The notes under the pieces were generated by a model. The model saw only the letters and a list, made by a program, of their open reading frames with translations, had not been told where the DNA came from and did not search any database. This document shows positions 1 to 64,000 of a DNA stretch of 64,000 nucleotides, one piece after another. The stretch's first letter is position 1; each line of letters begins with the position of its first letter. The translations under genes were made by a program, and so were the position numbers. Source of the DNA: an uncultured Methanobrevibacter sp. (GTDB taxonomy: Archaea > Methanobacteriota > Methanobacteria > Methanobacteriales > Methanobacteriaceae); NCBI RefSeq assembly GCF_947169325.1, contig NZ_CAMVPN010000001.1, positions 80,089-144,088 of the forward strand. Direction: 5' to 3'.

Positions 1-1
1 C

Positions 2-3000
2 AGTGGTGGATCAATAGTGATGAAAGAAAGTTTTGCGATTAATTCTGTAATTGACCATTGTTACATCTACAATTCCTATGTCAATCAAAGTTATGATGAC
101 AACAGGTATGGTGAAGGTGGTGGAGCAATCCGTATTGATGATGACAATATCACAATCACAAATTGTGCAATCTTTAATTCAGTAGCGAACAGTACTTATG
201 GTGGAGCAATATACGTAAAAAGTGTAAATGCCTCTTTAATCAATATTTCAATCGAAAATACTGCTACTCTTAACGATAATGGTGGAGCAATATACTGGGC
301 AGGTAATAATGGATATATGGAGAATGCTACTATATTCAACTCTTCATCAAATTCCTTAGGTAAAAAGGATGCGAATGGTGGAGCTATATACTTATCTGGT
401 ATCAATTGTAATTTTACCAAGATTACTATAACTTCTTCCTCTTCAAATAATCCTAATAATGGAAGTACAAAATCAGCTCATGGAGGTGCAATTTATGTAG
501 CTGGTGGTAATAATGTTGGAACTAACAATGTTGTGTCTAACATCATTATAGATAATGCAACATCGTCATCCGATAATTTCAAATCTGATGGTGGAGCGAT
601 TTATTGGGCTGGAAAATCAGGCAGTTTGATTAATGCAACAATTTCAAACACTCTTGCAAACGGTAAAGGTGGAGCGATATTCTGGTCTGGAAGTTCAGAT
701 ATTGTTGAAAACATTTCTATAGACTACTCCAGAACAAACGTGATGAATTCCTCAAATACTGCAGATGGTGGAGCCATTTACTCAACAGGCATTAACAATC
801 TGAATAATGTATATGTGGCTGATGCAATTGCTTATACAGATAACGGAAACGTTAAAGGTGGTGCCATTTACTACACTGGCGCTAACATGAACAATGTCAC
901 GGTACTCATGTCACGTGCTTCAACAGATAATGGAACATCCTACGGAGGAGCGATTTATTTGGATGGTAGAGTAAATCCTAACCTCTACAATTCATCATTC
1001 GAAGAAAATCATGCTGATTTGGGTGGTGCAGTATACACCGTCAGAACAACCAAGGTTTATGACACTTCATTTACAGGCAATGTTGCTGAGGATGGAGGAG
1101 CTTTGTACGCTACAAGTAATGATGTCACATTGAATGGAACTTCATTCGAGTCCAACAGCGCAAAAAGAGGCGGAGCAATCTTTACAAACAATGTTCAAAT
1201 CAAGATGTATAATTCCACCATTAAGAACAACACTGCTGAAGAAAGCGGTGCTGCCCTTTATCATAACTATGTCAACAAAGCTGCAAACAGCGAAATCGTA
1301 AACACTGATATGGTAAACAACACAGCATACAGAGGTTCTGCAATCTATGCCACTGACTTCGTCAGGTTCTCTTTGAAGGATGTTGTTCTTCTGGATAACC
1401 AGGCAAACGCCAATAAATTCATCAATAAAACAATTGGCGTATATAATGACACATATAATTACACAAGTGCAATATTTTTAGGAAATGATAATCTATTGAA
1501 CTCAATATGGCTTCAGGGCAACAGGTTAGACCTTTCATGTACTAATGTGACTTATCTTGGAACAAACGGCATTTCCGTAACTAATGAAACTCCTGTCAAG
1601 AGCAATCAGGAAGTAAGGCAGAATGTCACCATCTACATGTTCGATAAAAAAGGTGAATTAATAGATCAGCAAGATTTAGTCACCGATGGTTCCGGTAAGG
1701 TCGTATATACCTTCAAGGCTGAAAAAGGAGAAATCTACAACTTCGCATATGAACATAAAAGCGACAGGTACTATACCTATTTAAGAGACACTTCCTCCAA
1801 CAGCAGTCTTGTCCAAATTTGGGTTAACAACTGTACTTACGGCGAAAACGCTTCTGCACTCCTCTCTTTAACCGATGGGGCATGGGGTAATCTGTCCGGA
1901 AACGTCACAGTTGAAATCAACGATACAAAGCATACCACTTTCACAGTCGAAATCATTAACAGTACCCTTACGTACTATAACATTTCAGGATTGCCTGTAG
2001 GCCATTATAAGGCAACCTCTACATTCAAAGGCAATTCAACCCGTCTGGGAGACACTGACTGGGCTCTGTTTGTAGTGCGTCCGTACACTGATTTGAATAT
2101 TACAAAAGAGGTCAATGTGACTGGCGATTTTGTCAATGTCACTGATTATATCATGTACACAATAAACGTGACAAATAAGGGTCCTACAGAATCATGGGAT
2201 GTCAATGTCACTGAAATTCTGACACCTTATCTTAAACTGATAAACAGCACAGCATCTAAAGGCTATTATAATTACACCAACGGCACCTGGTTTATTGGTG
2301 ATCTGGCCGTTAATGAGAATGTTTCACTGATAATCAAAGCGCAGGTAATTCATAAGGGCCTTATAGCCAACAACGTTTGGGTGGATGGCGCAGGTAGGGA
2401 AGCCAACTTCACAGACAATGTCGCATCAGCACGCAATCTCACTGCAGTCGCCTATGTCGATTTGCGCATTGCCAAAGAGCGCAATGTTTCAGAAGTCCTG
2501 GCGATAGGTGATAGGATCAGATATGTGATTACCGTATTTAATGACGGTCCGTGCAACGCTACAGGAGTATATGTCGGTGAAAATTTAGATGCTCGTCTTA
2601 AATTGATTTCAAGCGTCGCTAGTGTGGGCAAATATGAGAACGGTACCTGGAATATAGGTGATTTGAATGAAGGGGCCAATGCAACACTGACAATTGATGC
2701 TGAAGTCAGATATGCAGGTGTTATTATAAACAAGGTTAACGTAACAACCTATGACAATGACACCAACCTTACAAACAACTTCGCTAATGTCACCAATTTG
2801 GCAGTGGCAAATGTTGATTTGCAGATTACCAAAAAGGCAAATGTATCTGGCACTGTAGCTGTTGGGGACAGAATAAAATTCACAGTTTCAGTCTACAATG
2901 ACGGTCCGTGCAACGCTACAGGCGTATTTGTAGGTGAAGAAATCAAGCATCCTCTCAAATTCATCTCAGCTAATGTCACAATCGGACGTTATCAGGATGC

Positions 3001-5527
3001 AACATGGGTTATCGGCAACCTCAACAAAGGTGAGGTCCACAACCTTACAATCATTGCAGAAGTTGTCGCTTCAGGTGACATCAGCAATTATGTATTCGTA
3101 AATGGTTCAGACAATGACACAAACCTTACCAACAACGAGTATAATCTCACAAACATCACTGCAGCATCCTTTGTCGATTTGGTCATAGACAAGGAGGTCA
3201 CAAGAGCGGATGTCGTTTATGTGAATGATACTGTGGTATTCACAATACGCGTCCACAACAGGGGAGACCTTGATGCTACAGATGTTAATGTGACAGAATT
3301 CTGGAATTCCCACCTTAAAGTCGAGGAAAGCACAACACAAAACGGATACTACAATGAAACCGAGCGCATTTGGTATATAGGAACTCTGGCCAAAAAGTCA
3401 GATGCAACCCTTACAATCAAGGCAAGGGTAATGTCCAACGGAACTATTTCAAACGTTGTTGTTGTAAAATCCAGAGAAAAGGACATAAATGAGTCAAACA
3501 ACAGGGATGAAATCGATAACTTCACAGCACTTCCTATTGTCGATTTGGACATACACAAAAGGGCAATCACAATACCTGCACGTGACACAGTCTATGTGGG
3601 TGATGAGATAACATTCGCCATTGATGTTCATAACAGCGGTCCTTGCACAGCTACAGGTGTTGTGGTCAGCGAAAACGTAACTGGCCTTGTTGAAATCATC
3701 AGTATCAATCCAAGCGTCGGCACAAGCTATGATCCAATCAAAGGCATCTGGACAATTGGCACTTTGGAAAGCGGAGGCAATGCAGGATTGTTCATAACCG
3801 TTAAAGTCAAATCCAACGGCACTGTTGCAAACTTCGTATCAGTTAAAGGAAACGAAAAGGACACCAACACATCCAACAACAATGCGTCATCCGACAACAT
3901 CACTGCACTTCCTTTGGTTGACGTCAAAGTCAACAAGACAGTAAGCGCAACTGAGGTTAAAGTCGGCGACAATATGGTCTACACAATCAAGGTGCAAAAT
4001 AATGGACCGAACGATGCAACAAATGTAAATGTCACTGGAAAACTATCAAATAATGTGGTCTACATTTCATCTGCTGCAAGTCAAGGCAGTTATGATGCAG
4101 CCAAAAACATTTGGTATATAGGTAAACTCACCAACTCTTCAATTGCGACAATGACATTGACAGTCCAGGCGGTTGAAGTTGGCACTGTTGAAAATTCAGT
4201 AATCGTCAATTCAACAGAAAAGGACAGAAACACATCCAACAACAACTACGCCTGCGACAACGTTACAGTAACCAAGCTCGACACTCCAATCGAACTGGTG
4301 ACCTACAACATCACATACGGTGAGGATGAGATTCTGGTTGTCAGATTGCCTGAAAAGGTAACAGGAACAGTAAACATTACCGTTGCAGACAGGACATACA
4401 ATAACGTTCCGATTAACAACGGAATTGTGGAGCTTCCGGTAACAGATCTTGCCGGTGGAGACTACGACGTCACTGTAGTCTACGGCGGAGACGACAAGTA
4501 CCTGCCTAACTCAACTTCCGGCAAATTCAATGTTGCCAAACTGACTCCAAAAATCACAATTCAGGTTGAAGACATCTGGGTATGGGAAATCGAAGTCCTA
4601 AACGTCACTGTCAACGCTCCTGGAACAGTGTTCGTGACAGTAAACGGAATCACTGTTGAAATCCCTCTTGAAAACGGTGTAGTGACAACCGATGTGCTTA
4701 AAGCATCAAAATTCGACTACAACGGAAGGGCAACATGGAACATAATCAATCTGCCTGTGGGAACATATCCTGCATACGCAATGTATCCTGGAAACGAAAA
4801 CTACACAAGCGTGGACACATCAGATGTCTTCCATGTAAAAGACCGCATTCCGACAACAATCGTCATAATTCCGTCAAACATCTATGTCGGTGATGATGAG
4901 TTCATGGAGATTTACGTTGGTCCTTCAGGAGTGACCGGAAGCGTCATTGTCAATGTTGAAGGCGTAAACTACACATGCCCTCTTGAAAACGGATATGCAT
5001 TATTGGCCATACCTGACCTCAAGGCAGGCGTGAAGGATGTAACCGCATGGTATAACGGAAACGAGCTCTATCTTCCAAGCGAAAACATAAGCTCATTTGA
5101 GGTATGGAAAATCAAGCCTCCGGTTGATGTTGAAGCTCCTGAAATCACAGTGGGTGAAGATGGAGTAATCATAGTCACCGTTCCGGACGATGCAACAGGC
5201 GAAATAACAATAGAAATAAACGGTGAACGCCATACTGCGATAATCCAGTTCGGTCAGGCAGTGTTCATCATTCCTGGCCTTGAAGTCGGCGTGCATGACA
5301 TCCTTGCATTCTATTCAGGTGACGACAAGTATCTTCCAGCAAACACTACCGGAAAGATCAAGGTCAACCCTAAAGATGAACCGGATGATGACAACAAAAC
5401 ACATAAACATCCGTCCAAAAAATCTACAATAGACAATAAAATGCCTGCAACTGGAAACCCATTGATGGCTTTGATTGTTGTTTTAATGTCAATATTTTTA
5501 GTACAGGTAAGAAGATTTAAAAAATAA
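2..5527 (+). CDS. Adhesin-like surface protein, 5'-truncated by window edge (Pmp-type beta-helix, 6 DUF11 repeats, Ig-like domains, C-terminal anchor)
   Basis: ORF 17..5527. The frame is open upstream to base 2 (agt ggt gga tca ata gtg atg = SGGSIVM), matching the internal gene 2 segment HGGGTIVMKED, so GTG at 17 is not the true start. No signal peptide. Ends ATGNPLMALIVVLMSIFLVQVRRFKK*. Confidence 0.93.
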   Translation, partial: SGGSIVMKESFAINSVIDHCYIYNSYVNQSYDDNRYGEGGGAIRIDDDNITITNCAIFNSVANSTYGGAIYVKSVNASLINISIENTATLNDNGGAIYWAGNNGYMENATIFNSSSNSLGKKDANGGAIYLSGINCNFTKITITSSSSNNPNNGSTKSAHGGAIYVAGGNNVGTNNVVSNIIIDNATSSSDNFKSDGGAIYWAGKSGSLINATISNTLANGKGGAIFWSGSSDIVENISIDYSRTNVMNSSNTADGGAIYSTGINNLNNVYVADAIAYTDNGNVKGGAIYYTGANMNNVTVLMSRASTDNGTSYGGAIYLDGRVNPNLYNSSFEENHADLGGAVYTVRTTKVYDTSFTGNVAEDGGALYATSNDVTLNGTSFESNSAKRGGAIFTNNVQIKMYNSTIKNNTAEESGAALYHNYVNKAANSEIVNTDMVNNTAYRGSAIYATDFVRFSLKDVVLLDNQANANKFINKTIGVYNDTYNYTSAIFLGNDNLLNSIWLQGNRLDLSCTNVTYLGTNGISVTNETPVKSNQEVRQNVTIYMFDKKGELIDQQDLVTDGSGKVVYTFKAEKGEIYNFAYEHKSDRYYTYLRDTSSNSSLVQIWVNNCTYGENASALLSLTDGAWGNLSGNVTVEINDTKHTTFTVEIINSTLTYYNISGLPVGHYKATSTFKGNSTRLGDTDWALFVVRPYTDLNITKEVNVTGDFVNVTDYIMYTINVTNKGPTESWDVNVTEILTPYLKLINSTASKGYYNYTNGTWFIGDLAVNENVSLIIKAQVIHKGLIANNVWVDGAGREANFTDNVASARNLTAVAYVDLRIAKERNVSEVLAIGDRIRYVITVFNDGPCNATGVYVGENLDARLKLISSVASVGKYENGTWNIGDLNEGANATLTIDAEVRYAGVIINKVNVTTYDNDTNLTNNFANVTNLAVANVDLQITKKANVSGTVAVGDRIKFTVSVYNDGPCNATGVFVGEEIKHPLKFISANVTIGRYQDATWVIGNLNKGEVHNLTIIAEVVASGDISNYVFVNGSDNDTNLTNNEYNLTNITAASFVDLVIDKEVTRADVVYVNDTVVFTIRVHNRGDLDATDVNVTEFWNSHLKVEESTTQNGYYNETERIWYIGTLAKKSDATLTIKARVMSNGTISNVVVVKSREKDINESNNRDEIDNFTALPIVDLDIHKRAITIPARDTVYVGDEITFAIDVHNSGPCTATGVVVSENVTGLVEIISINPSVGTSYDPIKGIWTIGTLESGGNAGLFITVKVKSNGTVANFVSVKGNEKDTNTSNNNASSDNITALPLVDVKVNKTVSATEVKVGDNMVYTIKVQNNGPNDATNVNVTGKLSNNVVYISSAASQGSYDAAKNIWYIGKLTNSSIATMTLTVQAVEVGTVENSVIVNSTEKDRNTSNNNYACDNVTVTKLDTPIELVTYNITYGEDEILVVRLPEKVTGTVNITVADRTYNNVPINNGIVELPVTDLAGGDYDVTVVYGGDDKYLPNSTSGKFNVAKLTPKITIQVEDIWVWEIEVLNVTVNAPGTVFVTVNGITVEIPLENGVVTTDVLKASKFDYNGRATWNIINLPVGTYPAYAMYPGNENYTSVDTSDVFHVKDRIPTTIVIIPSNIYVGDDEFMEIYVGPSGVTGSVIVNVEGVNYTCPLENGYALLAIPDLKAGVKDVTAWYNGNELYLPSENISSFEVWKIKPPVDVEAPEITVGEDGVIIVTVPDDATGEITIEINGERHTAIIQFGQAVFIIPGLEVGVHDILAFYSGDDKYLPANTTGKIKVNPKDEPDDDNKTHKHPSKKSTIDNKMPATGNPLMALIVVLMSIFLVQVRRFKK
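2085..4270 (+). repeat. Gene 1 array of 6 DUF11 repeats
   Basis: Six units beginning YTDLNITKEV, YVDLRIAKER, NVDLQITKKA, FVDLVIDKEV, IVDLDIHKRA, LVDVKVNKTV. Confidence 0.9.
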
Positions 5528-5560
5528 TCTTCTTTTCTTATTTTTTTATTTTTCAATCAT
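5509..5560 (+). terminator. Putative terminator spanning the stop codon of gene 1
   Basis: Inverted repeat aagaagatt (5509-5517) / aatcttctt (5526-5534), followed by ttttcttatttttttatttttc. Confidence 0.55.
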
Positions 5561-5611
5561 TAACTTAAGAATGGCTTTTGAATTCGCTCTTTTTTTAAAA
5601 ATATACTATAC

Positions 5612-5629
5612 AAAAAAGCATATATATAA
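5612..5629 (+). promoter_or_regulatory. BRE/TATA-like promoter of gene 2
   Basis: aaaaaagcatatatataa, ~107 bp upstream of ATG 5736; matches the archaeal purine-rich BRE plus TATA pattern. Other AT-rich TATA candidates lie nearby. Confidence 0.5.
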
Positions 5630-5640
5630 TTGCCACCCTA

Positions 5641-5665
5641 TATAATATATATAATATATATTATA
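5641..5665 (+). promoter_or_regulatory. 11-bp inverted repeat in gene 2 promoter/leader
   Basis: TATAATATATA-TAA-TATATATTATA. Confidence 0.45.
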
Positions 5666-5735
5666 ATTCTCAGTTATATCGTCAGTTTGAATTTATCGTG
5701 AAAGTTGGATAGACAGTTCGAGGTAAATAAAATTG

Positions 5736-5810
5736 ATGAAAAAGCAAATATTTCTCAGTATTTGTTTGTTCATAGTGTTTTTTTCCATGCTTTCAGTTGT
5801 ATCCGCTAGT
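5736..5810 (+). other. Signal peptide, gene 2
   Basis: Basic MKK, hydrophobic core, VSA cleavage-like site. Confidence 0.85.
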
Positions 5811-8800
5811 GATTTGGCGGGCAATGATACGATATCAGCTGCAAACGACGGTTTAAACACTATTTCTGTAACAAATGATCAAGGAGAAATTCTAGGAAAC
5901 CCTGCCGGTAACTTTAAAAATTTGGATAAACTGATAAATGACACCGCTAATGATGGTACTGCAAGTTTTGAAGGCGACTATGCCTATTCCAGTGGTGATG
6001 AGGGTTTATCCCAAGGTATTTTAATTGACAAAAACATTACAGTAGATGGTAATGGATTCACAGTCAATGCTTCCAATGCCGCATCTATTTTTGAAATTGG
6101 TGCCCATAGCAGCGTAGTTTTGCAGAACATTAATTTTGTCAATGCAAACGGAAACACTTATGGGGCAATTAAGGTGGACTCCACATCCACAGTCGAAATC
6201 ATAAATTGTAATTTCATCAATAACAATGCAACAAGCGGTGCTGCAATATACCTTCTTGATTCAAGTTCTGCATCTTCAACCTTGAAAATTACAGGTTCAA
6301 ATTTCATCAACAACACTGCCAGTTTTGGTGGTGCAATCTATCTCAATGAAAGTGCATCCCACTCATCAACAATAGAAAATTCAAAGTTCATAAACTGTAC
6401 ATCTACAGTAAGCGGTGGGGCATGCTACATCAGTGCCGACAGGGTAACCTTCAAAAAGGCAACCTTTGAAAACAACACTGCCTATCAGAACGGTGGTGCA
6501 CTCTACTGGGAAGGCCACATTGGCGTAATCAACGACTCAATTTTCAGATTCAACCGTGCAAAAGGATATTTGAATTCATCTGCGACAGTTGACTATACAA
6601 ATCCCAACACAGGAATCGATGAGGTCCACTATGACATTCTTGGTGGTGACGGTGGAGCTATTGAATGGAAAGGTTCCGAAGCTACAATAGAAAATACAAC
6701 CTTCTATAAAAACACTGCATCATATAGGGGTGGATCAATATTCTTCACAAATCTCGGTGATGAAAACTGTGAAAACATAACAATCAAATCAAGCAACTTC
6801 ACAGAAAACTATGCTGGTTTGAACGGTGGTGCCCTTGACTGGTCTAAAGGAGCTAATAACGCAACTATCCTCAAATCCGATTTCATCAAAAACACCGCAG
6901 GCAGGTCAGCCGGTGCAATATATGTAAGCGGAAACAATCTGGACATTGAGGATACTGTATTCAACTACAATAAAGTCACCGGAGAAAACAAATACGACAA
7001 CCGTACAAACGTATCAAACTATACCTCAATAGGCGGTAACGGTGGTGCAATCTGCTGGATGGGATCATTCGGTACTGTAGATAATGTAACATTTTTAAAC
7101 AACACCGCTACCCAGCGTGGTGGAGCTATCCAATTCGAAAGAAACCAGAACGGTACAGTCAAAAATTCAAAATTTGAAAACAACTCAGCATACAGTGACG
7201 GTGGTGCAATAGACTGGTACCATGGTGCAGTCAACGGTCAGCTCATAAACACAACTTTCAAAAACAACAATATACTTGGTGACGGTCGTGGTGCAGGAGT
7301 ATACATTGAAGGTCATGACACTACCATTAGGGATTCAAGATTCTACAGGCACGACATCACATGTGATGGTGTAGTCTACATTCAGGGTAACAAGTCAACT
7401 ATCAAAAACACTACATTTGAAGACATTACCACTACTAAAAATGGTGGTGCAATATATGTTTTAGGTGATGATGCAAACATATCTACTTGTAGCTTTGATA
7501 CATGTAAGGCATATAGTGGTGGTGCAATATATATTGCAGGTAATAATGCTATAATCAATTATACCAATATGATTAATAACTATTGTACTGAAGATGGTGG
7601 TGCATTGTATGTTAATGGTACTGGTGTTAAACTATATAATACTCGATTAATAAACAATACTGCAGGTGATGATGGTGGTGCTGTTAACTGGAGAGGTAAT
7701 GATGGTACTATCTATAATATTACATGTATCAATAATAAGGGTATAAGTATTAATAAGCCTAATGGTGAGACTTCTAGTAGCCGTGGTGGTACAATAGCTA
7801 TAACCGGTTCTAATATAACTCTTTCTGAATCTTCATTCAAGTCTTCTTCAGTTTGGATGGAAAGTAGTAAAAAACCAACTAAGGTAGATGGTGGTGCATT
7901 ATTCATCACTGGAAATAATGTAAATATTACAGGTACTACTTTTGATGATTGTAATGCTACTAATGGTGGCGGTGCAATATATATTATTGGTAATGTAACT
8001 GATGTTGTCGGTTGTACTTTCAGTAATACTCATGCAGTTAATGGTGGTACAATATATGTTGTCGGTTTGGATGCTGATATTCAACATTCTGATTTTGAAA
8101 AAACATCTGCAACTGAAAAAGGTGGGTCTATTTTCATCGAAGGGGATAGGGTAACTATACTAAATTCAACAATTTCTACTTCAAATGCAGAAAACGGTGG
8201 TGCAGTCTATGTGGCAGGTGATGATGCAGAAATTAATGAAAGTAGTTTTGACAACTGTATTGCTACAAAAATGGGAGGCATAATGTTTATTGTTGGTGAA
8301 GGAACCACAATCGCTTCATCTGTTTTATCCAATTCCTCATCATCCGAGTCTGGCGGAGCTATTTATGTCAATGGTAATAATGCAGCAATAGTGGGTTCTG
8401 ATTTTGAAAATATAAAATCCAATAAGGCTAATGGTGGTGCAATCTATGTTGCAGGGTCATTTACTGATATCGATCACTCCTCATTTTTCAATTGCACTAC
8501 TTCCCAAAATGGTGGGGCAATCTACATTGAGGACGTAGGTACTACAATTTCGTATTCTAATTTCACTAAATGTTCTGCAAATACTGCGGGGGCCATTTCA
8601 ATCAATGGTGAAAACACTACTATTGAACATTCTGTTTTGGATCATAATACTGCAAAAACTTCTGCAGGCGCAATCCATGTTTTAGGAAAGAATGTACTTT
8701 TAATATACAATAATTTCACATATAATTCAGCCAGTATTGAAGGAGGCGCTTTGAATATTGGTGGTCAAAACGCATCCGTATATTACTCCTGGTTTGACAA

Positions 8801-11800
8801 CAATGGTGGAGTTCAAAACGGTGGTGCAATCAACTGGCTTGGTGGTCATGGGGACGATTCAATCGTAGGATCCCGTTTCACAAATAACAAATGTATTGGT
8901 GGTAGTAGAGGGGGAGGTGCAATTTACTGGGCTGCAAGTACTGGAACCATTACTTCAGGAGGTTTAATCAAGGATACTGTATTCATCAATAACTCTGCAA
9001 CTGCCAAGCACGGTGGTGCCATTAATTGGTACCATGCAGTGGACAGTAAATTTGACAATTGTACTTTCATTAACAACACTGCATCTTCTGATGGTGGAGC
9101 CATTTATTCAGGACACCAGAACGGTGGAGGTAAGAATTTAACAATTACCAATTCAAGATTCTATAACAATCATGCTAATAAACACGGTGGAGCTATTGCA
9201 AATCAAATGTCCTCTTCTGTAATCTATAATTGTACTTTTGATAACAATTATGCTAATCATGGTGGAGGAACCATAGTGATGAAAGAGGATTCTGGAGATA
9301 ACTCAATCATTGATAATTGCCGTTTTTACAATTCCGATGTTCTTCTCGGAGCTAGTACTTGGGATGATGGTTGTGGTGGAGCGATTTCCATAGGTAAAAC
9401 TGATACAAACATTACAATTTCCAATAGTGTTTTTATAAACACCACAACTCATGAAAGATATGGAGGAGCAGTTTCCATTAGAGGTGCCGATTCATCCATG
9501 ATTAATGTTACAATCATCAATTCATCAGCACTCAATGATAATGGAGGTGCCATATACTGGTTCGGTCAACGAGGTACTTTGGACAATGTAAACATTACCA
9601 ATTCTTCAGTAAAATCCAAAAATAATGCCAGAGACATAAGTGGAGGCGCCATTTATTGGGTGGGTTCAGATGGAAGCATAAATGACCTGACAATCATCAA
9701 TTCATCTTCAATTAATAATTTCACTACAGGCGGCAATAAGCAGGTTTCCGGAGGAGCAATTTCTATCGCTGCTGAAAATACTATTCTGACCAATGTTGAA
9801 ATCATCAATTCTTCAGTTTATTCCTCAAAAGGATATGGCAGGGGAGGTTCTATTTTTTGGAGTACTGCAAATGCCAGATTGGAAAACATATCCATAACCA
9901 ATTCCTCCACATTCGGATATCAGGGTGGTGCAATCCATATTGGTGGAGGAGGGGCTTCTGCTAACAATATCAATATTACAAATTCATCTTTAATTGCTAC
10001 TGCAAATTTTGATGTGGCTGGGGGCGCTATTTATTGGTATAGTGATAATTCTAATTTAAATAATGTTTCCATTAGTAATTCCACTGTTGAATATCATTTC
10101 CCAAGCGGTTCCAAATCCGTTTATGGTGGTGCTATTTATATTACTGGTTCTAATGTCAAATTAACAAATGCGGACATTGATAATTCTTCACTCATCGCCG
10201 ATAATGGTGCGGGATTTGGTGGAGCTATTTATCGTGTTACCAGTACTTCCAATGATAATTTAATTAATGTGTCTATCAATAATTCCTATGTATATGGTAC
10301 TGCAGGCGGAGCAATCTCCTGGCATGCTGGAAATGCCAATGTTGAGAATATCAGTATCATAAATTCCTCTGTTAAAGCAGCAATAAATAAAAATGCAGAG
10401 GGAGGGGCGATTTATTGGACTGCAGCGAATTCTAATTTGACAAATATATACATTTCCAATTCTTCCGCCAATTATAATTATGCCAGCGGTTCTAATGGTG
10501 TTCATGGTGGAGCCATCTTCGTGAATAATGTAAACAATAAGTTAGTTAATGTGAACATTGACAACTCATCAGCTATCGCAGATAATGGAATAGGTAATGG
10601 GGGCGCAATTTATTGGTCTGGAAGCAACGGTAAATTATATAATGCGTCCATAAACAACTCTTATTTGTATGCTAATTCAGGAGGAGCCATTTACTGGTCA
10701 GGATCATCAGGTTCCCTCAATGATGTGAGCATCATAAATTCATCTCTTGAATCAACAGAAAATAAGGATGCTTTAGGAGGAGCTATTTATTTAAGTGGCC
10801 AATATTGCCAATTGAATGACCTTTCAGTTTGCAATTCCTCTGTAAACTATAGCTATGCAAACGGAGATAAAAGAGCTGATGGGGGAGCTGTTTACATTTC
10901 CAATTCTAATGCATGGCTAACTAATGTAACTATAGACAATTCATCTGCCTTCGCTGATAACGGCAATGCCCATGGAGGTTCCATCTACTGGGGCGGTAAT
11001 TATGGCAATCTCCTTAATGCATCAATTTCAAATACTCTTGCAAACGGTCAGGGAGGTGCAATTTACTGGTCTGGAGGAAACTCACCTGTCATTAGAAATA
11101 TCACAATTATCAATTCCTCTACACAAGTGAAAGACAGCATTTATACTGCTAATGGTGGAGCGATTTATTCAAACAATGTACCTGATTTAAGGGATATCCT
11201 CATTATCAATTCTTCAGCTACTGACAATAAAGAGGTTAAAGGTGGTGCAATTTACTGGACTGGTACTAATTTATACAATGTCACTGTAATCAATTCCACA
11301 GCCAAAGGAAGTGGTGATTCTTCTTATGGAGGTGCAGTTTATTGGGGATCTCAAAATAATAGGTACATATATAACTCCACATTCATCAATGCAACTGCAG
11401 GCTACGGGGGAGCGGTTTACAAGGAAAATGGTGTTTTATTAGTTTATAATACTAAATTCATTAACAATACTGCTACCGTTGATGGTGGGGCAGTTTATGC
11501 CAAAGGAGCGGTCGCAAGCTTCTACAATTCCACATTTAAAAATAACAGTGCAAAAGAACATGGTGGGGCAATTTATTATTATAATCATCCAAACTCCAGA
11601 AGCACAATCAAAGACACCTATATAATCAACAATACAGCTTTCCAGGGTTCAGGAATATATGCAACTATTTTAAGATGCAATCTGGAAAACGTGGTTCTTT
11701 TAGATAACCAGGCACATTCAAACAAGTTCATCAATCAGAAAATCGGCGAAGAAGGAACCGGAAAGTACATCAGTGCAGTATTCGTCGGTTATGACAACTT

Positions 11801-14800
11801 ATTAAATGGAATCTGGGATGACAATCCTGTTGTTAAAAACAAATATTATGCTTTTACAAATGTAACCTACTGGGGTGTCAACGGCAGAACCGTAACAGGA
11901 AGAGAGGAATCTCCAAACAGAAACGACAATGAAACAAGAATAAACATTACCATTGACATCTATGACAATAACGGTAAGTTCATAAAAAGTGAGGTTGTCG
12001 AAACAGATTCAAACGGAATGTTCAGATATGATTTCAATGCTGCAGATGAATCTATCGCCTCATTCAGGTTCTACCACCTTGAAGACAGATACTACACCAA
12101 TTTATCAGACACACTGTCCAACAGGTCAATCGTTAAAATATTCGTGGACAACATATTTGACGGTGAAAATGCAACCGTTAATCTCAATTTAACCGACGGT
12201 GCATGGAAAAGGATGTCCGGAGATGTCACTGTCACATTCAACGACACCAGACATACCACTATCGTCATCAAGGTCATAAACGGTACAGGATATTGCGATA
12301 ACGTGTCCGGTCTTGAAGCCGGAACATACAATGCAACAGCCAACTTCCCAGGCGATGCAACTCACTCAGGTGATACAGACTGGTGCATATTCAGAGTACG
12401 TCCTATAGTCGATCTTGTAATCTCCAAAACTTTGGACACTCAAAAGGAACTCCTCAACGTTTCAGATACAGTAAAATACACAATAACAGTTAAAAATACC
12501 GGTTTAAGCAAATCCAATGACGTTAATGTGACTGAAAAGCTAAGCGAACATTTAAGCCTAACCAAAGCAACTCCAACCAGAGGAGAATATAATGAAAAAG
12601 GAGGATACTGGTATATCGGCACTTTAAGAGGCGGTGAAACAGTAACATTGACAATCGAGGCCAAAGTAATCAGTGCAGGATTAATTTCAAATAAGGTCAA
12701 TGTGTCCGGATCAGAGGATGAGACAAACTACACAAACAACAACGCTTCAGCTAAAAACATAACTGCACTTCCTATCGTTGACGTCAAGGTCACCAAAAAG
12801 GTAAACATAACAACATCTTCCGTTAATGTGACCGACAAAATCAAATTCACAATAACAGTTCACAACAACGGTCCTTGCGATGCAAGCGATGTATATGTAA
12901 ACGAGACTTTAAGCTCTCATCTTAAATTCGAATCCGCTACTGTCACTCCGGGATACGGCAGCTACAACAGGGATACTGGAATCTGGTACATTGGCAATCT
13001 GGCCAACCAGTCAACTGCAGAACTCATCATAATTGCCAAAGTTATCTCAAACGGCACAATAGCAAATGCAGTCAATGTCACATCCCATGAAAACGACACA
13101 AATCTCACAAACAACAAGGATAAGATTAAAAACATCACTGCATTAAACATAGTTGACCTTACAATCAACAAAAATGTAAATGCAGGCAGCTATGTCAATG
13201 TCACAGACACAATAACATATACAATTACAGTGCACAACAACGGTCCTAGTGATGCAACTGGGGTATATGTAAATGAATCTTTAAGCTCACATTTAACATT
13301 AATATCATCTCAAGTAACTCCAGGCTACGGCCAGTATGATGCAGGCAAAGGAATCTGGCATATTGGAGACATGAAAAACGGCTCAAAAGCTGTTCTTACA
13401 ATTGTTGCCAAAGTCAAATCCAACGGCACAATCGTCAATGCTGTCAGCGTCAATTCAACAGAAAATGACACCAACAAATCCAACAATAGGGACAGCGTAA
13501 CAATCACAGCTCTTCCTATCGTTGACTTAAGCATCGTCAAAGTGTCCAACGTCACAGGCAAGGCCAACGTGACAGATAAGATTAAATTTACAATAACCGT
13601 TCACAACAACGGTCCTAGCGATGCGACCCACGTCAATGTCAGTGAAGTCCTAAGCAAACATCTTGAACTTGACACCTACACAATAACTCCAGGATACGGC
13701 ACTTACAACAAGACTACTGGAGTATGGAGCATCGGCACCATGCAGAACCAGTCAACTGCCGTTTTAACAATCTTTGCAAAAGTCAAATCCAACGGTACAA
13801 TTGCAAATGCGGTCACTATTGCAAGCTATGAAAACGACACTAACAAATCAAACAACAACTACACAATCAAAAACATTACTGCACTTCCAATCGTTGATCT
13901 TCTGGTCACTAAAAAGGTCAATGTCACTACTAAAACCTTAAATCTTACAGACAAGCTAACATTCACAGTAACAGTTACAAACAAAGGTCCTTGCAATGCC
14001 ACCAATGTAAATGTAAGCGATGTATTGGACTCCTCTCTCAAATTGCTTGATTACACTGCAACCAAAGGGGATTATGACGGCAAGGTATGGAGCGGAATAG
14101 GCACACTGAATGTAGGCGTAACCGAAACATTGACCATTTATGCACAAGTCGAGTTTTCAGGTGAAATAGACAACGAAGCTATCGCATACAGCTATGAAAA
14201 CGACACAAATCTCACAAACAACAGGGCTAACGTTTCCACAATTTTAGTAACAACCGAAGTCGATTTGGCAGTTAGCAAAATGGTCGATAACAAAGGTCCT
14301 GTAAACGTATCCGACCAGCTCACATTCACTATTGTCGTTCGCAACATAAGTCCAAACCCGGCAAGTGGAGTATATGTAATAGAAAAACTGGATTCACATC
14401 TCAAGCTGATTTCTGCTGATGGGGACTATAATGTAACCAGCGGCATTTGGTATATCGGCAACCTGCCTGGTAGAACTAGTGCATACTTGACAATCGTTGC
14501 TGAGGTAATCACACCTGGAAACATCTCTAATGCAGTTCACGTAACAGGTTTCGACAACGATACCAATCTGAACAACAACAACGCAAGCATAGATAACATC
14601 ACAGCTCTTCCAATCGTTGATATGATTGTCAAAAAGACTGTTGACGTTGAAGGAGGATACGTTAATGTCACAGACATCATCGTCTACACAATAACAGTCA
14701 CAAACGCAGGTCCATGCAATGCAACAAACGTCAATGTATCAGAACCGTTAAGCTCCAAGCTTAAAATATTGTCCAACACAACCAATGCGGGATATTATGA

Positions 14801-17800
14801 TGCTGATAAAAAAGTATGGTATATCGGAAACATGACCAATCACACAACCGTTAATCTGACAATCAGGGCTCAAGTCATCTCAATCGGAACAATTGACAAC
14901 GTTGTTATTGTAAATTCAACAGAAAACGACACAAACAAATCCAACAACAGGGATAAGGTAACTATCATCTCCCTGCCAATTGTTGATTTAAACATTACCA
15001 AAAAGTCCAACCTGACCGGTAATGTCAATGTAACCAACAGAATTGAATTTACAATAACAGTGAAAAATAACGGTCCGTGGGATGCCTCAAACGTCAATGT
15101 AAGCGAAGTGTTAAGCTCAAATCTCAAGCTTATAAGCAACAATACCAATGCGGGTTACTATAACAAGACCGCAGGAATCTGGCATATAGGCAATCTGGCC
15201 AACCAGTCCTCAGCAAAACTAACCCTTGTCGTTGAGGTCACAGATGAAGGAATAATCGACAATTTCGTAAACGTCACTTCAACAGAAAACGACACAAATC
15301 TCACAAACAATCACGATGAAGTCATCCTTCAAGCATTCTACATTGTAGATGTGAGAGTAGCCAAAACCGATAATGCAAGCTCCCGTGACGTTGAGGTTAC
15401 AGAAAAAATCAAATTCACAATAACTGTCACAAATGCAGGTCCGTGCAATGCCACAGGCGTATATGTGGACGAAGGCATCGACTCTGCACTTACAATACTT
15501 TCAAACACTACTACCAAAGGTAACTACACTAATGGCAGATGGTATGTAGGCAATTTAAGTGTCGGCGAAACCCAAACCCTTGAAATCTTTACAAGAGTCG
15601 ACTACTCAGGTATCATAAATAACGTGGTTGTTGCACACAGCAATGAAAACGACACAAACCTCACAAACAACCGGGCAAACATCACAGCCCTCAACTCAAC
15701 AGCACATGTCGATCTGGCAATATCTAAGATGGTTAACGTATCCGGCAGCATAAATGTCACAGATCAAATCTTGTTTACAATAACCGTGAAAAACAACGGT
15801 CCGTGCAACGCTTCAGGAGTATATGTAATTGAAAAACTGGATTCCCACTTGCGTGAGGTATCACATAGTGCAACCAACGGTACATACAACGGCACTGTCT
15901 GGAACATTGGATATCTCAACAGCGATGAATCTGCAGTATTGACAATCATTGCAGAAGCAATCTCAAAAGGCATAGTGTCCAACGTGGTTGTTGTCGGAGG
16001 TTTCGATGATGATAAAAATCAATCCAACAACAACGCTTCAATCAAAAACATTACTGTCCTTCCTATAGTTGACCTGGAAATCACAAAGACAGTCAACACA
16101 GGCGATAAGGTAAACGTTACAGACGCAATAACATACACAATAACAGTCAAAAATAACGGTCCTTGCGAAGCTACCAACGTCAATGTGTCCGAAGTGATAA
16201 GCTCACTTCTGAATGTCACAGGCATTTCTACATCTTGCGGCAAATATAATGAAAGTGAAGACATATGGCACATAGGCACCATGGCCAACCAGTCCTCAGC
16301 TGTTTTATACATTTATGCGACTGTTCTTAAAAACGGAACCATTGAAAACGTCGTTACTGTCAGCTCATATGAAAACGATACCAATCCTGACAACAACAGG
16401 GCGAACATAACCATTGAAGCGTTCCCAATCGTTGATGTAAGCATTACAAAAACCGTAAACGTATCAGGTGATGTGGAAGTTACAGATATAATCAAGTTCA
16501 CAGTTACAGTCCACAATGACGGTCCGTGCAATGCCACAAACGTATATGTCAAAGAGGCGCTTGACCCTGCATTAAGAATAATAGACATTAATATAACCAA
16601 AGGGGTCTACAAGGACAACTACACATGGGTAATCGGCAACATGAGCGTCGGAGAGACACAAACCCTTGAGCTTATTACAAGAGTTGCATATTCCGGATAC
16701 ATTGTAAATGACGTAATCGTTTACTGCAATGAAAACGACACTGACATGTCAAACAACTATGACGGAATCGGTACAATCACCTCATCCGCTAATGTCGATT
16801 TAACAATCAATAAGACAGTAAATACAACAGGTCCTGTCAATGTAACAGATTTCATTGAATTTACAATAACAGTTCACAATAACGGTCCGTGCAATGCATC
16901 CGGTGTATATGTCGGAGAAGCTTTGGATTCCCTTATGGAAATCGAGTCAGTCAAAAGAATAGACAAAGGTACCTATGATGGCTTCACTTGGGTCATCGGA
17001 TATCTGGACTTCAACGAAACAGTCACACTCACTATAGTTGCCAAAGTCATCGCAGCTGGAAACATTACAAATGTGGCTACAGTATCTGGTTTCGACAACG
17101 ATACCAACACATCCAACAACAACGCAAGCATAGACAACGTCACAGCACTTCCTATCGTTGATTTGCAGGTCACCAAGATTGCTGAACTTGAAGGCGATGC
17201 GGTAAACGTCAATGACATTATCCAGTACACAGTATCAGTCAGAAACAACGGTCCTTGCGATGCAACCGATGTGCGCATTACTGAAGTGCTAAGCCCTCAT
17301 CTTGAAATGATTACATATCTCACCTGGATGGGATACTATGATGTAAACGAAGGCGTATGGCATATTGGAGACTTGCCTAGCGGCTATTACGTGGATTTAA
17401 TCATTCAGGCACAGGTGATTTCAAACGGCACAATCTCAAATGTGGCAATTGCCCATTCAAATGAGAATGACACAAACAAATCAAACAACAGGGCCGATGC
17501 CAAAAACATTACAGCACGTCCGGTTGTCGATTTGGAGATATTCAAGGAAGTAAACGTCACTGAAGGATACGTCAACATTACAGATCAAATCAGATACACT
17601 GTAACTGTCAGCAATTACGGTCCTTCCAATGCTACAAAAGTCAGCGTATCTGAAAAGTTAAGTTCTGGCCTCAGGTTCATCAACTACACTGCAGACCGTG
17701 GAGACTATGATGAGATTGCAGGAATCTGGTATATCGGCAATCTGAACCGTGGCTCAACAGCTGTTTTAACAATCGACGCTAAAGTCATCGGAGACGGCAT

Positions 17801-20800
17801 TATTGAAAATAATGTAGTGGTATATTCATATGAAAACGATACAAATCCATACAACAACCATGCTGAAGTCGCATTCGAATCAATCGCCCTTGTTGATTTA
17901 AGCGTCAGCAAAACTTCAAACGTTTCAGGCAATGTCAATGTAACCGACATAATCGAATTTACAATAACCGCTCACAATGACGGTCCGTCCAATGCTACCG
18001 GAGTGTATGTGGAGGAAATCCTAAGCTCAAGCCTCAAACTGATTAAATACAATGCAACCATAGGCGACTATGACGGATTCACATGGAACATCGGAAGACT
18101 CAACGCCAACACAACAGCAACCCTGACAATCGTTGCGGAAATAATTGCAGAGGGAATCATCGACAATGAGGCATTCATCACAGGTATGGAATTCGATACA
18201 AACGAATCCAACAATTATGACAACATTTCAAGCCTAAATGCAACAGCATATGTTGACCTGTCAATTACAAAGACAACCAATGCGACTGAGATAGTTTCAG
18301 TGACTGACTTAATCGAATTCACTGTCAAGGTTTCAAATGCAGGTCCTTGCAATGCCACAAACGTCCTTGTAAGTGAAGGCCTTGACTACCATCTTGAGTT
18401 AGTGTCATACAATGCGACTGTGGGTACATATGACGGCTACACTTGGGTAATCGGAACCCTCAACAGAGGCGCAAACGCTACACTCACAATCGTCGCAAGA
18501 GTCATCTCAACAGGTAACATTTCCAACACAGTAACTGTAACAAGCAGCGAAAAGGATACAAATGAATCAAACAGCCATGCAAACATTACTAACCTTACTG
18601 CATATGCGTTCGTTGATGTGTCAATCACAAAAGAAACCAATGCAACTCCAATCGTTTCAGTGACTGATATAATTGAATTCACTGTCAAAGTTTCAAATGC
18701 TGGTCCTTGCAATGCTACAAACGTCCTTGTAAGTGAAGGTCTTGATTATCACCTCTCACTTGTATCATACAATGCCACTGTCGGCACATATGACGGCTAC
18801 ACATGGGTGATAGGCAACCTTGAAAGCGGAGCAAACGCTACACTCACAATCGTTGCTGAGGTCATCTCAACCGGAATCATCTCCAATGAAGTGACAGTAA
18901 CATACTCAGAAAACGATACAAACACATCAAACGATCATGCAAACATTACTAACCTTACTGCATATGCATTTGTTGACGTTTCAATCACAAAAGAAACCAA
19001 CGCTACACCAATAGTCAGTGTCAATGACATTATCGAGTTTACAATTAAAGTTTCAAATGCAGGTCCTTGCAATGCTACAAACGTTCTTGTCAGCGAAGGT
19101 TTAAGCTACTATCTGTCAATGATTTCATACAATGCGACTGTAGGCACATATGACGGTTACACTTGGGTGATAGGCAATCTCAACAGGAATTCAACCGCCA
19201 CATTAACAATCGTTGCAAAAGTGATATCTGAAGGAAACATCACAAATGAGGTAACTGTAACCTGCAGCGAAAACGATACAAATACATCAAACGATCATGC
19301 TAACATTACAAACATTACTGCACTTAAAATCACTGATTTGCAAATCACTAAATCCTCCAACGTATCAGGCTATGTTGACATGTATGACATTATTGAATTC
19401 ACAATAACTGTCCACAACATCGGTCCATGTGATGCGACCGGAGTAAATGTCAGTGAAGTTTTAGACTCACACCTTAAACTGAAATCATATGATGCAACTC
19501 TCGGTGATTATGATGGAAGAGTCTGGACAATAGGTGATATGGAAAGCAACACTTATGCTTATCTGACAATAATCGCTGAAGTAATTGCATATGGTGACAT
19601 TTCCAATGCCGTCAACGTCACAGGAAACGAATACGACAACGATACATCAGGCAATCATGCTAATGTTACCAACATCACCGCTTTGCCAAGTGTTGATTTG
19701 AAAGTCACAAAAACATCTAATGTATCTGGTGTCATCAACGTAACCGACCGCATAAGATTCACTGTGACCGTTACAAACAACGGTCCTTGCGATGCTACAG
19801 ACGTAAATGTCAGTGAGGTTCTCAATTCAAATCTCAAACTCATAAACTACATTGCAACTGTTGGAAGTTATGACGGTAAAATGTGGAACATAGGTATACT
19901 AAACGATAAATCTAGTGCAACTTTGACAATTTTTGCTGAAGTCATATCTGCAGGCATAATCACAAATGATGTAAACGTAACAAGCAACGAATACGATACC
20001 AACAAATCAAACAACAACGCTTCAATCGACAACATTACTTCAGTATCCATAACTGACCTTAAAATCACAAAAATTGCAAATGCGACCCTTGTCAATGTAT
20101 CCGACCTCGTAGAATTCACAATTGAAGTCGTCAATAACGGTCCTTGTGATGCTGCAGGTGTTAATGTCAGTGAAGTCCTTGAATCAAACCTAAAATTAAT
20201 CGATTATAAAGCCAGTGCAGGAAGCTATGACGGCAAAGTCTGGAACATTGGAAAAATGGTCAACCAATCAAAAGCAACATTGAAAATCATTGCCCAAGTG
20301 ATTGGAGACGGCACAGTTTCCAATTCAGCAAACGTAACCTATGACGGAATCGATACAAACAAATCCAACAACAGGGCTTCAAGCGACAACATTACCTCAT
20401 TGCCTGTAGTTGACGTTAAAGTCATCAAGACAGCAAACGTCACCGAAGCCAAATTCAATGAGATTATTTCCTACACAATTGTCGTTGAAAATGATGGGCC
20501 AAGCGATGCAACAGAGGTAATTGTCACAGAACACCTGTCAAATAGTGTAGGCTTCGTTAAATATGGTGCAAGTCAAGGAAGCTATGACGTTGCCGCAAAC
20601 ATTTGGTATGTAGGCAGGCTTGCAAACGGCACATCTGCAACACTGACACTGACAGTCCAAATCACAAGAATCGGTGTTGTTGAAAATTCAGTCGATGCAG
20701 CTTCAAAAGAAAACGACACAAACCTTACAAACAACAGGTACGTTTCAGAAGATGTTGTTGTCGAAAACTACTACACTTCACTTGACCTCAACACCTATGA

Positions 20801-22016
20801 CATTACATATGGTGAAGATGAAATACTCACAGTCAAACTGCCTACAAAAGCCACAGGTGCAGTAAACATAACAGTCGGCAACAGAACATATGATAATGTT
20901 CCAATCAGAAACGGAATGGTTGAACTTCAGGTAAGCGATCTTGGCGCTGGAAGCTATGATGTCCATGTGGCATATGGTGGAGACGGCAAATTCCTGCCAA
21001 ATTCAACAGACGGCAAATTCGGTGTTGCCCGTGCAACCCCAATTATCACAATCGAGGTTGAAGACATCTGGGTATGGGAAATTGAAGTCCTAAACGTAAC
21101 AGTTAATGCTCCTGGATCTGTATTCGTAACAGTAAACGGAATAACCGTTGAAATTCCACTTGAAAACGGTACAGTAACAACAGATGTATTGGCCGCAGCC
21201 GCCAATGGAGCATACAAAGGAAACGCAACATGGAAAATAATCAACCTGCCTGTCGGAACATATCCTGCATACGCACGCTATCCTGGAAATGAAAACTTCA
21301 CAAGTGCAGAGACCTCTGACGTATTCCATGTAAGAGACCTGATTCAAACAAACGTTGCAGTCAATGTCGATGACATCTATGTAGGCGAGGATGCAGTTGT
21401 CCATGTTATTGTCGGACCTAGAGGAGTATCCGGAAACGTAACAGTCAATGTCGATGGCAAAAACTACACAGTTCCTCTTGAGGACGGTGAAGCTACAGTG
21501 ACAATTTCCGGCCTCATTGCAGGAGATCAAAACGTCACAGTATGGTATAACGGCAATATGTACTATCTTCCAAGCGAAAACGCAACATCATTCAATGTCC
21601 TTAAGATGACTCCTCCGATTGATGTGGATGCATTTGACGTCACTTATGGAAAAGATGGAGTAATCATAGTGACAGTTCCGGATGATGCAACCGGCTATAT
21701 TACTATTGAAATCGAAGGCAAACGTTTCACCTCAAAAATCAAGGACGGTCAGGCAGTATTTGTGATACCTGGCCTTAAAGAAGGAAAACATAACATTAAG
21801 GTGTTCTACTCAGGTGATGACAAGTATCTTCCAACAAATACCACAGGCACAATCAAAGTCACTCCTAAAGGTGACCATAAAAATGAAAGTGAACATGGTC
21901 AGTTCTTCAAAGTTGAAGTGCCGAATACAATGTATGCAACAGGCAATCCTATAGGCATGTTAGTTGTTGTTATCATGTCATTATGTTGCATTTATGCAAG
22001 AAGATTCAGAAGATGA
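5736..22016 (+). CDS. Giant adhesin-like surface protein (~5426 aa): signal peptide, Pmp-type beta-helix, hinge, 23 DUF11 repeats, Ig-like domains, C-terminal anchor
   Basis: ORF 5733..22016 begins TTG ATG. ATG at 5736 is preferred, preceded by GAGGT (5720-5724). Signal peptide MKKQIFLSICLFIVFFSMLSVVSA. Ends TGNPIGMLVVVIMSLCCIYARRFRR*. Confidence 0.95.
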   Translation: MKKQIFLSICLFIVFFSMLSVVSASDLAGNDTISAANDGLNTISVTNDQGEILGNPAGNFKNLDKLINDTANDGTASFEGDYAYSSGDEGLSQGILIDKNITVDGNGFTVNASNAASIFEIGAHSSVVLQNINFVNANGNTYGAIKVDSTSTVEIINCNFINNNATSGAAIYLLDSSSASSTLKITGSNFINNTASFGGAIYLNESASHSSTIENSKFINCTSTVSGGACYISADRVTFKKATFENNTAYQNGGALYWEGHIGVINDSIFRFNRAKGYLNSSATVDYTNPNTGIDEVHYDILGGDGGAIEWKGSEATIENTTFYKNTASYRGGSIFFTNLGDENCENITIKSSNFTENYAGLNGGALDWSKGANNATILKSDFIKNTAGRSAGAIYVSGNNLDIEDTVFNYNKVTGENKYDNRTNVSNYTSIGGNGGAICWMGSFGTVDNVTFLNNTATQRGGAIQFERNQNGTVKNSKFENNSAYSDGGAIDWYHGAVNGQLINTTFKNNNILGDGRGAGVYIEGHDTTIRDSRFYRHDITCDGVVYIQGNKSTIKNTTFEDITTTKNGGAIYVLGDDANISTCSFDTCKAYSGGAIYIAGNNAIINYTNMINNYCTEDGGALYVNGTGVKLYNTRLINNTAGDDGGAVNWRGNDGTIYNITCINNKGISINKPNGETSSSRGGTIAITGSNITLSESSFKSSSVWMESSKKPTKVDGGALFITGNNVNITGTTFDDCNATNGGGAIYIIGNVTDVVGCTFSNTHAVNGGTIYVVGLDADIQHSDFEKTSATEKGGSIFIEGDRVTILNSTISTSNAENGGAVYVAGDDAEINESSFDNCIATKMGGIMFIVGEGTTIASSVLSNSSSSESGGAIYVNGNNAAIVGSDFENIKSNKANGGAIYVAGSFTDIDHSSFFNCTTSQNGGAIYIEDVGTTISYSNFTKCSANTAGAISINGENTTIEHSVLDHNTAKTSAGAIHVLGKNVLLIYNNFTYNSASIEGGALNIGGQNASVYYSWFDNNGGVQNGGAINWLGGHGDDSIVGSRFTNNKCIGGSRGGGAIYWAASTGTITSGGLIKDTVFINNSATAKHGGAINWYHAVDSKFDNCTFINNTASSDGGAIYSGHQNGGGKNLTITNSRFYNNHANKHGGAIANQMSSSVIYNCTFDNNYANHGGGTIVMKEDSGDNSIIDNCRFYNSDVLLGASTWDDGCGGAISIGKTDTNITISNSVFINTTTHERYGGAVSIRGADSSMINVTIINSSALNDNGGAIYWFGQRGTLDNVNITNSSVKSKNNARDISGGAIYWVGSDGSINDLTIINSSSINNFTTGGNKQVSGGAISIAAENTILTNVEIINSSVYSSKGYGRGGSIFWSTANARLENISITNSSTFGYQGGAIHIGGGGASANNINITNSSLIATANFDVAGGAIYWYSDNSNLNNVSISNSTVEYHFPSGSKSVYGGAIYITGSNVKLTNADIDNSSLIADNGAGFGGAIYRVTSTSNDNLINVSINNSYVYGTAGGAISWHAGNANVENISIINSSVKAAINKNAEGGAIYWTAANSNLTNIYISNSSANYNYASGSNGVHGGAIFVNNVNNKLVNVNIDNSSAIADNGIGNGGAIYWSGSNGKLYNASINNSYLYANSGGAIYWSGSSGSLNDVSIINSSLESTENKDALGGAIYLSGQYCQLNDLSVCNSSVNYSYANGDKRADGGAVYISNSNAWLTNVTIDNSSAFADNGNAHGGSIYWGGNYGNLLNASISNTLANGQGGAIYWSGGNSPVIRNITIINSSTQVKDSIYTANGGAIYSNNVPDLRDILIINSSATDNKEVKGGAIYWTGTNLYNVTVINSTAKGSGDSSYGGAVYWGSQNNRYIYNSTFINATAGYGGAVYKENGVLLVYNTKFINNTATVDGGAVYAKGAVASFYNSTFKNNSAKEHGGAIYYYNHPNSRSTIKDTYIINNTAFQGSGIYATILRCNLENVVLLDNQAHSNKFINQKIGEEGTGKYISAVFVGYDNLLNGIWDDNPVVKNKYYAFTNVTYWGVNGRTVTGREESPNRNDNETRINITIDIYDNNGKFIKSEVVETDSNGMFRYDFNAADESIASFRFYHLEDRYYTNLSDTLSNRSIVKIFVDNIFDGENATVNLNLTDGAWKRMSGDVTVTFNDTRHTTIVIKVINGTGYCDNVSGLEAGTYNATANFPGDATHSGDTDWCIFRVRPIVDLVISKTLDTQKELLNVSDTVKYTITVKNTGLSKSNDVNVTEKLSEHLSLTKATPTRGEYNEKGGYWYIGTLRGGETVTLTIEAKVISAGLISNKVNVSGSEDETNYTNNNASAKNITALPIVDVKVTKKVNITTSSVNVTDKIKFTITVHNNGPCDASDVYVNETLSSHLKFESATVTPGYGSYNRDTGIWYIGNLANQSTAELIIIAKVISNGTIANAVNVTSHENDTNLTNNKDKIKNITALNIVDLTINKNVNAGSYVNVTDTITYTITVHNNGPSDATGVYVNESLSSHLTLISSQVTPGYGQYDAGKGIWHIGDMKNGSKAVLTIVAKVKSNGTIVNAVSVNSTENDTNKSNNRDSVTITALPIVDLSIVKVSNVTGKANVTDKIKFTITVHNNGPSDATHVNVSEVLSKHLELDTYTITPGYGTYNKTTGVWSIGTMQNQSTAVLTIFAKVKSNGTIANAVTIASYENDTNKSNNNYTIKNITALPIVDLLVTKKVNVTTKTLNLTDKLTFTVTVTNKGPCNATNVNVSDVLDSSLKLLDYTATKGDYDGKVWSGIGTLNVGVTETLTIYAQVEFSGEIDNEAIAYSYENDTNLTNNRANVSTILVTTEVDLAVSKMVDNKGPVNVSDQLTFTIVVRNISPNPASGVYVIEKLDSHLKLISADGDYNVTSGIWYIGNLPGRTSAYLTIVAEVITPGNISNAVHVTGFDNDTNLNNNNASIDNITALPIVDMIVKKTVDVEGGYVNVTDIIVYTITVTNAGPCNATNVNVSEPLSSKLKILSNTTNAGYYDADKKVWYIGNMTNHTTVNLTIRAQVISIGTIDNVVIVNSTENDTNKSNNRDKVTIISLPIVDLNITKKSNLTGNVNVTNRIEFTITVKNNGPWDASNVNVSEVLSSNLKLISNNTNAGYYNKTAGIWHIGNLANQSSAKLTLVVEVTDEGIIDNFVNVTSTENDTNLTNNHDEVILQAFYIVDVRVAKTDNASSRDVEVTEKIKFTITVTNAGPCNATGVYVDEGIDSALTILSNTTTKGNYTNGRWYVGNLSVGETQTLEIFTRVDYSGIINNVVVAHSNENDTNLTNNRANITALNSTAHVDLAISKMVNVSGSINVTDQILFTITVKNNGPCNASGVYVIEKLDSHLREVSHSATNGTYNGTVWNIGYLNSDESAVLTIIAEAISKGIVSNVVVVGGFDDDKNQSNNNASIKNITVLPIVDLEITKTVNTGDKVNVTDAITYTITVKNNGPCEATNVNVSEVISSLLNVTGISTSCGKYNESEDIWHIGTMANQSSAVLYIYATVLKNGTIENVVTVSSYENDTNPDNNRANITIEAFPIVDVSITKTVNVSGDVEVTDIIKFTVTVHNDGPCNATNVYVKEALDPALRIIDINITKGVYKDNYTWVIGNMSVGETQTLELITRVAYSGYIVNDVIVYCNENDTDMSNNYDGIGTITSSANVDLTINKTVNTTGPVNVTDFIEFTITVHNNGPCNASGVYVGEALDSLMEIESVKRIDKGTYDGFTWVIGYLDFNETVTLTIVAKVIAAGNITNVATVSGFDNDTNTSNNNASIDNVTALPIVDLQVTKIAELEGDAVNVNDIIQYTVSVRNNGPCDATDVRITEVLSPHLEMITYLTWMGYYDVNEGVWHIGDLPSGYYVDLIIQAQVISNGTISNVAIAHSNENDTNKSNNRADAKNITARPVVDLEIFKEVNVTEGYVNITDQIRYTVTVSNYGPSNATKVSVSEKLSSGLRFINYTADRGDYDEIAGIWYIGNLNRGSTAVLTIDAKVIGDGIIENNVVVYSYENDTNPYNNHAEVAFESIALVDLSVSKTSNVSGNVNVTDIIEFTITAHNDGPSNATGVYVEEILSSSLKLIKYNATIGDYDGFTWNIGRLNANTTATLTIVAEIIAEGIIDNEAFITGMEFDTNESNNYDNISSLNATAYVDLSITKTTNATEIVSVTDLIEFTVKVSNAGPCNATNVLVSEGLDYHLELVSYNATVGTYDGYTWVIGTLNRGANATLTIVARVISTGNISNTVTVTSSEKDTNESNSHANITNLTAYAFVDVSITKETNATPIVSVTDIIEFTVKVSNAGPCNATNVLVSEGLDYHLSLVSYNATVGTYDGYTWVIGNLESGANATLTIVAEVISTGIISNEVTVTYSENDTNTSNDHANITNLTAYAFVDVSITKETNATPIVSVNDIIEFTIKVSNAGPCNATNVLVSEGLSYYLSMISYNATVGTYDGYTWVIGNLNRNSTATLTIVAKVISEGNITNEVTVTCSENDTNTSNDHANITNITALKITDLQITKSSNVSGYVDMYDIIEFTITVHNIGPCDATGVNVSEVLDSHLKLKSYDATLGDYDGRVWTIGDMESNTYAYLTIIAEVIAYGDISNAVNVTGNEYDNDTSGNHANVTNITALPSVDLKVTKTSNVSGVINVTDRIRFTVTVTNNGPCDATDVNVSEVLNSNLKLINYIATVGSYDGKMWNIGILNDKSSATLTIFAEVISAGIITNDVNVTSNEYDTNKSNNNASIDNITSVSITDLKITKIANATLVNVSDLVEFTIEVVNNGPCDAAGVNVSEVLESNLKLIDYKASAGSYDGKVWNIGKMVNQSKATLKIIAQVIGDGTVSNSANVTYDGIDTNKSNNRASSDNITSLPVVDVKVIKTANVTEAKFNEIISYTIVVENDGPSDATEVIVTEHLSNSVGFVKYGASQGSYDVAANIWYVGRLANGTSATLTLTVQITRIGVVENSVDAASKENDTNLTNNRYVSEDVVVENYYTSLDLNTYDITYGEDEILTVKLPTKATGAVNITVGNRTYDNVPIRNGMVELQVSDLGAGSYDVHVAYGGDGKFLPNSTDGKFGVARATPIITIEVEDIWVWEIEVLNVTVNAPGSVFVTVNGITVEIPLENGTVTTDVLAAAANGAYKGNATWKIINLPVGTYPAYARYPGNENFTSAETSDVFHVRDLIQTNVAVNVDDIYVGEDAVVHVIVGPRGVSGNVTVNVDGKNYTVPLEDGEATVTISGLIAGDQNVTVWYNGNMYYLPSENATSFNVLKMTPPIDVDAFDVTYGKDGVIIVTVPDDATGYITIEIEGKRFTSKIKDGQAVFVIPGLKEGKHNIKVFYSGDDKYLPTNTTGTIKVTPKGDHKNESEHGQFFKVEVPNTMYATGNPIGMLVVVIMSLCCIYARRFRR
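5940..11690 (+). repeat. Gene 2 Pmp/beta-helix repeat region (GGAIY...FxxN)
   Basis: Dozens of GGAIYW/GGAIYI and FxNNTA/INSS motifs, the signature of Chlamydia polymorphic membrane protein-type right-handed beta-helix repeats. Confidence 0.9.
12403..20760 (+). repeat. Gene 2 array of 23 DUF11 repeats
   Basis: 23 occurrences of (x)VDLxITK...VTDxIxFTITVxNxGPCxATxVxVSE...YxxxTWxIGxL...LTIxAxV counted in the translation; spacing ~115-120 aa. Confidence 0.92.
18244..19325 (+). repeat. Three near-identical 360-bp DUF11 units in gene 2
   Basis: Lines 18301, 18661 and 19021 align in register, all with gtttcaaatgc(a/t)ggtccttgcaatgc(c/t)acaaacgt. Confidence 0.92.
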
Positions 22017-22360
22017 TTTCATCTTCAATAATTCTTAAATCCATTCATTTTAGATTCATATTTTTTTCAATTTTTCTAATTTTTTTTTAGGTATAATATT
22101 TCTTTCATTGAACATTGTTTATATTTTTAGGATTCTGTTTTCCATTCATCGTTTACTGGTATACTAGTTTATCTGAATGTGTAATCGGAGCATTTTTAGA
22201 GGGTTTTTGTTTAGTTTCTATATATACAAATTAAATTTTATTTATTATTCAACTCAATTTGTGTAAATATTCAGTTTTATACAGTATCTTTTTGAATTAC
22301 TGTTTAATTTTTATTTCCATTTTTAAATAAATTTTAATATTCAGGCTAAAATTGTGAATA

Positions 22361-22377
22361 GGAAAAGATATATACTT
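22361..22377 (+). promoter_or_regulatory. BRE/TATA-like promoter of gene 3
   Basis: ggaaaagatatatactt, ~78 bp upstream of ATG 22455. Confidence 0.55.
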
Positions 22378-22454
22378 GTTTAATCTAATAATTAAATCAG
22401 TATGCCGATTTTGAAACGATGAAGTCATACTTATAAAAAAATGAGGTTATTATT

Positions 22455-22530
22455 ATGAATAAAAAGCAGATATTTATTGTGCTGTGCTTGTTCATAATAT
22501 CCCTTTCAGCAGTTTCAGCTGTATCAGCAA
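22455..22530 (+). other. Signal peptide, gene 3
   Basis: MNKKQIFIVLCLFIISLSAVSAVSA. Confidence 0.85.
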
Positions 22531-25500
22531 CCAATCATATTGATGAGGTTAATCTCACAGCATCTGCGAATCAGGATATTGTACAAGTTGACAGCACCCA
22601 AGAAGATCTCCTGACCGACACGGCGGGAACATTTATACAATTGAATGAGAAGATTCAGGGTGCAGGCGGAAGCGTTACCTTGGATAAAAATTACACATAC
22701 ACTAGTGGCGACAGCATAGTATCCAATGGAATTTCCATTAATAAGGACATTGTTATTGATGGTGCAGGATACACAATAGACGGTGCAAACCAAGCATCAA
22801 TATTCACTATAAGTGGAAATTCACATGTAGTGCTTAAAAACATTAACTTAGTTAATGCTAAAGGTAGTGATGGTGCTGCAATCAGTTTGACTACTGGTGA
22901 CAATGTAGAGATATTCAATTCAAACTTCATCAACAATTCTGCTTCTAATAATGGTGGTGCAATATACATAGCTACCACTTCCTCAATGACCTCAACTTCA
23001 TCTGTTTCTGAATATAACTTTATAATTGCAGATTCAACATTCACTAGCAATACTGCCGATAATGATGGTGGTGCAGTATATGTCAATGGTGCCAATGTAG
23101 GAATATTCAACACTACATTCATGAGCAATGTTGCCGGTGATGACGGTGGTGCAATTAACTGGATGGGTAGTAATGGTACTATATACAATATTACCTGTAT
23201 TGGTAATAAAGGTATAAGTATCGATAAACCTGATGGTAGTACTTCAAGTACTCGTGGTGGTACTATATGTCTTACCGGTTCAGATGTTACCATATCTAAA
23301 TCCAGTTTCACCTCATGTTCTGCTTGGATGGATGATGGTAAAGATCCATTCAAGGTAGATGGTGGTGCACTATTCATTACTGGAGATAATGTTGACATCA
23401 TCGATACCACATTCAATGATTGTAGTGCAGCTCATAATGGTGGTGCAATATACATTATAGGTGATAATACTATAGTTGATAATTGTACCTTTAGTAATTG
23501 TACTGCTAACAATAATAGTGGTGTAATATATGTCGAAGGTGACTCTGCTATAATTAATAATACCATATTCACAAATAATAAAGCTGCCTTTGATGGTGGT
23601 TGTATATATGTAGAAGGTGATGATGGTAAATTATACAATAGTAAATTTATAAATAATGCTGCTGGTGACGATGGTGGTGCAATATACTGGGAAGGTCAAA
23701 GAGGTATAATTCATAATATTACATGTATCAATAATAAAGGTACAAGTGAGGGTAAATCCAGTAGTCGTGGTGGTACTATATGTCTTACCGGTTCCAATGT
23801 AACAGTAACACAGTCAAGCTTCAGTCATTCCAGTGTCAGCATTGATGAAAGCAGGGATGTCTCCAAGATTGATGGTGGTGCATTATTCGTTACCGGTAAT
23901 AATGTTGATATAATCGATACTAGTTTTGATGATTGTAGTGCTACCCATGGTGGAGGTGCTCTATACATTATCGGTAATGATACCGTCATTACAGGCTGCA
24001 CTATCAATGACTGTAAAGCTATGGGTGGTTCAGCAATTTGCATTGAAGGTCATGATGCTCACATTACCCAATCAAACATTACAAACTCATTAAGTTTTGA
24101 GGCTGGTGGGGTATATGTAAATGGTCCAAATACAGTAATTTCTGCAAACTTCATAAACTGTACCGCAGGTGATGCGAAAAATATAGGAAGCGGTGCAGCA
24201 ATTTATGTAAATGGTGTCAACACCCAAATCACAGGATCAACATTCCTCAACTCAACCGCAAATGGCGGTGACGGTGGTGCCGTTTTCGTTGGAGGATTCA
24301 ACACTCTCATCAAAGACTCAGACTTCAAATTCACAAAAGCGGATGACGGTAAAGGTGGAGCAATCTACATTGCAGGTGACTCCGCAAACGTTTTAGATTC
24401 AACATTCGATGAAGCTCATGCTGAATATGGTGGTGCAATCTACATCGGAGGTTACAGAACAGGTAGAGATGCAAAAGTTCTTGACTGTAACATCACATCA
24501 TCAACATCAGATTGTGATGGTGGAGCAATCTATGTTGCAGGTAACAATGCACTCATTTCAGCTAACATCAACAATGCACATGCATTAGGATTGAATGCAG
24601 GCAACGGTTCAGGTGGTGCAATCTATGTCGGCGGTGATAATTCAAACATCACTGCATCCACTTTCGAAAACTGTAGTGCAGGAATGGATTCATTCGGTGG
24701 AGCAATCTACATTGAAGGAAACGACGCAAATGTTGAAAAATCCACATTCCACAACACCTATGCAACTGAAGGTGAAACCGGTGCCAGCGGTGGAGCAATC
24801 TACATTGCAGGTCATGATGCAGTAGTAAGCGAATCAGATTTCACTGACTGTCATGCACGTGAAGGTGGTGTAATCTCCATTAAAGGAGGATACTCCAAAG
24901 TAAAAGAGTCACAAATGACTGACTGCTATGCATTTGATGACGGTGGAGCAATCTACATTTCAGGTGGAATATTCACAGACATTTCCAATTCAACTTTCGA
25001 AAACTGTGCAGCACTCAGCAATGACGGTGGTGCAATCTACATTGACGGTTACGTCACTTCCATTAAAGACTCACAGTTCACCAACTGTGCAGCATCCTCT
25101 CAAAACGGTGCAGGTGGTGCAATCTACATTGAAGGTGACAACACCACAATAACAAACGCAAAATTCGATTCATGCATCAGTGTTGACGGTGGAGCAATCT
25201 ACATCCAAGGTGATTATGTAGGCATATCCGATTCCGAGTTTAAATCAAACAGCCTCATGGATTACTCAGATGAGGATAATTATGGTGGAGCTATATATGT
25301 AAACGGTGCAAAAGCAGTAATTTCCACATCAACATTTGAAAACCACTCAGCATTTACCGGTGGTGCAATATACATTAACGGTACAGATACCACAATTTCA
25401 GATTCAAGTTTCACAAAATCAGCTGCCGATTACGGTGGTGCAATATTCATACAAGGAGCCAACGCTAAAGTAGTGGCTTCAGACATCAATGATTCATCAT

Positions 25501-28500
25501 CCAAATACGATGGTGGAGCAATTTATGTAAACGGTACAAACGCATTCATATCTGCTGACTTTACAAACTGTAATGCAGGTGATGATGACATTGCAGGAAA
25601 CGGCGGTGCAATATATGTAAGGGGTACCAACGCAGATATCGAAGATTCCACATTCATAAACTGCGCAGCAGTAAATGATGGTGATGGTGGAGCCATTTTC
25701 GTGGCAGGAGTAAATACCACTGTAGAAAAATCCAAATTCAACAATGCAAATGCCCGTGAAGGTGGAGCAATTTACATTGAAGGCGCTTCAGCTACCGTAA
25801 GCGAATCAGAATTCGAAGACACTCACGCTTATGACGGTGGGGCAATCTACATTGAAGGAAACGATACAAAAATAGAAAACGTAGATATCTCATCAAGTTA
25901 CTCAGCCCAAAACGGTGGGGCAATTTACGTGCATGGAGTACGTACAACAGTCAAAGACGCTACTTTCACCGAAACCAATACTGAAAATGACGGTGTAGGT
26001 GGTGCAATCAATATTGTAGGTGAAAACACTACAATCGAAGATTCCAATTTCACCAACAGCAATTCCACAGCGGGTGGAGCAATCTATGTAACCGGTGACA
26101 ATGCAGCAATCAGAAATTCCCACTTCTCAGACATCATATCCGATACCAGCGGTGGGGCAATTTACGTTGCAGGAAGCAACACCAAAATCTCAGATGACAC
26201 ATTCGTTTCATGTCACTCAGAAGGTGCAACCGGTTATTCCGGCGGTGGAGCAATTTATGTTGCAGGTGACGGAACATACATTTCAGGATCAGAATTTGCA
26301 GATTCCACATCAAAAAGATACGGTGGAGCTATTTACGTAGCAGGTAAGAATACCCACATTGCAGATTCCAAATTCACATCCAACCATGCAGACCACTCTG
26401 CAGGTGCAATATACATTTCAAAATATGATGATGTAGTAAACGGCAAACCTGTTGTTGTTGAAGCTCAAAACACCAATATCGAAGATTGTATATTCGACCA
26501 AAACACTGCTGTAATCTCAGGTGGTGCAGTGAGAGTTTCAGGTACAAATACAACAATCAACCGTTCCCAGTTCACAACCAACAAAGTTACTTCAGGCTTT
26601 GGAGGAGATGACAAAGCAATTGGTGGAGCACTATACATTGACGGTATAAACGCTACAGTACAATACTCATCATTTGTTGCTAATACAGCTAACGGTAAAG
26701 GTGGAGCTGTCTACTGGAACGGTGGTCACGGTGGAGACTCAATCATAGGATGTAATTTCACCAAAAACAGAGCAAATACCTATGACAACTCTCTAGGTGG
26801 AGCTGTTTACTGGAGTGCAGGTGGAGCATCAACTCCTGGTGGTCTTGTAAAAGACACAATCTTTGACAGCAACTACGCAGGAAAACACGGTGGAGGTATG
26901 GACTGGTACAGGTCATACAACAGTGTAATGCAAAACTGTACATTCATAAACAACACCGCAGTAAAAGACGGTGGAGGTTTCTACATAGGTGATACTGGTG
27001 GAAAAGGTAGAAATATCACTTTAACTGATTGTAAATTCATCAATAACACTGCAGGTTATGCAGGTGGAGCATTATCCAATCAAATGTCAGATTCACAGTT
27101 CATCAATTCAACTTTCATTGGAAACAAAGCTAAATTCGGTGGATCAGTCATAATGAAAGACGCAGTGACTGTCAACAATAAAATTATAGGATGTACTTTC
27201 ATCAATTCAGTTGCTGAAGACGATCCAAAAGTCGAAATACAAGTAAGAGGTAAAGGTGGAGCAATATTTGCAAGAGACAACAAGATTACAGTTGACAACA
27301 GCACATTCATCAACTGTAGCGCTCTTGAAGGTGGAGCAATCTACTGGAACGGTGGTATGAACTACAAGAATACCGACCCTGCCTCAGCACACAGCACCAA
27401 ATATTTAGGTATCGACGGTGTAGTTTCCAATTCAATATTCACAGACAACAATGCGGTCCGTGGTGGAGCTGTCTACTGGCAAGCTACCAACGGTACAATC
27501 GCAAATTCCACATTCACAGGCAATGATGCAACAGACGGTGGTGCATTATACTGGGAAGGTGGAGTAGAATACATGGACGTTAAATTCAATTATCCAAAAA
27601 CCTTTGTTGTTCATGGTGAAAACGGTATTGTATACAATTCCACATTCACCAGAAACACTGCTCAAAACGGTGGTGCAGCTTATTGGACTGGTACCAACGG
27701 TTTAATATCAGACTCAACATTCACAGAAAACGAAGCTAATATGGGTGGAGCAGTATACTGGAACAACATTACTCAAACCGCAACCTACACTGTACCTAAA
27801 ACCAATGTGCAGTACAACAAGACTGTATCAGCAGGTCAAAACGGATTGATATCCAATTCCAAGTTCACCAGCAACGCAGCTAAAGGCAGTGACGCTTTAG
27901 GTGGAGCATTATACTGGAATTCATCCTCAAGCGAGGTAGCTGATTCAACATTCATGAACAACACTGCAGAATTAGGTGGAGCAATCTACTGGGTTAACGG
28001 TAAAGCAATCGACAATTCAGTATTCAGATACAATAAGGCAGACAACGGTTCAGCAATGTATGTCGATGAATCCGCTCCTAGAATGGACATCATTGATTCA
28101 AAATTCTTCGACAACAGGGCTAAATCAAACCGCTTCGATCCTTTATCATTGAATGTCGATGAAGACAAAAAAATCATTACTTTGGATGCTTACTTCAGAG
28201 GTAACGACAATATCATCAACGCAATATACAATGACGGCGAAAATAACGTATACTTCACTAACGTATACTATTTAGGAGTCAACGGAGTTAAAAATACAGG
28301 CAATGCTGCTGTAGCTCCACAAAAAATCGATGGTATTCCACAGGACCCTGACAAATTATACCAAACTGACTATGAAGTTTACCAAACTGTTGACGTAACC
28401 CTTTACGGAACCAACAATAAGGAAGTCGCAAGAGAAGTGCTGAAAACAGATTCTGAAGGTAAAATCTCACTATATTACGATGATCTCGATGTCGACAAGG

Positions 28501-31500
28501 CTTCATTGAAACTTAAGATACAGCATCCTGGAGATGACTATTACACTTATCTTGTACATGTTGAAGGCGCAAACCTTACATTCGTCTTCATTGAGACTGT
28601 AGATATCGACTGTCTTGACGATGAGGTAATAAACATTACCGTCGTTGCACAGGACAAATCAATAATGGTTGCACCTACAGGAAACATCTCCCTGTGGATT
28701 GACGGCAACCTTTTCGCAGACAATGTGGAACTGACTCATGAAGAAGGAAGCAGATTCGCTACTGCTACAGTAATCGTTCCTAAATGTCCAACCGGAATCT
28801 ATGATGTTTATGTCAGATACAACGGTGATGATGACTTCCTGCCTGAAGAGAACACCTCTTCATACAAAGTGCGTGAAGTCGACGATTCAATCATTGTAGA
28901 TACAGTTGACATTAAAGTGGGCGAAATAGAACCTATAAACATTACTGTATTCCCATCAAATAAGGTGACCGGTATTGTTTCAGTATACCTTGACAGCAAA
29001 TACATTGGAGACTACGAGTTAGTTGACGGCAAAATACAAATCAACAGAGAAGGCTTACTTGCAGGCACACATCACGTCGTTGCATTCTACCAGGGCGATT
29101 CCAACTTCAAACCTGTAAGCAACACCTCAAGTTTCATAGTTACAAAACATGACCCTTACTTTGTAGTGCATGCCAATGACATCTTCGTATATGATCATGG
29201 ATACATTTGGGTAACCCTTCCGGAAAACGCAACTGGAATCGTATATCTAAAAGTAAACGGCACCCAATATTATATTAACTTAACCAATGGTGAAAGAAGC
29301 ATCCAAATTCCAATATTTGATATAGCTGGAACATACAATGTATGGGGTAATTACTCAGGTGACGACTACTGGTACAGTGCAGTGAACACAACCACATTCA
29401 CAGTTTCAAAATACAACATCACTTTGGATGTTCAAACCGCTGATATAGCATACAACGAAAAAGAGCAGCTTAACGTGACCATGCAGTTCGCCGACGCTAC
29501 CGAAAACGTAACAATCAAAATAAACGATACATTAAGAGTATTTGAAAACGTTCCAATAGTAAACGGCGTAGCAAAACTTAATGTCACAGGCCTCGAACCT
29601 GGAGACTATGCGGTGGAAGTAATATATCCTGGAGACAAAAAATACAATGGAAATTCCACAAAAGGAACTTTCACAGTCACAAAAGCTCACATACCAATTA
29701 TAATTGTTCCTCAAAACTTCACATTCCTTGAAAAAGGAATCGCATATATTTATGTTAATACAACTGGAGAAGTAAATGCCACAATCGCAGGCATTGCCAA
29801 AAACACCAGGATACTTCTAGACGGCAGCGTATCCTACGACCTCAAAGACTTGGACCCTGGAGTTTACACAATCACAGCACACTTCTCCGGAAACAAATAT
29901 TATTATGAAAGTACTAATGAAACCATTTTCGAAGTATACAAACTCAACAGAACCGTAGACATCAAAGTCCATGACATCATCTACGGCAACTACGAAGACA
30001 TTCAGACATTCGTAAAAGCAACAGGTAATGTAACAATCTTCGTAAATGGTAAAAATGAAACCGTTGAACTTAAAGACACCGGTTACGGTTCACAAGGTCA
30101 AGCAAGCGTTGGACATTACCAAGAGTACAATGGAAAAGCAGTATGGAACGTATTTGACCTTGAAGTAGGAACCTATCCGGTTGAAGTAATCTACAACGGA
30201 AACAAATTCTACAACCCTGCTTCAGCACAAGCAACATTCAGAGTCATTCCGGTAAACACATCTGTAGTCATTGAGCCTCATGACATCAAAGTATGGGACA
30301 GCGAATATCTCAACGTCACAGTCAAAGATGCAAACGGCAGAACAATGACTGATGCAGTTGGAAACATTACCATTGACATAAATGGAGCGATATACTCTGA
30401 AGCAGTCATTGACGGTGTTGCAAGATTTGTAATTCCTGATTTAACCATAGGAGAAAAAGAGGTTTGGGCTTTCTATGATGGAGATAGAAACCACAACGGA
30501 AACAGATCAGTTGCAACATTTAATGTAGGTCAAAGAACTCCAATCGTTAATGTGACAGGTCAAAACATCGACGTCGGCCAAACTGAAAACATCCACATTG
30601 AAATTCCAGCAAATGCAACAGGTTATGTTGTCTTAACCGGAAACTTCACTGAATATTCAATTCAAATCTCAAAATTCAACGGTGGAAAAGCGGATGTGTC
30701 ATTCAATGGCCTTGCTGCTGGAATTTACTCAGTGCATATCAAATATTACGGTGATGAATACGACAACTACACTGTCGGTGAGGCAGATGCAGAATTCGAA
30801 GTCTCCCCAATAGATACTCCGATAGACATTGTCGTTGAAAACATCTATTACAAACAGACAGCTCATATTACAGTAAACGTAAATGACGATGCAACTGGAT
30901 TCATCACTGTTAATGTCGTTAACGAAAGTGGAGCAATTAAAGAAATCAAATTGCCAGTATTTAATGGTACAGTGGACTGCCTAGTTGATAATTTGGCAGT
31001 TGACAACTACACAGTATATGCATTCTATTCTGGAGATGATAGATACAACTCAAATAATACATCCGGTGTGTTTGAAGTTAAAAAGATATCTCCTGAAATC
31101 AGCATAGAGTCAGTTGAAGTCAATGCAGCAAGAAATGCACTCGTCGTTGTTTACATCACTCCTGGAACTACTGGATCAATTGACATTACTGTCAACGATA
31201 AGGTTTATTCCGGTCAAATCAACAACGGCATAGCAAGAATCCTCATTGACCAGATGGATGCCGGAAACTACACAGTTTACGCTTACTATGCAGGTGACAG
31301 AAACTACACCAACGCTTCAACTTCAACTAGAGATGCAGTAAATGTCCACAAGTTCGGATGCTACGGCATGAACGTGACAGCAGATGACACTAAAGTCGGA
31401 CTCAACTCCACTATTGTTGTAAATGTTCCTGCTGACGCTAAAGGAGAAGTAGCAATCTATGTAAATGGAACATGGGCTGGAAACGCAACAGTCAACAATG

Positions 31501-34500
31501 GTGTAGCAGATTTGAATGTAGTCAAAGACATCTCAGGCAAATACGTTGTTGTGGCAACATTCACTGACGGCAAATATGCTGACAAGAATGTCACAACCAA
31601 TTATTACGTATCCAAATGGGACACTCCAATTTACATTGATGTAAATGACGCTAAAGTTGGAGATGTTGTAAAAGTAACTGTTAACGTGCCTGAAGACGTA
31701 AAAGAAAATGTAACCATTGAAATAGATGGCAAATCATACACTAATAAAACTTACGGCGGAAACGCCATATTCTATGTATCAGACTTAATCTATGGAGACA
31801 AAACCGTTGTAGCAACCTACGACGGTGACAATAAATATGTATTCAACTCAACAACCGCTAATTTCACAGTATCAAAATATGATTTGACTATAACTGTGGA
31901 AGGCACTGATATCAATGTTGGAGATGTTGAAAAAATCAGCATCACAGCACCTGAAGATGTCACAAGACCTGTTTTAGTGGATGTTGACGGCAAAGGATAT
32001 TATGTAAATATTGCTGACGGCAAAGGAACTTTAGACATAACCGGCCTTGACAGCGGCTCATACACTGTAATCGCAACATACGTTGGTGATGACAAATACA
32101 ATAAAGCACAGGCAAACGGCACATTCATTGTATCTAAAGTCCCTTCAAGCGTATCTGCAATAGCAGAAAACATAACCGTCGGTGATAAGGAAATAATTGA
32201 AATCAATGTTCCAAATGATGCAACAGGTTATGTGACCGTTAATGTCGACGGCAAAAATTACGATGTTTATGTAGCAAACGGCAAAGGACTTCTTGCTGTT
32301 CCAAATCTCAAAGTTGGAAACTACACAGTCAATGTCGACTATCAAGGAGACAGAAAATACGAAGCAAGCGAAAACTTCACAATATTTGTAGTATCTCCAA
32401 TCGAAACAGAACTTATTGTTGTTGATCAAGGAAACAATACAGTTGTTGTAATTGTCGGCGATAATGCAACAGGTAATGTCACAATCACTGTTGAAGGCAA
32501 AAACTTCACAGGTGAAGTAATCAACGGCACAACCAAAATAACCGTTGAAAACGTGACTACCGGAGTTCACAACATTACCGTAGTATATTCCGGAGATGAA
32601 AATCACACAGATGCAACCGCAAATGCAACAATAACCATTCCGGATGAAGTCGTTCCAATAATAATCGTTAACGAGACAGTAATTGTCAATGAAACAGTAG
32701 TCGTGAATGAGACTGTAGTCATCAACCAGACTGTAGTTGTCAATGAAACTGTTGTCGTTAACCAGACTGTAGTTGTCAATGAGACTGTAGTCATCAACCA
32801 GACAGTTGTCAACGAGACAGTCATTGTCAATGAAACCATTATTATTAATGAAACTTCCAAACTTGACACTCCAATAGAAGTCAGTGTGGATGACATCAAA
32901 GTCGGTGAAAATGCTGTTGTAGTCATTAACATTCCTGAAAACGCTACAGGTAATGTGACTGTAACCATTGACAGAAAACAGTACGTTACTGAAGTAATCA
33001 ACGGAACTGCTACTGTAATTGTCGAAAACCTCACTGAAGGTCCAAAAACAGTGATCGTCGAATATCCTGGTGATGACAACTACACTGCAAATTACACAAT
33101 CTCCGGATTCAATGTCGAAAAGGTCAAAACAACTCCTGACATTGTTGTTGTTGATCAAGGAAACGGAACCGTAGTGGTTGTTGTTGGCGATAATGCAACC
33201 GGTAATGTCACAATCACTGTTGAAGGCAAAAACTTCACTGGTGAAATAATCAACGGCACTGCAGTAATCACACTTGACAATGTAACTCCTGGAGTTCACA
33301 ACATTACCGCAATCTATTCCGGTGATGAAAATTACAACAATGCAACAGCTGACGGCACTGTCACAATTCCTAAATCCGACATTATCATAACCTTCGAGGC
33401 ATATGACATTTACGTTGGAGATACTGAATTCATTAATGTAACTCTACCAAATGGTGCAAGCGGAAATGTATTAATTGAAATCAATGGATATGTCTATGAG
33501 CCGGTGGAAGTTGATGAAAATGTTGTAAGATTCGTGGTTGAAAACCTGAATGCAGGAGGCAAGACAGTTGTTGCATACTATGACGGCGATGATGAATACC
33601 TGCCAAGAAACGTCACAGACAGATTCACAGTATCAAAACACAATTCAACCGTAAGTGCTGAAATTGATGATGTTTATGTCGGTGATAATGTAGTTGTCAT
33701 TGTAAAAACAATCGACGATGCAACCGGACAGGTACTGATTGACATCGATGGCGTAACCTACTATGCAAACGTTACCGATGGTGTCGGATCTGTTGAAATT
33801 CCTCGCATGCTCAACGGAACCTATCCTGTCAACTTAACCTATGTAGGTGATGACAAATACCTGGCAAGCTACAATTCAACTTTATTCCATGTATCAAAAG
33901 TTCCATCATTTGTAATTCCAATTGCAGAAGACATTTATGTTGGAGAACTTGAAAACATCCACTTAAAAGTCCCAACTGATGCAGTCGGAAACGTAACTTT
34001 AGTGATTGACGGTGAAGTATTCAACTTCAATCTGGCTGAAGGAGTATTGGCAGCAGTATACTCAGAAGGAGAAAAATACAATGTTGCAATCAGTGGCGGA
34101 AATGGTGTTTTAGTAATATCCGGTCTTCCTGAAGGAGAATACATAGTGTCTGCAAGATATAATGGTGATGACAAATACCTGCCATCAGTAAACGACACTA
34201 CATTTACAGTTACTCAATATGTGCCTCCGGAAATTATCCACGAAGACGGACCATCCAATGTACAGGCACAGGATAATGAAACCGAACCTATCAATGTTCC
34301 ATCAGATGAGCCTGTAAATCTGGTTCCTTATGAAGATGACGATGTCATTGATGCAAAATCCTTTGGAGACGCTACCAAAAACAAAACCACAGATGAAACT
34401 CCTGAAGACGTAACTCCAATTGCTGATCCTCCAGTGGTTGACACTCCAATAAGCGTGAAAGCACATGACATTTACGTAGGTGAAAATGAAACTGTTGTCG

Positions 34501-35210
34501 TAACAGTTCCAAATAATGCAACCGGAACAGTTACCATTGAAATCGATGGCGTAAAATACTCAACTACTGAAATTATCCAAGGTACAGCTACCTTTGTAGT
34601 TGAAGGATTAACCGCCGGAGATAAAACAGTCAATGTAAATTACTCAGGTAATGAAGTATACGCAAATAACAGCACAGTCGGTCAGTTCACAGTTTACAAA
34701 CTTCCTTCAACTGTAAATGCAACAGGAAATGACATTGATGTTGGAGATGATGAAGTCATTGAAGTCACAGTTCCAAAAGATGCAACCGGAACAGTTACCA
34801 TTGAAATCGAAGGTACAAACTACACTACCACTGAAATCAACGATGGTGTAGCTAAAGTTGTTGTCCATGGTCTTCCAGCTGGCGAATACATCGCTAAAGT
34901 ATACTACGGCGGAAATGACAAATACCTGCCAAGCAACAATACAGTCAGCTTCAAAGTGTCTGAAGTCGAAACTCCAATTGAAAATGAAACCGAAGAAAAT
35001 GACACTGAAATTGATGATGAACCGGATATTGACACTGACGGTGATGAAGAGTTAGATGAAACTCCTGTTAAAAAGACTACTCCTGCTAAAAAGTCTCAAG
35101 CTAGGGATGATGTCACATTAGGTCAATATGAAACTGGTAATCCTATTTTAGTACTGTTATTGGTTTTACTTGCAGCAGGATCTTCTCAAATCAGAAGATT
35201 CAAAAAATAA
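22455..35210 (+). CDS. Giant adhesin-like surface protein (4251 aa): signal peptide, Pmp-type beta-helix, Ig-like domain array, charged linker, C-terminal anchor
   Basis: ORF 22455..35210. GAGGT SD-like motif just upstream. Signal peptide MNKKQIFIVLCLFIISLSAVSAVSA. Many GGAIY repeats, then Ig-like units with YxGDxxY motifs. Ends TGNPILVLLLVLLAAGSSQIRRFKK*. Confidence 0.95.
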   Translation: MNKKQIFIVLCLFIISLSAVSAVSATNHIDEVNLTASANQDIVQVDSTQEDLLTDTAGTFIQLNEKIQGAGGSVTLDKNYTYTSGDSIVSNGISINKDIVIDGAGYTIDGANQASIFTISGNSHVVLKNINLVNAKGSDGAAISLTTGDNVEIFNSNFINNSASNNGGAIYIATTSSMTSTSSVSEYNFIIADSTFTSNTADNDGGAVYVNGANVGIFNTTFMSNVAGDDGGAINWMGSNGTIYNITCIGNKGISIDKPDGSTSSTRGGTICLTGSDVTISKSSFTSCSAWMDDGKDPFKVDGGALFITGDNVDIIDTTFNDCSAAHNGGAIYIIGDNTIVDNCTFSNCTANNNSGVIYVEGDSAIINNTIFTNNKAAFDGGCIYVEGDDGKLYNSKFINNAAGDDGGAIYWEGQRGIIHNITCINNKGTSEGKSSSRGGTICLTGSNVTVTQSSFSHSSVSIDESRDVSKIDGGALFVTGNNVDIIDTSFDDCSATHGGGALYIIGNDTVITGCTINDCKAMGGSAICIEGHDAHITQSNITNSLSFEAGGVYVNGPNTVISANFINCTAGDAKNIGSGAAIYVNGVNTQITGSTFLNSTANGGDGGAVFVGGFNTLIKDSDFKFTKADDGKGGAIYIAGDSANVLDSTFDEAHAEYGGAIYIGGYRTGRDAKVLDCNITSSTSDCDGGAIYVAGNNALISANINNAHALGLNAGNGSGGAIYVGGDNSNITASTFENCSAGMDSFGGAIYIEGNDANVEKSTFHNTYATEGETGASGGAIYIAGHDAVVSESDFTDCHAREGGVISIKGGYSKVKESQMTDCYAFDDGGAIYISGGIFTDISNSTFENCAALSNDGGAIYIDGYVTSIKDSQFTNCAASSQNGAGGAIYIEGDNTTITNAKFDSCISVDGGAIYIQGDYVGISDSEFKSNSLMDYSDEDNYGGAIYVNGAKAVISTSTFENHSAFTGGAIYINGTDTTISDSSFTKSAADYGGAIFIQGANAKVVASDINDSSSKYDGGAIYVNGTNAFISADFTNCNAGDDDIAGNGGAIYVRGTNADIEDSTFINCAAVNDGDGGAIFVAGVNTTVEKSKFNNANAREGGAIYIEGASATVSESEFEDTHAYDGGAIYIEGNDTKIENVDISSSYSAQNGGAIYVHGVRTTVKDATFTETNTENDGVGGAINIVGENTTIEDSNFTNSNSTAGGAIYVTGDNAAIRNSHFSDIISDTSGGAIYVAGSNTKISDDTFVSCHSEGATGYSGGGAIYVAGDGTYISGSEFADSTSKRYGGAIYVAGKNTHIADSKFTSNHADHSAGAIYISKYDDVVNGKPVVVEAQNTNIEDCIFDQNTAVISGGAVRVSGTNTTINRSQFTTNKVTSGFGGDDKAIGGALYIDGINATVQYSSFVANTANGKGGAVYWNGGHGGDSIIGCNFTKNRANTYDNSLGGAVYWSAGGASTPGGLVKDTIFDSNYAGKHGGGMDWYRSYNSVMQNCTFINNTAVKDGGGFYIGDTGGKGRNITLTDCKFINNTAGYAGGALSNQMSDSQFINSTFIGNKAKFGGSVIMKDAVTVNNKIIGCTFINSVAEDDPKVEIQVRGKGGAIFARDNKITVDNSTFINCSALEGGAIYWNGGMNYKNTDPASAHSTKYLGIDGVVSNSIFTDNNAVRGGAVYWQATNGTIANSTFTGNDATDGGALYWEGGVEYMDVKFNYPKTFVVHGENGIVYNSTFTRNTAQNGGAAYWTGTNGLISDSTFTENEANMGGAVYWNNITQTATYTVPKTNVQYNKTVSAGQNGLISNSKFTSNAAKGSDALGGALYWNSSSSEVADSTFMNNTAELGGAIYWVNGKAIDNSVFRYNKADNGSAMYVDESAPRMDIIDSKFFDNRAKSNRFDPLSLNVDEDKKIITLDAYFRGNDNIINAIYNDGENNVYFTNVYYLGVNGVKNTGNAAVAPQKIDGIPQDPDKLYQTDYEVYQTVDVTLYGTNNKEVAREVLKTDSEGKISLYYDDLDVDKASLKLKIQHPGDDYYTYLVHVEGANLTFVFIETVDIDCLDDEVINITVVAQDKSIMVAPTGNISLWIDGNLFADNVELTHEEGSRFATATVIVPKCPTGIYDVYVRYNGDDDFLPEENTSSYKVREVDDSIIVDTVDIKVGEIEPINITVFPSNKVTGIVSVYLDSKYIGDYELVDGKIQINREGLLAGTHHVVAFYQGDSNFKPVSNTSSFIVTKHDPYFVVHANDIFVYDHGYIWVTLPENATGIVYLKVNGTQYYINLTNGERSIQIPIFDIAGTYNVWGNYSGDDYWYSAVNTTTFTVSKYNITLDVQTADIAYNEKEQLNVTMQFADATENVTIKINDTLRVFENVPIVNGVAKLNVTGLEPGDYAVEVIYPGDKKYNGNSTKGTFTVTKAHIPIIIVPQNFTFLEKGIAYIYVNTTGEVNATIAGIAKNTRILLDGSVSYDLKDLDPGVYTITAHFSGNKYYYESTNETIFEVYKLNRTVDIKVHDIIYGNYEDIQTFVKATGNVTIFVNGKNETVELKDTGYGSQGQASVGHYQEYNGKAVWNVFDLEVGTYPVEVIYNGNKFYNPASAQATFRVIPVNTSVVIEPHDIKVWDSEYLNVTVKDANGRTMTDAVGNITIDINGAIYSEAVIDGVARFVIPDLTIGEKEVWAFYDGDRNHNGNRSVATFNVGQRTPIVNVTGQNIDVGQTENIHIEIPANATGYVVLTGNFTEYSIQISKFNGGKADVSFNGLAAGIYSVHIKYYGDEYDNYTVGEADAEFEVSPIDTPIDIVVENIYYKQTAHITVNVNDDATGFITVNVVNESGAIKEIKLPVFNGTVDCLVDNLAVDNYTVYAFYSGDDRYNSNNTSGVFEVKKISPEISIESVEVNAARNALVVVYITPGTTGSIDITVNDKVYSGQINNGIARILIDQMDAGNYTVYAYYAGDRNYTNASTSTRDAVNVHKFGCYGMNVTADDTKVGLNSTIVVNVPADAKGEVAIYVNGTWAGNATVNNGVADLNVVKDISGKYVVVATFTDGKYADKNVTTNYYVSKWDTPIYIDVNDAKVGDVVKVTVNVPEDVKENVTIEIDGKSYTNKTYGGNAIFYVSDLIYGDKTVVATYDGDNKYVFNSTTANFTVSKYDLTITVEGTDINVGDVEKISITAPEDVTRPVLVDVDGKGYYVNIADGKGTLDITGLDSGSYTVIATYVGDDKYNKAQANGTFIVSKVPSSVSAIAENITVGDKEIIEINVPNDATGYVTVNVDGKNYDVYVANGKGLLAVPNLKVGNYTVNVDYQGDRKYEASENFTIFVVSPIETELIVVDQGNNTVVVIVGDNATGNVTITVEGKNFTGEVINGTTKITVENVTTGVHNITVVYSGDENHTDATANATITIPDEVVPIIIVNETVIVNETVVVNETVVINQTVVVNETVVVNQTVVVNETVVINQTVVNETVIVNETIIINETSKLDTPIEVSVDDIKVGENAVVVINIPENATGNVTVTIDRKQYVTEVINGTATVIVENLTEGPKTVIVEYPGDDNYTANYTISGFNVEKVKTTPDIVVVDQGNGTVVVVVGDNATGNVTITVEGKNFTGEIINGTAVITLDNVTPGVHNITAIYSGDENYNNATADGTVTIPKSDIIITFEAYDIYVGDTEFINVTLPNGASGNVLIEINGYVYEPVEVDENVVRFVVENLNAGGKTVVAYYDGDDEYLPRNVTDRFTVSKHNSTVSAEIDDVYVGDNVVVIVKTIDDATGQVLIDIDGVTYYANVTDGVGSVEIPRMLNGTYPVNLTYVGDDKYLASYNSTLFHVSKVPSFVIPIAEDIYVGELENIHLKVPTDAVGNVTLVIDGEVFNFNLAEGVLAAVYSEGEKYNVAISGGNGVLVISGLPEGEYIVSARYNGDDKYLPSVNDTTFTVTQYVPPEIIHEDGPSNVQAQDNETEPINVPSDEPVNLVPYEDDDVIDAKSFGDATKNKTTDETPEDVTPIADPPVVDTPISVKAHDIYVGENETVVVTVPNNATGTVTIEIDGVKYSTTEIIQGTATFVVEGLTAGDKTVNVNYSGNEVYANNSTVGQFTVYKLPSTVNATGNDIDVGDDEVIEVTVPKDATGTVTIEIEGTNYTTTEINDGVAKVVVHGLPAGEYIAKVYYGGNDKYLPSNNTVSFKVSEVETPIENETEENDTEIDDEPDIDTDGDEELDETPVKKTTPAKKSQARDDVTLGQYETGNPILVLLLVLLAAGSSQIRRFKK
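22690..28130 (+). repeat. Gene 3 Pmp/beta-helix repeat region
   Basis: Continuous GGAIYI.G..T.I..S.F..C repeats ending at a DNRAKSNRF hinge. Confidence 0.9.
28560..34960 (+). repeat. Gene 3 Ig-like (Big-type) domain array
   Basis: Repeated DI.VGE...VTVP.DATG.VTI.I.G..Y......G.A......L..G...V...Y.GDDKY......F.V units. Confidence 0.88.
32667..32855 (+). repeat. Short tandem (I/V)(V/I)(V/I)N(E/Q)T array in gene 3 (11 sequons)
   Basis: VNETVIVNETVVVNETVVINQTVVVNETVVVNQTVVVNETVVINQTVVNETVIVNETIIINET; mostly 18-bp period with one 15-bp unit. Confidence 0.95.
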
Positions 35211-35225
35211 GATTTTTCAAAAAAA

Positions 35226-35272
35226 TATATTGTATAAATTTACAATATAATTTTTACCCTTTTTTTTTATTT
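35226..35272 (+). terminator. Putative terminator hairpin of gene 3
   Basis: tatattgta (35226-35234), loop taaatt, tacaatata (35241-35249), then attttt and a long T run. Confidence 0.6.
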
Positions 35273-35725
35273 GCTTTTATTTTTTCATCTTGAAAATTTT
35301 AACGACTATTTTTCAGATTAATTTCATTGAAAATCATGACATGGAAAATATTGAGTTTCAATGTGGGATTCTATTTAATTTGGCGATTTTGAGTGAGTTA
35401 AAAACAGCCCTTAAAATGGGGCAATATCTATTGTATATTTTCTCATGTAACTATCTGATTTGTACATAATATTATATTAATATTGAGCCTGATTTAATTA
35501 TCTAATTCAATTGTTGATATTATTCATTATGAGTATATTTTTTTATAATAATGTTCATTTAAATTTTTTTAATGTTCAATTATTTTTGCATATTGATTGA
35601 ATTTGATATAAAATATTTAATATATAAATTTATTTTTAATAAATGTTCATGTTTTTTTTTAAAATAATGTATATCGTTCTATAATTTTGCAATATTGTGG
35701 TTATAGTAATAATTATATATTATGG

Positions 35726-35742
35726 TATACTAAAATATATTT
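35726..35742 (+). promoter_or_regulatory. Possible TATA-like promoter of gene 4
   Basis: gtatactaaaatatatt ~62-78 bp upstream of ATG 35804; AT-rich context makes the exact box ambiguous. Confidence 0.4.
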
Positions 35743-35743
35743 C

Positions 35744-35785
35744 AGTTATAAACATTTTATGATGTTAAAAATGTATTACATAACT
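35744..35785 (+). promoter_or_regulatory. 5' leader hairpin of gene 4
   Basis: AGTTAT/ATAACT outer and ACATTTT/AAAATGT inner complementary arms, just upstream of the GGAG SD. Confidence 0.45.
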
Positions 35786-35803
35786 ATTATGGAGAAATAA
35801 AAA

Positions 35804-35878
35804 ATGAATTGGCAAAGAATCTTAATATTTTGTTTAATATTATGCATTGTCTGCTCAGTTTCTACGGTTTCTGCCGTT
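35804..35878 (+). other. Signal peptide, gene 4
   Basis: MNWQRILIFCLILCIVCSVSTVSA. Confidence 0.85.
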
Positions 35879-38800
35879 GATACGAGTGCGGATGATGCAA
35901 ATGATACTTTGACGACCTCAAAGGGGGAAGTTGTCGGAGTAGGTAATGAGTTGTCATTAGGTTCAAGTCCAAATGTGGAAGTTTTAGCAACAGGAGGGGG
36001 ATCATTTAAAGATTTGAATGACCTTATAAATGACCCAAATCTTGCAAGCAATCCTACAATTGACTTGCCTCAGAATTACACATACGATAACTCTAAAGAC
36101 GGCGATTATAAAAAGGGAATATTCTTTACAAAAGCAATGACCATAGACGGTCACGGCTATGCCATTGACGGAAACAATCTGGCAAGGATATTCGGTATTG
36201 GGACACGTTTCGCTAACAATCAGATAACACACCCTGGTACTGATGGTCCGGTCACTTTAAAGAATATCATATTCGTAAATGCATTCAGTAATGAAGGTAA
36301 CCAGAATGAAGGTTTTGGTGCTATAGAATTTTATGGTGATGCTAATGCGCAGAGCACTCTTTTGCTTGAAAACTGTACTTTTCTAAACAATAGGGCGCCA
36401 TGTGCTGCTGCATTGTCAATGGGATACAGTTACAATAATCTTGTAAACATTACAAATTGTACATTTGAAGGCAATACTGCTACTGTGATTGGTGGTGGAG
36501 CCATAAGACTTAGGAATAACGTAAACAATCTGAAAATCACTGACACTCTTTTCAAGAGCAATAAGGCACTGGCATCTGACAGTGGAGCAATCCATCTTGC
36601 AAGTGGTGGTGTCGGAACTTTAATCAAAAACTGTACTTTCGAATCTAATAATGCATATACAATGGCTGGAGCTCTTTCATGTTCCGTTGAAGGGTTGAAA
36701 ATTGACAATTGTTCTTTCATATCAAATTCAGCTACTCAAACCAACACAGGTCGTGCAGGAGCAGTTTACATATCCGGTCGTAATGCTTTGATAAACAATT
36801 CCAGATTTATAGACAATTATGCTACATTTAGCTCAAACGCTTACGGTGGTGGGGCTATTGAAATTGGATCTGCTGCTTTAAATACTACAATAAATTACTG
36901 TAATTTTACAGGGAATCATGCTGAAAAGAGCCATGGAGGAGCTATATCTTCTCAAAATGGTAGGGATATTACCATTAACAACACCCGTTTTGAAGAAAAT
37001 TATGCGGCCAGTGGTGGAGCTTTGTTTTTCGAAAATCCAACCAATCTTATGATGTTCAACAACACGTTCAAAAAGAATTATGTTGTTGGTCAATTCGGTG
37101 GAGCTATTCACTTCAACAGTAAATCAGAAAATGTGCATCTCTTGAATTCATCTTTCATCTCTAATACTGCTACTAAAAGCAATGCGGGTCGTGGTGGTGC
37201 GATTCGTTTTGACGGCAGTGAAAACGGTTTCAAGTACTTCTACATCTATAATGTTGATTTCATAGACAATCACGCCAGGGATGAAGGTGGAGCATTTTCA
37301 CACAACCAGAAAGGATTATACTTCTATTTTGAAAACTGTACTTTCATTAACTGTACTACAGAAAAGAGGACTAATGCATGGGGTGGTGGAATGTATTTCA
37401 ACGCTTATGACAGCAGTTTGAAAAACATTACATTTATCAACTGTTCATCCCAATCAGGTGGTTCAATGTCCATCAAATGGTCTGTAGGATGTAAATTTGA
37501 AAATATCACCATTATCAATTCATCTGCATCCGCCTACGGTGGTGCGGTCATGATATGGGATAAGGATTCTGTTTTTGCAAATGCAACTATAATTAATACT
37601 ACATGTGACAGTTATGGTGGTGCCATTGCTGTTTCAGCTAACTACGGAAGCTCTCCTGCCAGGGTGACTTTAACTGATATAAATATCACCAATTCCAAAG
37701 CGCAATATGGTGGAGCAATCTATCTGAATGGAGATTATTCCAACTTAAATAATATAAACATTACAAAGTCCTCCGCTATCAACGGTGGTGGAATAATCGT
37801 GCACAGCAGTGAGAACACTTTCACAAAAATACGATTCAACGACAGCATTGCCACTTCCAACGGTGGGGCGATGTACATCAACAGTGATCATCAGACTATC
37901 AGAAACGCCACTTTTGAAGGATGTAACGCTACCAATTGCGGTGGTGCAGTTTACATAGGCAATTACATTTACATATATGTCCACGATTCAATATTCAACA
38001 ATTCATATGCATATAACGGTGGTGCTTTCTATTATGCAGGTAGTTTAGGTACTGTGGTTTCAATTCATAATTCCACTTTCACAAACAACAATGCATCCCA
38101 CAACGGTGGTGCAGTATACTATGTTGTAGTTGATGATACAGGCAGTGACAATAAGGTAATCTATAGGGATTATAATAACTTTGATGGTGAAGGTGACAAC
38201 AGTACAGGCAGAACCACTCTTACCATGAGAAGCAGTGCTGGTTCTACATATGCAAAACGTATAGATGACTGTTATTTCAAAAACAACAATGATTATAAAT
38301 TTACAATGGCCGCCAGCAGCGCTACCGATACTGTGCTTGGTATTGTAACCATATCCAGTCCGCAGGATCCAAATTCACGCTCCTTTAGAGTTGTTGTAAA
38401 TATCACTCAGGGAAATCGGCTAGTCACTCAATTGATTTTAAGCACTCCTTTGGATTATCAGAATTACTTCAGGCCTGCCGAAAAACGTTTCATTATAAGT
38501 ACCAGGGAAAACCTGACAAAAGATACAGAATATAATGTGAGCGTAGGTTTTGAAGATAACACCTACCTGTACAAGGAAGCCAAATCCAGCTTTAAGACCG
38601 CTAATGTTTTCGCGTACGGTGATTTTAAAATCCTTCAGCGTTTAATAAACGAGGCAATTGCAGGCAATGGAATAGTCACATTGGAAAGGGATTATATTTT
38701 CACTGCAGCTGAAGACTGGGGAACTATGGTAAATTTCCCTGATGACTGGTGCATGAACATTACCAGTTCAATTACAATCAACGGTCAGGGAAACAGTATT

Positions 38801-41800
38801 GATGCGCTTGGATATTCCAGAATATTCAACATTACCGGCGCAAATGTCGTAATAAACAATGTCAAGCTTGTCAACGGTAATACAAGCGGAATATACAATG
38901 ATGCTATTTTACACCAAGGTAAAACCAAAGCATATGGTGACGGTATTCAAAAAGGTGGAGCAATATTCTGGGCAGGTGAAAATGGTGTCTTAAACAACAC
39001 TGATGTTCTTGATAACTTTGCTGAATACGGTGCAGGCATATTCTACAATTCAACAGCTTCAAACTGTAAAATCGCTAATTCATCATTCTCCAATAACAGG
39101 GCTACCAAAAGCGGTGGAGCTATTGAATGTAATGCCACTAAAATGAACCTTACAAACACAATATTCGAATCCAATTATGCTCAAAACGGATCTGCATTAT
39201 GCAGGGAATCCGGCGCCACAGGTGGTTTCGGTTACAACAACACTTTCATCAGAAACCAGGCTGAGATTGCAGGTGCGGCTCTTGCATGGATGAAAGCCGA
39301 AAACATCTACATCAACAATTACACATTCATCGACAACACTGCAGGATTCAGTGGGGGTGCAATCTATGTTGGTGAAGACAGTACAAACTGTACTGTGGCT
39401 TACAGCCGTTTCAGCGGAAATAATGTCACATCTTCAAGTAATGGACACGGTGGTGCTATTGAATGGTATGCTGATACTGGTAACGTCATAAATTCCACAT
39501 TTGTAAACAACAATGCGCCTACCGGCGGTGCAATCTATGTGGGCGGTGCATCAGGCCACATCAACATCACCCAATCAGGATTCCTGAGAAATCATGCGAT
39601 TCTCTCAGGTGGGGCAATTGACCTTGTAGCATCTTCAGTTACCGTAAACAACAGTTACTTCAGGGAAAACACAGCTTCAAACGGTGGAGCAATATTCGTT
39701 GGTGGAACAGGTGAAAACAACTTCATCAACGCTTCATATTTCACAGACAACAACGCAACCAACGGTCGTGGTGGAGCTATCAACTGGAACGCTTCCGCTG
39801 GCCAGATTTATGACACAAACTTCACACGAAACCATGCTGACTATGGTGGTGCGGTATATATTGGAGGAAGTTCAGACAACAGTAAAATCGTCAATGTGAG
39901 ATTCACCAAAAACAACGCCACATATAATGGTGGTGCTATAGACTGGAACGCTACCGGAGGTAAGCTTTACAACACTACCTTCATTTCAAACTATGCAGGC
40001 GAATACGGTGCAGCATTATGTAGGGAATCAGGAGCTACCGGTGGAGGAGGTAAAAACAACACCTTCATTTCAAACCATGCTGGAATTGCCGGTGCTGCCT
40101 TAGGATGGATAAATGTAAACAAAATATCAATTGATAACTACACATTCATTGACAACACTGCTGATAGGAGCGGTGGAGCAATCTATATCGGTGCAGGCAG
40201 TGACAACTGTAACATAATCAACTGTACCTTCCGCGGTAATAACGTCACCAATTTAACAGGAGGACACGGGGGTGCTGTTGATATAGTTGCAGACAATGCT
40301 ACAATCAAGAACTCCAATTTCACAAACAACAATGCATTCTATGGTGGAGCTGTCTTTGTCGGAAGCGCATCAGGTAACACAAACATCACAAACGTAACAT
40401 TCACAAGAAACAATGCAAATGTGGATGGTGGAGCCATAAACCTGCAGGCATCAGGTGTAAGGTTAAATGACACCAGATTCCACTCAAACAATGCTTTAAG
40501 AAACGGTGGTGCCCTATATGTTGGCGGTGAAGGTACAACCAATGTGATTTATAATTCCACATTTGAGGATAACAGGGCAGAAAATAACGGTGGAGCAGTC
40601 TATTGGCGTGCACATGCGGGCCATATCGCATATTCAAACTTCACAAACTGGAACACTGCAATAAATGGTGGTGCAATATATCTTAATGGAGTTTCAAGCA
40701 ACACCAACATCACTCATGTAATCTTCAGAAATAACTATGCATACAAAAACGGTGGTGCAATCGACTGTAATTCCACCAGAATGAATCTCTCATATACATT
40801 ATTCGAATCCAATTGGGCTGATGAGTATGGTGCTGCTTTATGCAGGGAAAAAGGAGCTACAAGCGGTTTCGGTGAATACAACAACTTCACTTCAAATTAC
40901 GCAGGCATTGCAGGTGCCGCTTTGGCATGGCTTGATGTGGAAAACATCAACATCAACCACTACCGCTTCACAGACAACATTGCAAATCAAAACGGTGGTG
41001 CCATTTATGCCAGTGTGGGCAGTAACAACTTCACAGTAAATAACTGTGTTTTCACAGGAAACAACGTGACAAATGACACTGCAGGCCACGGTGGTGCAAT
41101 CGACATAGATTCAGATAATAACACAATCAAAAACTCCAATTTCACAAACAACAATGCATTTGATGGAGGTGCCCTGCATATTGGAAGTGCTTCAGGTCAC
41201 ACCAACATCACAAATGTAATATTTACCAAAAACGGAGCTCTAAATGATGGTGGAGCTATCAATCTGGATGCATCTGGTGTAAGATTAAACGACACCAAAT
41301 TCTACAACAACACTGCTGTTAAGAATGGTGGCGCTCTTTATGTCGGTGGTGTGGGCACTACAAATACCATTAACAACACTCTCTTTGACAACAACAAAGC
41401 GGGAAGCCGTGGGGGAGCTATTGACTGGCTGGCCAAAAAAGGTGAAATAACCTATTCCAACTTTACCAGAAACTCCGCTGAATCAGGTGGTGCAATATTT
41501 TTAAACGGCCAATCAAGTGAAAGCGTACTGTCCCATCTGATATTTGAAAACAACGCAGCAACTAAAAACGGTGGAGCAATTGACTGTAACGCAACTCTTG
41601 TAAATCTTACACATACCAAATTCGCCTCAAATACTGCTGAGTTTGGAGGGGCTTTATGCAGAGAATCAGGGGCTAAAGGAGGATTTGGTGTAAACAACAC
41701 ATTCGATAAAAACCACGCTACCAAATCAGGTGCGGCTCTTGCATGGTTAGGTGTTGAAAACATCAAAATCAACAACTATACATTTACAAACAACACTGCA

Positions 41801-44800
41801 GATTACAGCGGTGGTGCAATCTTTGTGGGTCCTGGAAGTGACAACTGTCAAGTGCATAACTGTACATTTGATGAAAACTACATCTCCAATGCTATCAGCG
41901 GTCGTGGAGGAGCTATTGACTGGATTGGAAACAACGGTACAGTCAAGAACACTACCTTCAACAAATGTATCTCCATAAATGCAGGTGCAATATATGTTGA
42001 TGAGAAATCAGACAACTTCACAGTTAAAAATTCGACTTTTACAGAATGTAATTCCCTCACCAACGGTGGAGCTCTTGTATTGAACGGTGATAATGTCACA
42101 GTCTACAATTCTACTTTCATTTCCTGTTCAGGTAATGATTATGGTGGTGCAATAGCAGGTTTCACCTCCAACAACGGCAATATCACTGACTGTTACTTCA
42201 AATATAATACAGTTGGAATCCGTATCAGTCCGCAAGGAGTCTATTATGGTGAAGGTGGAGCAATATATTGGGAAAACTCCAAAAACCTGACAGTTAAAGA
42301 TTCAAGATTCAAATCCAATGCCGCACACCTCTCAGGAGGTTCAATATCTGCCAATAACTGTAGCGATTCAGTGGTATGCAACATCACAACTCAGGATGAA
42401 ACAGCATTCAGAAACGGAGGATCTGTGGCATGGCTTAACTCCAACAATGTAACAATCAAGAACAGCACATTCAACGATTCCGGTGCCAACTATAATGGAG
42501 GATCACTCTATATGGCTGGCGTCAACGCTACAATCAAGGATACTCTTGTAAATTACACATGGGCATCCTGGGGCCGTGGTGGAGGACTCTATGTTGATGG
42601 AAACGTCACATTAAACAACGTGACATTCAACGACACTCACGGTGATGAGGACAATGCAACTGCAATATATTTCAAATCAGGAATATCAAATATATTAAAT
42701 TCCAAATTTGCCAATTCATTTAACTCAATCGGAATTGCTCCAAAAGCTAATGTAACAATTAAGGGAACCAACCTTACAGCGGACGACCCGAACAAAACAC
42801 TTAAGTATCTTGAGGATAATTCCACTGTTGGGGTCGAAAAGACAAAATACGCCATATGGAACGACGGTGAGCTCTATCTTGAGAAGAACAACTTCGATTA
42901 TGTGATTTTCAACAACGGAACAATAACATCCAAAACATATCTGGATGTATTATATAATCAGACCTGGAACGTAACATGGAATGAGACATTCACATTCAGG
43001 GCAAACATTACAGATGACAACAACAACTCAATCATTTCAGTAAAATCCCTGAAAACCTGGAACAATCACGACATGGGCGGAACATTCAACATGTCCTACA
43101 ACCAAAGGAAGCTCAACACATACTTCCAGGACGTATTCATAATTTACGGAAGCGATGCGGGACTGGCCAACTGTGTCAACAGGTCAGGTACGATAAGAGT
43201 CAAAATGCCAGTGTATCTAAGTTTGACAGCTGATGCCACAAATCCTGACCATGTGGTAATCACAGCAACATTGACTCCGCAATATAAGAGCAACCATACA
43301 ATAACAGACAAGTTCGTCTATTTCAAATTAGGTAGTTTAACCTTCTCAGGTCCAATATCTTCTCAATATCCTAAAAACTGGACAATAAGCAGATCCCAAT
43401 GGGAATTGGCAAATCTTGCTGCAGGAACTCATATGGTAACTGCAGAGTTCAAGGAAGATGACTACCACCTGGGAGTTGAAAACTGGACAACATTCGATGT
43501 CCACTTCCGTGAATCATGGATAAGGGTTGCAATTGCAAACATCAACTATGGTGAAACCGCCACAGCATTGATTACCACAAACTCAAATGCAACAGTGAAC
43601 TTCACTTTCCATGGAAGAAACATAGTCATTCCGGTTACAATGACCAAAAACCCAACTACCGGATACTATGAAGGAAGAGTAGATACAACAGTTGCAGAAT
43701 ACATAACAACTGGATTGCATGACGTTGACGTGGTTCTCGCTGAAAACGAATATTATGCATTCAACACCAACAGGACATCCTTCGAGGTTCGCAAGCTCAA
43801 CACAACAGTTGGCGCAACAAGAATTGCAGTGATTCAGGTTGGTGACAAACAGGTAATCACAGTTACTGTGCATGACACATATGCTCCTAAAAACCCTACA
43901 GGTTTTGTCAACATCGCTATAGGTGGTGAAACACACTACAAGAAATTGGACGCTAACGGTCAGGCAACACTGAATATCTATGATCTTGCCAAAGGCGAGT
44001 ACAATAATTATGAAGTTGAATATGAAGGTGACGGCATATTTAATGGAAATTCCACAAAGGTATCATTCAGGGTCGATGGTGACGATGACTATAACATAAC
44101 AGTTAAAGTCAATGATGTAAAACTCGGTGAAAATGCCACTATTTACATCGTCTTACCTATATCAGTCACTAACAATTTGACTGTTTTTGTCAATAATACA
44201 AAATATGAAAATGTGACTGTAAAAGATGGTCTGGCTATTGTCAATGTCAACACTACTGTATTGAACAATCCTGGAAGATATGTTGTCAATGTAACCTATC
44301 CTGGAGATTCAGTTTACGCTTTAAAACAAAATAACGGCAATAAATTCAATGTCACTGCAACTGATGACTGGACACTCAACCTCAATGTTGTCTCACGCCC
44401 ATACGGTGAAAACACAGTATTTACAGTAACACTTCCTGGCAATGTTGCAACCAAAATGGTGAACCTGACAGTCGACGGTGAATACCATCCGGTCAGCATA
44501 AACAATGCCGGTGTGGGCACACTGACACTGAACAACCTCTCCGGAGGATTGCATAGTGTAGTTGCAAACTACACTGGTGATGCTAGGTACGTTACAAAAA
44601 CAAATTCAACCAAATTCCTGGTTGAACGGGCAGCATCCACAGTGACACTGACACAAAACGCAAACGGTGATGTGATTGCTACCGTGCTTCCGACCAACGT
44701 TACCGGAACAGTGACATTCTTTGTCAATGAAAGAAACTACACAGTCAATCTGGTTAGAAACGTGGCAACATTGAATAGGAACAACCTGACAATCGGAAAC

Positions 44801-47800
44801 AATTCAATTGCAGTGGTTTACAATGGGGACATCAACTTCACTTCATCCAAAAACTCCACTAAATTCCCGATTGCCAAAAATCCAGCTCTTGTAAATGTGA
44901 CTGCAACAAACGAGACTTACGGCAAGGATTCAACAATAACTGTAAAAGTTCCTACAGCCCAAAAAGGCTATGTGACAATAACAGTCAATGACACTCTTAT
45001 AAACACAACAGTTAAAATTGAAAATGGTGAAGCCAAATTTGATGTTGGAGACTTAGGAGTCGGCAGATACATCGTCAATGTAACTTACCTTGGTGATGAT
45101 TCACACACAACCGAGAAGAACTTCACTTACTTCAACATTACAAAAGCAACATTAACACCGGTCATTATTGCTCAAAACGTTACAGTCGAAGAGAATGCAA
45201 GCTTTGTAATATCCGTAAACGATGATTTCAAAGGTAAGGTCAAAATCAGCGTAATTGGAGGAACAACCCATTATGATGATGGCTTGCAATCCCTGATTTA
45301 CATCAACAAATTGCCAAAAGGCACATACACTGCCAATGTGACATTCTACGGTGATAACAACTACACAGATAAATCAGTATTGGTTGACTTCAACGTATCT
45401 GCAGTAGAGCCTACAATCAACGTAACAATCGCTGATGCAACATATCCTCATGATACAAACGCAATCGTTAAGGTATCCGGCTATGCAAACGGTACTGTTG
45501 AAATCAAAGTTGGAGAAAACACATACACAAGGCAAATACACAACGGTGAAGTTACAATTCCTATAACTGGTCTTGATGCAGGTCTTAAAGAGGCATCTGT
45601 AAAATTCACAAGCGCTGATGACTATAATACCAATGTAAATACAACATATAAATTCTTCATTAATCAAACAGATTCCCATATAGACATCAACGTAACTCCT
45701 GAATCCGGTTTACAATCAGGTGATGATGTAATACTCAACATTACCGTATCCTGTACAGGAGACGTAATAGTATATGTGGACGGCAAGGAAAATAAGGATG
45801 TTCTTTCAAATAACAGAATTGTTCTTAACAAAAACGACTTAAGCGTTGGAGACCACACTGTTGTTGTCTACTATCCAGGGGACACCAACTACAGAAGCTC
45901 ATCCGCTTCCCATACATTCACCGTCGGAAAACATGATTCCAAAGTAAACGTAACTGTTGATTCTACAGTTCCATACAATGAAGTTGTTGAAATTACTGTA
46001 GAAACTCCTAAAGCCCAAACAGGCTATGTGACAATCACAGTAAACAGCAGAAACTACACTGCAAAACTTAAAGACGGTGTGGCAAAGTTCAACGTCACAG
46101 GCCTGAAAGTCGACAAATACACTGTAAACGTAACCTATGAAGGAAATGAAAACTACACTGTCAAGGACAATTCAACAAAATTCGAAGTAACTCAAATCAG
46201 CTTAAAAGCAACAGTAATTGGAGTCAATGTGACCGATGCAATGAATTCAACATTCGTAATCTCCGTTCCGGATGATTATGAAGGCCAGCTCACAATCACA
46301 GTCGATGGTGAAACATACACAGGCAATGCAGATTCAATAATTCAAATGACTAAACTCACAGTCGGTGAAAAGACAGCTCATGTGGTATTTGCAGACGACA
46401 ACAACTACAAAGGCACAGCATTTGACGTGACATTCAACATAACAAAATCCGAAAATGCTCTTCCTGTAACAACTGTAGTCAACAGCACAACAGTAGTCGT
46501 TACAGTGCCTGAAAACGTAACCGGAAACGTTACTGTGGTTCTTCCAAACGGAACCAACAAGACTGTTGTCATTAAAAACGGCAGTGCAATAGTAACCCTT
46601 GAAAACATGACTCCTGGTGAAAACAACATTACTGTAATATATACTGACGGAAACAATACAATAACAACAAATGCAACCGTAACAATTCCAAAATACGATT
46701 CAGACATGAAAGTAATCGTCAGTGAAGCCAAAGCAGGAGGCAATGCAACTGTAACAGTTGAAGTTCCTGTAAATGCAACAGGTACAATAACAGTTACAAT
46801 CGACGGTAAAACCTACACAACAGACAACATTATCTCCGGTAAGGCAACAATTACAATTGAAAACCTAACTGCTGGAAACAAAACATTGATAGTTGAATAC
46901 TCAGGTAATGCAAACTACACTGCAAACTACACCTTGGCCAACTTCACAGTAGCGCCAGGCAAGGTCGAATCTGAAATCATTGTTGTTGATCATGGTAACG
47001 GCACTGTTGTTGTGGTTATTGGTGATAATGCAACCGGTAATGTGACTATCAAGGTCGGTGATAAGGAGTTCAATGCTACTGTGGTTAACGGTACTGCTAT
47101 TGTTAATGTGACCAATGTGACTCCGGGTATTCATGAGGTTGAAGTGATTTATTCAGGTGACGGCAATCATACCAATGCTACCGCTAATGCTAACATTACT
47201 GCTCCTAAGTATGACTCAGAAATCAAAGTTGAAATTACTGAGGTTAAAGCTGGTGAACCTACAACAGTAACAGTTTATGTGCCAGTAAACGCAACAGGTA
47301 CTGTGACAGTGACAATTGACGGTAAAACTTACGCTACTGACAACATTACTGATGGTAAAGCGGTAATCACAACCGATAACCTGACTGCTGGACCAAAAAC
47401 CGTAATTGTGGAATACTCCGGTGATGGAAACTATTCAGCTAACTACACAGTTGAAAACTTCACTGTTGCAGGAGGCAAGGTTGAATCTGAAATCATTGTT
47501 GTTGATCATGGTAATGGCACTGTTGTTGTGGTTATTGGTGATAATGCGACCGGTAATGTGACTATTAAAGTCGGTGATAAGGAGTTCAATGCTACTGTGG
47601 TTAACGGTACTGCTGTCGTTAATGTCGATAATGTGACTCCGGGTATTCATGAGGTTGAAGTGATTTATTCAGGTGACGGCAATCATACCAATGCTACCGC
47701 TAATGCTAACATTACTGCTCCTAGGTATGATTCACAGATGAACGTTACTGTTGGTGAAGCCAAAGAGGGTGAGCCTATTGTAATTACTGTTGAAGTTCCT

Positions 47801-50773
47801 GTTGGTGCTACCGGTGAGGTCATTGTTAATGTTGGTGGTGAAAACCATACCGGAACAATCGATCCTGTAACAGGCAAGGCTATTGTAACAGTTGATAATG
47901 TTTCAGCGGGCAATCATACAATCGCTGTTGAATATGCGGGTGACGGCAACTACTCAGCCAACTACACAATCTCCAATATGGTTGTTGAGAAAGCCAAAGT
48001 CGAATCAGACCTTACTGTTGTTGATCATGGTAACGGCACTGTTGTTGTGGTTATTGGTGATAATGCGACCGGTAATGTGACTATCAAGGTCGGTGATAAT
48101 GAGTTCAATGCTACTGTGGTTAACGGTACTGCTGTCGTTAATGTCGATAATGTGACTCCGGGTATTCATGAGGTTGAAGTGATTTATTCAGGTGACGGCA
48201 ATCATACCAATGCTACCGCTAATGCTAACATTACTGCTCCTAGGTATGATTCACAGATGAACGTTACTGTTGGTGAAGCCAAAGAGGGTGAGCCTATTGT
48301 AATTACTGTTGAAGTTCCTGTTGGTGCTACCGGTGAGGTCATTGTTAATGTTGGTGGTGAAAACCATACCGGAACAATCGATCAGGTAACAGGAAAAGCA
48401 ATTGTAACAGTCGATAATGTCTCACCAGGCAATCACACAATCGCTGTTGAATATGCAGGTGACGGCAACTACTCAGCCAACTACACAATCTCAAACATTA
48501 CAGTTGAAAAGGCAAAGGAAATCTCAGAAATTACCGTGGTTGACCATGGAAACGGCACTGTAGTGATAGTCGTTGGAGATAACGCTACAGGTAATATCAC
48601 TGTTAAAGTAGGGGATAAGGAATACAATGCCACTGTCATAAACGGAACAGCAGTAATCACATTGGACAATGTCACTCCTGGAGACCATGAAATTGAAATA
48701 GTCTATTCAGGTGACGGCAAACATAGCAATGCAACTGCAAACTCAACAATAAACGTTTCAAATGTCAAAACATCAACACAAGTTGAAGTTTCAAACATCA
48801 ATGTTGGCGAAAAGGCAATCGTTAAAGTGACAGTTGACCCTAAAGCCACAGGAGAAATCACAATTGAAATCGACGGTGTGAAATACACAAAAGAGGTAAG
48901 AAACGGCGCCGCAACATTCGAAGTTGAAAACCTCACTGCAGGTGAAAAATCAGTATTTGCTCTATTCAACGGAGGCGAGGACTATCGCGAAAGCTATGCT
49001 TCAGCACAGTTCAACGTGTCCAAAGTCAAAACATCATTCAATGTCACAGTCAATGATGTCCATGTCGGTGAAAACGTAACCGTTACAATAACCCTTCCGG
49101 ATGACGCAACAGGACAAATCCTCATTGACATTGACGGCATCGGATACTATGCAAATGTAACTGACGGTGTGGCAACCGCCTACATCCCATATCTGCCAAG
49201 CGGAACATATGACGTGAACATGACCTACAGCGGTGATGAGAAATACGTATTGGGTTCAAACAGGACTTCCGTCAAAGTCCAGAAACTCGAATCATTCGTA
49301 ATTCCGCAGGCAGTAAACATCAAGGTCGGTGAAAACGAAATCATCAAGCTGTTCGTCCCTAAAGATGCAACCGGAAATGTCACACTAGTGATTGACACAG
49401 AAGAGTACACATTCTCCCTTCCTAACGGTGCATTGGGAACCGCATATGTTGAAGGTGAAAAATACACAGTTGCAGTAAGCGGAGGAAACGGTGAAATAAC
49501 AATTTCAGGTCTTCCTAAAGGAGAATACTTCGTAAGCGTCAAATACAATGGAAATCACAAGTACCTGCCGTCAACAAACTCCACAATATTTACTGTATCA
49601 AAAATTGATACAAAAATGGATGTGATTGATGAGGGCAACGGAACAGTCAAAGTGATCCTGCCTGATGATGCAACCGGAAACGTTACTGTCAGTGTGGACA
49701 ACAGAACCTACACTGCAGCTGTTGAAAACGGAACAGCAACAATCACATTGAATGAGACTACTCCGGGAGTCCATGACGTTGAGGTGAAATACTCCGGTGA
49801 CAATGATTATTCAAGCAAGACATCTAACGCAACAGTTGACATTCCAAAATATGAAACTCCGATTTCAGTTTCAGCCGATGACATCTATGTAGATGATGTT
49901 GCTGTCGTTACAGTAACAGTTCCGGATGACGCAACCGGTGATGTTACAATTGAAATCAACGGTGTTGAATATTCCTCAAAAATCAGTGATGGAAAAGCAA
50001 TCTTCAATGTTGAAGGCCTTGCATTTGGAAACAAGACAGTTGCAGTGACATATCATGGCGACAAAAACTATCTTGAAAACTTCACCACCGGACAGTTTGA
50101 AGTGATGAAAAGACCTTCTACGGTCAGTGCAGTTTCCAAAAACATCAAAGCAGGTAAAAATGAGGTAATCGTCGCATCTCTTCCAAGTGATGCAACAGGT
50201 CAGGTACTGGTAAGAATCAACGGCATCGGCTATTACGGAACTGTTGAAAACGGTAAGGCCAATGTGATTGTTCCAAACCTCAAGTCTGGAAGCTACACAG
50301 CAGAAGTAACCTATGAAGGTGATGAAAAGTACCTGTCAAGCAACACTACAACATCATTCAAGGTAAGTCCGTCTTCAACTCCAATTTCCGCTTTCGGCGA
50401 TGAGATTGATGTGGGTGAAGATGCTGTTGTTGTAATTGACCTTCCAAGCGATGCAACAGGAACAGTGACAATCAGGATTGACGGAAAAACACTAACAACT
50501 GACGTGAGTGACGGCAGAGCAGTATTTGTGATTCCAGGTTTAAGTGAAGGAATCTATATTGTAAATGTCTACTACTCAGGTGATGTCAATTATCCTGCAA
50601 ACGAAACAGTGACCCATGTCATTGTAAATGATAATCATGACAGAAACGATACAAACATTTCAGCACATGCTGGAGTGGAACTGTCAGGTTATCCAACAGG
50701 AAATCCGATATTGATTGCATTATTGGCAATGCTGTCAATCGGATCTGTGCGCTTTAGAAGATTTAGAAAATAA
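35804..50773 (+). CDS. Giant adhesin-like surface protein (4989 aa): signal peptide, two consecutive beta-helix regions, Ig-like domain array, C-terminal anchor
   Basis: ORF 35804..50773. GGAG at ~35790. Signal peptide MNWQRILIFCLILCIVCSVSTVSA. Ends TGNPILIALLAMLSIGSVRFRRFRK*. Confidence 0.95.
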   Translation: MNWQRILIFCLILCIVCSVSTVSAVDTSADDANDTLTTSKGEVVGVGNELSLGSSPNVEVLATGGGSFKDLNDLINDPNLASNPTIDLPQNYTYDNSKDGDYKKGIFFTKAMTIDGHGYAIDGNNLARIFGIGTRFANNQITHPGTDGPVTLKNIIFVNAFSNEGNQNEGFGAIEFYGDANAQSTLLLENCTFLNNRAPCAAALSMGYSYNNLVNITNCTFEGNTATVIGGGAIRLRNNVNNLKITDTLFKSNKALASDSGAIHLASGGVGTLIKNCTFESNNAYTMAGALSCSVEGLKIDNCSFISNSATQTNTGRAGAVYISGRNALINNSRFIDNYATFSSNAYGGGAIEIGSAALNTTINYCNFTGNHAEKSHGGAISSQNGRDITINNTRFEENYAASGGALFFENPTNLMMFNNTFKKNYVVGQFGGAIHFNSKSENVHLLNSSFISNTATKSNAGRGGAIRFDGSENGFKYFYIYNVDFIDNHARDEGGAFSHNQKGLYFYFENCTFINCTTEKRTNAWGGGMYFNAYDSSLKNITFINCSSQSGGSMSIKWSVGCKFENITIINSSASAYGGAVMIWDKDSVFANATIINTTCDSYGGAIAVSANYGSSPARVTLTDINITNSKAQYGGAIYLNGDYSNLNNINITKSSAINGGGIIVHSSENTFTKIRFNDSIATSNGGAMYINSDHQTIRNATFEGCNATNCGGAVYIGNYIYIYVHDSIFNNSYAYNGGAFYYAGSLGTVVSIHNSTFTNNNASHNGGAVYYVVVDDTGSDNKVIYRDYNNFDGEGDNSTGRTTLTMRSSAGSTYAKRIDDCYFKNNNDYKFTMAASSATDTVLGIVTISSPQDPNSRSFRVVVNITQGNRLVTQLILSTPLDYQNYFRPAEKRFIISTRENLTKDTEYNVSVGFEDNTYLYKEAKSSFKTANVFAYGDFKILQRLINEAIAGNGIVTLERDYIFTAAEDWGTMVNFPDDWCMNITSSITINGQGNSIDALGYSRIFNITGANVVINNVKLVNGNTSGIYNDAILHQGKTKAYGDGIQKGGAIFWAGENGVLNNTDVLDNFAEYGAGIFYNSTASNCKIANSSFSNNRATKSGGAIECNATKMNLTNTIFESNYAQNGSALCRESGATGGFGYNNTFIRNQAEIAGAALAWMKAENIYINNYTFIDNTAGFSGGAIYVGEDSTNCTVAYSRFSGNNVTSSSNGHGGAIEWYADTGNVINSTFVNNNAPTGGAIYVGGASGHINITQSGFLRNHAILSGGAIDLVASSVTVNNSYFRENTASNGGAIFVGGTGENNFINASYFTDNNATNGRGGAINWNASAGQIYDTNFTRNHADYGGAVYIGGSSDNSKIVNVRFTKNNATYNGGAIDWNATGGKLYNTTFISNYAGEYGAALCRESGATGGGGKNNTFISNHAGIAGAALGWINVNKISIDNYTFIDNTADRSGGAIYIGAGSDNCNIINCTFRGNNVTNLTGGHGGAVDIVADNATIKNSNFTNNNAFYGGAVFVGSASGNTNITNVTFTRNNANVDGGAINLQASGVRLNDTRFHSNNALRNGGALYVGGEGTTNVIYNSTFEDNRAENNGGAVYWRAHAGHIAYSNFTNWNTAINGGAIYLNGVSSNTNITHVIFRNNYAYKNGGAIDCNSTRMNLSYTLFESNWADEYGAALCREKGATSGFGEYNNFTSNYAGIAGAALAWLDVENININHYRFTDNIANQNGGAIYASVGSNNFTVNNCVFTGNNVTNDTAGHGGAIDIDSDNNTIKNSNFTNNNAFDGGALHIGSASGHTNITNVIFTKNGALNDGGAINLDASGVRLNDTKFYNNTAVKNGGALYVGGVGTTNTINNTLFDNNKAGSRGGAIDWLAKKGEITYSNFTRNSAESGGAIFLNGQSSESVLSHLIFENNAATKNGGAIDCNATLVNLTHTKFASNTAEFGGALCRESGAKGGFGVNNTFDKNHATKSGAALAWLGVENIKINNYTFTNNTADYSGGAIFVGPGSDNCQVHNCTFDENYISNAISGRGGAIDWIGNNGTVKNTTFNKCISINAGAIYVDEKSDNFTVKNSTFTECNSLTNGGALVLNGDNVTVYNSTFISCSGNDYGGAIAGFTSNNGNITDCYFKYNTVGIRISPQGVYYGEGGAIYWENSKNLTVKDSRFKSNAAHLSGGSISANNCSDSVVCNITTQDETAFRNGGSVAWLNSNNVTIKNSTFNDSGANYNGGSLYMAGVNATIKDTLVNYTWASWGRGGGLYVDGNVTLNNVTFNDTHGDEDNATAIYFKSGISNILNSKFANSFNSIGIAPKANVTIKGTNLTADDPNKTLKYLEDNSTVGVEKTKYAIWNDGELYLEKNNFDYVIFNNGTITSKTYLDVLYNQTWNVTWNETFTFRANITDDNNNSIISVKSLKTWNNHDMGGTFNMSYNQRKLNTYFQDVFIIYGSDAGLANCVNRSGTIRVKMPVYLSLTADATNPDHVVITATLTPQYKSNHTITDKFVYFKLGSLTFSGPISSQYPKNWTISRSQWELANLAAGTHMVTAEFKEDDYHLGVENWTTFDVHFRESWIRVAIANINYGETATALITTNSNATVNFTFHGRNIVIPVTMTKNPTTGYYEGRVDTTVAEYITTGLHDVDVVLAENEYYAFNTNRTSFEVRKLNTTVGATRIAVIQVGDKQVITVTVHDTYAPKNPTGFVNIAIGGETHYKKLDANGQATLNIYDLAKGEYNNYEVEYEGDGIFNGNSTKVSFRVDGDDDYNITVKVNDVKLGENATIYIVLPISVTNNLTVFVNNTKYENVTVKDGLAIVNVNTTVLNNPGRYVVNVTYPGDSVYALKQNNGNKFNVTATDDWTLNLNVVSRPYGENTVFTVTLPGNVATKMVNLTVDGEYHPVSINNAGVGTLTLNNLSGGLHSVVANYTGDARYVTKTNSTKFLVERAASTVTLTQNANGDVIATVLPTNVTGTVTFFVNERNYTVNLVRNVATLNRNNLTIGNNSIAVVYNGDINFTSSKNSTKFPIAKNPALVNVTATNETYGKDSTITVKVPTAQKGYVTITVNDTLINTTVKIENGEAKFDVGDLGVGRYIVNVTYLGDDSHTTEKNFTYFNITKATLTPVIIAQNVTVEENASFVISVNDDFKGKVKISVIGGTTHYDDGLQSLIYINKLPKGTYTANVTFYGDNNYTDKSVLVDFNVSAVEPTINVTIADATYPHDTNAIVKVSGYANGTVEIKVGENTYTRQIHNGEVTIPITGLDAGLKEASVKFTSADDYNTNVNTTYKFFINQTDSHIDINVTPESGLQSGDDVILNITVSCTGDVIVYVDGKENKDVLSNNRIVLNKNDLSVGDHTVVVYYPGDTNYRSSSASHTFTVGKHDSKVNVTVDSTVPYNEVVEITVETPKAQTGYVTITVNSRNYTAKLKDGVAKFNVTGLKVDKYTVNVTYEGNENYTVKDNSTKFEVTQISLKATVIGVNVTDAMNSTFVISVPDDYEGQLTITVDGETYTGNADSIIQMTKLTVGEKTAHVVFADDNNYKGTAFDVTFNITKSENALPVTTVVNSTTVVVTVPENVTGNVTVVLPNGTNKTVVIKNGSAIVTLENMTPGENNITVIYTDGNNTITTNATVTIPKYDSDMKVIVSEAKAGGNATVTVEVPVNATGTITVTIDGKTYTTDNIISGKATITIENLTAGNKTLIVEYSGNANYTANYTLANFTVAPGKVESEIIVVDHGNGTVVVVIGDNATGNVTIKVGDKEFNATVVNGTAIVNVTNVTPGIHEVEVIYSGDGNHTNATANANITAPKYDSEIKVEITEVKAGEPTTVTVYVPVNATGTVTVTIDGKTYATDNITDGKAVITTDNLTAGPKTVIVEYSGDGNYSANYTVENFTVAGGKVESEIIVVDHGNGTVVVVIGDNATGNVTIKVGDKEFNATVVNGTAVVNVDNVTPGIHEVEVIYSGDGNHTNATANANITAPRYDSQMNVTVGEAKEGEPIVITVEVPVGATGEVIVNVGGENHTGTIDPVTGKAIVTVDNVSAGNHTIAVEYAGDGNYSANYTISNMVVEKAKVESDLTVVDHGNGTVVVVIGDNATGNVTIKVGDNEFNATVVNGTAVVNVDNVTPGIHEVEVIYSGDGNHTNATANANITAPRYDSQMNVTVGEAKEGEPIVITVEVPVGATGEVIVNVGGENHTGTIDQVTGKAIVTVDNVSPGNHTIAVEYAGDGNYSANYTISNITVEKAKEISEITVVDHGNGTVVIVVGDNATGNITVKVGDKEYNATVINGTAVITLDNVTPGDHEIEIVYSGDGKHSNATANSTINVSNVKTSTQVEVSNINVGEKAIVKVTVDPKATGEITIEIDGVKYTKEVRNGAATFEVENLTAGEKSVFALFNGGEDYRESYASAQFNVSKVKTSFNVTVNDVHVGENVTVTITLPDDATGQILIDIDGIGYYANVTDGVATAYIPYLPSGTYDVNMTYSGDEKYVLGSNRTSVKVQKLESFVIPQAVNIKVGENEIIKLFVPKDATGNVTLVIDTEEYTFSLPNGALGTAYVEGEKYTVAVSGGNGEITISGLPKGEYFVSVKYNGNHKYLPSTNSTIFTVSKIDTKMDVIDEGNGTVKVILPDDATGNVTVSVDNRTYTAAVENGTATITLNETTPGVHDVEVKYSGDNDYSSKTSNATVDIPKYETPISVSADDIYVDDVAVVTVTVPDDATGDVTIEINGVEYSSKISDGKAIFNVEGLAFGNKTVAVTYHGDKNYLENFTTGQFEVMKRPSTVSAVSKNIKAGKNEVIVASLPSDATGQVLVRINGIGYYGTVENGKANVIVPNLKSGSYTAEVTYEGDEKYLSSNTTTSFKVSPSSTPISAFGDEIDVGEDAVVVIDLPSDATGTVTIRIDGKTLTTDVSDGRAVFVIPGLSEGIYIVNVYYSGDVNYPANETVTHVIVNDNHDRNDTNISAHAGVELSGYPTGNPILIALLAMLSIGSVRFRRFRK
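36000..42650 (+). repeat. Gene 4 Pmp/beta-helix repeat regions (two helices, second starting ~38600)
   Basis: GGAI/FxxN repeats interrupted at ~38162-38900 by a non-repeat segment and a second N-cap-like motif. Confidence 0.88.
43500..50600 (+). repeat. Gene 4 Ig-like domain array
   Basis: Tandem ATG.V.I.(I/V)(D/G)...Y...GDxNY...F.V units. Confidence 0.88.
46978..48760 (+). repeat. Near-identical 516-519 bp tandem repeats in gene 4 (3 close copies plus a diverged fourth)
   Basis: tgttgttgtggttattggtga at 47005, 47521 and 48040; diverged copy tgtagtgatagtcgttgga at 48559. Long stretches of copies 2 and 3 look identical (e.g. ~47608-47862 vs ~48127-48381). Confidence 0.92.
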
Positions 50774-50802
50774 ATCTTCTTTTTTCTTTTCTTTTTTTTT
50801 AA
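50756..50802 (+). terminator. Putative terminator spanning the stop codon of gene 4
   Basis: Perfect 10-bp inverted repeat agaagattta (50756-50765) / taaatcttct (50771-50780), with stop TAA at 50771-50773 in the 3' arm, then tttttcttttcttttttttt. Confidence 0.6.
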
Positions 50803-51629
50803 AACTTCTTATTTTCACTTATATTTTCAAACATCTTCAAACTTTTTTATGAAATTTCTCACATAGACATGGCACTATTTCGATAAACTCATATGGGGTG
50901 AGCAGTACAAATAGGTCAGGTTTGTCATGATATTTTCTTGAGGGTAATGTGAAAACCCTATTTTGAGGCCAGGTTTATAATTCATTTAATGGGCTGTTTG
51001 TGAATTTTCTTGTTTTAGTCGAAATAAATCAATATTAACATATTTTCACATCGTTTTTTATTTTCACATAATTTTTAAGCTTTGCTTTGTTGTCTCTTGT
51101 TATTTTCGTGAAATAATTTCTTAGATTTTTTTATTTCAACTCTTCGCTTTTAAATTCTATTCCTTAGGCATGATTTTTGTTCGTATATATTGAAAAAAAG
51201 TATGGTTGAAAGTATTTTATTTATAGGTGGTATTGCTGTTTAATAATTTGGAATAGGTTAATTAAATTGCATATATTTTGCTTTCATCGATTACATCATT
51301 TAATATTTTGTAAAATTAGTATTTTTTAATCTAGTATTTTATAAATTCGTACTCATTATGTACCTAAATTTTACCATTTTATTGAAAAATGTTTAGTTTA
51401 TTTTTGATATTGCATCTATTGTTTGGTAATTGTTCGTAAGTATTGGAATATATTTAGAATAATATCTTTTTTATTTCTTTTGTTTAGTTTTAGGTATGCC
51501 TAAATTAATAATATCCAAGATTTAGTGTTGTGTTTAAAAAGGTATTAATTTTTGATTATAATGATGAACAAATGTTCATAATTTTTAATAAATTTCTGAA
51601 ATGATTTTAATTATTTTTTCAAAAGGTTT

Positions 51630-51651
51630 GAAAGTAAACCTTATATATTAT
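51630..51651 (+). promoter_or_regulatory. BRE/TATA-like promoter of gene 5
   Basis: gaaagtaaaccttatatattat, ~85-106 bp upstream of ATG 51736. Confidence 0.5.
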
Positions 51652-51690
51652 AAGAATCTAAAATAAATATCACTATAGACTCTCCATAAT

Positions 51691-51709
51691 CCGTTAAAAA
51701 AATTAACGG
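51691..51709 (+). promoter_or_regulatory. 5' leader hairpin of gene 5
   Basis: CCGTTAA (51691-51697), loop AAAAA, TTAACGG (51703-51709). Confidence 0.5.
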
Positions 51710-51735
51710 GTGTTATAAAATGGAGGGGGTGTATT

Positions 51736-51810
51736 ATGAATAGAAAAGAGATATTGACAATAATATTATTAATATGTGTTATTTTCTCACTGCAGGCAGT
51801 AACTGCTGCT
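51736..51810 (+). other. Signal peptide, gene 5
   Basis: MNRKEILTIILLICVIFSLQAVTAA. Confidence 0.85.
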
Positions 51811-54800
51811 GACAGTGGATCAAATAGCACTGACGGTAATGTCTTGTCAGTTGATAATAATGTCTCTGCATACACTCTCCCAGATTCTGAATCTAATGAC
51901 TTGTTGGGGTACGATAATGCAGTTTCATTTGATCAACTGAAAAAAGACCTTGATAAAACCGGAGATATAACTCTGGATAAGAACTATACGTATTTAGATT
52001 CAGATATAGCTAGCGTAGGCAATAAAGGAATTACTTTAACTGGTACTAAAACCATCAACGGTAATGGTAATGTAATCATTGATGCGAATCAGATGTCTAG
52101 AATATTCGTTATTGTACCAGGCGCTAATATAACATTGAAAGGAATTACATTTGTTAATGGTAATGCTACTGCTTTACCAGATGGTACTGCAACAGGTCAT
52201 GGAGGGTCTATATTAGCAAATGGTGAAATCCATATTGACAATTGTAATTTCCAAGATAACACTGCTACATACGGTAATGGGGGTAGTGTATTCATCAAAG
52301 GCAGTGGCAGTACTATTACCAATTCTTACTTCAAGGGTAATCGTGCTATCAATAATGGTAAAGATAGTATTGGTCCAGGTGGTGCATTATTCATAGTTGA
52401 TGCTAATAATGTCAAGATTAGCCATTCAATATTTGAATATAACTATGCTGGTTTGAATGGTGGTGCTATTGCAAGTAAAGATGGTATCACTAACTGTACT
52501 ATTATCAATTGTACTTTTGAGCATAACACTGCTAATGGTTCTGCTGGTGCAGTGGGTATGCAAAGTTCTAATTTTAAAATGTATAACTCTACCTTCAAGC
52601 ATAATGAAGCTAGAGGACTATTTAATAAGACAGGTACTACACCTTACTATCCTGGTAATGGTGGTGGAATAGTAGTCAGAGCACATAACAGTTATGTATA
52701 TAATACTACTTTCATCAACAATACTGCTGCACTTTATGGTGGTGCATCATTCTTATCAAATACTACTGCTGATCCTACCAATAACAATACTAAGTATGAG
52801 CTTTGTACCTTCATTAACAATACTGCCAGTGTTAATGGTGGTGCGCTATATTGGGTTAAAGGTGCTCATTATGGTTATGTACTTAACTCAACATTTACCA
52901 ACAATACTGCTGGCCGTAGTGGTGGAGCTGTATACTGGTTCGGTACTACTGGTACTATCAAGCATTCCAACTTTACCAACAATACTGCTTTAGGTATCGT
53001 AGAGGATAAGGACTCTTATGGTAACCTTACATATGGCGGTAATGGTGGAGCTGTCATGTGGGTAGGTTCAAATGGTACAGTATATAACTGTACATTCACT
53101 ACTAACAATGCTACTAATAAAGGTGGTGCTGTATACCTGCAAGGTAGCAGTGGAGGTCTTTGTAATAATACTAAGTTTGATACATGTACATTTACCGGTA
53201 ATATTGCTGGTGTAAATGGTGGTGCTATTGATTGGTATCGTGGTGCTAGAAATGGTCATATCCTAAATTCTGTATTTGAGGATAATATTGCTAATAGGTC
53301 TGGTGGTGCTGTATTCTGGTCTGGTATTGGTGGTGAAATCAAATATTCCAACTTTACTAACAATAAGGCATTAGGTATTAAGGAAGCTAATGATACTTAT
53401 GGTAATATGACCTATGGTGGTTATGGTGGTGCTGTAATGTGGACAGGTCCTAACGGTACTATAGACAATTGTAGATTTATTACTAATGAAGCCCACTATA
53501 ATGCTGCTGTAAATCAAGGTGGTCGTGGTGGTGCAGTATACCTGCAAGGCAGTGCTACTGATAACTGTACCAATGCTACATTTAGTAACTGTAACTTTAC
53601 AAGTAATATTGCAGGTACTAATGGTGGTGCTATTGATTGGCACACTGGTGCGCATGATGGTAAGATTACTCATTCCACATTTGAGTACAATGTTGCAAAA
53701 TCGAATGGTGGTGCTGTATACTGGAGAGGTCACCATGGTGACATATTTTATTCCAACTTCACCAACAATAGGGCTGAAGGTGAACACCCTGGTAGTTATG
53801 GTAATATTGGTGATGGTGGTGCAGTCTTCTGGGCAGGTATTAACGGTACTGTAGATCAATGCAGATTCATCGAAAATGAAGCTGTCAAAAATCCTAATTA
53901 TGTTAACGGTGGTCGTGGTGGAGCAGTATATATTGAAAATTGTTCACATGGTAATAAGAATACTACATTCCACAACGTTTACTTTGAAAGTAATATTGCA
54001 GGTACTAATGGTGGTGCTATTGACTGGCACGAAGGTGCGGAAGACGGTATGATAGAAAACGGTATTTTCATAAACAACACTGCTCAACGTAATGGTGGTG
54101 CAATCTTCTGGTACGGACACAATGGTATAATCAAAAATTCAAGATTCACCAACAACAGGGCAACAGGTGAGCACCGTGAATATAACTTTGACATTAACAT
54201 GACTGCAGGTGATGTAATACTTGTTACTGCACGTCCGGACATACAGGATGCTAAGGTTCATAAATTGTATGTAGTAAACCAAACTATTACAAAAACCACT
54301 TACACTTCAGAATATTACATAATTGTAGTAAATTCATCAACTGGTATACATGAATGGAAGCAAATTAGTGAAAGTGAAGCGGCTTCTCAATATGATTTAA
54401 CATTGCCTCAAGGTAATGTTACCAACTGCACTGAATTGCCATCCAATTCAAGTGCTGAATTAAATAGATTATATATTCTCAACATTACAACTACAAATAA
54501 AATCGCTCACTTTGAGTCTTGGGTCGCATTCATCAATTCATCTAATAAAAAACAATGGAAACAATTGGATGAGATTGACATTCCAGTATCTGAATCAATC
54601 ATTTCTCCTGTAGATTGGGCAATAGACCAATACTACGGTGGTGACGGTGGAACTATCCTTTGGAGTGGAGACATTGGTTACATATATAACTGTACTTTCA
54701 CAGATTCCAATTCCGCTCGTCGTGGTGGTGCAGCATACATGACTGGAAGTGACTACGTAACATACGATTCATGTAATTTCACTAACTGTACTTCAGGTAC

Positions 54801-57800
54801 CAATGGTGGGGGAGTAGACTGGTTGGCAGGAGCTAACTACGGTAAGATTTACAACTGTGTATTCAATCAAACAAGGGCTGCCCGTTCAGCGGGTGCAATC
54901 TATTATGACGGTTGGTATGGTGACCTTCAAAACATCACAATCATAGGTACCAAAGCATGGGGTGGATCCCTTGACAACAGCAGTGACGGTAGAGTAAAAT
55001 ATGCCGGTTGGGACTCAAGCCACTGGGATACAAATACCACTGGTGGTGACGCCGGTGCAATCATGTTTACCGGTTCAAACATTAAAGTTTATAACATTAC
55101 ATTCACAGACTGTATCGCTACAGGTCGTGGAGGAGCAGTCTTTTTACAAGATAATAAAAACGTAACATTTGATTTATGTGAATTCAGAAATAACCAGGCA
55201 TTAGGTACTGCCAACAACACATGGAATGATGATAAAAATCTAAGCAGTGGTAAGAACAGGTTCCTGTCAGGTAACGGTGGTGCTATCGGTTTCGATAACG
55301 GTGCTACATTAGGAGTTATCAAGAACTCCAAATTCATAAACAACACCGCTCAACGTATGGGTGGTGCAATCAGTTTTGCCAAAGGTTCATCAAATGCAAC
55401 CATAATCAATTCAACATTTGACAACAACACCGCTAAACGTAACGGTGGAGCTGTATCTGTTGATGGTTTAAATGCTAGATTTGAAGATTGTGATTTCACA
55501 AACAACTCAGCAACCGCTGAAGACCTTGACAGAAGCATATTTGACTTAACCAGTTTAAGCAAAATTAGAAATGTAACTACTGAAAATGCGATAGTTAATA
55601 AAACTGCACTCCCTACCCCTAGTGCAGATACATTAGGATATCTATATGTTATTGTGCAAATGAACGCTGGTAAGAAGATTAGTTACACCATGGCAATAAC
55701 TGTAGGTAGTGCCACTAGTGGATATGACTGGTCACTAATGAAAAACACTACCGAAACAGGCCCATCCCCTGTAGACTGGGCAACTGACGAATACTTATGT
55801 GGAGATGGAGGAACCATCTTCTGGAGAGGAGACAATGGTATTGCTAATAACTGTAACTTTATAGAATCCAACTCCAATCGTCGTGGTGGTGCAGCATACA
55901 TGACAGGATCAGACAACATAACATTCTCCAACTGTAACTTCACTAACTGTACTTCAGGTACCAACGGTGGAGGTGTAGACTGGTTGGCAGGTGCAAACTA
56001 CGGTAGGGTAATCAACTGTACATTCAATAATACTAGAGCTGCCCGTTCAGCAGGTGCTATCTACTACGATGGTGATTACGGTCAAATGATAAATATCACA
56101 ATTATTAATGCTACTTCATATGGTGGCACTCTACCTGCAAGTAGAGACGGTAGAGTAAAATATGCCGGTTGGGATGCAAGTCACTGGGATAGAAATACCA
56201 CTGGTGGAGATGCCGGTGCTATAATGTTTACTGGAAACCACGAATACATCTATAACGCTACCTTCATAAACTGTACAACTGAAGGCCGTGGAGGAGCAGT
56301 GTTCTTGCAGGACAACACCAATGTTACATTCGAATTATGTAAATTTGAACATAACTATGCAAAAGGTACTGCAAGCAACACCTGGGAATCAAAAATTACA
56401 CAAAATTCCACTGAAGACCTTGAAGATTTAACAGGTCACGGTGGTGCAATTGCATTTGATGTAAATGCTACAAACTGTAAAATCTTATCCTCCAACTTCA
56501 CAGACAACCTTGCTCGCCGTAATGGTGGTGCAATCAACTTCGATAAAGGTTCCACTAACAACACAATCAGGGACTGCAGATTCGACAACAACACAGTTTA
56601 CGATGACGGTGGTGCAATCAACTACGACCGTGGTGCAGATTACTGTTCAATTTATAATTCAATATTCTATAACAACACAGGTTTAGGCAGATTCAATTCC
56701 TCAACTAGAGGGGGTACAATCTGTCTTGTCGGTTCAAACATTACAATTTCCGACTCTCAATTCATTTTAGGAAGATCATATGCAAATACCACTGAAGGTG
56801 CAAATATCAGCAAAACAGATGGTGGTGCAATATTCCTGGCCGGTGATGATGTAAACATTACCAACACCCTGTTTGACAGATGTTCCGCTCCGAATAATGC
56901 TGGTGCAATCGAAATAGTCGGGGACCGCGCTACACTTACCAACTGTACTTTTGAAAAATGTAATGCTACCGAAGACGGTGGAGCATTATATGTACAGGGA
57001 TTGAACTGTGAAATATACAATTCCACTTTCAGACACAACACTGCCGGAGACGATGGTGGTGCAATTAACTGGAAAGGTGACAACGGTTATGTATATAACA
57101 TTACATGTTTCAACAACCACGGAATAAGCTTCAACGGTTCACACTCAAACGGTGGTACAATTTCCCTTAACGGTAATAATGTTACAATCACAAAATCCAG
57201 TTTCACCCAATCCGGTGCTTTAATCGCTGGTGGTGCAATCTTTGCTACCGGTAACAATGTTACCATTTCAGAATCCTACTTTGAAAGAAACAACGTTTCC
57301 CATACTGTAGTGGAAGAGGGCAAAGCATATACCACTGGTGGAGGTTCAATTTATGTATTCGGTAATAATTCAGATATAATAAATTGTACTTTCGATATGG
57401 CCAACGGTAAAGAAGGTGGAATTATTTATGTCCAAGGTCATAATGTGACAATTAATAATATTTCCACTAAACGTAGCTATGCTGTTGCAGGAGGAGCAAT
57501 GTATATCGCAGGTGAAAACGCTACTATCCTGAAATCCAACATTACAATGGCTAACTCCACAACTTCATCAGGTGGTGCAATATATATTCAAGGTGCAAAT
57601 GCAAACATTTCAGAGTCTTACTTTGGTAGGTGTGTTGGTGGTAAGGATATTTCCAGTACTCGTTTAGTTGATGGTGGAGCCATATATGTGAACGGTACTA
57701 ATGCTACAATTTCAAAATCAGTTTTCGAAATGAATAATGTTTCCCAAGCTGGGGGATCTATTTTTGTACGTGGTAACAATACCAAGATTTTAGATTCTAA

Positions 57801-60800
57801 TTTCACAAAATCTCATGCTACTATTGGAGGAATTATTTATGTTGAAGGACCTAATGCCGTAATTAACGGTTCATCATTCAGTATGAGTTCAGTAGTTACT
57901 AGTGGTGGTGCAATCTATGTAAATGGTACTAATGCAACTATTGAAAAATCATCATTTAAATTGAATAATGCTACAAACAATGGTGGTGCTATCGATGTTG
58001 AAGGTGATTTAGCAGAGATTAAAGACTGTAACTTCACAATCGACATTGTGTTAACCGGAGACGGTGGTGCAATTTACATTGGTGGTAAAAATACTGTAAT
58101 TTCAGGCATTAACTCAAATATCACTCGTTCAAGTAATGGTTATGGTGGATCCATTTATGTTGAGGGTAAAAACACTATCATCAATCAATCTAATTTCGAT
58201 TCTTCCAACTCTAAAAAGGAAGGTGGTGCAATTTATATTAAAGGGGACGATTCAAAAGTAATTGACTCCAATTTCACACGCACCTCAAATACCAATGGTG
58301 GAGCAATATATATTGAAGCTAAGAATGCTGTCGTTTCAGGCTCCAACTTCAACATGAACAATGCTTCCAATATGGGTGGAGCAATTTATATTTATGGTGA
58401 ACATGCATCTATTATTAATTCAACATTTAATAAGACTTATGCTATTTCCGGCTCCAAGTATATTAAGGATGTGAACCATGGAGGCGCAATATATATTAAA
58501 GGTATTTATGCTAATATTTCAGGATCTAAATTTGAAAATTATGGTTCATATAAAGGTGGAGCAATTTACTTAGAAGGTAATTATGGTAATGTTGAAAATT
58601 CTTCCTTTGATAATGGTTATTCCGCTTCAGATGGTGGCGCTATTTTCTCCACTGGATCATATTCTATGGTTAAATATTCAAACTTTACAAATAATTATGC
58701 ATATTATAATGGAGGGGCTCTTTACTGGTTCGGTGCAACAAAGAATAGTGTTGTGGGTTGTATATTCATAAACAACACTGCTTGTGGATATGGTGATCAA
58801 GGTACTAAAGGTGGAGGGGCCGTTTACTGGTCAGAAAAAGGATCTTATGGTGTTATCAGAGATTCCAAATTCATAAATAATTCTGTGATTGCTACTAAGG
58901 ATAAGGCTGACGGTGGTGCGGTTTTATGGGATACAAATAAACATTGTATACTTGACAACTGTACTTTTGATTCAAATTATGTTACAAGTACAATGACTAC
59001 TTGGACTCAGGGCGGAGCTGTTTACATGAGATCCAATAATGTTACAATTAGTAGGTGTACATTTGAGAATTGCTGGTCTCAAAAGGATAGTGGTGCGCTA
59101 TATATAGCTAACGATAAAAATACTAATGTGTTCCTGTCTCCTATTGATGTTCATGTGTTTAATTGTACTTTTATAAATAACAGTGCTAAAGGTGAATATA
59201 ACTCAGCTGATTATGACTGTGGTGGGGGTGCCGTATTAGTTAAACAAGTTGGTAATATTTACTTTACTGATGTTAGGTTTATAAACAATACTGCAGATAA
59301 AGGTGGAGCAGTATCCATGATTAGACCTAGTAAAAATGATAATAATTACTTTAGAAATTGTACTTTTATAGGCAATAATGCTACAGAAAATGGTGGAAGC
59401 ATATGGTCAGGTTCTTATACCGGTGCAAATCCTATAACTCTTAGGTTGTATAATGTTACAATTTCTGATGGTAACGCCTCTTTGGGTGGAGGAATATACA
59501 CTCTTGGTAATATTGTATACGATAATTTAACTTTCATAAATAATAATGCAACAAGTGGTGGAGCATTATATTGGGATAAAGCCTCTGTAACAATTAGTGA
59601 CATGGTATTTATAAATAACAATGCAACTAATGGTGGGGCTATTTATATTCCTAAAGAGAGTACTACAGTTAAAAATTGTAATTTCACAAATAACAATGCA
59701 ACTAATGGTGGTGCAATTTATGTTGGCGCAAATAGTGTTACAATTACCAAAAATAATTTCACAAACAACTCTGCTAAAGAGATGGGTGGTGCAATATATA
59801 CTAATACTTCAGTTAGTGGAGGAAAAATAACATATTCAAATTTCACTCTAAATCATGCTAAGTATGGTGGTGCAATCTATGCTGGATCTGCTGGTTCTGG
59901 TAGTGCACATATTACTATTTCATATTCTACTTTCATCAAAAACGTTGCTAACAGTGATGGTGGGGCAATCTATGTTGCAAATCCATATTATGATATTAAT
60001 TCTTGTAACTTTGATGGAAATAATGCATCAGGAAATGGTGGGGCTGTTTATGTTAAAGATGATTTATCAACAACTATTAAGGATTCCACATTTAAAAATT
60101 CATATGCTGGTAAAGATGGAGGTGCAGTATATCACAATGGTTCATCTTTAACTCTTACAATTAATCATGATGATTTTATTAATAACACTGCTCGTTATAA
60201 TGGTGGAGCTATTTTATATGTAACTGCTGCTAAGAAATATAGAGATTATAATAACTTCGATAACCTTGGACAGACCACCTCAGCAGGAAGAACCAATGTT
60301 ATTGATTCAGGAGTTCAGTTCATTAAAAATTCTTTATTTGAAAACAATAATGATTATCCATTGATTGTTCAAGCGATTCCAAATACTTTGGTTCCAACCA
60401 TTAGAGTTATTTTAAATCGTCCAAAAGATTCAAGACCTGAAACTAAAATTAATTGGGTTGTTAATTTAACTAATGCAACTGATAATACGTTTATAAGACA
60501 AATAGTCGTAAATTCAACTACCTATTATGACCATTATAATGCAGTTTATGACTATGTATACGTGAATTTTGAAGGTTTGATGGATGAGCAAACCTATAGG
60601 ATTAATGTCGGATTTAATGATACAAATTATATGTATAAAGAAAATTACACAACTGCAACTGCTGAGGGCAGTCTAATCGGTGAATTCAAACTTCTTCAAA
60701 AACAAATTATGGGCAATATCACCGAACAATCACAATCTCCAGGTGATGTATATGTGGTGTATTTAGAGGATTCATATACATTTACTAGGTGGGAAGATAT

Positions 60801-63800
60801 TCCATATGCAAAATCTGATGACAGTTGTATGAACATTACCTCTCTTGATAGGCCATTAATAATTTATGGTAATGGTTGGGCTCTTGATGCAAAAGGATAT
60901 TCAAGAATATTTAACATCACTGGTTCCAATGTTACTTTTGTTAATGTAAGATTTGTTAATGGTAATGCAAGCGGCAAATATAATGATGGAGTATATAATG
61001 GAGGAGCCATTTACTGGTCCGGTGCAAATGGTGCTGTAAATAATTGTTCCTTTGTTGATAATTATGCTGAAAGGGGTGGAGCATTATATCTAAATGAATC
61101 CGCTTCAAATTATAAGATTTCAGACTGTAAATTCAGACAAAATGATGCAGATACCTTCGGTGGTGCTATCGATTGTTATGCTCCAAAAATGAATCTTACC
61201 AATACTTTATTCGATAAAAACACTGCCGATACCGGTGCCGCTTTATGTAGGGAAATAACCGCTACAGGTGGATTCGGAAACTATAATAATTTCACTTCAA
61301 ATAGGGCTAAAACCAATGGATCAGCTCTTGCTTGGATAAGTGCAGAAAGTATTAACATTAATCATTACATTTTCATTGATAATGTTGCAGGCAATAGTGG
61401 TGGAGCCATCTATGTAGGTAAAGGCAGTGGTAACTGTGTAGTTAATAATTCTTACTTCCAGGGAAATAATGTAACTAATGAATATGGTGTGCTTACAGGT
61501 CATGGTGGTGCTATTGAATGGTATGCTGGTAACGGTACAGTTTTAAATTCCACATTCATTGACAACCATGCGCATGATGGGGGTGCAATTTATGTAGGTC
61601 ACGGTTCAGAAGAAATCAACATATCAGAATCCACTTTCCGCATAAACACTGCAGGCACTAAAGGAGGTGCTGTCAGTATTGAAGCATCCAAAGTTACCAT
61701 TAATGCATCTGATTTCTATGATAATAATGCTACTTATGGTGGTGCATTGTATGTAGGTGGTGCAGGCAATCTTAATTATGTATACTCATCTGTTTTCGAA
61801 GGAAATAAAGCTAAAGATGGTGTTGGTGGAGCGATTTATTGGGAAGCTTCCTCAAGTTATATTTATGACTCTAACATAACTAGCAATTGCGCCGATTATG
61901 GTGGAGGTTTATACTTGGGCGGTGATTCCGCTGAAAGTACAATTCTAAATTGTAGTTTCACAGATAACCATGCTAAGTTCACAGGTGGTGCTATTGATTG
62001 TAATGCCTCTAAAATGTATTTATCCAACACTACCTTCGATTCCAATTACGCTCAATTCGGTTCCGCTTTATGTAGGGAAGTTAATGCAAAAGGAGGTTCC
62101 GGTGCAAACAACACTTTCATAAATAACCATGCATATGTTGCAGGTGCCGCTCTTGGATGGATGGGTTCAGTAAATATTACAATTACAAATTACACATTTA
62201 TCAATAACTCTGCTGAGGTATGTGGTGGAGCAATTTATGTAAGTCGATCCAGTCATAACTGTTCAATTATTACTTCAAACTTTGAAAATAACTATGTAAC
62301 TAATGCAACATCCACTTGGGATGGTAATAAATTCTATTGGACAGCATGGGATGGCGAACTTATGAGTTTCAGTCTTGTAGTAACTACCGATACTTCACTG
62401 ATTAATACAACTGTGATTGGTGTGGATACTGTATTCTATAGTTCTAGTGAGGAAGCAGGTAAAGAGAATATGGGTGTTGGTGGAGCTGTCAGTTGTCTTG
62501 CAGCCAACGCTACAATTACAGGATCCAACTTCACAAATAACACTGCAAATAAAGGTGGTGCATTGTATGTAGGTTCTTATGAAGGACATACAAATATTAA
62601 TCGTTCAGTATTCACATCCAACATTGCTTATGAAATAGGTGGAGCTATCAACTTACATGCTTCAGGAGTACACATTGATGACTCTCAATTCTATAATAAC
62701 ACTGCTGTTAACGGTAGTGCACTGTATGTTGGTGGTGTTGGAACAGCTAATAAGGTTCATGAATCTATTTTTGAAGGAAACAATGCTACTGATCATGGTG
62801 GTGCTATCTACTGGAAAGCATATGAAGGTGAAATTATAGGAACTAACTTCACCAATAACCGTGCTATCTATGGTGGTGCTATTTACTTGAATGGCGTATC
62901 AAATAATACAAATATTATCAATTCAACATTCAAATTCAACAATGCTACCAAAAACGGTGGAGCTATGGAATGTAACGCATCCAACATTGGAATTTACAAC
63001 ATTACATTTGAATCCAACTATGCAGGTGAATATGGTGCTGCTTTATGCAGAGAAAAAGGCGCAACCAGTGGTCATGGTACCAACAACACTTTCATAGCAA
63101 ACCATGCCGGAATCGCAGGTGCAGCTCTTGCATGGATGGGTGTTGACAACATTAACATCAACTACTACTATTTCATAAACAATACTGCAAATGAAGGTGG
63201 GGCAGCAATTTATGTTTCCGATGACAGTGACAATTGTATAATCAATCATTCATCCTTCAAAGGAAATTACATAACCAATGATACTGGTGGACATGGTGGT
63301 GCAATCTATGTTGTTGGAGATAATGCTACCATTGTCAACTCCAACTTCACAGACAACCATGCATTCTATGGTGGTGCTATATTTGCAGGTAAATCCTCAG
63401 GTAATACAAACATATCAAATGTAACATTTGACGATAACTGGGCAAATGTGGATGGTGGTGCAATTGTCATTACCGGTTCCGGAGTGACTTTAAATGACAC
63501 TCGCTTCTACAATAACCTTGCCGGTGACTCTGGTGGTGCAATCTATGTGGGCGGTGAAGGTACAAGTAACGTAATCTGGTACACCGTTTTCGAAAACAAC
63601 ACTGCAAGAGATCATGGTGGTGCTATTAACTGGCTTGCATATTCCGGAGAAGTATATTACTCCAACTTTACAAACAACTCCGCTGTTTACGGTGGAGGTA
63701 TTTACTTGAACCATATTTCAAGCAGCAGTAAAATCGTCAATGTAATATTTAAAGAAAATAGGGCTACTAAAAATGGTGGTGCTATTGACTGTAATGCAAG

Positions 63801-64000
63801 TTATATGGGTCTTTTAAATACATTATTCGAATCCAACTACGCCGGTGAATATGGTGCTGCTTTATGTAGGGAAGCCGGTGCCGAACACGGTTATGGTGGA
63901 AACAACACATTCAATTCAAACTATGCAGGAATTGCAGGTGCTGCTCTTGCATGGCTTGATGTTAATGAAATAACAATCAGAAATTACACATTCTACAACA
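51736..64000 (+). CDS. Giant adhesin-like surface protein, 3'-truncated by window edge (at least ~4088 codons of signal peptide plus beta-helix)
   Basis: ATG at 51736 after GGAGGGGGTG. Translation MNRKEILTIILLICVIFSLQAVTAADSGSNSTDG. Lines begin in frame; lines 51781-52441 and 54181-54661 and other sampled lines to 64000 (ends VNEITIRNYTFYN) had no stop. Not in the ORF track because no stop lies in the window. Confidence 0.9.
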   Translation, partial: MNRKEILTIILLICVIFSLQAVTAADSGSNSTDGNVLSVDNNVSAYTLPDSESNDLLGYDNAVSFDQLKKDLDKTGDITLDKNYTYLDSDIASVGNKGITLTGTKTINGNGNVIIDANQMSRIFVIVPGANITLKGITFVNGNATALPDGTATGHGGSILANGEIHIDNCNFQDNTATYGNGGSVFIKGSGSTITNSYFKGNRAINNGKDSIGPGGALFIVDANNVKISHSIFEYNYAGLNGGAIASKDGITNCTIINCTFEHNTANGSAGAVGMQSSNFKMYNSTFKHNEARGLFNKTGTTPYYPGNGGGIVVRAHNSYVYNTTFINNTAALYGGASFLSNTTADPTNNNTKYELCTFINNTASVNGGALYWVKGAHYGYVLNSTFTNNTAGRSGGAVYWFGTTGTIKHSNFTNNTALGIVEDKDSYGNLTYGGNGGAVMWVGSNGTVYNCTFTTNNATNKGGAVYLQGSSGGLCNNTKFDTCTFTGNIAGVNGGAIDWYRGARNGHILNSVFEDNIANRSGGAVFWSGIGGEIKYSNFTNNKALGIKEANDTYGNMTYGGYGGAVMWTGPNGTIDNCRFITNEAHYNAAVNQGGRGGAVYLQGSATDNCTNATFSNCNFTSNIAGTNGGAIDWHTGAHDGKITHSTFEYNVAKSNGGAVYWRGHHGDIFYSNFTNNRAEGEHPGSYGNIGDGGAVFWAGINGTVDQCRFIENEAVKNPNYVNGGRGGAVYIENCSHGNKNTTFHNVYFESNIAGTNGGAIDWHEGAEDGMIENGIFINNTAQRNGGAIFWYGHNGIIKNSRFTNNRATGEHREYNFDINMTAGDVILVTARPDIQDAKVHKLYVVNQTITKTTYTSEYYIIVVNSSTGIHEWKQISESEAASQYDLTLPQGNVTNCTELPSNSSAELNRLYILNITTTNKIAHFESWVAFINSSNKKQWKQLDEIDIPVSESIISPVDWAIDQYYGGDGGTILWSGDIGYIYNCTFTDSNSARRGGAAYMTGSDYVTYDSCNFTNCTSGTNGGGVDWLAGANYGKIYNCVFNQTRAARSAGAIYYDGWYGDLQNITIIGTKAWGGSLDNSSDGRVKYAGWDSSHWDTNTTGGDAGAIMFTGSNIKVYNITFTDCIATGRGGAVFLQDNKNVTFDLCEFRNNQALGTANNTWNDDKNLSSGKNRFLSGNGGAIGFDNGATLGVIKNSKFINNTAQRMGGAISFAKGSSNATIINSTFDNNTAKRNGGAVSVDGLNARFEDCDFTNNSATAEDLDRSIFDLTSLSKIRNVTTENAIVNKTALPTPSADTLGYLYVIVQMNAGKKISYTMAITVGSATSGYDWSLMKNTTETGPSPVDWATDEYLCGDGGTIFWRGDNGIANNCNFIESNSNRRGGAAYMTGSDNITFSNCNFTNCTSGTNGGGVDWLAGANYGRVINCTFNNTRAARSAGAIYYDGDYGQMINITIINATSYGGTLPASRDGRVKYAGWDASHWDRNTTGGDAGAIMFTGNHEYIYNATFINCTTEGRGGAVFLQDNTNVTFELCKFEHNYAKGTASNTWESKITQNSTEDLEDLTGHGGAIAFDVNATNCKILSSNFTDNLARRNGGAINFDKGSTNNTIRDCRFDNNTVYDDGGAINYDRGADYCSIYNSIFYNNTGLGRFNSSTRGGTICLVGSNITISDSQFILGRSYANTTEGANISKTDGGAIFLAGDDVNITNTLFDRCSAPNNAGAIEIVGDRATLTNCTFEKCNATEDGGALYVQGLNCEIYNSTFRHNTAGDDGGAINWKGDNGYVYNITCFNNHGISFNGSHSNGGTISLNGNNVTITKSSFTQSGALIAGGAIFATGNNVTISESYFERNNVSHTVVEEGKAYTTGGGSIYVFGNNSDIINCTFDMANGKEGGIIYVQGHNVTINNISTKRSYAVAGGAMYIAGENATILKSNITMANSTTSSGGAIYIQGANANISESYFGRCVGGKDISSTRLVDGGAIYVNGTNATISKSVFEMNNVSQAGGSIFVRGNNTKILDSNFTKSHATIGGIIYVEGPNAVINGSSFSMSSVVTSGGAIYVNGTNATIEKSSFKLNNATNNGGAIDVEGDLAEIKDCNFTIDIVLTGDGGAIYIGGKNTVISGINSNITRSSNGYGGSIYVEGKNTIINQSNFDSSNSKKEGGAIYIKGDDSKVIDSNFTRTSNTNGGAIYIEAKNAVVSGSNFNMNNASNMGGAIYIYGEHASIINSTFNKTYAISGSKYIKDVNHGGAIYIKGIYANISGSKFENYGSYKGGAIYLEGNYGNVENSSFDNGYSASDGGAIFSTGSYSMVKYSNFTNNYAYYNGGALYWFGATKNSVVGCIFINNTACGYGDQGTKGGGAVYWSEKGSYGVIRDSKFINNSVIATKDKADGGAVLWDTNKHCILDNCTFDSNYVTSTMTTWTQGGAVYMRSNNVTISRCTFENCWSQKDSGALYIANDKNTNVFLSPIDVHVFNCTFINNSAKGEYNSADYDCGGGAVLVKQVGNIYFTDVRFINNTADKGGAVSMIRPSKNDNNYFRNCTFIGNNATENGGSIWSGSYTGANPITLRLYNVTISDGNASLGGGIYTLGNIVYDNLTFINNNATSGGALYWDKASVTISDMVFINNNATNGGAIYIPKESTTVKNCNFTNNNATNGGAIYVGANSVTITKNNFTNNSAKEMGGAIYTNTSVSGGKITYSNFTLNHAKYGGAIYAGSAGSGSAHITISYSTFIKNVANSDGGAIYVANPYYDINSCNFDGNNASGNGGAVYVKDDLSTTIKDSTFKNSYAGKDGGAVYHNGSSLTLTINHDDFINNTARYNGGAILYVTAAKKYRDYNNFDNLGQTTSAGRTNVIDSGVQFIKNSLFENNNDYPLIVQAIPNTLVPTIRVILNRPKDSRPETKINWVVNLTNATDNTFIRQIVVNSTTYYDHYNAVYDYVYVNFEGLMDEQTYRINVGFNDTNYMYKENYTTATAEGSLIGEFKLLQKQIMGNITEQSQSPGDVYVVYLEDSYTFTRWEDIPYAKSDDSCMNITSLDRPLIIYGNGWALDAKGYSRIFNITGSNVTFVNVRFVNGNASGKYNDGVYNGGAIYWSGANGAVNNCSFVDNYAERGGALYLNESASNYKISDCKFRQNDADTFGGAIDCYAPKMNLTNTLFDKNTADTGAALCREITATGGFGNYNNFTSNRAKTNGSALAWISAESININHYIFIDNVAGNSGGAIYVGKGSGNCVVNNSYFQGNNVTNEYGVLTGHGGAIEWYAGNGTVLNSTFIDNHAHDGGAIYVGHGSEEINISESTFRINTAGTKGGAVSIEASKVTINASDFYDNNATYGGALYVGGAGNLNYVYSSVFEGNKAKDGVGGAIYWEASSSYIYDSNITSNCADYGGGLYLGGDSAESTILNCSFTDNHAKFTGGAIDCNASKMYLSNTTFDSNYAQFGSALCREVNAKGGSGANNTFINNHAYVAGAALGWMGSVNITITNYTFINNSAEVCGGAIYVSRSSHNCSIITSNFENNYVTNATSTWDGNKFYWTAWDGELMSFSLVVTTDTSLINTTVIGVDTVFYSSSEEAGKENMGVGGAVSCLAANATITGSNFTNNTANKGGALYVGSYEGHTNINRSVFTSNIAYEIGGAINLHASGVHIDDSQFYNNTAVNGSALYVGGVGTANKVHESIFEGNNATDHGGAIYWKAYEGEIIGTNFTNNRAIYGGAIYLNGVSNNTNIINSTFKFNNATKNGGAMECNASNIGIYNITFESNYAGEYGAALCREKGATSGHGTNNTFIANHAGIAGAALAWMGVDNININYYYFINNTANEGGAAIYVSDDSDNCIINHSSFKGNYITNDTGGHGGAIYVVGDNATIVNSNFTDNHAFYGGAIFAGKSSGNTNISNVTFDDNWANVDGGAIVITGSGVTLNDTRFYNNLAGDSGGAIYVGGEGTSNVIWYTVFENNTARDHGGAINWLAYSGEVYYSNFTNNSAVYGGGIYLNHISSSSKIVNVIFKENRATKNGGAIDCNASYMGLLNTLFESNYAGEYGAALCREAGAEHGYGGNNTFNSNYAGIAGAALAWLDVNEITIRNYTFYN
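51960..64000 (+). repeat. Gene 5 Pmp/beta-helix repeat region
   Basis: Continuous GGA(I/V)YW / FTNNTA motifs to the window end. Confidence 0.88.
54430..56750 (+). repeat. Gene 5 internal tandem duplication, 1161-bp offset
   Basis: SPVDWA at 54604 and 55765; gacggtagagtaaaatatgccggttggga at 54985 and 56146; both differ by exactly 1161 bp. Confidence 0.9.

Follow-up and report, generated by a model that had tools for sequence, protein, structure and literature searches.

Adhesins of methanogens are thought to attach these archaea to bacteria and protozoa in the rumen and gut, and their binding parts are mostly uncharacterised. The main text of a survey of methanogen adhesin-like proteins (ALPs) catalogues them as proteins with beta-helix and Ig-like domains (PMC11532034). 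Ig-like domains are, in addition, reported to be enriched in gut archaeal viruses, present in host adhesins and thought to aid adhesion (PMC12134362). Here we analyse a giant beta-helix adhesin-like gene of an uncultured Methanobrevibacter sp., for which an earlier note, made from the sequence, had proposed that the helix is interrupted by modules resembling repeats of gut-phage tail or appendage proteins.

Module inserts in a giant adhesin-like gene

The window, by which we mean the whole 64,000-nt stretch of DNA that was analysed, is occupied almost entirely (1-64000) by giant adhesin-type genes. Their ORFs lie on one strand (open end-5527, 5733-22016, 22455-35210, 35804-50773 and 51736-end), and gene 5 is the final member of this row of giant same-strand ORFs. 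The open frame of gene 5, truncated by the contig end, comprises at least 8,968 codons. It matches Pfam Beta_helix (E = 1.8e-73) as well as Chlam_PMP repeats, and its N-terminus contains a hydrophobic, signal-peptide-like segment, as judged by reading the sequence. This N-terminus and the right-handed beta-helix repeats are features that gene 5 shares with the methanogen beta-helix adhesin-like proteins. An ortholog in genome G039 has Ig-like repeats at its C-terminal end, where no membrane segment is clearly recognisable.

In three neighbouring repeats the helix loop measures 9 to 14 aa (52996-53034, 53377-53418 and 53782-53808), whereas it extends to 155 aa at insert site 1, where it terminates in ...PVDWAIDQYY, and to 92 aa at insert site 2, where it terminates in ...PVDWATDEYL (Table 1). 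The helix is thus interrupted as had been claimed. The segments quoted for site 1 read in frame with the ORF from 51736, M1 starting at 54232 and not, one codon early, at 54229; the third region that had been named holds M3, the best match. Both sites fall within approximately the first sixth of the gene 5 protein, in blocks that are duplicated 1,161 nt apart with a nucleotide identity of 74-88%. An ortholog in another species (L080, genome G051) has a matching tandem pair M1+M2. We also observed a further non-helix insert in gene 5 at 62308-62490 (TSTWDGNKFYWTAWDGELMSFSLVVTTDTSLINTTVIGVDTVFYSSSEEAGKENMG...), which has no evident resemblance to the module.

Table 1. Features of gene 5 and its module inserts (window positions; aa, residues of gene 5)
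Feature	Position	Strand	Basis
Giant beta-helix adhesin-like gene (gene 5)	51736..64000, continues beyond window	+	Open frame, Pfam matches
Three upstream repeats with short loop, no insert	52996..53808	+	Loop lengths
Insert site 1, holds M1 + M2	54169..54633 (aa 812-966)	+	Loop length, AlphaFold2 model of region
Insert site 2, holds M3	55519..55794 (aa 1262-1353)	+	Loop length, AlphaFold2 model
Module M1, degenerate, next to M2 in tandem	54232..54369 (aa 833-878)	+	Weak alone; ortholog M1 in G051
Module M2	54430..54582 (aa 899-949)	+	Viral-only profile A5, E 1.4e-5
Module M3, clearest copy (LPTPSADTLGYLYVI...YDWSLMKN)	55603..55746 (aa 1290-1337)	+	Viral-only profile A5, E 5.8e-9
Helix block following each insert site, duplicated	54686..56385	+	Direct repeats D1, D3, D4

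AlphaFold2 modeling of the isolated M3 insert, with adhesin sequences only, gave a pLDDT of 83.5 and showed a short helix close to the LPTPSADT turn, followed by three long strands. The model of the double insert (53965-54828) consists of two successive beta meanders and a helix at PVDWAIDQYY, after which the beta-helix resumes; the M1 part of this model is of low confidence. The module would be best pictured as a beta unit of ∼50 residues in which LPTxSAxT forms a turn or a short helix and three antiparallel strands follow (...LYVL / ...YxxYVTV / ...YxWxKL).

Viral relatives of the module

A search with M3 across the archaeal family located the module in sister-species adhesins and in four short tail-fibre-like proteins (L015, L017, L018 and L024); weak matches in L020-L023 and L025-L034 were rejected as lying in unrelated frames or genes. 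Profiles were built from the four tail-fibre-like proteins (A1), adhesin modules (A2), gut-phage-type modules (A3), a larger adhesin set (A4), and viral and provirus tail modules with zero adhesin sequences (A5). Over the whole six-frame genome, A5 produced exactly two matches, to M3 and M2 (E-values in Table 1), and over 152 genomes of the phylum its matches elsewhere were only to provirus- or virus-type proteins and to this adhesin family. This genome-wide specificity is the strongest test of homology.

Profile-profile comparisons with hhalign aligned A2 with A1 (E = 4e-12, score 59.6; best of 150 column shuffles, 18.6), A2 with A3 (E = 3.4e-8, score 41.6; best shuffle, 16.8) and A4 with A5 (E = 2.3e-12; 0 of 100 shuffles as good). 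Because such pairwise E-values hold for one pair only, we gave more weight to the shuffle controls. Taken singly, M3 matched A3 (E = 1e-6), and the matches of M1 and M2 to A1 were weakly significant (E = 7e-4) and weak (E = 1.4e-3), respectively, with 0 of 60 shuffles as good in each of the three cases; M2 against A3 was at chance level. Direct tblastn of the window modules against INPHARED phages gave chance-level matches only (E = 0.5-10), and intermediate sequences were required to connect the window modules with the phage modules. No model in Pfam or NCBIfam covers the module, the PDB holds no relative when searched by sequence and by fold, and a plasmid search returned no match.

When the M3 model was compared with viral models by Foldseek, the first-ranked protein was A0A7M1RT95 of crAss-like phage cr130_1 (E = 0.011, probability 0.97, TM 0.41), with no match at E ≤ 0.001. 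At 186 aa, A0A7M1RT95 equals the length of the motif-bearing KNV59_gp50, and the protein at rank 7, of cr131_1, has 521 aa, the length of gp78, which likewise bears a module. Since Foldseek also uses letters, this result is not fully independent of sequence.

From the profile comparisons, the structure search and the genome-wide search, we conclude that the module and a domain found in tail/appendage proteins of gut viruses are homologous. The likeness to gut-phage repeats that the earlier note had drawn is therefore homology (A5 genome search; hhalign E = 2.3e-12, 0 of 100 shuffles), and the gut-phage form that it gave exists, e.g., SLPTASASTMGKIYLVAHSHSSDDGYDEYITLESGTTTKTYSWEKIGNTDIDLS in L048, among the IMG/VR contigs found by A1. 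Neither of the outcomes named beforehand as refuting (no significant match, or matches confined to adhesin families) arose.

Three of the four provirus carrier genes have tail genes as neighbours: a phrog_6 baseplate wedge in G052, and Pfam Baseplate_J in both G063 and G032. Searched with A1, IMG/VR yielded 23 virus contigs, and in a scan of 85,462 species genomes, which depends on near-exact peptide patterns, all six relatives were Methanobrevibacter records. Methanobrevibacter smithii tailed virus 1 (MSTV1) encodes the module (NSLPSTGEVGVMYLKLNT...YDEYIWVNNKFEKIGST) in XCD08700.1, a gene with tail genes on one side and the lysis enzyme, a pseudomurein endo-isopeptidase, on the other; vir080 of Methanobacteriales carries it as well. 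Pseudomurein-binding repeats are present on module-bearing contigs G051:C52, G047:C71 and G032:C4 and in the records of L045, L050, L054, L055, L058 and L060, and in 0 of 14 control genomes; virus contigs with these repeats are thereby indicated to have methanogen hosts. Peptidase C71 was dropped as a host marker, having given one sub-threshold match, and the remaining IMG/VR contigs were called methanogen-type on similarity alone. Five genomes (G047, G048, G050, G051 and G052) contain both the adhesin and a module-bearing provirus or virus-type contig.

Carriers among bacterial phages include the crAss-like phages cr130_1, cr131_1, cr56_1 and cr85_1 ('tail protein') and Streptococcus phage Javan191. 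One of the searches behind these viral carriers used a composite probe, and as this was written from the motif of the earlier note and the sequences found, its E-values serve to rank candidates only. Tested singly against A3, MSTV1, vir080 and cr130_1 gave E-values of 3e-8 to 6e-10 (0 of 50 shuffles). Among these three, cr130_1 alone had a strong direct match to the adhesin profile (E = 5.8e-6), and MSTV1 had none.

Several side observations concern these carriers. L130 (G116:C96; 40,886 bases) and L131 (G050:C120; 40,887) are identical across the 2 kb compared and are binned in genomes of two different genera, reflecting a shared virus or a binning artefact; their module-bearing fibre genes have collagen-like repeats. 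The IMG/VR contigs L044 (196 kb) and L045 (100 kb) each have several separate module-bearing genes, and these viruses thus have more than one such appendage gene. The module gene of cr130_1 (L134:2734-3294) contains in-frame TAG codons, as expected where a phage reads TAG as glutamine.

Origin and divergence of the adhesin modules

Among the 152 genomes of the phylum, cellular copies of the module were found in one adhesin family of one genus only. The orthologous helix block is present in 24 genomes, all of that one genus, and all 24 have the module in at least one site, which makes at least 24 related species that have retained it. In an unrooted tree of 76 modules (47-68 columns), all 32 adhesin modules formed one clade (100/99 with flanks), which persisted on 47 core columns without flanks (96/84). 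Because the adhesin copies form this single clade, one old transfer is indicated and not repeated exchange. Of the 'domain traffic' suggested earlier, the homology of viral and adhesin modules therefore stands, but ongoing exchange is not supported (32 of 32 adhesin modules in one clade). M1 groups with M1 of G051 (100/99), so that the tandem pair predates the split of these two species.

Taken together, these data make it probable that a viral tail-appendage module of ∼50 residues was captured once by an ancestor of the adhesin family, spliced into a loop of the beta-helix and duplicated, and that it is now a putative binding surface. Capture would have taken place in a giant adhesin ancestor belonging to a Methanobrevibacter-type genus, and a methanogen virus or provirus is the most likely donor. 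Once spliced into the loop of a beta-helix rung, the module would have been duplicated along with its block to give two sites, and a further tandem duplication in this lineage would have produced M1+M2.

Two observations on individual orthologs may be added. The single site-1 module of L078 (G052:C3) groups with M1 copies and not with M2 (99/85), a placement suggestive of copy loss, or of recombination, subsequent to the tandem duplication. Adhesin orthologs L079 (G084:C4) and L007 and L090 (both G075:C11) have a frame change or stop near the module block, which may be either real decay or assembly error.

With the tree short and unrooted, the direction of transfer is judged from breadth: virus to host is the likely direction and the more economical one, since viral copies span archaeal and bacterial viruses and cellular copies in the phylum belong to one family. 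We consider the opposite route unlikely, in which adhesins of archaea or of other cells were the first to have the module, methanogen viruses acquired it from them and gut phages received it in turn. Adhesin modules are indeed nearer to methanogen-virus than to gut-phage modules (hhalign score 59.6 versus 41.6), and the tree is unrooted, but the viral copies come from viruses of methanogens, from crAss-like phages and from a Streptococcus phage, against one adhesin family of one genus among the cellular copies in 152 genomes, and the adhesin copies constitute one clade and not a diverse base. It is distinctly unlikely that the module is a common small beta domain, as yet without a name, which occurs in surface and appendage proteins of many cellular and viral lineages, and that adhesins and viruses each obtained it, independently, from a third source. 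A wider spread would be easily missed where no Pfam or NCBIfam model exists, and our profile searches of cellular proteins covered the archaeal phylum; against this, the A1 scan of species genomes, within its near-exact patterns, gave Methanobrevibacter records only, and plasmids gave no match. That the likeness is due to chance or to composition, the segments being beta-rich and Asn/Thr-rich, is extremely improbable: M1 and M2 are weak individually and the direct tblastn matches to phages are no better than stated above, but this explanation is largely refuted by the shuffles and the genome-wide specificity of A5, and reversed-profile controls and the Foldseek match to a protein that bears the motif as well also speak against it.

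As to what the captured module does, its identity between species is 42%, compared to 72% and 83% in the flanks, and it is lower than the flanks in 171 of 171 pairs. Strand and turn positions and the flanking motif nonetheless remain recognisable. Being sited in a loop, the module is expected to project sideways from the helix, and the N-terminal part in which it lies (approximately the first sixth) is probably the outer part of the protein; the modules may offer a variable surface to which other cells, glycans or mucus bind. Fast divergence fits such a surface and would also fit a weakly constrained spacer. That the module is a tolerated loop insert which stiffens or spaces the solenoid under loose sequence constraint, with no binding, is a possibility that we take seriously while not favoring it: the divergence agrees with it, as do copies without the tryptophan or the LP turn, but the module is retained in at least one site in all 24 block-bearing genomes, and the strand pattern and flanking motif are conserved.

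Should the modules bind, a more far-reaching, and in our estimate very unlikely, idea is that a host-recognition domain of viruses was domesticated by one genus of gut methanogens, and that it recognises the same class of ligand whether it sits on a virus tail or at the surface of the archaeon; the virus-derived surface would then bind partner cells and might compete with viruses using that ligand. More immediately, a small, fast-evolving module shared with viruses and placed at a defined adhesin loop is a concrete candidate for a binding part. It also provides a case, at the sequence level, of one unnamed domain used by archaeal viruses, bacterial viruses and an archaeal host, and makes how virus tails and host adhesins acquire common parts a directly testable question.

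Comparison with known systems

A literature search covering few subscription papers gave no description of the module or of its sharing between viruses and adhesins, and an earlier notice is possible. Gene 5 resembles the ALPs described in the main text of PMC11532034 in being a giant secreted protein with right-handed beta-helix domains; a term search of that main text found no viral tail module within a helix. The sharing of Ig-like domains (PMC12134362) is similar in that a domain type occurs both on virus particles and on archaeal surface proteins, but the module differs from Ig-like domains in matching no Ig-like Pfam model.

The viral form of the module is already in a profile library, since PHROG 24103 covers the module region of viral carriers (MSTV1, vir080, L057 and L048). 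PHROG 24103 is a virus protein family without function or domain name that comprises virus proteins only, and its profile gave no match to the window modules at E up to 1. The carrier of M1-M3 is a giant cellular beta-helix adhesin and not a virion tail protein, with only the domain in common. XCD08700.1 of MSTV1 is like gene 5 in having the module and is encoded in the tail region of a virus whose host is a related methanogen; unlike in gene 5, however, its module has no beta-helix setting and is followed by tail-repeat segments (PF12789), and of the adhesin and gut-phage forms this copy is closer to the latter.
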